A stretch of 45,522 nucleotides of DNA from Rhodanobacteraceae bacterium (GTDB lineage: Bacteria; Pseudomonadota; Gammaproteobacteria; Xanthomonadales; Rhodanobacteraceae). The stretch spans positions 1 to 45,522 of the forward strand of contig JAICJG010000009.1 in assembly GCA_025928585.1 (NCBI GenBank), given 5' to 3'. The position numbers and the translations under genes are program-made. A model generated the notes under the pieces. That model saw nothing but the letters and a program-made list of their open reading frames with translations, had not been told where the DNA came from and ran no database searches. Numbering within the stretch: the first letter of the stretch is position 1; every line of letters begins with the position of its first letter. Below are positions 1-45,522 of this stretch, piece by piece.

Positions 1-1
1 C

Positions 2-346
2 GCGGTGGTATTCGTGCTGGACGATCCGGAGCGGATGTCACGCGCGCACTGGGGCGCGTACGGTGTGGCCAAGGCCGGGTTGGAGCGGCTGGCGTCGATC
101 CTGCACGATGAAACCGATTCGACTTCCTTGCGCGTGCATGCGCTGTTGCCTGCCCCGATGCGCACGGCGCTGCGGCGGACGGTTTGGGCGGGCGAGGACC
201 CGGGCGGGGTGGCGGCCCCCGAAGCGGCGGCGCAGGCGGTGCTGTACCTGCTGTCGGCCGCCGGCGCCGCCGCGCGCGGCAAGGTGCTGGATCTGCGTGA
301 GAGCAGGGAAGAGGGAGCAGCGAGCAGGGAACAGGGGGTGGTATAG
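2..346 (+). CDS. SDR-family oxidoreductase, C-terminal part (YciK-like)
   Basis: This is the 3' end of a gene that begins before the window. It carries the short-chain dehydrogenase active-site pattern Tyr-x3-Lys in WGAYGVAKAG, preceded by the helix that normally holds the catalytic Ser region. The stretch RVHALLPAPMRTALR and the WGAY..K context resemble the YciK subgroup of NAD(P)-dependent SDRs, whose substrate is not settled. The last 15 or so residues (RESREEGAASREQ) are unusually rich in Glu, Arg and Ser. They are encoded by a dispersed AGCAGGGA-type repeat at 301-340, so the native C-terminus may have been extended by repeat invasion. The SDR family assignment is firm. The YciK-like placement is a recollection of family sequence, not a search. 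Confidence 0.8.
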   Translation, partial: AVVFVLDDPERMSRAHWGAYGVAKAGLERLASILHDETDSTSLRVHALLPAPMRTALRRTVWAGEDPGGVAAPEAAAQAVLYLLSAAGAAARGKVLDLRESREEGAASREQGVV

Positions 347-495
347 GCTCGCGATTCCGTGGCCCGCGAGGTGTACGTGAGCAGTTCCGGGCTGGCTCAG
401 GAAACGTCCATGCCGTAGGAACGGGCTCACTCGGATTTGTTGGCGAAAATCGCAGCGGTCGTCGCGCGTTGTCCCCTGCTCCCTTTTCCCTGCTC
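301..495. repeat. Inverted pair of AGCAGGGA-type repeats
   Basis: Bases 301-320 (GAGCAGGGAAGAGGGAGCAG) pair with 476-495 as an inverted repeat with one mismatch, enclosing about 155 bp. The left arm lies in the last codons of the SDR gene and the right arm lies just before the marC start. The same purine-rich motif recurs near 4633, 29119, 29229 and 36889. Confidence 0.7.
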
Positions 496-505
496 CCTGG
501 CTCCC

Positions 506-1114
506 ATGCAATCCCAAATGACCATTCTCTCGGCGGGCATCATGCTGTTCCTGGTGCTCGACCCGCTCGGCAATGTGCCGTTCTTCCTCAGCGTCCTCAA
601 GGAGGTGCCGCCGCGGCGGCGGCGCTGGGTGATGGCGCGCGAATTGCTGATCGCGCTGGGGGTGCTGGTCGCGTTCCTGCTCGGCGGCCGCGAGCTGCTG
701 GCGATCATGCACCTGCGCCAGGAGGCGATCAGCATCGCGGGCGGCATCGTCTTGTTCCTGATCGCGATCAAGATGGTGTTTCCGCCCGGCGACGGCGGCA
801 TTTTCGGTCCGCCCGGACAAGGCGAGCCTTTCATCGTGCCGTTGGCCATCCCGGGTGTCGCGGGTCCATCCGCGATGGCCGCGCTGCTGCTCCTGACCAG
901 CACCCAGCCGGGCCGGCAGGTGGAATGGGGACTTGCGCTGTTCGCGGCGTGGCTCGCGACCGCGGTGATCCTGATGAGTTCGACCTGGCTGTTCAAGTTG
1001 CTGGGCGAGAGCGTGCTGACCGCGCTGGAGCGGGTGATGGGCATGCTGCTGATCGCGCTGTCGGTGCAGTTGTTCCTGGGTGGGCTCGAGGCCTATCTGC
1101 ATCTGGCGTCGTAG
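506..1114 (+). CDS. MarC family integral membrane protein
   Basis: A 202-residue protein made almost entirely of hydrophobic helices, about six membrane segments, with the MarC signature near the N-terminus (FLVLDPLGNVPFF) and a second conserved block IPGVAGPSAMAALLLL. MarC proteins are inner-membrane proteins with no agreed transport substrate. The early link to multiple antibiotic resistance in E. coli has not held up. The start was placed at the ATG at 506, because the 23 upstream in-frame residues are encoded by a CCCTGCTCCC repeat and lack family resemblance. The length fits the family (about 200-220 residues). It stands alone, with about 125 bp to ppnN. Confidence 0.88.
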   Translation: MQSQMTILSAGIMLFLVLDPLGNVPFFLSVLKEVPPRRRRWVMARELLIALGVLVAFLLGGRELLAIMHLRQEAISIAGGIVLFLIAIKMVFPPGDGGIFGPPGQGEPFIVPLAIPGVAGPSAMAALLLLTSTQPGRQVEWGLALFAAWLATAVILMSSTWLFKLLGESVLTALERVMGMLLIALSVQLFLGGLEAYLHLAS

Positions 1115-1240
1115 TGCCCCGTGCTCGCGCGGTTTTGCCGGAATGCGCCGTTACCATCAGCCCATGGCGGTCCGCGGGCGCCAGCACGGCCCGTCCTCGC
1201 CTGAATTTCCAGGGAAACCTCTTCGAACGAAACCCTACGT

Positions 1241-2650
1241 ATGAACGACCTTGCCCATGCGAACGACGCAAGGCCCGCGACGGTGGATGCGCAGACCGTC
1301 CCGGCCGGCGCCCTCGACGTGTTGTCGCGCAACGAAATCGTGCGGCTGCGGGATGCCACCGAGGCGGGTCTGCAGGGCCTGCTGCGCTCGTGCGCGCTCG
1401 CGGTGCTCACTTCCGGGGCGATCCAGGACGACGCCCGCACGATGCTCGACCGCTATCCGGACTTCGACATCGAGGTGCTCCAGGAGGATCGCGGCGTGAA
1501 GCTGGACCTCAGGAATGCCCCCGCGCAGGCGTTCGTCGACGGCAAGATCATCCGCGGCACCAACGAATTGCTGTTCGCGGTGGTGCGCGACATCGTCTAC
1601 GTGTCCACCCAGATCGACGCCGGGCAGTTCGACCTCGCCGATTCCAGCGGCATCACCCACGCGGTGTTCGACATCCTGCGCAATGCGCGGGTGCTGCGGG
1701 CGCGATTCGACCCCAATCTCGTGGTCTGCTGGGGCGGGCACTCCATCTCGCGCGAGGAGTACGACTACAGCAAGGACGTCGGCTACCAGCTCGGCCTGCG
1801 CAGCATGGACATCTGCACCGGCTGCGGCGCCGGTGCGATGAAGGGGCCGATGAAGGGCGCGACGATCGCGCACGCCAAGCAGCGGCATTACGAGAACCGC
1901 TACATCGGGCTCACCGAACCCGGCATCATCGCGGCCGAATCGCCGAACCCGATCGTCAACAGCCTGGTGATCCTGCCGGACATCGAGAAGCGGCTGGAAG
2001 CGTTCGTGCGCGTGGGCCACGGCTTTGTGGTGTTCCCGGGCGGGGTCGGCACCGCCGAGGAAATCCTGTACCTGCTCGGCATCCTGCTCGACCCGCGCAA
2101 CGCCAACCTGCCGTTTCCCTTGGTATTCACCGGTCCTGCCGTCGCAGCTCCGTACTTCGAACAGATCGACGCGTTCCTGCGGCTGGTGCTGGGCGAGCGG
2201 GCCGCCGGCCGCTACCGGATCATCATCGACGATCCGGTGGCCGTGGCCCACGCGATGCAGCAAGGCATCGAGGACGTACGCAGCCACCGGGTGGAGCAGC
2301 ACGACGCATTCTTCTTCAACTGGGAGATGTGGATCGACCTGGCCTTCCAGCAGCCGTTCGCGCCGACCCACGAGGCGATGGCGGCGCTGGACCTCAATCG
2401 CGGCCGTGCGCCCCACGACCTCGCGGCCGACATGCGGCGTGCGTTTTCCGGCATCGTCGCCGGCAACGTCAAGGAAGAGGGCATGCGCCGGATCGACAGC
2501 GCGGGTCCCTACCGGATCCATGGCGACCCGGAGTTCATGCACGCGCTCGACAACCTGCTGCAAGGCTTCGTCGCGCAGCACCGGATGAAGCTGCCGGGGC
2601 GCAAGTACGTTCCGTGTTACAGGATCGTTCCCGGAAATGCCGGTGCGTGA
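1241..2650 (+). CDS. ppnN: Pyrimidine/purine nucleotide 5'-monophosphate nucleosidase (LOG family)
   Basis: A 469-residue protein matching E. coli YgdH/PpnN in length and order: an N-terminal domain of about 140 residues, a Rossmann-like lysine decarboxylase/LOG domain, then a C-terminal extension. The LOG hallmark PGGVGTAEE is at residues 266-274, and the nucleotide-binding stretch [15 protein letters not shown] starts near 192. Enzymes of this family cleave nucleoside monophosphates to free base plus ribose 5-phosphate. In E. coli the activity is stimulated by (p)ppGpp. The gene is monocistronic by spacing: 126 bp upstream of it and 148 bp down to mutL. No frameshift or missing motif was seen. 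The alternative label, lysine decarboxylase family protein, is an old misnomer. Confidence 0.93.
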
Positions 2651-2798
2651 ATGCCGGAATGTCAGGAAGCGGCCTGTGACCCGGAGCCAGGCGGATCAAC
2701 GTCGATCGACCAGCAACGCCTGCAGGCAATCCGCGTTCATCCGCGTCGAAGCCCGTGCCCCGGCTCGTACGTCCGCCCTCTCCGTTATCCTCCGCACG

Positions 2799-4628
2799 AT
2801 GCCCTCGATCCGCCCACTGCCTGCCGAACTCATCAACCAGATCGCCGCGGGTGAGGTGATCGAACGGCCGGCCTCGGTCGTCAAGGAGCTCGCCGAAAAC
2901 AGTCTCGACGCCGGTGCCGGCCGCATCGACATCGACATCGAACAGGGCGGGATACGGCTGATCCGCGTGCGCGACGATGGTGCCGGGATCGCGCCGGAAG
3001 AGCTGGCGCTCGCGCTGGCGCCGCACGCCACCAGCAAGATCGCGAGCTTCGACGACCTGGCGCGGGTCGCCAGTTTCGGGTTTCGCGGAGAAGCATTGGC
3101 TTCGATCGCGTCGGTGTCGCGCGCCAGCATCACCTCGCGCCGTACAGGGGCGGCGCACGCAATGCGCATCGGGCCGGGACCGGATGCAGCACCGCAACCG
3201 GCGGCGCATCCGGCCGGCACGACCGTGGAGGTGCGTGACCTGTTCCATGCCGTGCCGGCGCGCCGCAAGTTCCTGCGCAGCGAACGAACCGAGTTCGGAC
3301 ACATCGACGAGTTGGTGCGCGGGCTGGCGCTGGTGCGTCCCGATGTCGAATTCCGGCTCACCCACAACGGCAAGCCGGTGCGGGTCCTCAAGGCCGCGGG
3401 GGATGCGGCCATGCAACTCGTGCGGGTCGGCGAATTGCTCGGCGATGCGTTCGCGGCCCATTGCCTGCGGATCGAGCAGGCGGCGGCGGGATTGCGGCTC
3501 GCGGGCTGGGTGGGGCTGCCGACGGCCTCGCGCGCGCAGCCAGACCAGCAGTATTTCCACGTCAATGGCCGGCTCGTGCGCGACCGCAGCGTGGCGCACG
3601 CGGTGCGCCAGGCCTACGCCGACGTGCTGTTCCACGGACGCCACCCGGCATTCGTGTTGTTCCTCGAGCTCGACCCGGCGGCGGTCGACGTCAACGTCCA
3701 TCCTGCGAAGCGCGAAGTGCGGTTCCGCGACATGCGCCTGGTGCACGATTTCCTGTTCCATGCCCTGCACGATGTCGTGGCCCAGACCCGCGCGGGCGAA
3801 ACGGGGTCAGGTTCACTTTCTGGCGAAACGGGGTCAGGTTCACTTTCTCGTACGGGCTTCGCGCTGCCCGGGGTAATTAGGCGAGAAAGTGAACCTGACC
3901 CCGTTTCGGCTCCCGTTTCGGCTCCGTGGCAATTCGGCCTCGCCGTGCGCGAGGCGCCGGCCGACCCCTATGCGGTCCTCGCCGGTAGATCGGGCGCCGC
4001 GGTTCCCGAGCCCGCGCCGGGTCCGCAAACCGGATCGGGAGAGGCGCCGCCGCTCGGCTACGCGCTGGCGCAACTCGCCGGCATCTACATCCTCGCGGAG
4101 AATGCAAACGGCCTCGTGCTGGTCGACATGCATGCGGCGCATGAACGGGTGACCTACGAAAAAATGAAGGCCGCGTGCGATGCCAACGAGGTACGCTCGC
4201 AGCGGCTGCTGGTTCCCGAGGCGATCGCGGTCAGCGACCGCGAGGCCGGTGCCGCCGAGGAGTACGCGGACCTCCTGGCCGAATGCGGATTCGAACTCGA
4301 TCGCAGCGGGCCGCGCCAGGTCACGGCGCGGCGCATCCCGGCGCTGCTCGATGGCGCCGACGCCGCGCAACTCGCGCGCGACGTGCTGGCGGAACTGGCC
4401 GAGCACGGCGGTTCGCGGCGGCTCGCGGAGTTGCAGAACGAACTGCTCGCCACCATGGCATGCCATGGTGCGGTGCGCGCGCACCGGCGCTTGACGCTCC
4501 CGGAAATGAATGCGCTGCTCCGGCAGATGGAAGCCACCGAGCGCTCGGGCCAGTGCAACCACGGTCGGCCCACCTGGACGCAACTTTCCGTGGCCGAGCT
4601 GGACAAGCTGTTCTTGCGGGGACGGTGA
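2799..4628 (+). CDS. mutL: DNA mismatch repair protein MutL with endonuclease motif
   Basis: A 609-residue protein coupling MutS mismatch recognition to strand incision. The N-terminal GHKL ATPase shows [10 protein letters not shown] (Glu30, Asn34), DDGAGI (59-64) and GFRGEAL (94-100). The C-terminal domain carries [12 protein letters not shown] at 443-454, which fits the DQHA(x)2E(x)4E metal site with Gln replaced by Met. It also has [16 protein letters not shown] and QCNHGRP (585-591), the other metal-site motifs. E. coli MutL lacks this site, so this protein should nick DNA as in organisms without MutH. The start at 2799 begins exactly at the conserved MPSIRPLP; the frame is open further upstream but without family resemblance. 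The linker at about residues 333-377 is partly built from a tandem and inverted repeat (see separate entry). Confidence 0.95.
3797..3908. repeat. 27-bp tandem plus inverted repeat inserted in the mutL linker
   Basis: The unit CGAAACGGGGTCAGGTTCAC plus CTTTCT appears at 3797-3821 and again at 3824-3850, a 27-nt period. The second copy is perfectly complementary over 27 bp to 3882-3908, with a 31-nt loop. Because 27 nt is nine codons, the tandem copies translate as GETGSGSLS twice and the frame stays open through the hairpin. Short partial copies of CCGTTTCGGCT follow at 3900-3923. From memory, GGGGTCAGGTTCACTTT-type sequences are scattered in many proteobacteria, often near REP-associated tyrosine transposases. 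No such transposase gene is in this window. Confidence 0.88.
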
Positions 4629-4632
4629 CGGA

Positions 4633-4686
4633 AGCAGGGAGCAGGAAGGAACGGCTGCTCCCGGATTCCGCTCCGCTGCATCCGGG
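4633..4686. repeat. AGCAGGGA repeat and short inverted repeat after mutL
   Basis: GCAGGGAGCAGG begins 5 nt after the mutL stop codon. It is followed by the inverted repeat CCCGGAT (4660-4666) and ATCCGGG (4680-4686). The placement against a stop codon matches other copies of this repeat in the window. No T-run follows, so it is not a clear intrinsic terminator. Confidence 0.5.
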
Positions 4687-4738
4687 CTGCTGCGTTATCG
4701 TTGGGCCTCTTGCATTTGGCGAATGATGGGAGTGCCGC

Positions 4739-5572
4739 ATGGATTTCGATTCGTATCGGCGCGAGATCGACGCATGGCACGCTGCGCGCATCGAGCGACT
4801 CACGGCGCCGCGCGGCTGGTTGAGCCTGGTCGGCCTCGAATGGCTGAAGCCGGGTGCGAACCGCGTCGGCAGCGCCGCCGACAACGACATCGTGTTGGAC
4901 AAGGCGCCGGCGTATCTCGGCACGGTCGAATGGAGCGGGGACGGTACGCTGGCCGTCACGCTCGATCCGGAAGTCGGCGCGACGATCGACGGCCGGGCAG
5001 TGGCGCGCGCCATATTGATCGACGACTCTCATCCCGCGCCGACCGAGGTCGCGTTCGGCACGTCGAGTTTCATCGCCGTCGATCGTGGCGGCCGCAAGGG
5101 CCTGCGGGTGCGCGACAGCGAGGCCGCGACCCGCCGGGGGTTTGCGGGGATCGAACGGTTTCCGATCGATCCCGCATGGCGGATCGTCGCGGACTGGGTG
5201 CCGCTGGATCCGCCGTTCCAACTGGCCACCGGCACCGTGATCGGCACCATCGAGCAATACCCGGCGCCCGGCAAGGCGGTATTCGAGCGCGATGGCAGAA
5301 CCTTCGAGCTGTACCCGGTGCTGGAGGCGCCTGGTGACGAGCCGCTGTTCCTGATCTTCGCCGATGCCACGTCCGGCAAGGAAACCTACGGCGCTGCGCG
5401 CTTCCTGTATGCAGACAGGCCGCGCCACGGCCGCATCGTCCTGGATTTCAACCGGGCCTACAACCCGCCGTGCGCCTTCACGCCGTATGCGACCTGTCCG
5501 CTCGCGCCGCCCGAGAACCGGCTCGCCGTGCGGGTGCCGGCGGGCGAGAAGAAGTACGGCCAAAAACAATGA
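4739..5572 (+). CDS. DUF1684 domain-containing protein
   Basis: A 277-residue protein showing the full DUF1684 pattern: an N-terminal GWLSLVGLEWLKPGANRVGS block at about residues 25-45, and a C-terminal block with SGKETYGAARFL, LDFNRAYNPPCAF and PYATCPLAPPENRL ending in AGEKKYG. The family has no established biochemical function. The middle of the protein resembles a beta-rich, FHA-like fold in some descriptions, but I cannot confirm that here. No signal peptide or membrane segment is evident, so it is probably cytoplasmic. It lies between mutL and an FKBP-type isomerase on the same strand, with gaps of about 100 bp on both sides, so co-transcription is possible but not shown. Confidence 0.88.
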   Translation: MDFDSYRREIDAWHAARIERLTAPRGWLSLVGLEWLKPGANRVGSAADNDIVLDKAPAYLGTVEWSGDGTLAVTLDPEVGATIDGRAVARAILIDDSHPAPTEVAFGTSSFIAVDRGGRKGLRVRDSEAATRRGFAGIERFPIDPAWRIVADWVPLDPPFQLATGTVIGTIEQYPAPGKAVFERDGRTFELYPVLEAPGDEPLFLIFADATSGKETYGAARFLYADRPRHGRIVLDFNRAYNPPCAFTPYATCPLAPPENRLAVRVPAGEKKYGQKQ

Positions 5573-5676
5573 CATTCGGGAACCTTTCCCGGCTGCGACG
5601 CTCAAAGTTTGCGCAATCGTGGCGGGCTTCGACGCTCGCCTGCAGTCCATCCACAAGTTATGGACCGGAAACCGGC

Positions 5677-6387
5677 ATGAGCAGGGTCATCATCGTGATG
5701 GTGCTGGTCGCGGGCACGTTGTGGCCGCTCGGGCTCGCCATCGCGCAAACCCGCAAGCCAGAGGCGACCGCAACCCAGCGCGCCGAGCTTTCCTACGCGC
5801 TCGGCTACGAGGCGGGCCTGGACTTGGGCCAGCGCAAGCTCGACGTCGACATCGCGACCGTGCTGCGCGGCGTGCAGGATGGATACTCACGCAAGAAACC
5901 CGCGTACCCGCCGCAGCAGATGCAGCAGGTGATCCACGCAATGCAGCAGAAGATGATCGCCGAGGCCCGCGCCGCCTACGAGAAGCTCGCCGCCGACAAT
6001 CTCAGGAAAGCGCAGGACTTCTTCTCCGCGAACCACAAGAAGCCGGGTGTCGTCACGCTGCCATCGGGTGTGCAGTACAAGGTGCTCGACGGCGGCAGCG
6101 GCGACAAGAGTCCGTCCATCGACAGCAAGGTGACGTTGCAATACCGTGGCGCGTTCCTGGACGGCACCGTGTTCGACAATACCGAGGACCGCGGCAAGCC
6201 GGTGGTGTTCCCGGTCAATCAGATGATCCCGGGGTGGCGCCAGATCATCACCCGCATGCATGTCGGCGACCATTGGAAAGTCTTCATCCCCCCCGACCAG
6301 GCCTACGGCATACGCGGCGAGCCGCCGCGGATCGGGCCCAACGAAGCGCTGGTGTTCGACATAAGGCTGCTCGGCGTCGAGCCGTGA
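5677..6387 (+). CDS. FKBP-type peptidyl-prolyl cis-trans isomerase, exported (FklB/Mip-like)
   Basis: A 236-residue protein. The N-terminus MSRVIIVMVLVAGTLWPLGLAIAQ is a Sec signal peptide with likely cleavage after AIAQ. An alpha-helical dimerisation-type domain follows at about 30-120 (ELSYALGYEAGLDLG, DGYSRKK, then Gln/Met-rich helices), and an FKBP domain fills the C-terminus: LPSGVQYKVL, VTLQYRGAFLDGTVFDNT, MIPGWRQ and IPPDQAYG. This is the FkpA/FklB/Mip arrangement of a periplasmic dimeric prolyl isomerase and chaperone. The start was chosen at 5677 because it gives the signal peptide directly; the frame is open further upstream but unrelated. Several active-site aromatics of the FKBP pocket (Tyr, Phe, Trp) are visible. 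Confidence 0.9.
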   Translation: MSRVIIVMVLVAGTLWPLGLAIAQTRKPEATATQRAELSYALGYEAGLDLGQRKLDVDIATVLRGVQDGYSRKKPAYPPQQMQQVIHAMQQKMIAEARAAYEKLAADNLRKAQDFFSANHKKPGVVTLPSGVQYKVLDGGSGDKSPSIDSKVTLQYRGAFLDGTVFDNTEDRGKPVVFPVNQMIPGWRQIITRMHVGDHWKVFIPPDQAYGIRGEPPRIGPNEALVFDIRLLGVEP

Positions 6388-6521
6388 TCGGACGGTCGCG
6401 GGCGTGCCGCGACCGCGCCATCGGCAAGGATCGACCGCGCGGACCCCGCGCGGCGGCTGGCCAAACGGCCGCTTGGCCGTCCTGTCGTATCGCGGTCTTA
6501 CGGGTGCGGTAGGCTTGCGGC

Positions 6522-6725
6522 ATGCGTTCTTCCGAACCCCTTCAACCGCAACGGCATCCGCCGGTGACGCCTTGCATCGGCGTCTGCCGCATGGACGCGT
6601 CCGGACTGTGCGCGGGTTGCCGTCGCACGCTTGTGGAAATCGCGCGCTGGAGTTCGATGGACAACGAAGAACGCCTGCGCTGGATCGCGGAGGTGCAGCC
6701 CACCCGGCGGCCGGCGCGGCCATGA
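6522..6725 (+). CDS. DUF1289 domain-containing small protein
   Basis: A 67-residue protein with the four-cysteine pattern typical of DUF1289: Cys18 and Cys22 (TPCIGVCRMD), then Cys30 and Cys33 (GLCAGCRRTL), followed by the Trp-containing helix ARWSSMDNEERLRW. The cysteines probably bind a metal, and the function is unknown. It overlaps the next gene by four bases (ATGA at 6722-6725), which implies translational coupling with the Nudix hydrolase. DUF1289 next to a CoA-type Nudix hydrolase or a sulfurtransferase is consistent with a small housekeeping operon. Confidence 0.85.
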   Translation: MRSSEPLQPQRHPPVTPCIGVCRMDASGLCAGCRRTLVEIARWSSMDNEERLRWIAEVQPTRRPARP

Positions 6726-7327
6726 CCGGTTGGCAGGACGCGGTAGAACAGGCGCTGCATCCCCTGGTGGCGCCACCCGGGCAGCCCGCCTGGAATCATG
6801 CATCGCTCGCGGGACTCCTGGGTGACGTGCCGCGCGCCGACGCAGCCGTACTGGTGGCGATCCGCGATGCGCCGGATCCGGGCGTGGTGTTCACGTTGCG
6901 GCGGGACGATCTCGAGCACCATGCGGGCCAGGTCAGCTTCCCCGGTGGCCGCACCGATGCGGAGGACGCCGACGCCGTGGCCACGGCGCTGCGCGAGGGC
7001 AGGGAAGAGATCGCGCTCGATACCCGCACCGTCGAACCGCTCGGCTACCTCGACCGGATCGAAACGATCAGCGGTTTCTGCGTCACCCCGGTGGTCGCGC
7101 GCATGGCGGCCGATGCCGTGCTGTCGCCGCAGCCGGACGAGGTCGCGAGGATCTTCGAGGTTCCGCTCGAGTTCCTGCTGGACCCGGCGAACCTGCACGC
7201 CTACGACATCCACCTGCGCGGCCAGCGCCGCACGATCTATGAATACCGGGGCGTCGCGCCGCGGATCTGGGGCGCGACCGCCTTGATGCTGGTGAACCTC
7301 TTGCGCAGGATGGGGCGCATGCCATGA
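6722..7327 (+). CDS. CoA pyrophosphatase, Nudix family (NudL-like)
   Basis: A 201-residue Nudix hydrolase. The upstream CoA-specific signature is VFTLRRDDLEHHAGQVSFPGG (residues 56-76). It merges with the Nudix box running from Gly76 to Glu96 and ending in ALREGREEI, which supplies the metal-binding glutamates. Enzymes with this combined motif cleave coenzyme A and its derivatives to 4'-phosphopantetheine and 3',5'-ADP. The start at 6722 is chosen by the ATGA overlap with the DUF1289 gene and by the length of NudL relatives (about 190-200 residues). Substrate assignment rests on motif, not assay; other acyl-CoA or nucleoside diphosphate substrates are possible. Confidence 0.9.
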   Translation: MTGWQDAVEQALHPLVAPPGQPAWNHASLAGLLGDVPRADAAVLVAIRDAPDPGVVFTLRRDDLEHHAGQVSFPGGRTDAEDADAVATALREGREEIALDTRTVEPLGYLDRIETISGFCVTPVVARMAADAVLSPQPDEVARIFEVPLEFLLDPANLHAYDIHLRGQRRTIYEYRGVAPRIWGATALMLVNLLRRMGRMP

Positions 7328-7490
7328 TCCTTGCAAGCGGCTGCTGCGCGCGACAGTTTCCGGAACTCGACGATCCTCCGCGGGAAGAGCATCTTTGGCG
7401 CGGATAAAATCGGCTCGACCGGTGGAACGAATGCTCCGAAGGCATCCGCTTTGACCCCGGTCCGATGGTTGGCTTCCGGAGGATCAACCG

Positions 7491-8336
7491 ATGAACGATG
7501 TCCTGATCGATGCGGAAACGCTGGCGGCGCTGCCGCCCGAATCCGTGCGGATCGTCGATTGCCGGTTCGCGCTGTCCGATCCCGGGCAGGGCGAGCGCGA
7601 GTTCCTCGAAGCCCACATTCCCGGTGCGGTGTACGCGAACCTTGACCGCGATCTTTCCGACCTGTCGAAGCAGGGACTCGGTAGGCATCCGCTGCCGGAA
7701 CCGGAAGCTTTTGCGCAAACGTTGTCGCGCTGGGGCTGGCGCCCCGGGGCCCGTGTGGTGGCGTACGACGATGCAGGGGGCGCGCTGGCAGCCGCGCGGC
7801 TGTGGTGGATGCTCGATGCCGCCGGCATCGTGGCGAGCGTGCTGGATGGCGGCTGGCGGACCTGGCACGACGCCGCGCTCCCGATCGAATCGGGCGAGGC
7901 AGCGCCGCTCGCGGCTCCGCCGGTCGAACTGCGTTTCGATCCGGAGAGGCTGGTGTCGTACGGGGAACTCGAGGTCTTGCGGCAACGGCCGGCGACGCTG
8001 CTGCTCGACGCGCGCGGCACGCCGCGCTTTCGCGGCGATTCCGAACCGCTGGACCGCGTCGGCGGGCATGTTCCCGGTGCGCGCAACCATCCGTTCACCG
8101 ACAACCTTGCCGCCGACGGGCGTTTCAAGCCCGAGGCGCAACTGCGCGGGGAATGGGACGCAGTGCTCGGCCGGCACGCACCGCAGGACGTCGTGCACAT
8201 GTGCGGCTCGGGCGTGACTGCCTGCCACAACCTGCTGGCGATGGAGGCGGTCGGCCTGCGGGGCTCGCGGTTGTTTGCGCCGTCATGGAGCGGCTGGGTG
8301 AGCGATCCGGCGCGTCCGATCGCCACGGGCGATTGA
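7491..8336 (+). CDS. sseA: Sulfurtransferase, 3-mercaptopyruvate type (two rhodanese domains)
   Basis: A 281-residue protein with two tandem rhodanese domains. The inactive N-terminal domain spans about residues 5-130 (VRIVDCRFAL, GAVYANLDRDLS). The catalytic C-terminal domain spans about 150-275, with Cys238 in CGSGVTAC. The loop CG[S/T]GVTA is the form usually seen in 3-mercaptopyruvate sulfurtransferases, whereas thiosulfate:cyanide rhodaneses typically have a more basic loop, so SseA is preferred. The enzyme moves sulfur from mercaptopyruvate to a thiol acceptor in the cytoplasm. No signal peptide is present. A short purine-rich GGAGG site lies 6-9 nt before the ATG. The gene is followed within 20 bp by the convergent pagL-like pseudogene. 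Confidence 0.88.
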   Translation: MNDVLIDAETLAALPPESVRIVDCRFALSDPGQGEREFLEAHIPGAVYANLDRDLSDLSKQGLGRHPLPEPEAFAQTLSRWGWRPGARVVAYDDAGGALAAARLWWMLDAAGIVASVLDGGWRTWHDAALPIESGEAAPLAAPPVELRFDPERLVSYGELEVLRQRPATLLLDARGTPRFRGDSEPLDRVGGHVPGARNHPFTDNLAADGRFKPEAQLRGEWDAVLGRHAPQDVVHMCGSGVTACHNLLAMEAVGLRGSRLFAPSWSGWVSDPARPIATGD

Positions 8337-8355
8337 CCTTCCGGGGGCCGAGGGC

Positions 8356-8846
8356 TCACCAGCGCACGCCGGCCAGCAGCATCGTCTCGCCGAGGTTCTT
8401 GCCGTCGCCGAGCACGTGCGCGTTGGAGACGTGCCGCAGCATCACGATGAAAATGCCGTCCTGCCAACCGGCGCTGGTCATGAATTCGAAGCGGCTGGAG
8501 AGCGCGCCCCGGTGCGGGTGCCGGCCGCGGCGAGTTGTTCGCCGCGGAACCAACGGCCGCCGGCCGTCACGAAGCGCACGCCGCCCGCGGCGAGCAGCAC
8601 CGCGTGGTCCAGGTCGTCGCGCGTCGTAGAGCGTGCATCGATCCGGCCGATTGTGAAAATCGGATCGAGGTGACCGCGGCCGTCGGCGGGTGATTCCCCG
8701 AACGCGCTCGCGAATGCCGCGCCGGTGATGCGCTGGCCGGAGGTGATGCTGGGTCCGCCCGCGAGGTCGAAGCCCGCGCCGAATGCGGGCGCGCAGGCGA
8801 GCAGGCCGGCCGCCAACACCGCCGAACGGCGCCACGCCCGGTTCAT
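8356..8846 (-). pseudogene. Frameshifted PagL-like lipid A 3-O-deacylase (acyloxyacyl hydrolase)
   Basis: Two reading frames together make one PagL-type protein of about 163 residues. The N-terminal part starts at 8846 with the signal peptide MNRAWRRSAVLAAGLLACAPAFGA and runs to TRTGA. The C-terminal part, in another frame down to 8356, carries SSRFEFMTSAGWQDG and RHVSNAHVLGDGKNLGE. The latter has the His-x-Ser pair and the Glu 15 residues later expected of the outer-membrane lipid A 3-O-deacylase active site. The frames meet near 8500-8512, where the coding strand has a GGGG run. One extra G would restore a continuous frame (TGGALSSRF). Either this is a recent inactivation, a phase-variable tract or a sequencing error. 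Neither half alone would be active. Confidence 0.75.
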
Positions 8847-8904
8847 CGGCGAAGGGGACCTTCCGACCTGGGCGAGCCCTGCCGGAAGTTGCTTGCCTGA
8901 GGCA

Positions 8905-8940
8905 TAATTGCCTTGACAATTACAGCCTGAAAAGTATCAT
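8905..8940 (+). promoter_or_regulatory. Promoter with overlapping operator-like inverted repeat for the MarR/efflux genes
   Basis: A -35 box TTGACA (8913-8918) and a -10 box TATCAT (8935-8940) are separated by 16 bp. The inverted repeat TAATTG (8905-8910) and CAATTA (8917-8922) overlaps the -35, the expected place for MarR autorepression. Transcription would begin about 8946-8948, essentially at the proposed ATG. Confidence 0.6.
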
Positions 8941-8947
8941 CCTCGGC

Positions 8948-9418
8948 ATGAATCAAGCCGCGGTCCCGCGTGACTCCGCATTCCAGTTGTGCCGCCTTAT
9001 CGGGCGCCTGCGGGCGGAATTCGTCCACGCGGTCGAACAGGAGATGGCGCGCCAGCGCGTCGAGCTCAATTTTACCCAGTTTGTCGCGCTCAAGCTGCTC
9101 GGGCAGGAGGAGCCGATGACGCCAGTCGAGCTCGCCCGGGCGCTGCATTACAACCCGGGCGCGCTGACCCGCCTGCTCGACAAGCTCGAAGAGCGCGGTT
9201 ACCTGCGGCGGGTGCCCGACGCGGTCGACCGGCGGGCCCTGCGGCTCGAGCTGACGGCCCAGGGGAAATCGCTCCGCAAGCGCGTGATCGGTTACTGCGA
9301 TGCGGTGGCCGAGCGGTTCTTCTCGTGCGTCGCGCCGCGCGAACGCGAGCGGTTGCACGGCACCCTCGCGCAGGTGCTGGAGCACGTCCAGTCCGGCCGC
9401 GCGTTCGCGCAGGATTGA
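8948..9418 (+). CDS. MarR-family transcriptional regulator of the efflux operon
   Basis: A 156-residue winged-helix protein in the MarR family. The recognition region reads MTPVELARALHYNPGALTRLLDKLEERGYLRR, followed by the wing PDAVDRRALRLELTAQGK, with dimerisation helices at both ends. MarR proteins repress neighbouring genes and release DNA on binding phenolic or hydrophobic compounds. The gene is first in line with an outer-membrane factor, an EmrA-like adaptor and an EmrB-like pump, the usual EmrR-type context. The start at 8948 has no Shine-Dalgarno sequence and coincides with the predicted transcription start, so the message may be leaderless. An upstream in-frame extension is open but has no family resemblance. 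Confidence 0.9.
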   Translation: MNQAAVPRDSAFQLCRLIGRLRAEFVHAVEQEMARQRVELNFTQFVALKLLGQEEPMTPVELARALHYNPGALTRLLDKLEERGYLRRVPDAVDRRALRLELTAQGKSLRKRVIGYCDAVAERFFSCVAPRERERLHGTLAQVLEHVQSGRAFAQD

Positions 9419-9463
9419 AGCGCGGGCGGCGAACCCAATCTTTGCCACTTTCCGGCTCAAGCC

Positions 9464-10954
9464 ATGACATTCCCGGTTTTCCGACAACGCAGCGGACTCG
9501 CTGTTTTCCTGATTGCCGGTGCCCTTGGCGGCTGCGCCAGCACCGGCGGCCTGCATCCGGAGGCGGCGGCGACGGCGCCGCAGGACCTGCATGCCGAACG
9601 CAGCCTTGCCGGCGTCAAACTCGATGCCGCTGCCTGGCCTGACGAGGACTGGTGGAAGGCCATCGGCGATCCGCAGCTCGACCAGCTAGTCGACGAGGCA
9701 CTGGCAGGCAATCCCGCAATGACGCTCGCCGATGCGCGCGTGCGGGCCGCGCTGGCCGCCGCCGATGCCGCCGATGCGTCCCGCAAGCCGACCCTGAACG
9801 GTGGCGCCAGCATCTCCGGTGCGCGGGTGCCGCCGATCCTGCCGCCGATCGCCAACGGTCATTTCGGCGTCATCAAGTACGGTTACCTCAGCTTCAAGTG
9901 GGACCTCGACCTGTGGGGCGGCAAGCGCGCCGCATGGGAGGCCGCGGTCGGCCAGGCGCGCGCGGACGAGGTCGACAGTCGGGCGGCACGTCTGAAGCTG
10001 TCGGCCGACGTGGTGCAGGCGTACTTCAACCTGGCGGGTGCCTACGCGCAGCGCGATCTCGCGAAGGACGAGTTGCAGCGTGCGCAGGATTTCCTCGAAC
10101 TGACAAAGAAGCGCGTCGCCAGCGGCGTCGACAGCCGCTTCCAGCTGGCGCGGATCGATGGCGAGACCGCCGCCGCGCGGGCGCAGCTCGAAGCGGCCGA
10201 CAATACGGTGCACACCGGCGGGTTGGTGCTTGCTGCGCTGCTCGGCGCGGGTCCGGACCGGGCATTGTCCATCCAGCGCCCGGAACTGCCGGCGGTACCG
10301 GCGCTCGCACTGCCGAGCGATCTTCCCGCCGAACTCCTGGGGCGGCGGCCGGACGTGGTGGCAGCGCGTTGGCGGGTTGAGGCGTCGACGAAGGACATCG
10401 AGGCGGCCAGGGCCCGGTTCCTGCCGAACCTCGGGATCAGCTCGCTGGCCGGCCTGATCGCGCCCTCGGCGATGAACCTGTTCTCGCTGCGCAACCGCTT
10501 CTACACGATCGCGCCGGCCGTGAGCCTGCCGATTTTCGAAGGCGGCGCACTGCGCGCCAATCTTGCCGGCAAGGACGCTGCCCACGACATCGCCGTCGCG
10601 CAATACAACCAGACCCTCGTGCACGCGATCAACCAGGTCGCCGCGCAGGTCGACGACTTGCGTTCGCTGGGCGTGCAGGTCGCGGATGCCGAAACCGCGC
10701 GCCGCAGCGCCGATGCCGCCTACAAGCTCGCGATGCAGCGCTATCGCGCCGGCGTCGGCAACTACCTGGAGGCGCTCAGCGTGCGTCAGGAACTGATCGT
10801 CGCCGAACGGCGACTCGCAACCCTGCAGACGCGCCACAGCGATGCATGGGCGATGCTCAACGAGGCACTCGGCGGCGGATTCCAGCCGGCGGGGGATGGC
10901 CCCTCGCTGGCCGCCAGGCCCGCCACCCGAACCGAACCCAAGGCACATCGATGA
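9464..10954 (+). CDS. Outer-membrane efflux lipoprotein, NodT/OprM family
   Basis: A 496-residue protein. The N-terminus MTFPVFRQRSGLAVFLIAG ends in the lipobox LGGC, with Cys24 as the predicted lipidated residue. Two outer-membrane-efflux repeats follow, with the family's DEDWWKAIGDPQLDQLV near 60, the beta-strand stretch YGYLSFKWDLDLWGGKRAA near 145-165, and the long helix with AQYNQTLVHAINQVAAQVDDL near 385. It should form the trimeric TolC-like exit duct of the pump encoded by the next two genes. It overlaps the adaptor gene by four bases (ATGA at 10951-10954). Length and motifs are normal for the family. Confidence 0.92.
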   Translation: MTFPVFRQRSGLAVFLIAGALGGCASTGGLHPEAAATAPQDLHAERSLAGVKLDAAAWPDEDWWKAIGDPQLDQLVDEALAGNPAMTLADARVRAALAAADAADASRKPTLNGGASISGARVPPILPPIANGHFGVIKYGYLSFKWDLDLWGGKRAAWEAAVGQARADEVDSRAARLKLSADVVQAYFNLAGAYAQRDLAKDELQRAQDFLELTKKRVASGVDSRFQLARIDGETAAARAQLEAADNTVHTGGLVLAALLGAGPDRALSIQRPELPAVPALALPSDLPAELLGRRPDVVAARWRVEASTKDIEAARARFLPNLGISSLAGLIAPSAMNLFSLRNRFYTIAPAVSLPIFEGGALRANLAGKDAAHDIAVAQYNQTLVHAINQVAAQVDDLRSLGVQVADAETARRSADAAYKLAMQRYRAGVGNYLEALSVRQELIVAERRLATLQTRHSDAWAMLNEALGGGFQPAGDGPSLAARPATRTEPKAHR

Positions 10955-12159
10955 CTTCCCCGATCAATCCGAATCCGGTTACCGAAGAAGACGCCGCCAC
11001 CCGGCAGAAGGCCGGGCGCCAGCGCAAGCGCCGCTGGCTGTTGCGCGGCCTGGTGGTCGTAATCGTCATCGTCGCGATCATCTGGGCCATCTACCACTTC
11101 ACGGTCGGGCGCTGGTACGAAAGCACCGATGACGCGTACGTCGACGGCAACGTGGTGCAGATTACCCCGCAGGTGCCGGGCACCGTGATCAGCATCGGCG
11201 CCGAGGACAACGATTACGTCCGCCAGGGACAGACCCTGGTGAAACTTGACCCCGCCAGCGCGGACGTGGCGCTGTCCGAGGCGGAAGCTTCCCTGGCGCA
11301 GGCCGTGCGCAAGGTGCGTGGCCTGTACAGCACGGTGCACAGTTCCAGGGCCGATGTCGCCGCGCGCGAAGCTGCGGTCAAGCAGGCGCGCGCCGACTAC
11401 CAGCGCCGCAAGGGTCTGGCGGCTTCGGGCGCGATTTCCGCCGAGGAACTCGCGCACGCGCGCGACGCGCTGACCACCGCGGAAAGCGCGCTGGCGGCTG
11501 CCCAGGCGCAACTCGCGACCACCAGCGCGCTGGTGTCGGATACCCAGATCGCTTCACACCCCGACGTGAAGGCCGCGGCGGCGAAGGTGCGCGCGGCGTG
11601 GCTCAACGACCGGCGCACGACGATCGTCGCGCCGGTGTCGGGTTACGTCGCCAAGCGCACCGTGCAGGTCGGTCAACGGGTGGAACCCGGAACGCCGCTG
11701 ATGGCGGTGGTGCCGTTGCATCAGGTGTGGGTCGACGCGAATTTCAAGGAAACCCAGTTGCAGGACATGCGGATCGGCCAGCCGGTGACGTTGACCTCGG
11801 ACATCTACGGGGGCGGCGTGACCTACCACGGCCATGTCGCCGGACTCGGCATCGGGACCGGCAGCGCGTTCTCGCTGTTGCCGGCGCAGAATGCATCCGG
11901 TAACTGGATCAAGATCGTGCAGCGTCTTCCGGTGCGGATCACGCTCGACCAGAAGGAACTCGACAAGCACCCGTTGCGGATCGGCCTGTCGATGAGCGCC
12001 GAGGTGAACCTCCACGACCAGTCCGGCCCGATGCTGTCGCAGCAGTCGCCGCAACACCCGGTATTCAGCACCGACGTGTACGCGAACGACACCGCCAAGG
12101 CCGACGCGTTGATTACCAGGATCATCCACGCCAACAGCGGCAAGGTGGAGCGGCATTGA
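10951..12159 (+). CDS. EmrA-like membrane fusion protein (HlyD family)
   Basis: A 402-residue periplasmic adaptor. It has a basic cytoplasmic tail (KAGRQRKRRW), one membrane segment at about 31-52 (GLVVVIVIVAIIWAIYH), then YESTDDAYVDGNVVQITPQVPG at the start of the lipoyl half-motif. An Ala-rich coiled-coil hairpin occupies about 100-200, and the second lipoyl/beta-barrel part contains TIVAPVSGYVAKRTVQVGQRV and WVDANFKETQL. This is the EmrA arrangement. It links the inner-membrane transporter to the outer-membrane factor. The start overlaps the stop of the preceding gene (ATGA), which fixes it. There is a 182-bp gap before the transporter gene. Confidence 0.93.
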   Translation: MTSPINPNPVTEEDAATRQKAGRQRKRRWLLRGLVVVIVIVAIIWAIYHFTVGRWYESTDDAYVDGNVVQITPQVPGTVISIGAEDNDYVRQGQTLVKLDPASADVALSEAEASLAQAVRKVRGLYSTVHSSRADVAAREAAVKQARADYQRRKGLAASGAISAEELAHARDALTTAESALAAAQAQLATTSALVSDTQIASHPDVKAAAAKVRAAWLNDRRTTIVAPVSGYVAKRTVQVGQRVEPGTPLMAVVPLHQVWVDANFKETQLQDMRIGQPVTLTSDIYGGGVTYHGHVAGLGIGTGSAFSLLPAQNASGNWIKIVQRLPVRITLDQKELDKHPLRIGLSMSAEVNLHDQSGPMLSQQSPQHPVFSTDVYANDTAKADALITRIIHANSGKVERH

Positions 12160-12341
12160 TTTGCGATCGTCCAATGACCCCGGCTTCGGGCTCGATGGGC
12201 GTTGGCAGCCCGGAGGCAGGCGCCCAGAGCCGGAATCCGGGAATGTCACCCCGGATTGTTCCATCGGATGGGCTTCGAAGCCATCACGGCAATGGCCTGA
12301 CTTTTTGCGACAGCCGCTCCGTCTGACACCAGAAGGTATCC

Positions 12342-13895
12342 ATGGCATCCAGCGCCACCACGACGGCCGGCAATTTCGGCGAGTTTCGTCCTTCCAGCCT
12401 CCCGCTCGCGACCATCGGACTGTCGCTGGCGACGTTCATGCAGGTGCTGGACATCACGATCGCCAATGTGTCGTTGCCGACCATCGCCGGCAACCTCGGC
12501 GCGAGCCTGACGCAATCGACCTGGGTCATCACCTCGTTCGCGGTTTCGAACGCGATCGCGCTGCCGCTGACCGGATTCCTGTCGCGGCGCTTCGGCGAGG
12601 TGAAGCTGTTCGTGTGGGCGACCGCGCTGTTCTCGCTGTGCTCGCTGCTGTGCGGGCTTGCGACCAGCATGGACATGCTGGTGTTGTTCCGGATCTTGCA
12701 GGGCGCGGTTGCAGGTCCGATGTACCCGATCACCCAAAGCCTCCTGGTTTCGATCTACCCGCGCGAGAAGCGCGGCATGGCGCTGGCGATCCTCGGCATG
12801 GTCACGGTCGTCGCGCCGATCGCGGGGCCGGTGCTCGGCGGCTGGATCACCGAGACCTACTCGTGGGAATGGATCTTCTTCATCAACGTGCCGATCGGGA
12901 TATTCGCGAGCTCGGTGGTCGCGGCCCAGCTCGGCAAGCGGGTGGAACAGTTGCGCAAGGCGCGGGTCGACTGGGTCGGGCTCGTGACCCTGGTGCTCGG
13001 GGTCGGCTCGCTGCAGGTTCTGCTCGACAAGGGCAACGAGCTCGACTGGTTCCATTCGACCTTCATCGTGTCGCTCGCGATCATCTCCGCCATCTCTCTG
13101 GTGGTTTTCCTGGTCTGGGAACTGACCGACGAGGAACCGATCGTGGACCTGCGGTTGTTCCGGCACCGCAACTTCGCGGCCGGCACCCTGGCGCTGGTGC
13201 TCGCCTACGCGGCGTTCTTCTCCATCGGCCTGCTGGTGCCGCTGTGGCTGCAGAACACCCTCGGCTACACCTCGATCTGGGCGGGCCTCGCCACCGCGCC
13301 GATCGGCGTGATCCCGGTGCTGCTGACCTTCTGGGTGGGCAAGTACGCCACCCGCTTCGACCTGCGCTGGCTGACCGCGTTCGCGTTCATCGTGATGGGC
13401 GTCACCTGCTTCATGCGCGGGCGCTTCAACGTTGATGTCGACTTCTACCACGTCGCGCTGGCGCAACTGATCCAGGGGCTCGGCGTCGCGCTGTTCTTCA
13501 TGCCGATCCTGACCATCCTGCTGTCGGACCTCGAAGGTCCGGAAGTGGCCGAGGGCTCGGGACTCGCGACGTTCCTCCGCGCCGTCGGCGGCAGTTTCTC
13601 GGCCTCGATCACCACCTACATCTGGACCCGCGGCGGCGTGGTGAACCACGCCAACCTCGGCGAGCACATCAGCCTGTACGAATCCCGGGTCCGCAACGCG
13701 GTGGCCGCAACCGGCGGACACCTGCAGACCTATGCCGCGGAAATGAACCGGATGATTACCCAGCAGGCCATGCAGATCTCGTTCAACCATCTGTTCGATG
13801 CGCTGGGATTCATCTTCCTCGGACTCGTTGCCGTGGTGTGGCTGGCCAAGCCGCCGTTCATCAAGCGCGGCGGTCCGGCGGCTGGCGGGCACTGA
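12342..13895 (+). CDS. EmrB-like multidrug transporter (MFS, DHA2 family, 14 TM)
   Basis: A 517-residue transporter with about 14 hydrophobic helices. The DHA2 signature is visible as FMQVLDITIANVSLPTIAG in the first helix, STWVITSFAVSNAI in the second, and the A-loop and motif C regions RILQGAVAGPM and VTVVAPIAGPVLGGWI. Such pumps export hydrophobic compounds using the proton gradient, together with an EmrA adaptor and a TolC-like duct. A Shine-Dalgarno-like AGAAGG lies 5-6 nt before the ATG. The 182 bp between adaptor and transporter contain no gene I can recognise. Downstream, no T-rich terminator was seen. The substrate range cannot be read from sequence. Confidence 0.93.
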   Translation: MASSATTTAGNFGEFRPSSLPLATIGLSLATFMQVLDITIANVSLPTIAGNLGASLTQSTWVITSFAVSNAIALPLTGFLSRRFGEVKLFVWATALFSLCSLLCGLATSMDMLVLFRILQGAVAGPMYPITQSLLVSIYPREKRGMALAILGMVTVVAPIAGPVLGGWITETYSWEWIFFINVPIGIFASSVVAAQLGKRVEQLRKARVDWVGLVTLVLGVGSLQVLLDKGNELDWFHSTFIVSLAIISAISLVVFLVWELTDEEPIVDLRLFRHRNFAAGTLALVLAYAAFFSIGLLVPLWLQNTLGYTSIWAGLATAPIGVIPVLLTFWVGKYATRFDLRWLTAFAFIVMGVTCFMRGRFNVDVDFYHVALAQLIQGLGVALFFMPILTILLSDLEGPEVAEGSGLATFLRAVGGSFSASITTYIWTRGGVVNHANLGEHISLYESRVRNAVAATGGHLQTYAAEMNRMITQQAMQISFNHLFDALGFIFLGLVAVVWLAKPPFIKRGGPAAGGH

Positions 13896-14138
13896 CGGAT
13901 CGCGGCCGGAATCCGCCCCGTCTGGAGATGCCACACGCTCGAGAATGCAGTCCCGCGCAAGCCGGGACGGCGGCGGCCGAGTTGCCGGTTGTGGGCGCAC
14001 GTCTCACGTACCGATCGGGCGCCTCGCATGGAGCGTGACGGGACATTGGCGATGGCGCGCCGACGTTCGCGCGCCGGCGGGCCCGTGGACCCACGATCGC
14101 ACGCAGCGGGCATGCGCAGCCACGTTCATCCAGCCAAA

Positions 14139-15818
14139 CTAGTGCGCTTGCCGGGAGACCAGGCGCGTGATCTCGGCTGACAATTGCTGCTGGGTAAATG
14201 GCTTGGCAATCCGTGGAAGTTCGATGGGCTGCACGCCCTTCAGCTCGGCGTATCCCGTCGCCAGCAGGATCGGCAGCTTCGGATGCTGCTTGCGCAGGGC
14301 GACGGCGAGATCCATGCCGGTCATGCCCGGCATGGCGTAATCGGTAACCACGATGTCGGGGGCAAGGCCATCCTGCATCATGACCAGCGCCTCCTGGCCG
14401 GAGTGCGCCTCGGCGACCCGATGGCCCAGGTCTTCCAGCAGCGCAGCCGTGCTGTTGGCAATCAGCGCATCGTCGTCCACCAGCAGTACCGTGGCGGGCA
14501 CTGCCGCAGCTTCGATTGGCGCGGGCGGCGCCGCGGGCGCCGGTGCTCTCTCGACCGCAGGCAACCAGAGGTCCACACGCGTGCCCTGGCCCACGCTGCT
14601 GTGCAGCTGGAACCCGCCGCCGGATTGCTCGGCGAGCCCATGGACCATCGAAAGGCCCAATCCCGTGCCCTTGCCGGCGCCCTTGGTCGAGAAGAACGGC
14701 TCGATGGCGCGGGCCAGCGTGGCCGCATCCATTCCGATTCCCGTGTCCTGCACGGAAAGCCGCACGTATGCGCCGGGTTGCAGATCCGGTTGCTGCGCGG
14801 TCGCCATGCAGCGCTCCATCGCGATCGTCAGGGTGCCTCCGCCGGGCATGGCGTCGCGGGCATTGACGGCCAGGTTCAGCAGCGCCATTTCCAACTGGTT
14901 GGGATCGATGTTGACGCTGGGCAAGGGCCCTCCGGCACGGATTTCAACCTTGATCAGCGGTCCGACCGAGCGGTCGATCAGGTCCTGCATGTCCTGGACG
15001 AGGACCTGGATGTCGGTTGCGCGTGACTGCAACTCCTGCTTGCGGGCGAAGGCCAGCAGCCGCTGCGTCAGGGTGGCGCCCCGTCGCGCACCTTCCATCG
15101 CGCCATGCAGCAGCCTCGCCTGGCGCGGATCCTCGTTATTGATTTTTCTGGCCAGCAATTCCAGGTTGCCGATGACCGCCATGAGCAGGTTGTTGAAATC
15201 GTGTGCGACACCGCCCACGAGTTGCCCCATGGTTTCCAGTTTCTGCGCCTGCATCAGAGCCGCCTGCGCGCGTTCCCGGCGCCTGCTTTCCTCGCGCAGC
15301 TGTTCATTGGCCTGTTGCAGCGCCCGCGTGCGTTGCGCGACCAGACGCTCCAGGTTCTCAGCCGCGTGGCGCTGCGCCTCGAGATAGGTGCGGGTCTCGT
15401 ATTGCCGGGCTCGGCCGCGCTTGGCCGACAGCACCGCGGCCTGCAGCGAGATCGCCTGCATCGGCCGTTCGAGAAACGAGACGTTGCGCAGCTTGCTGAC
15501 GATCCGGCGGCGGAACTCGGTGAATTGCGGCCGGTCGTTCTGGGTGGTCATGATGATGAAGGGAAAATCCGACCAGGGGGGTTGGGCATCCACCCACGTG
15601 GTCAGTGGAGCCATGGATTCTCCGTACAGTGCCTCCTCGGCAACCAGCGCGAGGTCGCCGCCTCGGTCAAGATGCACGAGGAGCTCGTGGACGTTGCCGC
15701 AGACACGTGAATCGAGGCCGGCTTGTTCCACCAGCTTCGTGCAAGCGGCGGCGTCCCGGCCGATCGGCGCGAGGATAAGAACACCGGTTTCAGGCACGTC
15801 AGTTTGCCTGGCTGCCAT
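14139..15818 (-). CDS. Hybrid histidine kinase with degenerate N-terminal receiver, paired with KaiC homologue
   Basis: A 559-residue soluble protein without membrane segments. Residues 10-135 resemble a receiver domain, but the usual phospho-aspartate position reads ALVAEEAL, so it is probably a pseudo-receiver. A coiled coil follows (about 140-195). The kinase core has the H-box with His206 in VAHDFNNLL, the N-box LNLAVNARDAMP, G1 DTGIGM, F-box EPFFSTKG and G2 GKGTGLGLSMVHG. A C-terminal true receiver begins at 442 (VLLVDDD), with Asp493 in VTDYAMPG and Lys539. The start overlaps the 3' end of the kaiC-like gene by 20 bp, so the pair is translationally linked. Output by phosphotransfer to another protein is likely, since no DNA-binding domain is present. 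Confidence 0.9.
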   Translation of the reverse strand: MAARQTDVPETGVLILAPIGRDAAACTKLVEQAGLDSRVCGNVHELLVHLDRGGDLALVAEEALYGESMAPLTTWVDAQPPWSDFPFIIMTTQNDRPQFTEFRRRIVSKLRNVSFLERPMQAISLQAAVLSAKRGRARQYETRTYLEAQRHAAENLERLVAQRTRALQQANEQLREESRRRERAQAALMQAQKLETMGQLVGGVAHDFNNLLMAVIGNLELLARKINNEDPRQARLLHGAMEGARRGATLTQRLLAFARKQELQSRATDIQVLVQDMQDLIDRSVGPLIKVEIRAGGPLPSVNIDPNQLEMALLNLAVNARDAMPGGGTLTIAMERCMATAQQPDLQPGAYVRLSVQDTGIGMDAATLARAIEPFFSTKGAGKGTGLGLSMVHGLAEQSGGGFQLHSSVGQGTRVDLWLPAVERAPAPAAPPAPIEAAAVPATVLLVDDDALIANSTAALLEDLGHRVAEAHSGQEALVMMQDGLAPDIVVTDYAMPGMTGMDLAVALRKQHPKLPILLATGYAELKGVQPIELPRIAKPFTQQQLSAEITRLVSRQAH

Positions 15819-17325
15819 CTACCGGCAGCAACGGAGCCTTCTCGCCCGTGTAGAGGGGCGTCCCGGCAAGTATCCCGGTGAAACCGTTCAGCGGCGGGCC
15901 GACGCGGACCCCGCCGTAGCTCAGCCGGAATTCGCGGATCGCGTGTTCGTGTTCGCCGCTGCGCTTCTTCACGACCGAGAGCGCGCGGCGCACCGAGCCG
16001 TCGTATTCGAAGTAGCGCAGCATCAGCACGGCATCACTGAGATAGCTGATGTCCAGCGGCGTCTCCATGGGACCCACCAGCCCGTGCTGCGCGAGCACGA
16101 GTATCGTCAGTACGCCGAGTTGGCTGAGGTAACTTAGCAGCTCGTGCATTTGCAGGACGAGGAAGCGCTCGTCCGGCATCGAGTTGAGATAGCCATTCAG
16201 GCTGTCGATGATGATGATCCGCGCCTGGTCTTGTTCCACCGCCGCGCGGACCCGGTGCGCGAATTCCCCGGGCGACAATTCCGCGGGGTCGATCTGCTGG
16301 AGACTGATCCGACCCTTCTCCATCACCTCCTCGAGTGGCAGACCCAGCGCCTCGGCACGCGCCCTCATGGTGCCCTGGCCTTCATCGAAGGAGAACACTG
16401 CCGTGTTTTCGCCTCGCTGCGCCGCCGCGATCGCGTAAGTCATGGCAATGGATGACTTGCCCACGCCGGCCGCCCCGATCAGCAGCGCGTTGGTGCCCCG
16501 TTCCAGACCGCCGCCGAGGATCTGGTCCAGTTCGGCGTTGCCGCTGAGAACGAAATCACCCTCGAAATCCTTGTGGTGTTCTGCCGCCACCAGCCGAGGG
16601 TAGATCGCCAACCCGCCGCGTTCGATGGTGAAATCGTGAAAGCCGCCCTTGAAAGGGATTCCCCGCATCTTCACCACCCGGAGGCGCCGGCGTTCCGCGC
16701 CGTAGTCGATGGCCAACTGTTCGAGCAGCACCACCCCATGCGCGATGGAGTGGAGCTGCAGATCCTTCTCATGCGCGGTCAGGTCATCGAGCAGGATCAC
16801 GGTGCACTTGCGGCTCGAAAAGAAGTGCTTCAACGCAAGTACCTGGCGCCGATAGCGCAGGGGGCTCTGCGCCAGCAGCCGAAGTTCAGACAGGCTGTCG
16901 ATCACGACCCGCGCAGGATTGATCTCTTCGACCTTCGCGAAAATGAGCCGGCTGGTCTCCCCGAGTTCCATCTCGGCCGGCTGCAGGATCGTGAGTTCCT
17001 GGCTGGGATCGAGGGTGGTTTCCGGAGGGACCAGTTCGAAAACGGTGATTCCATGCAGGGACCATCCGTGCCGGTGGGCGACCAGCTCCAGTTCGCGCAT
17101 GGTTTCGGAAAGCGCGATGTAGAGCACGGATTCGCCCCGGCGCACGCCCTCGAGGAGGAATTGCAGCGCCAGGGTCGTCTTGCCCGTCCCGGGCCGTCCT
17201 TCATACAGGTACATGCGATGGGGATCGATCCCGCCGCCGAGGATTTCATCGAGTCCTGTGCTGCCGGTGGAAATCCTGGCTGGTTCGACGCCCTGGTTCG
17301 GCAGGTTATCGTCGTGCTCGCTCAT
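15799..17325 (-). CDS. KaiC-like double-domain ATPase
   Basis: A 508-residue protein with two RecA/KaiC domains. Domain I has the P-loop GRPGTGKT (43-50) and Walker B RVVIDSLSEL. Domain II has GAAGVGKS (284-291) and IIIIDSLNGYL. The catalytic acidic pair is Ser73-Glu74 in domain I and Asp314-Glu315 in domain II, where cyanobacterial KaiC has Glu-Glu in both. Around the phosphorylation loop, ETPLDISYLSD aligns with the KaiC segment holding Thr426, Ser431 and Thr432. Here these are Thr422, Ser427 and Tyr428. The start at 17325 follows GAAGGAA at a suitable distance. No kaiA or kaiB gene is nearby. The downstream partner is a hybrid kinase. A timing or stress-signalling role is inference; the ATPase fold is firm. 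Confidence 0.92.
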   Translation of the reverse strand: MSEHDDNLPNQGVEPARISTGSTGLDEILGGGIDPHRMYLYEGRPGTGKTTLALQFLLEGVRRGESVLYIALSETMRELELVAHRHGWSLHGITVFELVPPETTLDPSQELTILQPAEMELGETSRLIFAKVEEINPARVVIDSLSELRLLAQSPLRYRRQVLALKHFFSSRKCTVILLDDLTAHEKDLQLHSIAHGVVLLEQLAIDYGAERRRLRVVKMRGIPFKGGFHDFTIERGGLAIYPRLVAAEHHKDFEGDFVLSGNAELDQILGGGLERGTNALLIGAAGVGKSSIAMTYAIAAAQRGENTAVFSFDEGQGTMRARAEALGLPLEEVMEKGRISLQQIDPAELSPGEFAHRVRAAVEQDQARIIIIDSLNGYLNSMPDERFLVLQMHELLSYLSQLGVLTILVLAQHGLVGPMETPLDISYLSDAVLMLRYFEYDGSVRRALSVVKKRSGEHEHAIREFRLSYGGVRVGPPLNGFTGILAGTPLYTGEKAPLLPVDGSQAN

Positions 17326-17349
17326 TGTCGTTCCTTCGATTCGGAAGCC

Positions 17350-17363
17350 TGCTGGCGCCAGCA
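17350..17363. promoter_or_regulatory. Perfect 14-bp palindrome upstream of kaiC-like gene
   Basis: TGCTGGCGCCAGCA is a perfect palindrome 25 bp upstream of the kaiC-like ATG, in the expected 5' leader. It could be an operator or a hairpin in the leader RNA. No regulator is assigned. Confidence 0.35.
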
Positions 17364-17585
17364 ATGCGCAACGCGGAAGATTAGCATCACCGATTGTGTA
17401 GGATTCATCGACGCAGCGACGGATCGTACTGCAAGGGCCGGACGCGCACTCCCGCGCAGCCGGCAGCGGCGGACGCAGCATGCGACCGCCGGGAGCATGC
17501 TCGCGAATTCGATCACCGGCGGCTTGTGGCCGAAGGAAGCGGAGCGGCCGAGGCAGATCGGGTTCGGCCGACGTCCTGGGCGCCT

Positions 17586-18350
17586 TTACGCAGATTTCTT
17601 GCTGCGCAGGCGCTCGACCAGTGCGTGCAAGGTAGTCTGTGCTTCCGGACCGAACCAGCCGTCGAGGAATTCTTCGACGGGAAGCGAGGCCGGGTCTTCG
17701 AACAGCCGTGCGAGGTCGGCCCGCGCCATGGCGCGGGTCTCGAGCATCGCGTGGCGTGGCGATCGCAACAAAGGTTCCAGCCACGCGAGGGCGCGGGTGG
17801 GCACCTGGTCGACGCCGGTCAGTTCGTCCACCAGGCCCGCCGCCAGCGCGTCCTCGGCATCGAGCATCGCGCCGGCGACCAGCAGGCGCTCGGCCCGGTA
17901 GGTGCCGACCAGCCTGCGCAGCGCGGCCTGGATGCAATCCGGCACGATCAGCCCGACCTGCACTTCGTTGAGACCGATCCTGAATTCGCCGCGCGCCATC
18001 ACCCGGTAGTCGCAGAAGATCGCGAGCACCGCACCGCCCGCAGGGCTGTGGCCGGTGACTGCGGCGACGACGGGAATGGGTGAGCGCGCCAGTGCTGCGC
18101 AGACGCCGAAGAAGTCGTTCCAGAACGCGCGCATCGCGTCGCGGTCGAGTTGCAGCAGGGCCGGGATGTCGAGCCCGGCCGAGAACAAGCCGGGCGATCC
18201 CGAAAGCACCAGCGCCGCGGCGCCGTCGTTCGGGGCCTCGTCGATGGCGCGCTTCAGCGACGAGATCAACGCCGGATTCAGCGCATTGACCGGCGGTCGT
18301 GCGAGCCGCAGTTCGAGAATGCCTCGGTCGTGTTCGATTCGTTCGAGCAT
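17586..18350 (-). CDS. Enoyl-CoA hydratase/isomerase family protein
   Basis: A 254-residue crotonase-fold protein. The CoA-binding and oxyanion-hole strands are visible as LSGSPGLFSAGLDIPALL (about 60-77) and AAVTGHSPAGGAVLAIFCDYRV (about 103-124), followed by FRIGLNEVQVGL and the helix AERLLVAG. The residue pattern in the second block (SPAGGAVLA) lacks the standard pair of hydratase glutamates. This resembles the delta3,delta2-enoyl-CoA isomerase type more than a classical hydratase. The start was set at 18350, at MLERIEHD, since the ten residues upstream look non-native. It lies upstream of the kaiC-like gene and downstream of thiF-like on the same strand, but gaps of 100-260 bp argue for separate units. 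Substrate unknown. Confidence 0.85.
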   Translation of the reverse strand: MLERIEHDRGILELRLARPPVNALNPALISSLKRAIDEAPNDGAAALVLSGSPGLFSAGLDIPALLQLDRDAMRAFWNDFFGVCAALARSPIPVVAAVTGHSPAGGAVLAIFCDYRVMARGEFRIGLNEVQVGLIVPDCIQAALRRLVGTYRAERLLVAGAMLDAEDALAAGLVDELTGVDQVPTRALAWLEPLLRSPRHAMLETRAMARADLARLFEDPASLPVEEFLDGWFGPEAQTTLHALVERLRSKKSA

Positions 18351-18410
18351 GTACCTTCGCTTGGTTACAAGTGACAACATCGAAATGGACCGGTTTTACG
18401 CTGGTCCTGT

Positions 18411-18446
18411 CTCGCTCCTGGTCCCTGGGTCCCGGCCCCGAACCCC
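18411..18446. repeat. GGGTCC/GGGACC-type low-complexity repeat
   Basis: A CTCCTGGTCCCTGGGTCCCG run just downstream (minus-strand sense) of the thiF-like gene, 3' end at 18451. The same heptamer-like GGGACCC pattern recurs at 41169-41200 and 41527-41560 in the purN and purM coding regions. Confidence 0.5.
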
Positions 18447-18450
18447 GTGG

Positions 18451-19335
18451 CTACCGCCGCATGAAGCGGCGACGCGCCACGGACAGGAGCAGGCGTTGCA
18501 ACGGGTTGTTGTTGCCGCCGGGCCGCCAGGTGTGCACGAGCTTGTTGCGGTAGGCGTCGAAGTGCAGGCCATGGGGTGCCGCGTACACCTTGCCCCTGCC
18601 GAGCAGGATCTTCAACGCCTGGGTGCCCGCGATCCCGGCGCAGATTTCGCAGGCCATGGGCGTGGATGGCCCCCGGTGGTTGGCGAGGTCCACCGCCGAC
18701 GGATCCACCAGATAGGACTGGTGCAGCACGGCCGGTGCCAAGCCGACCATGAAGCGCAGCAACTGCTCGTTCATCGGCTGGCCTTCCAGCCGGAAATACT
18801 CTTCGAAGGTCGTCTGGCCCGGCAGGAACGCCAGCACCGCAGCGCCCATGCCCAACGGTGCCGCGGTAATGGCCGGAATGCCGCGTTCCGCGCACATGGC
18901 GAACACCTTGGCGCGGATATCCAGCACGAAAAAGTCCAGGCCGTCGACGTACAGATCCACCCCTGACAGGAACTGCTCGATGTTGTCGAAGTTGACGCCG
19001 CCGGGAAACTTGTTGATGTCGAGGTCCGGATTGATGTCCCGCGCCATCCGCGCTACCACGTCGACCTTGGGTTGGCCGATGGTCGACTGGAACGCACCGG
19101 CCTGCCGGTTGAGGTTTTCAATTCCGAAACGGTCGAGATCCGCGAGGTTGAACTGCTGGATGCCGAGCCGGGTCAGGGTCAACAGATGGGCGCCGCCGAC
19201 CCCGCCGAGGCCTGCGATTGCCACTCGCTTGGAACGGAGCGTCGGCTGCTCGGTCGCGGTCATCCAGCCGATCGTCCGGCTGAATGCCGTTGCGTAGTCG
19301 AACGGCTCGGTCTGGACCGGTGGATCGGTCATCAT
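18451..19335 (-). CDS. ThiF/MoeB/HesA-family adenylyltransferase (E1-like)
   Basis: A 294-residue E1-like enzyme. The ATP-binding loop GLGGVGG is at 42-48, the adenylation motif DLDRFGIENLNRQ at 66-78, and the helix GQPKVDVVARMARDINPDL follows. Only one Cys-x2-Cys pair is seen (Cys229 and Cys232, ACEICAGIAG), whereas MoeB/ThiF zinc sites need two, so zinc binding is uncertain. No C-terminal rhodanese domain is present. Members adenylate a C-terminal carboxylate or carry out ATP-dependent dehydration. Nothing near encodes a ubiquitin-like carrier. Two ATGs stand in tandem; GGAG lies upstream of both, and 19335 is used. The neighbourhood (PEP-CTERM proteins, nitroreductase-like, FeeM-like) suggests a specialised pathway rather than thiamine or molybdopterin synthesis. 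Confidence 0.87.
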   Translation of the reverse strand: MMTDPPVQTEPFDYATAFSRTIGWMTATEQPTLRSKRVAIAGLGGVGGAHLLTLTRLGIQQFNLADLDRFGIENLNRQAGAFQSTIGQPKVDVVARMARDINPDLDINKFPGGVNFDNIEQFLSGVDLYVDGLDFFVLDIRAKVFAMCAERGIPAITAAPLGMGAAVLAFLPGQTTFEEYFRLEGQPMNEQLLRFMVGLAPAVLHQSYLVDPSAVDLANHRGPSTPMACEICAGIAGTQALKILLGRGKVYAAPHGLHFDAYRNKLVHTWRPGGNNNPLQRLLLSVARRRFMRR

Positions 19336-19555
19336 GGGAATACTCCGCGCGGAAGTACTGGATGCGGCCTGACCGGCACGGTAACACCGGCTCGCGGCGG
19401 ATTCCATGCGGCGTCACACATCCGCAGGGGAGCAGCACCCTTCGCGTAGGCCGGCTCGAGGAGCAAAGCGACGGAGCTGGCGCGCTGGGCCATCGCCCGG
19501 CAGGCCGGCACCTTCCCCAAAATCCAGGTCGCATTCCCTGGACTGGGGCGAAGAA

Positions 19556-19589
19556 CCAAAAAAAAGGCGCCGCTTCGAAAAGCGGCGCC
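19556..19589 (-). terminator. Intrinsic terminator of PEP-CTERM gene 1
   Basis: Read on the minus strand, GGCGCCGCTT, loop TTCG, AAGCGGCGCC forms a perfect 10-bp stem followed by eight T. It lies 34 bp after the stop codon at 19623 and separates this gene from the thiF-like gene. Confidence 0.93.
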
Positions 19590-19622
19590 ATGAATCGAGG
19601 AATCGCAAGCTTCGGCGAAGGC

Positions 19623-20441
19623 TTATGCCTGGCCTTCGAATTCCTTGCGGCGGCGCCAGAAGAAGAAACCCACTGCGCCGAGACCGAGGCCCAACAGGCC
19701 GAGTTCCGTCGGCTCCGGAACCGGCACGGGCAGCATCGTGTTGCCGGTCAACGAGCCATTGCCCTCGATGGGATAATGGCAGATGTCGTTCGGATCCGAC
19801 GTAACGGAAGAGCACGTGCTGGCCGGCTGCTCCTGGAATGACGAACTGAGGCTGAAATCCGCCCACCCACCGATACCATCGGTAACGCTGTTGGAGTTGA
19901 GCCAAGGCATTGCCGGACCGCCCGTTGCATCCGCCAAGCCGAACCCGCCGGAGCCAAGCGTGGGATCGCTGATGGTGCCGTTGACCGTGGCGTAAAGTTG
20001 CCCGTTCGGATCCACAAAGCCGGTACGAGGGGCGGTATGGCCGGTCAGGGTGACCCACGGCGTACCGTTGACGGACGTGGGATCGGCTTGGTTGTAGGTA
20101 TTGGCGCCCTGGACGTAAAACTGGAAGCTGCCGTCGTTAAATACGACTTGGTTGCCCGTAATGCTGGATACCGTATAACTGAACGTAAAGGTCAGATCGC
20201 AACCCGAGCAGAAATCGTTGTCGCCGTTGATCGAGCCGATCTGCCCGTAGCCGGTCAGCACGTCGCCGACGGCGGAAACGGACGACTCGCGCAGGTTCAA
20301 CGACTGGATGGTCAGGTCAAACGGGCTGCTGCTATCCCAGTGGACTCCGTCCACGTTGATTGGCGTCGCCAGCGCAGCACCACTCGCGCCCAGCGCCAAG
20401 GCGCATACGAGTGCAGCTCCAATACTTTTCTTGTTCAACAT
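19623..20441 (-). CDS. PEP-CTERM sorting domain secreted protein, paralogue 1
   Basis: A 272-residue exported protein. The signal peptide MLNKKSIGAALVCALALGA ends near ALA. A beta-rich body follows with paired cysteines (DFCSGCDLTF, STCSSV..DICHYP) and repeated Gly/Asn/Ser stretches. The tail is a classic PEP-CTERM signal: VPVPEP at 239-244, a hydrophobic segment GLLGLGLGAVGFFFW and the basic RRRKEF. Exosortase would cut near this site and move the protein to the cell surface or matrix. About two thirds of residues match paralogue 2 by eye. The ATG at 20441 follows GAGGAG and lies downstream of the sigma-54 promoter; a longer upstream frame would overlap that promoter and is rejected. The function of the mature domain is unknown. 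Confidence 0.9.
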   Translation of the reverse strand: MLNKKSIGAALVCALALGASGAALATPINVDGVHWDSSSPFDLTIQSLNLRESSVSAVGDVLTGYGQIGSINGDNDFCSGCDLTFTFSYTVSSITGNQVVFNDGSFQFYVQGANTYNQADPTSVNGTPWVTLTGHTAPRTGFVDPNGQLYATVNGTISDPTLGSGGFGLADATGGPAMPWLNSNSVTDGIGGWADFSLSSSFQEQPASTCSSVTSDPNDICHYPIEGNGSLTGNTMLPVPVPEPTELGLLGLGLGAVGFFFWRRRKEFEGQA

Positions 20442-20524
20442 GCTTTGTCTCCTCGAGAGTGATTCCATTCGGACAACCGGTAAGGCGTTGAAATGCCGAG
20501 CGACCTTGCCCGGATGGACAAGAG

Positions 20525-20540
20525 GCAAGAAGCGTGCCAA
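20525..20540 (-). promoter_or_regulatory. Sigma-54 promoter of PEP-CTERM gene 1
   Basis: On the minus strand TTGGCACGCTTCTTGC matches the -24/-12 consensus TGGCACG-N4-TTGC at every conserved position, with GG and GC exactly 10 bp apart. Transcription would start near 20513, giving a leader of about 70 nt before the ATG at 20441. Confidence 0.92.
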
Positions 20541-20602
20541 GTACATAACTTATTGTTTACAAAAGATGGTTTTGGGATACGGGCCCCTGTTTCCCGAGCT
20601 TG

Positions 20603-20619
20603 TGTAAAGTATTTCGACG
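20603..20619. promoter_or_regulatory. Candidate activator site, PEP-CTERM gene 1 (proximal)
   Basis: TGTAAAGTATTTCGACG begins 63 bp upstream of the sigma-54 -24 element. It is an imperfect dyad (TGTAAA against CGTCGA). The same pattern is found at 20739-20755 and, with three changes, at exactly 63 bp from the second PEP-CTERM promoter. This is a likely upstream activator sequence for a sigma-54 enhancer-binding protein; the protein is not encoded here. Confidence 0.7.
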
Positions 20620-20738
20620 GGCGATTGCCATGGCTGCGGGATCGCTCCCCCGTCCGCCGTGGGCGGCGCGCCCACGGAAGCTCTCGTTCCGGCAACTGTT
20701 TGATGCTTAGAACTCTTTGGCGGGACGTGCAAGGTTTT

Positions 20739-20755
20739 TGTAAAGAAGCTCGACG
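20739..20755. promoter_or_regulatory. Candidate activator site, PEP-CTERM gene 1 (distal)
   Basis: TGTAAAGAAGCTCGACG shares TGTAAAG-N4-TCGACG with the proximal site and lies about 200 bp upstream of the -24 element, within the usual range of enhancer sites. The following bases (CAGCACGG) resemble those after the site upstream of paralogue 2, pointing to a duplicated upstream region. Confidence 0.6.
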
Positions 20756-21087
20756 CAGCACGGAAACCGACTGGATTCGTCTACGCGGGCACCACCGCGG
20801 CGGCCGCGGAGTCATGGCCCGGCCAGCGAGATCGGCTCGATTGCCTGGGAAATCGTCGAAGCTTGCGCTATCGGGTGTCCGCTGCGGCCGTGCCGCACGC
20901 GGGGGCGATTCACCAGGTTTCCATCTTGCGCAACCGGCTCCAGCGCTCGCGGATCTAGTCCGGGACAGGTTCGTTCACGCCAGCAACCCGCCCGTTCGCT
21001 CCCGATACGGGTGCTCGGCGGCGTCCAGGCTGCGGTTGGAACGCGCAATGCCAGGGCCCTTGAAGGAAGGCTCGAAGACAGCCCATG

Positions 21088-21120
21088 AAAAGATGGCGCC
21101 GCTCCGGGAGGCGGCGCCAT
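21088..21120 (-). terminator. Intrinsic terminator of PEP-CTERM gene 2
   Basis: On the minus strand ATGGCGCCGC and GCGGCGCCAT pair over 10 bp with an 8-nt loop, followed by CTTTT. It lies 48 bp after the stop codon at 21168. The stem core GGCGCCGC is the same as in the terminator of paralogue 1, consistent with tandem duplication of the whole unit. Confidence 0.82.
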
Positions 21121-21167
21121 TGGACTTCAAGTCACTATCTGAGGTGCGGCCCCAGTCTTGCCGATCG

Positions 21168-21971
21168 TCAGGCTGCTTTGCGGCGACGCTGGATCAGGAA
21201 TCCGAGAAAGCCGAGGCCGAGGCCCATCAGGCCGAGCTCGGCCGGCTCCGGTACCACCGTCGCGCCGATCAACGAACCGTTGCCCTCGATCGGGAAGTGG
21301 CAAACGCTGCCCGAGTCGGGCGAAATGGAAGTACAGGTGCTGGCCGGCTTCGTCAGGAACGACGAATTCAAGCTGAAGTCTGCAAAACCGCCGATACCGT
21401 CGGAGATGGTATTGGAGTTGAGGTAGGCCGCTGCCGGACCACCCAGCACGTCCACGAGGCCGATCCCGTCAGAGCCGCTGGTCGGGTTGCTGACGGTGCC
21501 ATTGACGGTTCCGTAGAGTTGCCCCACCGTGATGAAGCTGGGGTCAGCGCTCGGAGCGGTATGGCCGGCCATGGTGACCCACGGCGTACCCAGGGTGGCC
21601 GAGTTGGGATTGGCCTGGCTGTACGATCCGGCAGGGGAGACGTAGAACTGGAAGCTCCCGTCGTCGAACGTCACGTGGTTGGCGCTGATGCCCGTCACCG
21701 TGTAGGCGAAGGTGAAGGTGAGATCGCAACCCGTGCAGAAACTGTTGATCCCGTTGATCGAGCCGATCTGGCCGTAGCCGGTCAGCACGTCACCCACGGC
21801 GGATACCGACGATTCACGCAGGTTGAGTGTCTGGATGGTCAGGTCGAATGGGCTGGCGCTATCCCAATGGACGCCGTCCACGTTGATGGTCGTTGCAAGC
21901 GCCGCACCGCTGGAAGCACCCAGCGCGATGGCACATGCGAGTGCGGTTCCAATGCCTTTTTTCGTCAACAT
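21168..21971 (-). CDS. PEP-CTERM sorting domain secreted protein, paralogue 2
   Basis: A 267-residue exported protein, the paralogue of the gene downstream. The signal peptide MLTKKGIGTALACAIALGA is followed by TTINVDGVHWDS, nearly identical to paralogue 1. Shared blocks include LRESSVSAVGDVLTGYGQIG, the Cys pair FCTGCDLTF, and HFPIEGNGSL near the end. The C-terminus has VVPEP (239-243), the hydrophobic segment LGLMGLGLGFLGFLIQ and RRRKAA, an exosortase recognition signal. GGAGGG sits just upstream of the ATG at 21971; an alternative start at 22070 is excluded because it would lie beyond the promoter. Surface display or release is inferred from the sorting signal. The linker between the Ser-rich body and VPEP is four residues shorter than in paralogue 1. 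Confidence 0.9.
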   Translation of the reverse strand: MLTKKGIGTALACAIALGASSGAALATTINVDGVHWDSASPFDLTIQTLNLRESSVSAVGDVLTGYGQIGSINGINSFCTGCDLTFTFAYTVTGISANHVTFDDGSFQFYVSPAGSYSQANPNSATLGTPWVTMAGHTAPSADPSFITVGQLYGTVNGTVSNPTSGSDGIGLVDVLGGPAAAYLNSNTISDGIGGFADFSLNSSFLTKPASTCTSISPDSGSVCHFPIEGNGSLIGATVVPEPAELGLMGLGLGFLGFLIQRRRKAA

Positions 21972-22048
21972 ACTCGTTCCCTCCTTTGCTGAGTTGAAAA
22001 TCAACTCGAACCATGGAACGAAAAGTTGTCGCTGACGCTTTAGACTGA

Positions 22049-22064
22049 GCAAGTAGCGTGCCAA
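22049..22064 (-). promoter_or_regulatory. Sigma-54 promoter of PEP-CTERM gene 2
   Basis: On the minus strand TTGGCACGCTACTTGC has the -24 and -12 elements with GG and GC 10 bp apart, differing from the gene 1 promoter by one spacer base. Transcription would begin near 22037, about 66 nt before the ATG at 21971. Confidence 0.92.
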
Positions 22065-22126
22065 GCACAAAAACCGTTGTTTGCGCGAGGGTTTTTATCC
22101 TGCGGTCCCACGGGTGCCGCACGTTC

Positions 22127-22143
22127 CGTAAGGAGCTTCGACA
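22127..22143. promoter_or_regulatory. Candidate activator site, PEP-CTERM gene 2
   Basis: CGTAAGGAGCTTCGACA matches TGTAAAG-N4-TCGACG with three changes and starts 63 bp from the -24 element, the same distance as the proximal site of gene 1. As an imperfect dyad its reverse complement begins TGTCGA. Confidence 0.6.
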
Positions 22144-22445
22144 CAGCACCGAACCCGTCGTCGATGATGCGGGTCCGGCTGCTGCGTTGCCTCGCAAAGC
22201 GTTGCATTTCAGTAGGTTATGCTTTCGACGGACCGCTGTTCGAGCGTCGCCGCCAACCGCTGCTGCGCGGCGGGAAGATGCACTAACCGCATGTTCCAGT
22301 GCGGATTGTTCGGCAAGTCCTGCTTGAGTTGCAGGTGTAAAGGATTCCGATAGCGGCATCCATGTTGGTCGCGTCCGGGATGCGAAATCGCCGGGATCGC
22401 GGGAGCCGCCTGCCTGCCTCCAAGGAAGTGGAGCGTATCGGAGCG

Positions 22446-23720
22446 CTATTCGAAGTCGCCGAAACTGGCGAGTGGGCGCCGCCCGCTGCGGCGGCGTGGT
22501 GCGGAGCGCGCACGGCCGAGCCGCAGGAACACCATTCCATGTCCCGGCCCGCACAGGTCGGCGAGCGCTGAAGCCACCCGCGAGACCGTCCGTTGGAAGG
22601 CCGGCTCTACCGGCACGAAGCCGAGGCCGAGAACCCCCGGCGCCGCATAGGGTTGCACCGAAAGTCCTGCCAGGGTGGCCTGAAGCCATACGCGCTGCAG
22701 GGCACGGCCGCCCGCGAGCACGTCGGCTCGGGTCCGGGACGGAATGACGATCAGGCAGAGACCCGGTGACATCCGGATGGGGAGCCACGCTGAGCGCCAT
22801 CCCAGCAGCGGTGCCGCACCCAGCCGGTTGAACGTCGCCATCACCGCCGGGCGGCGCATTGCCTGGAACACCGGGCGCAATGGTGGTTCCACGGCCAGCG
22901 CCGCGGGAGCCAGGCTTTCCTCGCAGGTGCCGCGCCAGCCGGCGGAAAAACGGATGCTCGAAAACAGTTCCGCATGGAGCGCCGGGCTCTTGAACCGCAG
23001 GGTTTCGGCCTGCCTAATGACGTTCAGCGCGGCCTTTCTTTCGCGCGATGTCGCCGGCCACCAGAGCTGCTGCCCGGAAATCCGCTGCGCCTGCGCCTCC
23101 AGGAGTGCCCGCGTTTCGGCGCTGACAGGGCCGCGCCACGGGAAGCGGCGGTCGGTATGGCGTTGCTCGATGGCTCCAGCGAGTGGTTCGGATCTGTCGG
23201 AATCGGGCTCGCGGCGCCAACCGATGCGGGCGACGCACAGCTCGTCGTCTGATGACGGGAACCATTGCAGGCCGGCCACGTAACCCAGCGACCGGCCCCG
23301 GATGACCATGTTTTCAATGCACGCGCCGGCAGCCAGGTCGCTGAGGACATATCGGGTATCCGATACCCGGCCGCTGCGATCCGCGTCGATGCGAACGTCC
23401 AGTGCGTCGCCGGACCACGCAAATCGCCAGGGCTGCGAATTGTCTGCCGAGGGCGCGGCGATGCCCGCGCACAGGATGGCTGTTTTCGTATCCGGGTCCA
23501 AAGCCGCGTCCCTCCGCATGCGACGGTCCGGACTATACGCGGGGACCCAGGCATGCACCATTGGCCGGCGCGCGATGGCCGCACGGGTTTCCGCGGATGA
23601 AGAACTCCGGAGCACCACCCCGTGGCGACGCGTGCCCGTGCGAGCCCGGATCCACTGTAGCGCGATGGTCCCCGCAGCAGCATCGAACAGTGTTCGAGTG
23701 CGATCGCCCGCAGTCGCCAC
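22446..23720 (-). CDS. Nitroreductase-fold protein (Rv1355c-like nitroreductase domain)
   Basis: Up to 424 residues, start uncertain. The nitroreductase FMN-binding signature AAPSADNSQPWRF is at 88-100 of the longest frame, and a second typical block, DLAAGACIENMVIRGRSLGY, is near 129-148. The stretch AIEQRHTDRRFPWRGPVS is the RxxxR region usual in this family. Homologous domains are fused to a ThiF domain in mycobacterial Rv1355c, and a separate ThiF-like protein is encoded 3 kb away here. The first 67 residues look poorly conserved; the ATG at 23519 (MRRDAALDPDTKTAIL) is a credible alternative, although neither start has a good Shine-Dalgarno. The C-terminus is Arg-rich and may be disordered. 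Whether it reduces anything is unknown. Confidence 0.72.
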   Translation of the reverse strand: MATAGDRTRTLFDAAAGTIALQWIRARTGTRRHGVVLRSSSSAETRAAIARRPMVHAWVPAYSPDRRMRRDAALDPDTKTAILCAGIAAPSADNSQPWRFAWSGDALDVRIDADRSGRVSDTRYVLSDLAAGACIENMVIRGRSLGYVAGLQWFPSSDDELCVARIGWRREPDSDRSEPLAGAIEQRHTDRRFPWRGPVSAETRALLEAQAQRISGQQLWWPATSRERKAALNVIRQAETLRFKSPALHAELFSSIRFSAGWRGTCEESLAPAALAVEPPLRPVFQAMRRPAVMATFNRLGAAPLLGWRSAWLPIRMSPGLCLIVIPSRTRADVLAGGRALQRVWLQATLAGLSVQPYAAPGVLGLGFVPVEPAFQRTVSRVASALADLCGPGHGMVFLRLGRARSAPRRRSGRRPLASFGDFE

Positions 23721-24506
23721 GCCTGTTCAGGCTCCGATGACGATGCGCAGATTGCCGACAGTGGACGCGTCAAGCGCGACGTCGATCACAGGCTTCGGCA
23801 AAGTTTTTTGCAATTGCATGTATTTGGTACGTCGTTCACACAATCAGCCTGCATGAATTACACGCATCTAGCATATATTTCACACACTCGTCCCATGCCC
23901 GTTACAAAATGCAACAAAGGGAGCGGCATCCAGATCGGAACTGACTGGTCGTCTGCGGACGGCCAAGGGGATGGATGTGTCTCTTATGGTGCCCCTAGCC
24001 AGGTTTCGTCGTCCCGTGAAAGTTTCCGACAGCTCGCAAACCTGGTTACGGCGAAGGATCGCAGCGCATCGCGGTGGGGATCAACCGCGAAAGCAGGGCG
24101 GCCAAATGGAACCGGCGATCGAAATAACAGCAGGCCGTGGCGAAGTCGCGTCCCGCATGATCGCCCCGTTTGACCGTGCAATAGCGCCCCCGACCTACGC
24201 CCACCATGAACGCCTGTTCTCCCGGCGTTCCGCAACCGGTCCAGCAGCCGTTGCCCTGGCCCCCGCGGCCAGTCCCACCAAGCTGCCCGAGACCAACCCA
24301 ACAACGCGAGGCTTCGCACCCGGCCAGGGCCTGCACCTGTTTGTGCTCGCCAGGCCACGCCGCCGTGCGGGTCGCGTTTCGATGACGCGTCCATTGCAGC
24401 CCGGCACGACCGTTCCGGTCGATGCCGGCCATGCGGGACCAACGTCGCTATCGCCAACGGAATGGCATGTCGTGCAACAACGTGCCGCGGGTCGGCGGGG
24501 TGAATC
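23721..24506. other. Long spacer with AT-rich patch between divergent nitroreductase-like and FeeM-like genes
   Basis: About 786 bp. The stretch near 23790-23910 is AT-rich and contains the 10-bp palindrome TGCAATTGCA (23809-23818), a place where divergent promoters could sit. A GG-N11-GC element (23797-23811) resembles a sigma-54 site but has the wrong spacing. A plus-strand frame from 23971 (or 24106) to 24510 ends in an ATGA overlap with the FeeM-like gene. Its protein (Arg/Pro/Ala-rich) matches nothing I know, so I do not call it firmly. Confidence 0.5.
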
Positions 24507-24510
24507 ATGA
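23971..24510 (+). CDS. Doubtful hypothetical protein upstream of FeeM-like gene
   Basis: A possible 179-residue product (or about 134 residues from the ATG at 24106). It is rich in Arg, Pro and Ala, with no domain, signal peptide or membrane segment recognised. The only positive sign is the ATGA overlap with the next gene at 24507-24510. Codon third positions are less GC-biased than in neighbouring genes, which argues against coding. The tail LSPTEWHVVQQRAAGR faintly resembles the beginning of a LuxR-type helix-turn-helix, but it stops after about 20 residues. It could be a decayed gene or pure chance. Confidence 0.2.
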   Translation: MDVSLMVPLARFRRPVKVSDSSQTWLRRRIAAHRGGDQPRKQGGQMEPAIEITAGRGEVASRMIAPFDRAIAPPTYAHHERLFSRRSATGPAAVALAPAASPTKLPETNPTTRGFAPGQGLHLFVLARPRRRAGRVSMTRPLQPGTTVPVDAGHAGPTSLSPTEWHVVQQRAAGRRGES

Positions 24511-25331
24511 ATGCAACCGGATCGGTAAAAATGCCTGAAACAGTCGTCATCGACATCACCGCGCGCCGCGCGCGCTCGGCGGTGCGAAGCAGTGAATCGC
24601 CGTGCGTGTGCGCGACCAGCGTGGAACAAGTGGAATCAGCGTGGAGATTGGTATACGACCGCTATTCACAAATGGGATTGATCGACGAGAACCCGTTCGG
24701 CATCCATGCCGTTCCGACTGCCGTGGGGCAGCACGCGTGCGTGATTTGGGGTCCGGAAGGGCCGGAAGTCGGCTACACGATGACGCTGTTCCGCGACAAT
24801 CCAATGGGCCTGGCGCTGGACAGCGTCTATGGCCCCCATCTGGATGAAATGCGACGCAAGGGGCGCCGCCTGCTCGAGGTGGGAATGCTGGCGGATCGTC
24901 GCCGGTGTGCTTCGCGCGGCATCCAAGCCCTTTTCAGCATGATGCGCTGGGCCGTGCACTACGCTTTGCACAACGAGTTGACCGACATCATCATCGGCGT
25001 GCATCCGCGCCACGCCCAGTTTTATGTGCGCTGTTATGGTTTCGAGGAATTCGCGGAGCCGACTAGTTATCCGCTGGTGCGGAACCATCCAGTGGTGCCC
25101 TTGCGCCTGCGCCTCCGCGAGAGGCTGGCGGAAGACGGGTTGCCGCGGGGGCTCGCCGATGCGCGAAACAACCCGGTACCCGCAAGTGCATTCGCGCATC
25201 GCTTCGAGTTCAGGCCGGAGCAATTGCGTGGCTCGTTGATCGCGGGATTCTTGAAGGCCCGCTACTGCATCGACCTGGTCCGCCAGGTGCGTCCCGGTCG
25301 GGCCGGCTACGAGCTCGCCTGGTCGGCCTAG
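24507..25331 (+). CDS. FeeM-like N-acyl amino acid synthase / exosortase-associated acyltransferase
   Basis: A 274-residue GNAT-fold protein. Typical blocks are SAWRLVYDRYSQMGLIDENPFG near 44-65, the core strand LLEVGMLADRR (122-132), RGIQALFSMMRWAVHYA, and GVHPRHAQFYVRCYGFEEF with His169, Phe172, Tyr173 and Arg175 forming the HxxFYxR pattern. FeeM enzymes join an acyl-ACP to an amino acid to give N-acyl amino acids. A subfamily is annotated as PEP-CTERM/exosortase system-associated, which fits the two PEP-CTERM genes 2.5-5 kb away. GGCGGGG lies upstream of the ATG at 24507. There is no signal peptide, so it acts in the cytoplasm. The exact acyl donor and acceptor are unknown; autoinducer-synthase-like activity is an alternative. 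Confidence 0.8.
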   Translation: MNATGSVKMPETVVIDITARRARSAVRSSESPCVCATSVEQVESAWRLVYDRYSQMGLIDENPFGIHAVPTAVGQHACVIWGPEGPEVGYTMTLFRDNPMGLALDSVYGPHLDEMRRKGRRLLEVGMLADRRRCASRGIQALFSMMRWAVHYALHNELTDIIIGVHPRHAQFYVRCYGFEEFAEPTSYPLVRNHPVVPLRLRLRERLAEDGLPRGLADARNNPVPASAFAHRFEFRPEQLRGSLIAGFLKARYCIDLVRQVRPGRAGYELAWSA

Positions 25332-25345
25332 GTTGGCCCGGGCTC

Positions 25346-25374
25346 CCGGGCGCCCACCCGCGGCGGGCGCCCGG
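25346..25374 (+). terminator. GC-rich hairpin after FeeM-like gene
   Basis: CCGGGCGCCC (25346-25355) and GGGCGCCCGG (25365-25374) form a perfect 10-bp stem with a 9-nt loop, 14 bp after the stop codon. No T-run follows, so it may protect the 3' end or pause transcription rather than terminate intrinsically. Confidence 0.45.
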
Positions 25375-25551
25375 CCCACTTCCTCCGGGAAGGGGCAAAT
25401 GCACGCTCGAGCACGTGCCGTGGCCGAGTCCCGGGCCCCGAGATGACGCGAGCGGTGCAGGAGCGGTCCATCGGCGCGATCCGGGATGCGAATACCGCAG
25501 CATCCGGGTCGTGCGCAAAAGAAGGAGCCAGCGCTTCGTGCCGGCGCGGGC

Positions 25552-27009
25552 CTACATGTCCGCCGCGGTCCACGTGTAGCGGACGGCGTAGTCGAGCACG
25601 GCTCTGCCGTGGGCGGGCACCGGCACGTCGAATTCCAGCAGTTGCGGTGTCTGTTTGGCCGGCTTGGTGCTGGAGGACGTGAGCTTCCATTCGCGCCAGC
25701 GATCGGGGTGCTCGCGCACCGTGACCGTGCGCAGGCTGTCGCCGCCGTTGGTGAGCGTGATCCGGTACGACTCGCTCATCGTGTGCGCCTTGGCGTCCAC
25801 GTGGAACGCGGTGCGCTCGCGGCTTGCGCGCAACTCGAAGCTTTGCCCGAGCTGCACCGACACCCGCTGGCCCTTCGGCGTGTCGGCGACACCGCCTTCG
25901 CCGAGCAGCGCGGGTGCACCCGCGCTGTCTTGGGTCCACGCGCGCAGCGTGCCGGCGGGCATTGCCTCGGGTGCCTTGAAGGACAGGTTGCTCGCGATCG
26001 CGCGATCGCGGTAATCCTGCGCGCCGTAGTCGTTGGTATTCGGGCGCGGCGGAAAGCCCCGGCCACCATCCTCGACGAGATATTCGCGCTGGCAGGAAAG
26101 TTCGCGCGGGCGATACAGCGGCGTCAGGGTCACCGTTCCGTCCGGAAGGTTCACGGCGGCGGGCAGGGTGAAGCTGCGGTAATCGCCGAGCGGTGCTTGG
26201 GTCGGCATCGGCGCCGCGGCTGCCGCCGTCGCGGTCACCGACGGCAAGCTGTACATGCGCATCCCGCGGTTGCCCAGGTTCGGTTGCCCGGCCACCAGCT
26301 TGACCGTCGCGCCCTCGTAATCGCGCCCGCTGCGGTTGGCGATGCTCGCTTGCAGGTCGAACTGCATCCGGCAACTGCCGCCCTCGGCAAGCGTTGCCTT
26401 GTACGCCGCGCGCCAGCCGAGTCCGGAGGCCAGGTAGGTCAGCTTCGCGTCGCGCCTGCCGGATGATTTCGAGGCGACGTCGAGCAGCAGGCTGCTGCCG
26501 CCCGTGATGTCGTTCGGCAGCGTCACGACGCTGTAGCGGTGCACGAAATGCACCTTGCCGTCGTCGCTGCGGATGACGAGGCCGTTGTCCGATGCGCCAA
26601 GCAACACGCCGTTCCATCCGCCGCCTCCGGCCGCCGCCTCGCCGGTCTGCACGCTCACGCGGCTGCCGATCGCGGTATCCAGTGCGCCGTTCGAGGTGGC
26701 GTTGGCCAGCACCACGCGCTGGCCGACCACGTCCACCGCGGGCCCGGAGCCGAAGCCGACCGCGACCGCTTCGGGTTCGAGTGCCGCGGGCAGGCCGCCG
26801 ATCCTGATCTGGTGATTGCCAGCCTCGACATCGACGGTGCGGGTCTCGTGCACCAGCGCATTGCCCGCATCGAGGGTGCCCTGTGCGGTGCCGGAAAACA
26901 GCGCGTCGCTGTCGGCGTGGTAGATCGTCAGCTCGGCATGGTCGGCGGCGAATGCGGCCGGGGCCGCGAGCAGGGCGGTGATTGCGGCACAAAGCAGCAG
27001 GCGTGGCAT
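25552..27009 (-). CDS. DUF4139 domain-containing exported protein
   Basis: A 485-residue protein with a Sec signal peptide (MPRLLLCAAITALLAAPAAFA). An N-terminal region contains DHAELTIYHADSDALFSG, then a DUF4139 module with the hallmark LTYLASGLGWRAAYKATL near 200, FDLQASIANRSGRDYEGATVKLVAG, the middle PMPTQAPLGDYRSFTLP, and a beta-rich C-terminus ending DYAVRYTWTAADM. The family is widespread and lacks a proven function; periplasmic or outer-surface location is expected. It stands alone: about 220 bp separates it from feeM-like and 69 bp from ptsI, which runs in the same direction. It might be co-transcribed behind ptsI, although no function ties them. Confidence 0.86.
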   Translation of the reverse strand: MPRLLLCAAITALLAAPAAFAADHAELTIYHADSDALFSGTAQGTLDAGNALVHETRTVDVEAGNHQIRIGGLPAALEPEAVAVGFGSGPAVDVVGQRVVLANATSNGALDTAIGSRVSVQTGEAAAGGGGWNGVLLGASDNGLVIRSDDGKVHFVHRYSVVTLPNDITGGSSLLLDVASKSSGRRDAKLTYLASGLGWRAAYKATLAEGGSCRMQFDLQASIANRSGRDYEGATVKLVAGQPNLGNRGMRMYSLPSVTATAAAAAPMPTQAPLGDYRSFTLPAAVNLPDGTVTLTPLYRPRELSCQREYLVEDGGRGFPPRPNTNDYGAQDYRDRAIASNLSFKAPEAMPAGTLRAWTQDSAGAPALLGEGGVADTPKGQRVSVQLGQSFELRASRERTAFHVDAKAHTMSESYRITLTNGGDSLRTVTVREHPDRWREWKLTSSSTKPAKQTPQLLEFDVPVPAHGRAVLDYAVRYTWTAADM

Positions 27010-27078
27010 CCGGCATCTCCGTCGTCGATGGATGCCTCGATGATAAACGCGGCACCGGGTCCGGCCGCTGGCACTGGT

Positions 27079-28812
27079 TCAGTCGCCGGTAACGTTGCGC
27101 AGCAGGCGCTCGACCTCGGCGCTGTCGCGAGCGCGCAGCAGCCGCGGCCCGAGCGAGCGCAACGCCTTGCGGCTGCAGCGGGACAGGGCGTCGCGCTGTC
27201 CCAGGATGCGGTCCGGCAGCATGCTGAAATCCTCGAGGCCGATGGCGACCAGCATCGCGGCGAAATTCGGGTCGCCTGCAATCTCGCCGCACAGGCAAGC
27301 CGCCTTGCCGGCCCGCCTCGCCTGTGCGATCACGTATGCGAGCGTCCGTATCACCGCGGGGTTCGAAGGTTGGTAAAGCTTGCCGACCTGGTCGTTGTTG
27401 CGGTCCGCGGCAAGCAGGTACTGGGTGAGGTCGTTGCTGCCGATGGCGATGAAATCGCTGACTTCCAGCAGCGCGCGCACGTTGATCGCGGCGGCCGGCA
27501 CCTCGACCATCGCACCGAGCTCGAACTGGTCCGGGATCTCGTGGCCCGCGGTGCGCAGGTCGCGCGCGCATTCCATGATCAGGTGGCGGACCTCGACGAG
27601 CTCGACGGCGTCGGTGACCATCGGCACCAGGATGCGGATCGGCCCGTAGCAGCTTGCCCTCAAGATCGCCCGCAACTGTGTCACGAACACGTCGATCTGG
27701 CGCAGCGACAAGCGCACGCCGCGCACGCCGAGCGCCGGGTTGGGTTCGGCCGCCATCACGAGGCCGGCGGCATCGGCCTTGTCGGCGCCGAGATCGAGCG
27801 TGCGGATGGTGACCGGCAGGCCGCCTGCGGCGAACACCAGGTCGCGGTACACGGTGAATTGCTCGTCCTCGCCGGGCAGGCCGGGTCTGGCGAGGAACAG
27901 GAATTCCGTGCGGTACAGGCCGATTCCCGCGACACCGAGGCTGCGCGCGCGCTCGACGTCCTCGGGACGTTCGGCGTTGGCGAAGATGCGCAACTGCACG
28001 CCGTCGCGGGTGCGCGTCGGCACCCCGGCGAGCTGGGCCAGGCGCTGGCCCTCGCGCGTGCTCTCGCGCTGCCAGTGGCGATAGCCGGCGAGATCCTGCG
28101 CCGTCGGGTGCACGATCACTTCGCCGCGCGCGCCATCGACCAGGGCGAGATCGCCGTCGCGCAGGTCCTCGAGCACCCCGTCGGCATTGACCAGCATCGG
28201 CAGGTGCAGGCTGCGGGCCAGGATCGCGCTGTGCGAATAGGGGCTGCCGGAGCCCGCCACCACCGCGAGGATGCCATGGCTCGCCATGTGCGCCAGTTCT
28301 CCCGGCGCGACGCTGTCGGTGACGAGGATCTCGCCGACGCGGGTGGCGAGCTTCTTCTCCTCGCTGCTCGCCTGGCGGGCCAGCGCGCTCTGCACGCGCG
28401 CGATCACGTGGTCGACGTCCTCGCCGCGGCTGCGCAGGTACGGATCGTCCATGCTGTCGAACACCGAGACCAGGCGGTCACGCTGGGCCTTGAGCGCCGC
28501 TGCGGCGCGGAAGCGGCCCTTGCGGATCATCCCGCGCAGGCCTTCGATCAGTTCCGGATCCTCGAGCAGTTGCGCATGGGCATCGATGAATTCGCCGACC
28601 TCGCGCGCCAGCGCGCCGTGCAGCTTGCGGCGAAGCTCGGCCATGTCTTCGCGGGCCGCCGCGAACGCGCGCTCGAGGCGGGCGACTTCCGGCTCGATCT
28701 CGTTGTCGGGAAGCGGCGTGTGATCGACGCTGAACCGCGCCGGTTGCTCCAGCCGCACGCGGCCGAGCGCCATCCCCGGCGCTGCGGCGTTGCCGGAGAA
28801 AGTCCGCCTCAT
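27079..28812 (-). CDS. ptsI: Phosphoenolpyruvate-protein phosphotransferase (PTS enzyme I)
   Basis: A 577-residue enzyme I. The phospho-accepting His194 lies in PYSHSAILARS, an atypical version of the TSHTAIIAR motif. The HPr-interacting helices precede it, and the PEP-binding barrel follows with RTEFLFLARPGLPGEDEQ, VMAAEPNPALGVRGVRLSL, FELGAMVEVPAA and FIAIGSNDLTQYLLA. The catalytic cysteine sits in ACLCGEIAGD. It passes phosphate from PEP to HPr. The start overlaps the ptsH stop by four bases (ATGA at 28809-28812). No EIIB or EIIC genes are present, so the system looks regulatory. Length matches E. coli enzyme I (575). Confidence 0.95.
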   Translation of the reverse strand: MRRTFSGNAAAPGMALGRVRLEQPARFSVDHTPLPDNEIEPEVARLERAFAAAREDMAELRRKLHGALAREVGEFIDAHAQLLEDPELIEGLRGMIRKGRFRAAAALKAQRDRLVSVFDSMDDPYLRSRGEDVDHVIARVQSALARQASSEEKKLATRVGEILVTDSVAPGELAHMASHGILAVVAGSGSPYSHSAILARSLHLPMLVNADGVLEDLRDGDLALVDGARGEVIVHPTAQDLAGYRHWQRESTREGQRLAQLAGVPTRTRDGVQLRIFANAERPEDVERARSLGVAGIGLYRTEFLFLARPGLPGEDEQFTVYRDLVFAAGGLPVTIRTLDLGADKADAAGLVMAAEPNPALGVRGVRLSLRQIDVFVTQLRAILRASCYGPIRILVPMVTDAVELVEVRHLIMECARDLRTAGHEIPDQFELGAMVEVPAAAINVRALLEVSDFIAIGSNDLTQYLLAADRNNDQVGKLYQPSNPAVIRTLAYVIAQARRAGKAACLCGEIAGDPNFAAMLVAIGLEDFSMLPDRILGQRDALSRCSRKALRSLGPRLLRARDSAEVERLLRNVTGD

Positions 28813-29078
28813 GCGCCCTCGTCGAACTTGCGGTCGAACAGCGCGGCGACCGCAGCGAGTGCAGCGTCTTCGTCGGGCCCCTCGGCACGAAGGGTGAGGG
28901 ACGTGCCGATGCCCGCCGCCAGCATCATCACCCCCATGATGCTCTTGGCGTTGACCTCGCGCCCGCCGGCGACCAGCCAGATCGCGGATTGAAATCCCTG
29001 CACCAACTGGACCAGTTTGGCCGACGCGCGAGCGTGCAGGCCCAGCTTGTTGCTGACCACGATTTCCCTTTCGACCAT
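28809..29078 (-). CDS. ptsH: Phosphocarrier protein HPr
   Basis: An 89-residue HPr. His15 in GLHARASAKL receives phosphate from enzyme I. Ser46 in AKSIMGVMMLAA is the target of HPr kinase, which is encoded four genes away. The presence of a serine site together with hprK is expected in this lineage and links the PTS to energy status. The ATG at 29078 follows GGAAGG; a nine-residue longer frame upstream lacks resemblance. It is translationally coupled to ptsI. A repeat-containing spacer of about 160 bp separates it from the EIIA gene. Confidence 0.95.
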   Translation of the reverse strand: MVEREIVVSNKLGLHARASAKLVQLVQGFQSAIWLVAGGREVNAKSIMGVMMLAAGIGTSLTLRAEGPDEDAALAAVAALFDRKFDEGA

Positions 29079-29118
29079 CGGAACCTTCCGCAACGGACCC
29101 ATCACGCTACGTTACCAA

Positions 29119-29240
29119 AAGCAGGGAGCAAGGAGCAGAGAGCAGGCCGCAGTGGGCTGCATCGACTGCTCACACAGGGGTTGGTGTGAAGCCCATGGAC
29201 CGCAGGCTTTCCCCTGATCCCCCAGCCCTGCTCCCTGCTT
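29119..29240. repeat. AGCAGGGA-type inverted repeat pair between EIIA and ptsH
   Basis: AAGCAGGGAGCA (29119-29130) and TGCTCCCTGCTT (29229-29240) are perfect inverted copies enclosing about 100 bp, with further degenerate AGCAG units beside them. The right arm stops one base before the EIIA stop codon. It is the same family as at 301, 4633 and 36889. Confidence 0.75.
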
Positions 29241-29241
29241 G

Positions 29242-29673
29242 TCACGCCTTGTCGATGCGGATCCCGCTGCGGCCGCCGCTCGCGGCGACTTCGGCGAGTT
29301 CGTCGAGCGGCTTGTCGGGATAGTTCAGCACGCGCAGCAGCATCGGCAGGTTGAGGCCGGACACACAGCGGGCGCGCACGCCGAGGTCGGTGAGCTTGTT
29401 GGCGATGTTGCAGGGGGTCGAGCCGTACAGGTCCGACAGGACCAGCACGCCGCCACCGCGATCGAGCGCACGGGCGGCACGCGCCGCGGATGCCTGCAGC
29501 GCGGAGGGATCGTCGTTGGCGCCGATTTCCAGCGCGTCGAGCTGGCATGGCAGGCGCGGCAAGACGTGCTGTGCCGCGGCGATCAGCGCGCGGCCGATCT
29601 CCTCGTGGGTAAGCAGCAGGATGCCCGCCGCCGGATCGGGCGGGGGATGGCGGAGTACGCTAGCCGTGTTCAT
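29242..29673 (-). CDS. PTS EIIA component, mannose/fructose-type
   Basis: A 143-residue EIIA(Man)-like domain. The phosphorylation site is His23 in GILLLTHEEIGRALI, and the second conserved block is VLVLSDLYGSTPCNIANKL, followed by SGLNLPMLLRVLNY. The N-terminal extension of about 13 residues before the first strand is longer than usual. No EIIB, EIIC or EIID genes are linked, so this EIIA probably acts as a regulatory phosphoacceptor with HPr and HPr kinase rather than in sugar uptake. It lies between rapZ and ptsH, the standard order in this lineage. The ATG at 29673 gives the best start; no strong Shine-Dalgarno was seen. Confidence 0.9.
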   Translation of the reverse strand: MNTASVLRHPPPDPAAGILLLTHEEIGRALIAAAQHVLPRLPCQLDALEIGANDDPSALQASAARAARALDRGGGVLVLSDLYGSTPCNIANKLTDLGVRARCVSGLNLPMLLRVLNYPDKPLDELAEVAASGGRSGIRIDKA

Positions 29674-29751
29674 GGCCTGGGTCGGAAGGGATGATCCGTG
29701 GCTGCAAGGTTGGGTCCAACCGCGTGTAGGGCCTGTCAAAAGGCCTTGCGG

Positions 29752-30648
29752 CTATTCCAGTTCCCGGTGGAAGGTGAGTACCTGCTCGCGGCTGGCGCGA
29801 TAGTGCTCGGCCAGGCGTTCCGCAAGATACACCGAGCGGTGCCGGCCACCCGTGCAGCCGATGGCGACGGTGAGGTAACCCTTGTCTTCACTTTCGAAGC
29901 GCGGCAACCACACGTCCAGGAACCGCTGCACGTCAGCCAAGTATTGTACTACCAGCGCCTGGTTGCCGAGGAACTCGCGGACCGGTTCGTCGCGTCCCGA
30001 AAACGGACGCAGGCGGGGATCCCAGTGCGGGTTCGGCAGGCAGCGCGCGTCGAATATGAAATCGGAATCGGGCGGCAATCCGCGGGCATAGGCGAAGGAT
30101 TCGAACATCAGGGTCAGTCCTTCGCTGGCCGCACCATATTCGGTGGCGATCCGGCGGCGGAGCTGGTGGACGTTGGTTTCGCTGGTATCGATCGAGCGGT
30201 TGGCGATGGCCAGCAAGGGCCGCAGGCGCCGGCGTTCCTCGGCGAGCGCATCGCGCAGCGAGCGCCCGTCGTCGGAAAGCGGATGCCGCCGGCGGGTGTA
30301 GGCGTAGCGTTTCAGCAGCACGGCGTCGCTGGATTCCAGGAAAACCAGTTCCGGATCGGCGCCGGATTCCGCGAGCCTCGCCAGCGCCTCCGGCATGCGG
30401 TCCAAGTCTCCCTGGCTGCGCACGTCGACACCCACCGCGATGCCGGTGAGCGCGCCGCGTCCGCCGTCGGTGAGCGCCCGGTACAGCGAAGGCAGCAGTT
30501 CCGTAGGCAGGTTGTCGACGCAGTAGAAACCGAGGTCCTCGAAAGCCCGGAGCGCGACGGTCTTGCCGGCGCCCGACAGCCCGGTCAGCACCACCATGGG
30601 CGCGGCGCGCTCGGCGTCGCGGGGCTCGGACGTGGACATCGGCATCAT
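29752..30648 (-). CDS. rapZ: RNase adapter protein RapZ
   Basis: A 298-residue protein. The N-terminal P-loop is GLSGAGKT (23-30), with [13 protein letters not shown] directly after. Residues toward the C-terminus carry [26 protein letters not shown] and the strictly conserved [17 protein letters not shown], the signature of the RNA-binding, UDP-GlcNAc-sensing C-terminal domain. RapZ guides RNase E to the small RNA controlling glucosamine-6-phosphate synthase in enterics; in this lineage its RNA partner is unknown. It overlaps hprK by four bases (ATGA at 30645-30648). A second in-frame ATG nine bases later is an alternative start. Confidence 0.95.
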
Positions 30649-31589
30649 CCTGGCGGGCGTTGCAGGCGCGCGGCCTGGCGATCCATGAAGGTGCGGGCCT
30701 GGTCGATGCCCTGGGACTTCAGCATGTGGCTGCGCACGGCGGCTTCCACCAGCACCGCGAGGTTGCGGCCCGGCGCGACCGGGATCGTGATCTGCGGGAT
30801 CTTGACGTCCAGCACTTCGCGCAGGCCGATGTCGCCGGTCAACCGCACCATCGCATCCTCGGGTTCGTTGCCGGCCGGCCGCAGGTGCACGATCAGACGC
30901 AGGTACTTGGAGCGCTTGACCGCGGTGTGGCCGAACATTTCGCGCACGTTGAGCACACCGAGTCCGCGCACCTCCAGGAGATCACAGAGGATATCCGGGC
31001 AGGAGCCGTCGATCACGTCGGGCGCGATCATCGAGAATTCGGGCGCGTCGTCGGCAACCAGCCGGTGGCCGCGGGTGATCAGTTCCAGCACGAGTTCGCT
31101 CTTGCCGCTGCCGGGGGAGCCGGTGATCAGCACGCCGATCGAGTGGACTTCCATGAACACGCCATGCAGGGTGATCTGCGGCGCCAGCGCGCGCGCCAGC
31201 TTGTACTGCAGGAACGTGAGCAGGTCGTGGCCGCGGCGCGCGCTGACCCACAGCGGCGTTTCGGTCTCCTCGGCGGCATCGCGAAGGTCCGCGGGCACCG
31301 CCTGGTCCTTGGTGACGATCAGTGCGACCGGCTGCTGGGCAAAGATCTTCTGCACCGTTTCCCACCGCTGGCGAGAATCGAGGCCGTCGAGGTAATTGAG
31401 TTCCTCGCCGCCGACGATCTGCAGCTTGTTGGGATAGATGATGTTGAGGTAGCCGATCTCGGACGGGCGGCGCTGTCCCGCACCGCCGGATTGCAGCGCA
31501 CGCTCCGCGCCGCCGCGCCCGGCCACCCAGCGAAGGGCCATGCGTTCCTTGATGTCGTCGAAAAGATCGCGCGCGCTGAGTCGGTTCAC
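30645..31589 (-). CDS. hprK: HPr kinase/phosphorylase
   Basis: A 314-residue bifunctional enzyme acting on HPr Ser46. The P-loop is GSPGSGKS (157-164), preceded by the conserved [11 protein letters not shown] (catalytic His149), and followed by [11 protein letters not shown] (Asp180-Asp181) and the HprK signature [17 protein letters not shown]. The best start is a GTG at 31589 ([11 protein letters not shown]), preceded by GGGGACGAC. An ATG at 31628 or further upstream would add non-conserved residues. It is translationally coupled to rapZ. With EI, HPr and EIIA it forms a regulatory loop without sugar transport. Confidence 0.93.
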
Positions 31590-31928
31590 GTGTCGTCCCC
31601 GTCCATCGGTGCGACGGACGGGGCTCATTGTGCCAGTGTCGCCGGAGGATGCGAAAAGCCAGGGCGTCAACGGGATGCCGGGGTCGGCCCGGTCCATCTG
31701 CGCAAGCTGCGGATCAAGGCGCTGCGCGCCATCGGGGGGGCTGACCCTGCTGGTTTTGCGAAGACGAATATCGACGAGATTGCCCTGAGCGGTGGCTGTG
31801 GAAAGTCAGGCCATGGAAGGCCGTTCCGGTGCCCGTGTTGGCCAGACCGATCCGGAAGCGATGTCGTCGAGCGCAGCAGCGGTCATGGACGACCGCACAG
31901 GAAAGAGCAATCTTGCTTGATCTCACGA
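31590..31928. other. Spacer between hprK and hpf
   Basis: About 339 bp upstream of hprK. The hpf end of it carries the terminator hairpin (31907-31942). The remainder shows no gene, and open frames through it look like upstream extension of hprK or antisense shadow. The hprK promoter probably lies here, but I could not single out convincing boxes. Confidence 0.5.
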
Positions 31929-31942
31929 TCACGCAAGATTGC
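31907..31942 (-). terminator. Hairpin overlapping the hpf stop codon
   Basis: GCAATCTTGC (31907-31916) pairs with GCAAGATTGC (31933-31942), and inside it TGATC pairs with GATCA around a 4-nt TCAC loop, with one mismatch: a near-continuous 16-bp stem. On the minus strand CTCTTTCC follows. The hpf stop codon (31929-31931) is inside the hairpin. Confidence 0.7.
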
Positions 31943-32249
31943 GGATGTCCTCCCGGCCGTGGGTCCGCAGCTTGTCCTTGTGCTTGCGTACCTGCGCATC
32001 GAGCTTGTCGAACAGCGCATCGATCGCGGCGTACATGTCGCCATCGACGGCATCGGCATGCAATACGGTCCCGGCCGTGGCGAGTGTGCCCTCGGCGCGG
32101 TTGACCAGATGGTTCTTTTCCACCTCGAGCACCACGTTGAGCGAGGTCAGATGGTCGAATCGGCGGGCGAGGCGCTCGCAGCGGGTATCCACGTAATCGC
32201 GCAGGGCCGGGGTGATTTCGATCTGGTGACCGCTGACCTGAATTTGCAT
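31929..32249 (-). CDS. hpf: Ribosome hibernation promoting factor HPF (short form)
   Basis: A 106-residue protein with the HPF/YfiA fold. It begins MQIQVSGHQIEITPALRDYV and continues with RFDHLTSLNVVLEVEKN, GTLHADAV-like strand TVLHADAVDGDMYAAIDALFDKLDAQ, ending in the basic HKDKLRTHGRED. Short HPF binds the decoding region of the 30S subunit in stationary phase and helps form hibernating ribosomes. The position directly after rpoN is the standard proteobacterial order. About 150 bp separates it from rpoN. The 3' end lies inside a strong hairpin, so termination or attenuation before hprK is likely. Confidence 0.94.
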   Translation of the reverse strand: MQIQVSGHQIEITPALRDYVDTRCERLARRFDHLTSLNVVLEVEKNHLVNRAEGTLATAGTVLHADAVDGDMYAAIDALFDKLDAQVRKHKDKLRTHGREDIRNLA

Positions 32250-32398
32250 GATGGACTCCTGTCTTCAGGTGGTGATGAAAGCCCGGCCTTACCGCTCGGG
32301 CTTGGCGCGCATGGCGCCGGTGGTGGAAGGATTTCGGACCGGTACTCCTTGGATCGTGGGCCGCTTGGAAAGTTGCATGAAAGCGCCAGCCGCGCGGC

Positions 32399-33817
32399 TC
32401 ACTGTGCGCGCAATCGCTCGCCCGAGCTGGGTATGCGCATCTGCTCGCGATACTTGGCGACGGTGCGGCGCGCGACCCGGATCCCGCGCCGGTTCAGCTC
32501 GGCCGTCAGCGTCTGGTCCGACAGCGGCTTGCGCGTGTCTTCTTCGTCGACCAGTTTGCGGATCATCGCCTGGATCGCGGTGGCGGACGCACTGCCGCCG
32601 TCCTCGGTCGCGACGCTCGAGGAGAAAAAGTGTTTGAACTCGAAGGTGCCGCGCGGCGTGTGCAGGTACTTGCGGGTGGTGACCCGCGAGATGGTGGATT
32701 CGTGCATGCCGAGTTCCTCGGCAAGCTCGCGCATCACCAGAGGCTTCATCGCTTCGGGACCGAAATCGAGGAACGCGCTCTGGGTGCGCACGATGGCCTG
32801 GGCGACCTTGAACAGCGTGTCGGCCCGCGCCTCGAGGCTCTTGATCAACCAGCGCGCTTCCTGCAGTTGACCGCGCATCCATGTGGCGTCGCTGCGCTGC
32901 GCGCGCGCGATCAGGCTGCAGTAGTGCTGGTTGATCGCGAGCCGCGGCTGGCAATCGGGCGAAAGTGATACCCGCCAGCGGCCGCCGGCCTTGACGGCAT
33001 AGGCGTCCGGCGCGACGTATTCGGCGGGGGTCGGGTCGAAGGCCGAGCCGGGGCGCGGGTTGAGCGCGCGGATCAGGGTGGCGGCACCGATCACGTCGTC
33101 CTCGGGTGCATTCAGCTTGCGCGCGAGCTTGCCGAAATCGCGCCGCGCGAGCAGGTCGAGATCGCCCGCGACGATTTCGCGCGCGAGGTCGCGGCATTCG
33201 GTCGCAGGATCGAGTTGCTGCAGTTGCACGCTGAGACAATCGCAGAGGTCGAGGCTCGCGACCCCGGTCGGGTCGAAGTGCTGCACGCGCAGGCGCAGGC
33301 CCTCGGCTTCTTCGGGGGTGGCCGGCGGCTCCAGTGTCCGCAGTGCCGCCAGCACCGGATCGAGCCCTTCGCGCATGTAGCCATCGTCGTCCAGTGCGTC
33401 GATGATCGCGGTGGCAATGGCTTGCTCGCGTGCCGAGAACCCGCTCAGGTTGGCTTGCCACAGCAGGTGTTCACGCAGCCCCTCGGGTGCGGCGTCCTGC
33501 TGCTCGGACGAATCGTCGTCATCGAAGCCGCGGCTGCCGCCTGTCCATTCGGCAACCTGGGGGGAATGTTCGTCCCAGTATTCCTCGTCGGCGCCCTCCG
33601 GGCTTGCGTCGCCGTCCGCGGCGGCTTCCGCGCGCTCGCCATCGCCGGTCTCCGGCCCATCCATTCCGTCCAGTTCGATCAGCGGATTGGCTTCCGCGAG
33701 TTCCCGCAGTTCCGTCTGGAGTTCGAGCTGGGAAAGTTGCAGCAGCCTGATTGCCTGCTGCAACTGCGGCGTCAGGGACAGCGTCTGCGATTGACGGAGC
33801 TGCAGGCCGGGTTTCAT
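32399..33817 (-). CDS. rpoN: RNA polymerase sigma-54 factor
   Basis: A 472-residue sigma-54. Region I starts MKPGLQLRQSQTLSLTPQLQ, the glutamine- and leucine-rich activator-contact region. An acidic region II follows (about 55-115). The core-binding and DNA-binding domains contain REDIVAGDLDLL-type repeats, the HTH near HESTISRVTTRKYLHTPRG and the RpoN box ARRTVAKYRE at 449-458, which reads the -24 element. Length is normal (E. coli 477). It would direct transcription of the two PEP-CTERM genes in this window. The start at 33817 begins at the conserved MKPGLQLR; the longer upstream frame is unrelated. Upstream is a 310-bp spacer with a REP-like element. Confidence 0.96.
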   Translation of the reverse strand: MKPGLQLRQSQTLSLTPQLQQAIRLLQLSQLELQTELRELAEANPLIELDGMDGPETGDGERAEAAADGDASPEGADEEYWDEHSPQVAEWTGGSRGFDDDDSSEQQDAAPEGLREHLLWQANLSGFSAREQAIATAIIDALDDDGYMREGLDPVLAALRTLEPPATPEEAEGLRLRVQHFDPTGVASLDLCDCLSVQLQQLDPATECRDLAREIVAGDLDLLARRDFGKLARKLNAPEDDVIGAATLIRALNPRPGSAFDPTPAEYVAPDAYAVKAGGRWRVSLSPDCQPRLAINQHYCSLIARAQRSDATWMRGQLQEARWLIKSLEARADTLFKVAQAIVRTQSAFLDFGPEAMKPLVMRELAEELGMHESTISRVTTRKYLHTPRGTFEFKHFFSSSVATEDGGSASATAIQAMIRKLVDEEDTRKPLSDQTLTAELNRRGIRVARRTVAKYREQMRIPSSGERLRAQ

Positions 33818-34127
33818 GGCGGAATTCGTGACGGGTCGTGCGGCATCGTATACCCTCGAATGGGGCAAATGTAGTGCGGGGGCACGTTTTTTGCTTGGTT
33901 TTTCGTGATGGACCCGAAATTGTGCTGATCGGTCCTCGATCGGCGAAGCGCCGACCGGTCGAAACAGGCTGTCTGCGGCACCCGATGTCGCCGCTGCTGC
34001 AAGTGTGTAGGTTGGGCTCATCCCGGACGTGTCCGGGAGGAGCCCAACCGGCTCGACATGCGTCGAGACTCGTTGGGCTTCGTAGCGCTCAGCGCCAACC
34101 TGCAGGAGCAATCCGTGCGATCCGCAG
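33818..34127. other. Spacer between lptB and rpoN
   Basis: About 310 bp. The lptB-proximal half is a compound inverted-repeat element (34010-34101). The rpoN-proximal half holds a GGGTATACGAT stretch on the minus strand near 33850 that could be a -10 region, without a convincing -35. No gene. Confidence 0.5.
34010..34101. repeat. REP/BIME-like compound hairpin element
   Basis: GGTTGGGCTC (34010-34019) pairs with GAGCCCAACC (34040-34049). Between them TCCCGGAC pairs with GTCCGGGA. Next is CTCGAC-ATGC-GTCGAG (34052-34067), then GTTGGGC...GCCAAC. The nested symmetry and the TAGGTTGGGCT start resemble intergenic repeats common in Xanthomonadales. No transposase is beside it. Confidence 0.65.
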
Positions 34128-34847
34128 CTACATACGGAACTCGTGCCCGAGGTACACCGCGCGGACCTCCTGGTGGGCAAGGATTTCCGCCGGCGTGCCG
34201 CGGGCGAGCACCTTGCCTTCGTTGAGGATGTAGGCGTGCTCGCAGATCCCGAGCGCCTCGCGCACGTTGTGGTCGGTGATCAGCACGCCGATCCCGCGGT
34301 CCCGCAGGTGCCGCACGATCCGCTGGATTTCGCCGACCGAAATCGGATCGACGCCCGCGAACGGCTCGTCGAGCAGCATGAAGCGCGGGTTGGCCGCGAG
34401 CGCGCGCGCGATCTCGACGCGCCGGCGTTCGCCTCCAGAGAGGCTGATGCCCTTCTGGTCGCCGAGGTGGCCGATCTTCAACTCGTCGAGCAATGCTTCC
34501 AGTTCCGCGCGGCGCCGGCTCGCCGGCAAGTCGGCGCGAAGTTCCAGCACGGCCAGTACGTTGTCGGCGACCGAAAGTCGCCGGAACACCGACGCTTCCT
34601 GCGGCAGGTAGCCGAGACCGAGGCGTGCGCGCTGGTGCATCGGCAGGCCGGTGATGTCCTCACCGTCGAGCGTGATGCGGCCGCCATCCGGTTCGATCAG
34701 GCCGACCACCATGTAAAAACACGTGGTCTTGCCGGCGCCGTTCGGCCCGAGCAGGCCGACGACTTCGCCCTGCTTGATCTCGAATCCGAAATCCTGCACG
34801 ACCTGACGCGAACGAAAGCTTTTTTGCAGCCCCTGCGCGGTCAGCAT
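34128..34847 (-). CDS. lptB: LPS export ABC transporter ATP-binding protein LptB
   Basis: A 239-residue ATPase. It has the Walker [10 protein letters not shown] (34-42), Q-loop [12 protein letters not shown], signature [15 protein letters not shown], Walker [16 protein letters not shown] and the switch His in [11 protein letters not shown]. These are nearly invariant in LptB. It powers extraction of lipopolysaccharide from the inner membrane through LptFG into the LptC-LptA bridge. It lies three bases after lptA, in the standard lptC-lptA-lptB order. The C-terminus (YLGHEFRM) is complete. Confidence 0.97.
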
Positions 34848-34850
34848 GGA

Positions 34851-35537
34851 TCAATGCGTTCCAGCCGACGCGGGGGCCGGTGTTGCGGCCGAGCCGGGCG
34901 GTGCGGGGGCAGGCGCGGGCGGGGCCGCCGAGCCGGGCGGCGCGGGCGCGGGGGCAGAATTCGCGGAAGTCGCCGTCGCGCCGGCCGATGCGGGTCTTGC
35001 GGGTCTGGCTTTTGGCTGGAACGTCATGTGCACCTGGCCGCCGTTCCGGCTTTCCCCGACGATCTTGCCCGAATCCGTGTTGTACGTCAGCCTGGCTCCA
35101 TGGAATTCGCCGCGCCCCTCCTGCACCACCGTGGCGTTGCCGGACAGGACCACGGTGTTTTCGGAAACCTGGTAGTCGATCGTGTCGGCCGAGCCGTGCA
35201 CCATGCTGCCGCTGTCGAGCTTCTGCCGGAAATGCGCGGGCGTGCCGGTGAGCACGACGCGTTGCAGCGCGTTGTCCTGGTCGAAGTAGCCGGTTCCCTG
35301 GTCACCGTCCGCATGCAGGCTGCCCTGGTCGATGCGCACGTGACCCGACAGCACAGCCTTCCCGCTGTCCTGACTCATCACCGAATGGTCTGCATTGACG
35401 TTGACCACCTGGCCGCGGTCGGATTTCAACGCATAGGCGGTGCCGCAGAAGGCCAGCAGGCCGGCGGAAACCGCGAGCAACGCCGCATGGCGGAGATTAC
35501 CTGGCGTGCTTCTGGGGCGTGAGGGTGCCATGGACAT
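34851..35537 (-). CDS. lptA: LPS transport periplasmic protein LptA with Pro/Ala tail
   Basis: A 228-residue periplasmic protein. The signal peptide is RHAALLAVSAGLLAFCGTAYA. The OstA beta-jellyroll follows with LKSDRGQVVNVNADHSVM, LSGHVRIDQGSLHADGDQ, LQRVVLTGTPAHF, ADTIDYQVSENTVVLSGNA and GARLTYNTDSGKIVG, all typical. It forms the bridge carrying LPS to LptDE. The last 45 or so residues are an Ala/Pro/Gly low-complexity tail with PAPAPPGSAA repeats, longer than normal and encoded by GC-rich repeats. The start overlaps lptC by about 41 bp; a second ATG two codons later is possible. The tail is probably disordered. Confidence 0.93.
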   Translation of the reverse strand: MSMAPSRPRSTPGNLRHAALLAVSAGLLAFCGTAYALKSDRGQVVNVNADHSVMSQDSGKAVLSGHVRIDQGSLHADGDQGTGYFDQDNALQRVVLTGTPAHFRQKLDSGSMVHGSADTIDYQVSENTVVLSGNATVVQEGRGEFHGARLTYNTDSGKIVGESRNGGQVHMTFQPKARPARPASAGATATSANSAPAPAPPGSAAPPAPAPAPPGSAATPAPASAGTH

Positions 35538-36075
35538 CGGAGAGCAACTCCAGGCTGCGGGTATTGAAGTCGGCCTTCATGCCGGTGCCGCGCAGTATAG
35601 AGCCCGGCTCCTGAATCTCGCTCGGGGCCGCGCTCGCCATGCGCTTGTCCTGCGTCCACACGGTCGCGTCGGCGGTGTGGATCTCGGCTGCGGGGATGTG
35701 CGGCGCGGGCGGCCGGTGCAGGTCCACCTTGCCGATCAGTTTCACGAGATCGTTGCTGGAACTGATCCACGCGTATTGCGAAGTGCCGTACCAGTCGGAG
35801 CCGTCGCTCGCGACGAAGAAGTATTTCGGGGAGTTGACGTACAGCGAATCGTTGCCTTCGCGGCGCGCGAGGTGCGGCGCCGTCATGGTGAACGAGAGCT
35901 TGCCGTCTTCGCCGAACGCGCGCAGGGTGAAATCGGAGAGTTCGTAGCTGGAACGCGGCGGACCGACCATCGCGACCGGCTTGGGTGGCGGCCGCAGCCA
36001 CCAGACGAGGAGCTGGGTCAGTGCGGCCGCGATCGCCAGGGCGATCAGCCAGGCGACGGTACGGCGATCCTTCAC
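35497..36075 (-). CDS. lptC: LPS export ABC transporter protein LptC
   Basis: A 192-residue bitopic inner-membrane protein. A single N-terminal membrane segment (RTVAWLIALAIAAALTQLLVWWL) is followed by a periplasmic beta-jellyroll with SYELSDFTLRAFGEDGKLSFTMTAPHLAR, NSLYVNSPKYFFVA and SILRGTGMKADFNTRSLELLSDVHG. It receives LPS from LptBFG and hands it to LptA. The gene overlaps kdsC at its start (ATGA at 36072-36075) and lptA at its end. The order kdsC-lptC-lptA-lptB is canonical. Confidence 0.93.
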   Translation of the reverse strand: MKDRRTVAWLIALAIAAALTQLLVWWLRPPPKPVAMVGPPRSSYELSDFTLRAFGEDGKLSFTMTAPHLARREGNDSLYVNSPKYFFVASDGSDWYGTSQYAWISSSNDLVKLIGKVDLHRPPAPHIPAAEIHTADATVWTQDKRMASAAPSEIQEPGSILRGTGMKADFNTRSLELLSDVHGTLTPQKHAR

Positions 36076-36602
36076 GCCGGTCCTTGCGCCTGCATACGCG
36101 CCGCGAGGACGAGGTCGCAGGCTTCGCGCGCGGCACCCCGGCCGCCCGGCGAGCGGGTTCGCCAGTGGGCTTCATCCGCCACCTCCGGACGCGCGTCGGC
36201 AACCGCGACCGCGAGGCCGCAGGCGCGCATCGGCGGAAGGTCCGAAACGTCGTCGCCGACGAAAGCCGCACACTCGGGCGCGATACCGAGTGCGGCGAGG
36301 ATTTCCTTCAGGCAGGCGAGCTTGTCGGCCTTGCCCTGGTAGACGTGGTCGATCCCGAGTTCTTCCGCGCGCAGCTCGACCGCCCGGCTGATCCGGGCGC
36401 TGATGATGGCGACGTCGACGCCGTGCTCGCGCAACCGCTTGATGCCGAGACCGTCGTGCACGTGGAACGCCTTGATTTCGCGGCCGTCTTCCGCCAGCCA
36501 CAAACGCCCGTCGGTGAGCGTGCCGTCCACGTCGAACGCCACCAGCTTGATCTTCGCCGCTCGGGCGAGGACGTCTTGCGGGATGTTGGTTTGTTCGGGC
36601 AC
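36072..36602 (-). CDS. kdsC: 3-deoxy-D-manno-octulosonate 8-phosphate phosphatase
   Basis: A 176-residue HAD-family phosphatase. Motif I is FDVDGTLTDG (Asp24 and Asp26). The KdsC-type block KAFHVHDGLGIKRL follows, then VAIISARISRAVELRAEELGI, and motif IV VGDDVSDLPPM. Members make a tetramer that dephosphorylates KDO 8-phosphate, a step in lipid A core synthesis. The C-terminal cap-less fold and length fit. It is followed by lptC with an ATGA overlap. Some relatives act on other sugar phosphates, but the LPS gene context supports kdsC. Confidence 0.95.
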   Translation of the reverse strand: MPEQTNIPQDVLARAAKIKLVAFDVDGTLTDGRLWLAEDGREIKAFHVHDGLGIKRLREHGVDVAIISARISRAVELRAEELGIDHVYQGKADKLACLKEILAALGIAPECAAFVGDDVSDLPPMRACGLAVAVADARPEVADEAHWRTRSPGGRGAAREACDLVLAARMQAQGPA

Positions 36603-36904
36603 TGGTTTCGCGCGAGTCCAGAACGAACCGCGAATTGTAGATGGAGTGAAGATTTGGCAGTGGATCCGAAGGGTTTGTCATTCCGGACACCGCGAAGCGG
36701 CGGCCCGGAATCCATTTTGGTTCTGCAAGGAACAAGAAAATCAAAAAAGGATTACTCGCCGCATCCTGCGGCTCGCCCTGCGGGCCATCGGCTGCGCCGA
36801 TGTTCGCTCCGGCTTCGTGCTTCCGCAGTCCGGTTTCGATCGCCAGTGAAGCCGGCCACCGCCCGGAACGACGACCCGATTCAGGCTGTCCCTGCTCCCT
36901 GCTT
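36603..36904. repeat. Intergenic repeat-rich spacer between kdsD and kdsC
   Basis: About 302 bp with no gene. It contains ATTCCGGACACCGCGAAGCG followed by GCGGCCCGGAAT, an inverted repeat near 36681-36713 of a type (TCATTCCGG...CCGGAATCC) dispersed in many proteobacteria. An ACTCGCCGCATCCTGCGGCT stretch with nested short hairpins runs at about 36752-36830. At 36889-36904 TCCCTGCTCCCTGCTT directly abuts the kdsD stop codon, another copy of the AGCAGGGA family. Confidence 0.6.
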
Positions 36905-39544
<2,640 letters not shown>

Positions 39545-39738
39545 CGCGAGCGTCATCGCGGCGACGTCCGGGAGCCAGCTCGTTCCCTCCGCCCTTGAGG
39601 GGGCCCGGGGCGGATCACGCAATGACATTCCTGATGTCGGGCTTCGCCAACAGCCGCTCAGCCCGATCTGCCTGTCACCGTTTGTCCACCGCTGATGGAG
39701 ATGCGTGGTGCGAAGGACCAGGTGCAGGCGCCCGCGGG

Positions 39739-40449
39739 TCAGTGCGCGGACCAGCCCTCGAGTTCGAGCGAAAAATCGTGCTGGCCGTGCTGGTCGATCT
39801 TGACCGGCACCGGCAATTTCGCCGGGGCGAACCACGCCTCGATGCCATTGCCGTCGTCCGTGCTGCTGACCCGCGTCGCGTCGAAGGTGCCGGCCGGGAC
39901 GGTGACGTCCTGCCTGCCGTGCGCGGCGTAATGCTGCATTTCGATCCGATCGCGCACCGCGACGGGCAATACGAACGCGTGTTTTCCGTTTGCGAGGCCG
40001 GCAGCGAGCGCGAGCGGTACGGTGTGCCGTTCCAGCGTGCCGGGTGCGCTCGCGAATGCATGCGTGCCCTTGTCATCGACGGTGATGACACGGCGCGCCC
40101 AGTCGCAGCGCACGGTGCGGTGCTGCTGCCTGAGCGCGCTGCTCAGGGTGTAGTCATAGCGGTCGCACTGCGGCAGGTCTCCGACCCAGTGGAACGTCGA
40201 AACTTCGCGGATGCCGGCGCCGAGCAGGGAAGCGAGACCCGCAGTGCCCCGGCTTTTTGTCGTGAAGGTCCAGGTGCCGTTCGGGCCCGGCGCCAGCGTG
40301 AGTGTCGCCTTGCCGATCGGGGAGCCGTCCTGCAGCAGGCGATAGTGCGCGGTGAACGCGGGCACCGGCGGCGCGGCCGCGGCGGCCAGGTTGGCGCCGA
40401 ACAGCAGGGCGACCGCGGTCGCAAAACCGGCAACGCGGATAAACTTCAT
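39739..40449 (-). CDS. DUF3108 domain-containing exported protein
   Basis: A 236-residue protein with a Sec signal peptide (MKFIRVAGFATAVALLFGAN). The body shows the DUF3108 pattern: FTAHYRLLQDGSPIGKATLTL, STFHWVGDLPQCDRYDYTLSSA, AGLANGKHAFVLPVAVRD and VPAGTFDATRVSSTDDGNGIEAWFAPAKLPVPVKIDQ, ending FSLELEGW. DUF3108 proteins are predicted periplasmic beta-barrel or lipocalin-like, with no defined role. It sits next to purN in the same direction, the usual order in Xanthomonadales. The ATG at 40449 gives the signal peptide. The 194-bp stretch between it and murA contains GC-rich short inverted repeats but no clear terminator. Confidence 0.85.
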   Translation of the reverse strand: MKFIRVAGFATAVALLFGANLAAAAAPPVPAFTAHYRLLQDGSPIGKATLTLAPGPNGTWTFTTKSRGTAGLASLLGAGIREVSTFHWVGDLPQCDRYDYTLSSALRQQHRTVRCDWARRVITVDDKGTHAFASAPGTLERHTVPLALAAGLANGKHAFVLPVAVRDRIEMQHYAAHGRQDVTVPAGTFDATRVSSTDDGNGIEAWFAPAKLPVPVKIDQHGQHDFSLELEGWSAH

Positions 40450-40509
40450 GAGTGGGCACGCGAGCAAAACATTGCCGCGCAGCGTGCCGCGGCGCGCCTG
40501 AACCGAGCC

Positions 40510-41214
40510 TCACGCAGCGACCAGGTGTCCCGACGGGTCGAGGCGCAGCGGCGCGCAAATGGCTGCGTCGTCGAGCAGCACGCTGCCGTTGCATTCGCGC
40601 ACCTGGCCGCGCGCGATCGCGTCCACGCACGCCACGAGCAAGCGATGTTCCTGCAACAACAGGCGCGCGGCGAGCGCGTCTTCGGTGTCGTCGCGGCGCA
40701 CCTCGATGCGGGCTTGCGCGATTACCGGCCCGCCGTCGAGCTCCGCGCTGACGAAATGCACGCTGGTGCCGTGTTCGAGGTCGCCGGCCGCAAGCGCGCG
40801 CCGGTGGGTGTGCAGCCCGCGGTACTTCGGCAGCAACGAGGGGTGGATGTTGATCATGCGTCCAGCCCAGTCCGCCACCACCGCGGCGTCGATGATGCGC
40901 ATGTAGCCGGCCAGGACGACCAGGCGTGCGCCGCTCGCGGCGACGCGCGCGAGCAGGGCCCGATCGAATGACCGGCGATCCGGAAAGCTTTTCGGATCGA
41001 GCGCCAGCGCCGGAATGCCGTGCGCCGACGCATTGCGCAGCGCTGGCGCGTCGGCCCTGTCGCCCGCCACCAGCACGATGTCCACCGGCAGCCTCCCGGC
41101 TTCGCGCGCATCGATCAGCGCCGCGAGGTTGCTGCCGCGACCAGAGGCGAGGACGGCGATGGGGAAAGGCCGGGGGCCGGGACCCGGGACCCGGGGCTCG
41201 GGCGTGCCGTTCAC
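40510..41214 (-). CDS. purN: Phosphoribosylglycinamide formyltransferase
   Basis: A 234-residue GAR transformylase. Conserved parts are [49 protein letters not shown] (catalytic Asn and His), and [14 protein letters not shown] with the catalytic Asp. It uses 10-formyl-THF in purine synthesis. The N-terminus [18 protein letters not shown] is a Pro-rich extension of about 16 residues encoded by the GGGACCCGGG repeat at 41169-41200. The gene overlaps the purM stop by four bases (ATGA). The real core begins at FPIAVLAS. Confidence 0.95.
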
Positions 41215-41560
41215 GCGATGCGTACCCGCTTGTCACCGGAGGCTCCGACCACTTCCCCGATTACCTGCGAGGCGAGCCCATGCCTTGCCAGCGCCGCGCC
41301 CGCGGCACCCGCGTCCTCGCGCGCGAGAATGATCGTGAAGCCGATCCCGCAGTTGAAGGTGCGCCACATCTCCTCGCGCGGAAGGTTGCCTTCCCGCTGC
41401 AGCCAGTCGAACACCGCCGGCATTTTCCACGCGGACGAATCGATGGCGAGCCCAAGCCCGTCCGGCACCACGCGGATGATGTTTTCCAGCAGGCCGCCGC
41501 CGGTGATGTGGGCCATGCCGTGTATGCGCGGGACCGGGGACCGGGGACCGGGGACCGCGG
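41169..41560. repeat. GGGACC-type tracts in purN start and purM interior
   Basis: GGCCGGGACCCGGGACCCGG (41171-41190 region) encodes the Pro-rich purN N-terminus. GGACCGGGGACCGGGGACC (about 41531-41552) sits inside purM and adds Pro/Gly/Arg residues. A related tract is at 18411-18446. The period is about 7 nt. Confidence 0.75.
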
Positions 41561-42311
41561 ATTCGCCGGCATGGAGCAATTCGAGGATCGGCTTGACGTA
41601 GATGGTCGTCGGCGCCATCAGGGCGTCAGCCAGCCTGACGCCGCCAAGGTCGAGGTCGAATGGCGAGCCTGCGCGCCCTACGATCTTGCGGATCAGCGAG
41701 TAACCGTTCGAGTGCGGGCCGCTGGATGCGATTCCCAGGATCACGTCGCCCGCGCGGATCGCACTGCCGTCGATGATTTCCGACTTTTCGACCGCGCCGA
41801 CATTGAAACCGGCCAGATCGTATTCGCCGGCTGGATACATGTCGGGCATTTCGGCGGTTTCGCCGCCGATCAGCGCGCAGCCGGCGAGTTCGCAGCCGCG
41901 GGCAATGCCGCCGACCACCGCGACGGTGGTGTCGACGTCAAGCTTGCCGGTCGCGAAGTAGTCGAGGAAGAACAGCGGCTCGGCTCCCTGCACCAGCACG
42001 TCATTGACGCACATGCCGACGAGGTCGATCCCAATGGTGTCGTGCCGGTTCAGCTCCTGCGCCAGCTTCAGCTTGGTACCGACCCCGTCGGTACCCGAAA
42101 CCAGCACGGGTTCCCGGTATTTCCGGGACAGGTCGAACAGCGCGCCGAACCCGCCGAGTCCGCCCAGGACCTCGGGACGAAAGGTCTTGCCGACCAACGG
42201 CTTGATGCGTTCGACCACGGCGTTGCCGGCGTCGATGTCCACGCCCGCGGCGCGGTAGGAGAGGGCGTCGTTGCTGGAGTTCACGTTGGCATCCGGCGGC
42301 ATGCGTCGCAT
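41211..42311 (-). CDS. purM: Phosphoribosylformylglycinamidine cyclo-ligase
   Basis: A 366-residue AIR synthetase. It shows [20 protein letters not shown], the ATP-site [82 protein letters not shown] and the closing [11 protein letters not shown]. It is longer than usual (about 345-350) because an extra segment [11 protein letters not shown] lies just before [11 protein letters not shown], encoded by a GGGGACC repeat. The insertion keeps the frame and the conserved motifs, so activity is likely kept. The stop overlaps the purN start. The start has a second in-frame ATG three codons later. Confidence 0.95.
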
Positions 42312-42388
42312 GGGGCGGGACCGGCAATGATAGACGCTGGGGCCGCGATTGGGCAGACTTGCAACCCTCGCGATCGAGGTGGAAGGTC

Positions 42389-43063
42389 ATGTTTCGAGTC
42401 TTGATTCGGCTGGTGCCGGTGCTGGCGCTCGGCGTGGCCACCGTCGCGCTGGCGCAGACGACGACCAGCCCGGCGGCCGCCACGCCTTCTGCGGGCCCGT
42501 ATTCGACGACCGTGGCAGTCGCCGGGACCAGCGATGCGCAGCGCGACGCCGCGATCGCCGAGGCGCTGGGCCAAGTGCTCCAGCAGGTTTCGCCGGGTGC
42601 GACCCTCCCGCCGGATGCGCTCGCCCAGGCTCCGGGTTACGTGCGCGATTATCACTATCGGCGGGCGGCGACCGGTGGCCTGGAATTGCAGGTGGATTTC
42701 GACCCGGGCGCGGTGGGCAGGCTGGTGGCCCAGTCTTCGCAAGCCGCCGCCGGTGCGCTCGCCGCGCAACCGGGTACGGGAGCCTCGGCGGGCGCCGTCG
42801 CCCAGGGCGGCACCGCGGCGCTGTGGGTCGATGGCATCGACGACAGCCACGCGTTCGCCGCGCTGCTTTCCATCCTGCGGGGTGATCCAGCCTTGCACGA
42901 CGTGATCCCGGAAGCGGCGCAAGGCGACGGGGTATTGCTGCGGGTGACCTCGGACCGGCCGCTGGCGGACGTCCTCGCCGGGCTGGGCGGGCCGGCCGGC
43001 CATCTGGAGCAGGCCGCGCAGCCGCATCCGGGCGCCGACGCCACGCTGCACTGGACGCCTTGA
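42389..43063 (+). CDS. DUF2066 domain-containing exported protein
   Basis: A 224-residue protein with a signal peptide (MFRVLIRLVPVLALGVATVALA). The DUF2066 pattern follows: YSTTVAVAGTSDAQRDAAIAEALGQVLQQVS, YVRDYHYRR, LELQVDFDPGAVGRLV. It is rather short for the family, and the C-terminal part (WVDGIDDSHAFAALLSIL) is poorly conserved in my memory of it. No role is established. It is divergent from purM by about 77 bp and is followed by a CDP-alcohol phosphatidyltransferase, AI-2E-like permease and hda, a familiar order upstream of hda in Xanthomonadales. GGTGGAAGG is the likely ribosome site. Confidence 0.82.
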   Translation: MFRVLIRLVPVLALGVATVALAQTTTSPAAATPSAGPYSTTVAVAGTSDAQRDAAIAEALGQVLQQVSPGATLPPDALAQAPGYVRDYHYRRAATGGLELQVDFDPGAVGRLVAQSSQAAAGALAAQPGTGASAGAVAQGGTAALWVDGIDDSHAFAALLSILRGDPALHDVIPEAAQGDGVLLRVTSDRPLADVLAGLGGPAGHLEQAAQPHPGADATLHWTP

Positions 43064-43075
43064 GCGTGGCGGATC

Positions 43076-43675
43076 ATGGGCGGACTTTCTCCAACGGGTG
43101 GCCCCGCCGGTGGCGGATGGTTGCGGCACCTGCCGAACCTCGTGTCATTGCTCCGCATTGCGCTGGTCGCGCCGCTGATCGTGACGATCCTGCTCGGCCG
43201 CAATGAAACCGCGCTGGTGATAGCCGGCGTCGCCGGCGTGTCGGATGCCCTCGACGGCTCGCTCGCGCGGCGCTTCCGCTGGCAGAGCCGGGTCGGTTCG
43301 ATCCTCGATCCGGTGGCCGACAAGTTGATGCTGGTCGGCTGCCTGCTCGCGCTGGGATGGCTCGGGGAGGCGCCGCGCTGGCTGGTCGCGCTGGTGGTGG
43401 CGCGCGACGCGGTGATCGCCCTCGGCGCGTTGGCGTGGCATCGTATCCTGCGCACGTTCGAGGCGCGTCCGAGCTGGCTCTCGAAGGTGACGACCGTGGC
43501 GCAGATAGGATTCGTCCTGCTGATCCTCGGCGACCGGGCTTTCCGGTGGCAGGTTCCGATGATGATCCCGGTCTGGATCGTGGCGTTACTGACGGCGGCC
43601 AGTGGGCTCGACTACGTGGTGCGCTGGGGCCTGCTGGCGCAGCGTGAACTCAAATCGGGGAGCCGTTCGAGGTGA
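43076..43675 (+). CDS. CDP-alcohol phosphatidyltransferase family protein
   Basis: A 199-residue membrane enzyme with about five hydrophobic helices. The diagnostic motif D-x2-DG-x2-AR-x8-G-x3-D-x3-D is complete at 57-82 (Asp57, Asp60, Gly61, Ala64, Arg65, Gly74, Asp78, Asp82). It begins with LPNLVSLLRIALVAP, as in PgsA/cardiolipin synthase CrdS-like proteins. Members transfer a phosphatidyl group from CDP-diacylglycerol to an alcohol. The acceptor cannot be decided from sequence: glycerol 3-phosphate, phosphatidylglycerol and others are possible. The end overlaps the next gene by four bases (GTGA at 43672-43675). Confidence 0.9.
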   Translation: MGGLSPTGGPAGGGWLRHLPNLVSLLRIALVAPLIVTILLGRNETALVIAGVAGVSDALDGSLARRFRWQSRVGSILDPVADKLMLVGCLLALGWLGEAPRWLVALVVARDAVIALGALAWHRILRTFEARPSWLSKVTTVAQIGFVLLILGDRAFRWQVPMMIPVWIVALLTAASGLDYVVRWGLLAQRELKSGSRSR

Positions 43676-44826
43676 CCAACGCACAGCGCTGGCAATGGCT
43701 GATCATCGCCGCGGTGGTGGGCTGGCTGGTCTGGCTGCTGTCGCCGATCCTGATGCCGTTCGTGCTGGCCGGCGTGTTCGCCTACCTCGGCGACCCGCTG
43801 GTCGACCGGCTGGAACGCCTGCGCCTGGGCCGGGCGCTTTCGGCGAGCCTGGTATTCCTGCTGATGTTGCTGATCGTCGCGCTCGCGCTGGTCCTGCTGG
43901 TTCCATTCATCCAGCGCCAGGTCGCGCATTTCATCGCCGCGTTGCCGGGCTATGCCGGGTGGATCAACCACAACGCGATTCCGTGGCTGGAGCACAAACT
44001 GCACATCCCGGCCCGGGAATTCGACGTCACCACCATGATCTCGCGTTTGCGCGGGAACGCAGGGTCGGTCGGAGGGGTGGTGACGGCGGTGCTGGCGTAC
44101 GCGACCCGCTCCGGCCTCGCGCTGATCGGCGTCGGGGTCGCGGTGGTGCTGGTGCCGGTGGTGACGTTCTATTTGCTGCGCGACTGGGACAAGCTGGTCG
44201 CCCACGTGGACGACCTGTTGCCGCGGGAGGCGCAGCCCACGATCCGCCGGCTCGCGCGCGAAACCGACAGCGTGCTCGGCGCGTTCGTGCGTGGGCAGTT
44301 GCTGGTGATGGTGGGACTGGCCGTGTACTACGCGGTGGCGCTGCGGCTGGTCGGCCTCGAGGTCGGGCCGCTGATCGGCATGATTGCGGGACTGGTCAGC
44401 TTCGTGCCCTACCTCGGCTTCATCATCGGCATCCTCGCGAGCGTCGTCGCGGCGCTGGTGCAGTTCCACGACGGCTTCCATCTGGTGCTGGTGCTGGTGG
44501 TGTTCGGGATCGGCAACCTGCTGGAAAGCTACATCCTGGTGCCGAAGCTGGTCGGCGACCGTATCGGGCTGCATCCGGTTGCGGTGATCTTCGCGGTACT
44601 CGCGTTCGGCGAACTGTTCAGTTTCATCGGGATCCTGCTGGCGCTTCCGATGGCCTCGATCGCAGTGGTGTTGCTGCGTTTCCTGCGCGAGCGCTACGAG
44701 GCGAGTTCGCTGTACGCGGGGCGTGGACTGCCGAAGATCGTGGGCTCGTCCGGTGCGCCGGTCGCGGGGCCCGGCCAAGACGGGAATGATGCGGCGAAAC
44801 GGCGCGATCCTCCCGAACAGCCATGA
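43672..44826 (+). CDS. AI-2E family transporter (PerM-like)
   Basis: A 384-residue permease with a GTG start at 43672 fixed by the overlap with the previous gene. It has about eight hydrophobic helices. Conserved AI-2E blocks are LSPILMPFVLAGVFAYLGDPLVDRLE, LLVPFIQRQVAHFIAALPGY, VTFYLLRDWDKL, VLGAFVRGQLLVMVGLAVYY, GLVSFVPYLGFIIGIL and NLLESYILVPKLVG. The family includes TqsA and PerM, linked to export of signalling molecules or ions; substrates are mostly unproven. The hydrophilic tail after residue 345 (SSGAPVAGPGQDG) is disordered-looking. It is coupled to hda by ATGA at 44823-44826. Confidence 0.92.
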   Translation: MTNAQRWQWLIIAAVVGWLVWLLSPILMPFVLAGVFAYLGDPLVDRLERLRLGRALSASLVFLLMLLIVALALVLLVPFIQRQVAHFIAALPGYAGWINHNAIPWLEHKLHIPAREFDVTTMISRLRGNAGSVGGVVTAVLAYATRSGLALIGVGVAVVLVPVVTFYLLRDWDKLVAHVDDLLPREAQPTIRRLARETDSVLGAFVRGQLLVMVGLAVYYAVALRLVGLEVGPLIGMIAGLVSFVPYLGFIIGILASVVAALVQFHDGFHLVLVLVVFGIGNLLESYILVPKLVGDRIGLHPVAVIFAVLAFGELFSFIGILLALPMASIAVVLLRFLRERYEASSLYAGRGLPKIVGSSGAPVAGPGQDGNDAAKRRDPPEQP

Positions 44827-45515
44827 CGCGACAGTTTCCGCTCGACCTGCGTTGGCCGCCGCACCAGCGGCTCGACGCGTTCCATCCGGCGGACAACGCG
44901 ACCGCGCTGCGCGAAGTCGAGGCTTTGGCGACCGGGCCGTCCCGCGCCTGGGTTTTCCTGCACGGCGGGCCGGGAACCGGCAAGAGCCACCTGCTGATCG
45001 GTGCCTGCCGGGCCGCGGCCGAGGCGGGCCAGGGCGCCCGTTACCTGTCGCTCGCGTCACTCCCGCCGCCGCGGGCCGAGGCCATCGCCGGAATCCTTGC
45101 CGAGGGCCTCGTCGCGATCGACGACGTGCAGGCGCTGTCCGGCGGGCGCGAGGACGAGCGCGCATTGTTCGACCTGTTCAACCGCGCCCGTGCCGGGTCC
45201 GCGCGCATGCTGTTCGCGGCGAACGCCTCGCCGGCCGAACTCGGGATCGGGCTCGCGGACCTCGTGTCGCGGTTGTCTGCGTGCACCCAATGCGCGTTGC
45301 GCGCGCTGGATGACGACGGCCGGCGCGCGATGTTGCGATTGCTCGCGGCGCGCATGGGGTTGCGCCTCGACGACGAGGTGCTGGCTTGGTGGTTTGCGCG
45401 TCAGCCGCGCGATCCCGCGTCGCTGATCGGATTGTTGCGCCGGATCGATCGCGCGGCCCTCGCCGCGCAGCGGCGCGTCACGATCCCGTTTCTGCGGGAG
45501 TTGCTGAGCGAGTAG
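44823..45515 (+). CDS. hda: DnaA regulatory inactivator Hda
   Basis: A 230-residue DnaA-related AAA+ protein. The N-terminal clamp-binding motif QFPLDL is at 4-9, the Walker A GGPGTGKS at 48-55, the Walker B LVAIDDVQAL, then the sensor I FAANASPAELG and the C-terminal helix box with RDPASLIGLLRRIDRAAL. Hda joins the beta clamp and promotes ATP hydrolysis by DnaA, preventing reinitiation. It lacks the DNA-binding domain IV of DnaA, which rules out dnaA. The gene is complete, with the stop at 45513-45515, seven bases before the window end. Confidence 0.94.
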   Translation: MTRQFPLDLRWPPHQRLDAFHPADNATALREVEALATGPSRAWVFLHGGPGTGKSHLLIGACRAAAEAGQGARYLSLASLPPPRAEAIAGILAEGLVAIDDVQALSGGREDERALFDLFNRARAGSARMLFAANASPAELGIGLADLVSRLSACTQCALRALDDDGRRAMLRLLAARMGLRLDDEVLAWWFARQPRDPASLIGLLRRIDRAALAAQRRVTIPFLRELLSE

Positions 45516-45522
45516 CCGGACC

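Follow-up and report, generated by a model that had tools for sequence, protein, structure and literature searches.

A ThiF, nitroreductase-fold and FeeM-type enzyme trio linked to PEP-CTERM genes and predicted to make an N-acyl oxazolone

Why would genes for a ThiF-like adenylyltransferase, a nitroreductase-fold oxidase and a FeeM-type acyltransferase be grouped around genes for PEP-CTERM proteins? This question is raised by a 45,522-nucleotide stretch of DNA from a Rhodanobacteraceae bacterium, which we analyzed as a whole (the window). A preliminary description of this DNA had proposed five genes at the locus, and all five are open reading frames:

18451..19335, minus strand: ThiF-type adenylyltransferase/cyclase (PRK08223)
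19623..20441, minus strand: PEP-CTERM protein a (PF07589), ATG at 20441
21168..21971, minus strand: PEP-CTERM protein b (PF07589), ATG at 21971
22446..23519, minus strand: nitroreductase-fold flavin-dependent oxidase (desaturase-like)
24507..25331, plus strand: FeeM-type N-acyl amino acid synthase

The ThiF reading frame stays open to 19407, with a likely start at 19335 (MMTDPP), while that of the oxidase stays open to 23720 and its start at 23519 is our choice. The synthase gene is divergent from the oxidase gene. The two PEP-CTERM proteins are paralogues with 70% identity and have the C-terminal PEP motif, hydrophobic stretch and basic end of their class, scoring 24.3 and 22.3 bits against PF07589 (cut-off 20.7). 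Against the PepA flocculation protein model (NF033554, cut-off 80) they reached only 22.0 and 40.1 bits.

The ThiF-like protein matched Pfam PF00899 (143.7 bits) and NCBIfam PRK08223 (NF006077; 436.1 bits, over the cut-off of 266). It has R22, the GxGGVGG loop (44-50), D70, N76, R79, K92, D133 and D136 in common with Escherichia coli ThiF, and these residues, which we take to be the ATP-site residues of the E. coli enzyme, are kept in all 84 rows of the family alignment. The preliminary description had called it an E1-like adenylyltransferase with one CxxC, and exactly one CxxC is indeed present among its three cysteines (150, 231, 234). The same holds for 81 of the 84 family rows (the other 3 have none), whereas E. 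coli ThiF has two. Two CxxC zinc pairs mark the carrier-protein E1 class (MoeB and ThiF proper), from which the window protein with its single pair is set apart. The alignment placed no cysteine at the position equivalent to E. coli ThiF Cys184, presumably the catalytic cysteine of that enzyme. The MoeB and ThiF models scored far below their cut-offs, and a molybdopterin or thiamine role was rejected. A RiPP or azole-type system was considered as well. A tblastn search against plasmids returned 28 records, all below 60% identity.

These features bear on the possibility that the protein is an E1-like activator of a carrier or ubiquitin-like protein, with the oxidase and the FeeM-type enzyme helping to modify the PEP-CTERM surface proteins. 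Although the protein clearly has the E1 fold and the module includes the PEP-CTERM genes, we consider this very improbable: a single CxxC is the rule in the family, against two in E. coli ThiF, no carrier-protein gene was noticed among the window ORFs of at least 80 amino acids, and the homologous trios act on small molecules. The earlier suggestion that the enzymes could act on the surface proteins finds no support. For the cyclase TrzS, D217 is reported to be needed for cyclization (PMC12856293), and D133 or D136 of the window protein is likely its counterpart.

The oxidase was assigned from an alignment and from matches to several models. It matched PF00881 at 29.7 bits (cut-off 23.5) over a span of 33 residues only, PRK14851 at 115.4 bits, which is below the whole-protein cut-off, and the Rv1355c family model at 149.1 bits, for which the cut-off of 476 is set for the whole fusion. 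It also matched the Acg nitroreductase 2YMV (E=1.5e-6). The synthase scored 125.1 bits against PF21926 (cut-off 27), matched FeeM itself (2G0B, E=1.8e-6) and resembles the N-terminal part of PRK14852. It gave no match to TIGR03694, the exosortase-system acyltransferase model (cut-off 111.95), in two scans with E limits of 0.1 and 1e-5. Three components of N-acyl oxazolone clusters are present in the window: a FeeM-superfamily N-acyltransferase, a ThiF with ATP-site residues and a nitroreductase-superfamily oxidase near ThiF.

Natural fusions connect these three enzymes. The window proteins matched successive parts of PRK14852 (NF011425), with the synthase at 35-205, ThiF at 313-589 and the oxidase at 578-796; as three separate proteins they reached partial scores of 58.5, 251.6 and 67.8 bits, short of the cut-off of 1337. 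The full PRK14852 protein of Nitratidesulfovibrio (989 aa, 2396.7 bits) is encoded with XrtA-system genes on one side and three PEP-CTERM genes on the other. Among 83 ThiF loci, an oxidase-like ORF was found in 73, in 23 of them as a single ORF with ThiF, and a FeeM-like ORF was found in 48 and missing at 35. PF21926 matched somewhere in the genome in 48 of 50 genomes, 44 of them over the cut-off. These loci are biased toward the window's branch, as the 80 named ones were the best-kept among 186 ThiF relatives, and L081 and L082, which are the same DNA over the compared stretch under two names, were counted twice. In the phylum sample, only 6 of 15 loci had an oxidase-like ORF, where a divergent oxidase could escape detection, and the FeeM-like matches were partly weak (lowest 55 bits).

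The gene order is constant among close relatives. Oxidase, PEP-CTERM and ThiF genes follow one another in all 13 distinct close-relative loci (L045, L046, L048-L058), from which we conclude that their grouping is not due to chance. A divergent FeeM gene is present in 11 of these. The contigs of L048 and L054 stop 1.1 and 1.7 kb upstream of the oxidase gene, respectively, and the L054 genome has its FeeM gene on a different contig. The five genes form a conserved module. The proposal that the three enzymes act in one pathway is supported by their correspondence to successive parts of PRK14852 and by their recurrent adjacency or fusion. The related idea of a split Rv1355c is supported too, since the oxidase matches the Rv1355c family, whose mycobacterial member TrzS is a ThiF-oxidase fusion.

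Separate transcription units within the module are suggested by the following elements:

20524..20539, minus strand: sigma-54 type promoter motif TGGCACGCTTCTTGCC, 82 nt before the ATG of PEP-CTERM a, score 20.2 of 21.2
22048..22063, minus strand: sigma-54 type promoter motif TGGCACGCTACTTGCT, 76 nt before the ATG of PEP-CTERM b, score 21.2 of 21.2
19566..19589, minus strand: terminator-like hairpin, 10 pairs and 8 T, 34 nt after PEP-CTERM a
21093..21120, minus strand: terminator-like hairpin, 10 pairs, 48 nt after PEP-CTERM b

The motif of PEP-CTERM b is the best in the window and that of PEP-CTERM a the second best, tied with a site at 33880. Terminator-like hairpins in the region are not above chance (4 found, mean of 6.7 in shuffles). 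Sigma-54 sites scoring at least 19.7 preceded 35 of 71 PEP-CTERM genes, 0 of 83 ThiF genes, 1 of 50 oxidase genes, 3 of 48 FeeM genes and 6 of 400 control ORFs. A single sigma-54 promoter for the enzymes and PEP-CTERM genes was rejected, and no shared regulation was seen at the promoter level, because the sites precede the PEP-CTERM genes and not the enzymes. Motifs and hairpins that bracket the PEP-CTERM genes, and enzyme genes without sigma-54 enrichment, are what would be expected if the genes were neighbors by accident with no common pathway. That explanation is contradicted by the 13 loci of identical order, the natural domain fusions and the linkage statistics below, and we regard it as extremely improbable.

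This ThiF branch is genuinely linked to PEP-CTERM genes. Of 50 genomes, hand-picked for spread from the 80 named loci, 31 have a PEP-CTERM gene no more than 4 kb from ThiF, where 1.24 were expected; the expectation comes from genome-wide Pfam counts and nearness from our own pattern, of whose calls Pfam confirmed 55 of 57. Exosortase followed the same trend in draws not selected by ThiF (cut-offs E 1e-40 for ThiF and 1e-15 for exosortase). In the proteobacterial phylum draw, it was present in 13 of 16 ThiF-positive but 64 of 382 ThiF-negative genomes, although 9 of the 16 come from one family (f14), so that p-values overstate independence. The ThiF and exosortase draws were taken as the same genomes, since the listed handles agree, with matchless genomes not all listed. 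Within the order, the figures were 3 of 4 versus 2 of 295. In 9 of the 13 genomes having both genes, exosortase lies within 50 kb of ThiF. The PRK08223-type ThiF branch is tied genomically to the PEP-CTERM/exosortase exopolysaccharide system.

No exosortase is visible in the window, as noted earlier, and a search of its fragmented assembly (183 contigs) likewise gave 0 matches. The assembly does encode the PEP-CTERM response regulator PrsR (658.6 bits, cut-off 502.6), and the genus-mate G011 carries both the module and an exosortase. Genus-mates G001, G009 and G012 have an exosortase with ThiF not over the cut-off, and G478 and G709 have ThiF with no exosortase match. Of the co-occurrence that the preliminary description had put forward as a check, the linkage to PEP-CTERM and exosortase genes was found, but the three enzymes are not always together. 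A DevABC-type exporter as a general neighbor of ThiF was rejected: within 9 kb, 2 of 99 loci had a DevC-like permease, 3 an HlyD-like adaptor and 14 an ABC ATPase. The idea had come from three cases, in Methylomonas (L095), Nitratidesulfovibrio (L166) and, by annotation, Bdellovibrio (L167, outside the 99).

From the observed family membership, residue conservation, module conservation and linkage, we infer the substrates, product and role of the trio. The FeeM-type synthase would take an acyl chain from acyl-ACP or acyl-CoA and attach it to the amino group of what is probably an aromatic amino acid. ThiF would adenylate the carboxylate at the expense of ATP, the amide oxygen then closing a five-membered oxazolone ring, and the flavin oxidase would desaturate the alpha-beta bond with O2. 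The predicted product, with a probability of roughly 80%, is an N-acyl oxazolone or its hydrolyzed form, a 2,3-dehydro N-acyl amino acid. It most likely acts as a signal, a surfactant or an envelope lipid in the physiology of biofilm or exopolysaccharide. In Methylomonas LW13, a polysaccharide band became weaker when an exosortase-linked synthase was disrupted and was restored by complementation, but the mutant also failed to grow in the same gradient system, so that the effect is not polysaccharide-specific.

Instead of a diffusible metabolite, the product could serve the exosortase step itself, with an N-acyl amino acid or a reactive oxazolone as acceptor or acyl donor in the anchoring of PEP-CTERM proteins or exopolysaccharide. 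In L157 and L158, the genes for synthase, ThiF, PrsT, exosortase and a PEP-CTERM protein are consecutive on one strand, five Janthinobacterium/Duganella-type genomes (G348, G350, G362, G363, G366) have FeeM-type genes at a distance of about 10 kb from exosortase, and tryptazolones are described as opened by acid and alcohols (PMC12856293). However, only 13 of the 77 exosortase-positive genomes of the phylum draw have ThiF, so exosortase does not require it, and we consider this role unlikely. Still less likely is that the oxazolone forms the chemical branch of the exosortase system, the ring-activated N-acyl amino acid acylating PEP-CTERM proteins or exopolysaccharide and so anchoring them to the surface or floc matrix; if true, that would account for the joint occurrence of synthase, cyclase and exosortase.

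The reason for the N-acyl amino acid synthases of exosortase bacteria has been a standing question since a 2011 report of the link. The recurrent adjacency of this enzyme family to surface-sorting genes hints at a reason for the lipid-making enzymes of that system, and if the linked ThiF and oxidase yield oxazolones or dehydro-amino-acid lipids, the question can be put directly to the test. The target would then be an acid- and alcohol-sensitive molecule that ordinary extraction destroys. PRK08223, PRK14851 and PRK14852, each a "hypothetical protein" in NCBIfam, gain a predicted function.

The biochemistry of such trios is known, since the homologous OxzAB, TyzABC and TrzAS are published N-acyl oxazolone pathways. 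The preliminary description had taken the system for an undescribed one, but its chemistry is already in the literature as N-acyl oxazolone biosynthesis, and the connection between synthase and exosortase had been published by 2011 (Craig 2011). In the library searched, a single paper mentions both exosortase and ThiF. We likened the window proteins to OxzB, TyzB and TrzS through family models and published descriptions. OxzAB of Pseudoalteromonas rubra (de Rond 2021, as described in PMC12856293 and PMC10404671) also comprises an N-acyltransferase, ThiF and a nitroreductase-superfamily oxidase, but OxzB is a fusion, whereas in the window ThiF and oxidase are separate with two PEP-CTERM genes between them. 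TyzABC of Mycobacterium tuberculosis likewise consists of three proteins, an acyltransferase, a ThiF cyclase and a flavin-dependent oxidase, with the acyltransferase gene on the opposite strand as in the window; unlike in the window, its described neighbors are cysK1, cysE and mmpL9, with no PEP-CTERM genes among them (PMC10404671). For TrzAS (Rv1356c/Rv1355c), the likeness lies in the 149.1-bit score of the window oxidase against the Rv1355c family model, but TrzS is described as a ThiF-oxidase fusion using acyl-tryptophan (PMC12856293), while the window proteins are separate.

Against the oxazolone reading, no oxazolone is reported to have been observed in the producers described in PMC12479983, and the authors of that paper call the ThiF role "enigmatic". 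The clusters described in PMC7293339 also combine an N-acyl amino acid synthase, ThiF and a nitroreductase, and that of Stieleria maiorica includes a PEP-CTERM gene. They come from other genera or phyla, and Stieleria has methyltransferase genes, of which the window's five genes include none. The PRK14852 triple fusion on Nitratidesulfovibrio vulgaris plasmid pDVUL01 is encoded next to an XrtA locus and PEP-CTERM genes and unites the three domains in one 989-aa protein where the window has three. Finally, the exosortase-linked N-acyl amino acid synthases (Craig 2011; TIGR03694) are described as encoded near PEP-CTERM and exosortase genes, as here, but the window synthase matches the Pfam FeeM family and not TIGR03694, and ThiF and the oxidase are additional to those synthases.

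The five genes, from low to high coordinate, are:

18451..19335, minus strand, ThiF-like protein
19623..20441, minus strand, PEP-CTERM protein a
21168..21971, minus strand, PEP-CTERM protein b
22446..23519, minus strand, nitroreductase-like, flavin-dependent oxidase
24507..25331, plus strand, FeeM-type N-acyl amino acid synthase

Reading frames are open at these coordinates, and family scans back each identity proposed in the preliminary description. Sequence searches against solved structures matched the synthase to FeeM (2G0B) and the oxidase to the Acg nitroreductase (2YMV). The synthase, ThiF and oxidase match consecutive segments (35-205, 313-589 and 578-796) of PRK14852 (NCBIfam, 989 residues), a natural fusion of the three enzymes. 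The window oxidase also matched the Rv1355c family (149.1 bits).

The grouping of the five genes was upheld in close relatives, comprising 13 distinct loci with ThiF 86-90% identical to that of the window. The order oxidase, PEP-CTERM, ThiF was retained in all 13 and a divergent synthase in 11. The contig ends 1.1 kb upstream of the oxidase at locus L048 and 1.7 kb upstream at L054; in the L054 genome, the synthase gene lies on a separate contig, 12 kb from the exosortase. Ten flanking window genes were checked in the relatives' fetched flanks (≤9 kb) and none was kept, except for one 28% KaiC-like match at L048. Since the module order is kept and the flanking genes are not, the coordinates mark a real unit. 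Adjoining it, at 14139-17340, are a histidine kinase with a receiver domain and a KaiC-family ATPase (two matched stretches), which apart from that single match are not kept beside the module in relatives. About 5 kb from the module (9464-13895), genes for an outer-membrane factor, a membrane-fusion protein and an MFS protein resemble, by reading only, an EmrAB-TolC-type efflux operon.

The wider comparison took in 83 ThiF loci: the window, 80 named loci and two without names. L044 and L047 had been excluded because they duplicate L052 and L054; L081 and L082, which are the same DNA, both remain in the count. An oxidase-like ORF was present at 73 of the 83, in 23 of which it formed a single ORF with ThiF. 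A FeeM-like ORF was present at 48. ThiF of the window type was found in 16 of 398 drawn proteobacterial genomes; with the window set aside, 15 of these loci were left to examine. All 15 had a FeeM-like ORF versus six with an oxidase-like ORF (weakest 55 bits for both). The core therefore looks like a synthase-ThiF pair with an optional oxidase, unless the search model misses divergent oxidases. With successive PRK14852 parts matched and the enzymes recurring as neighbours or as ThiF-oxidase single ORFs, the three constitute a single pathway, as had been supposed from proximity.

The window ThiF (residue 1 being the codon at 19341) shares R22, the glycine-rich loop, D70, N76, R79, K92, D133 and D136 with E. 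coli ThiF and with 84/84 family rows. Unlike E. coli ThiF, which has two CxxC motifs, it has one. The kept residues, the single CxxC and a total of only three cysteines fit a small-molecule cyclase better than a carrier-protein E1. In an alignment of 23 oxidases, APSxDNxQPW, R120, R124, N231, R272, R276 and W278 were invariant. The same alignment includes 13 oxidases of more distant ThiF loci: the window oxidase shares 25-33% identity with 12 of them and 52% with that of Sedimenticola (L063), and the ThiF proteins of the distant loci remain 61-71% identical to the window's. This contrast may reflect exchange of the oxidase.

A near-consensus sigma-54 site lies 5' of each PEP-CTERM gene, 82 nt (a) and 76 nt (b) before the ATG, and a hairpin lies 34-48 nt past each stop. 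Such sites are described for single-gene PEP-CTERM operons in the accessible part of Haft 2006 (PMC1569441), and the hairpins are outside that description. Sigma-54 site enrichment was absent upstream of the enzyme genes. The enzymes and the PEP-CTERM genes thus have a genome location in common, not a promoter. Both PEP-CTERM upstream regions (upstream of 20539 and 22063, minus strand) also contain a 22-nt element (18/22 identical), at -232 (a) and -96 (b) from the sigma-54 sites, a candidate box for possible binding of PrsR, the PEP-CTERM response regulator.

Co-occurrence of all three enzymes with PEP-CTERM genes and exosortase, the check proposed in the preliminary description, was supported, if not in every case for the complete trio. 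Of 50 selected genomes, 31 had a PEP-CTERM motif no more than 4 kb from ThiF, versus 1.24 expected from genome-wide density, as did 24 of 43 (1.20 expected) without the window's close relatives; 19 of the 50 had no motif within that distance and two had no PEP-CTERM match at all. Over all 83 loci, the PEP-CTERM pattern gave 57 calls (55 confirmed by Pfam). Exosortase was present in 47 of the 50. In the phylum draw, it occurred in 13/16 ThiF-positive versus 64/382 ThiF-negative genomes (Fisher 7.5e-8), whose independence is overstated because nine of the 16 belong to one family. ThiF and exosortase were ≤50 kb apart in nine of these 13 genomes, 373 kb apart in one and on different contigs in three. 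Window-type ThiF was missing from 64 of the 77 exosortase-positive genomes in this draw. Exosortase was rare in the order draw (5/299), where it was found in 3/4 ThiF-positive versus 2/295 other genomes, 35-36 kb from ThiF in two of the three genomes with both.

Three loci place the enzymes directly beside the exosortase system:

L157:4199-11277, one strand, synthase, ThiF, PrsT, exosortase, PEP-CTERM gene
L158:3892-10877, one strand, the same run
L166:11062-14031, full PRK14852 triple-fusion protein (2396.7 bits) on Nitratidesulfovibrio plasmid pDVUL01 (NC_008741.1)

The L157 and L158 synthases matched TIGR03694 (258.4 and 262.1 bits), and no oxidase was found among the listed ORFs of either run, making this a version of the system with two enzymes, adjacent to an exosortase. 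On pDVUL01, the fusion is flanked by genes annotated as part of the XrtA system and by three PEP-CTERM genes; nearby annotations include a sigma-54 regulator and ABC exporter genes. A Rubrivivax gene table, in the part of PMC3684757 available, has UBA/THIF genes within a PEP-CTERM exopolysaccharide region.

The window's own assembly had no exosortase match, and contained PrsR and ten PEP-CTERM matches. One of its contigs (C134, 8948 bases; locus L146) carries PrsR and PEP-CTERM motifs with no exosortase match, content compatible with an exosortase hidden in an assembly gap. Three genus-mates (G001, G009 and G012) have an exosortase and no ThiF over the cut-off; two genomes (G478 and G709) have ThiF and no exosortase match.

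The synthase-exosortase link was reportedly the subject of Craig, Cherry and Brady in 2011, to judge from the title. There is strong statistical support for including the ThiF cyclase in this link, and the oxidase with less regularity. In the accessible portions of the sources, a PEP-CTERM gene is noted in the stieleriacine cluster (PMC7293339), and disrupting an exosortase-linked synthase in Methylomonas LW13 weakened a polysaccharide band, restored by complementation; the mutant also did not grow in the polysaccharide-band system (PMC11072679). In the library searched, a single paper (PMC7962754) contains both 'exosortase' and 'ThiF'; spellings such as PEP_exosortase and THIF-type (PMC3684757) escape such matching. 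'Exosortase' and 'oxazolone' likewise occur together in one paper there, PMC8776678, which concerns unrelated, methanobactin-like clusters. As far as we have seen, the ThiF/oxidase extension is little noted, and we do not claim its absence from print.

The preliminary description put the system forward as a candidate undescribed one, which is not supported, as the chemistry is already published for the N-acyl oxazolone pathways OxzAB, TyzABC and TrzAS. According to the portions of PMC10404671 and PMC12856293 available, these pathways attach an acyl group to an aromatic amino acid, close the ring in an ATP-dependent step via ThiF and desaturate the product with O2 by a flavin oxidase. The available part of PMC12479983 indicates this trio also for producers of the thalassotalic, kyonggic and stieleriacine compounds, in which no oxazolone has been observed. 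The substrate and product that we assign to the cluster are predicted ones. The cluster is a well-conserved member of an already known biosynthetic type.
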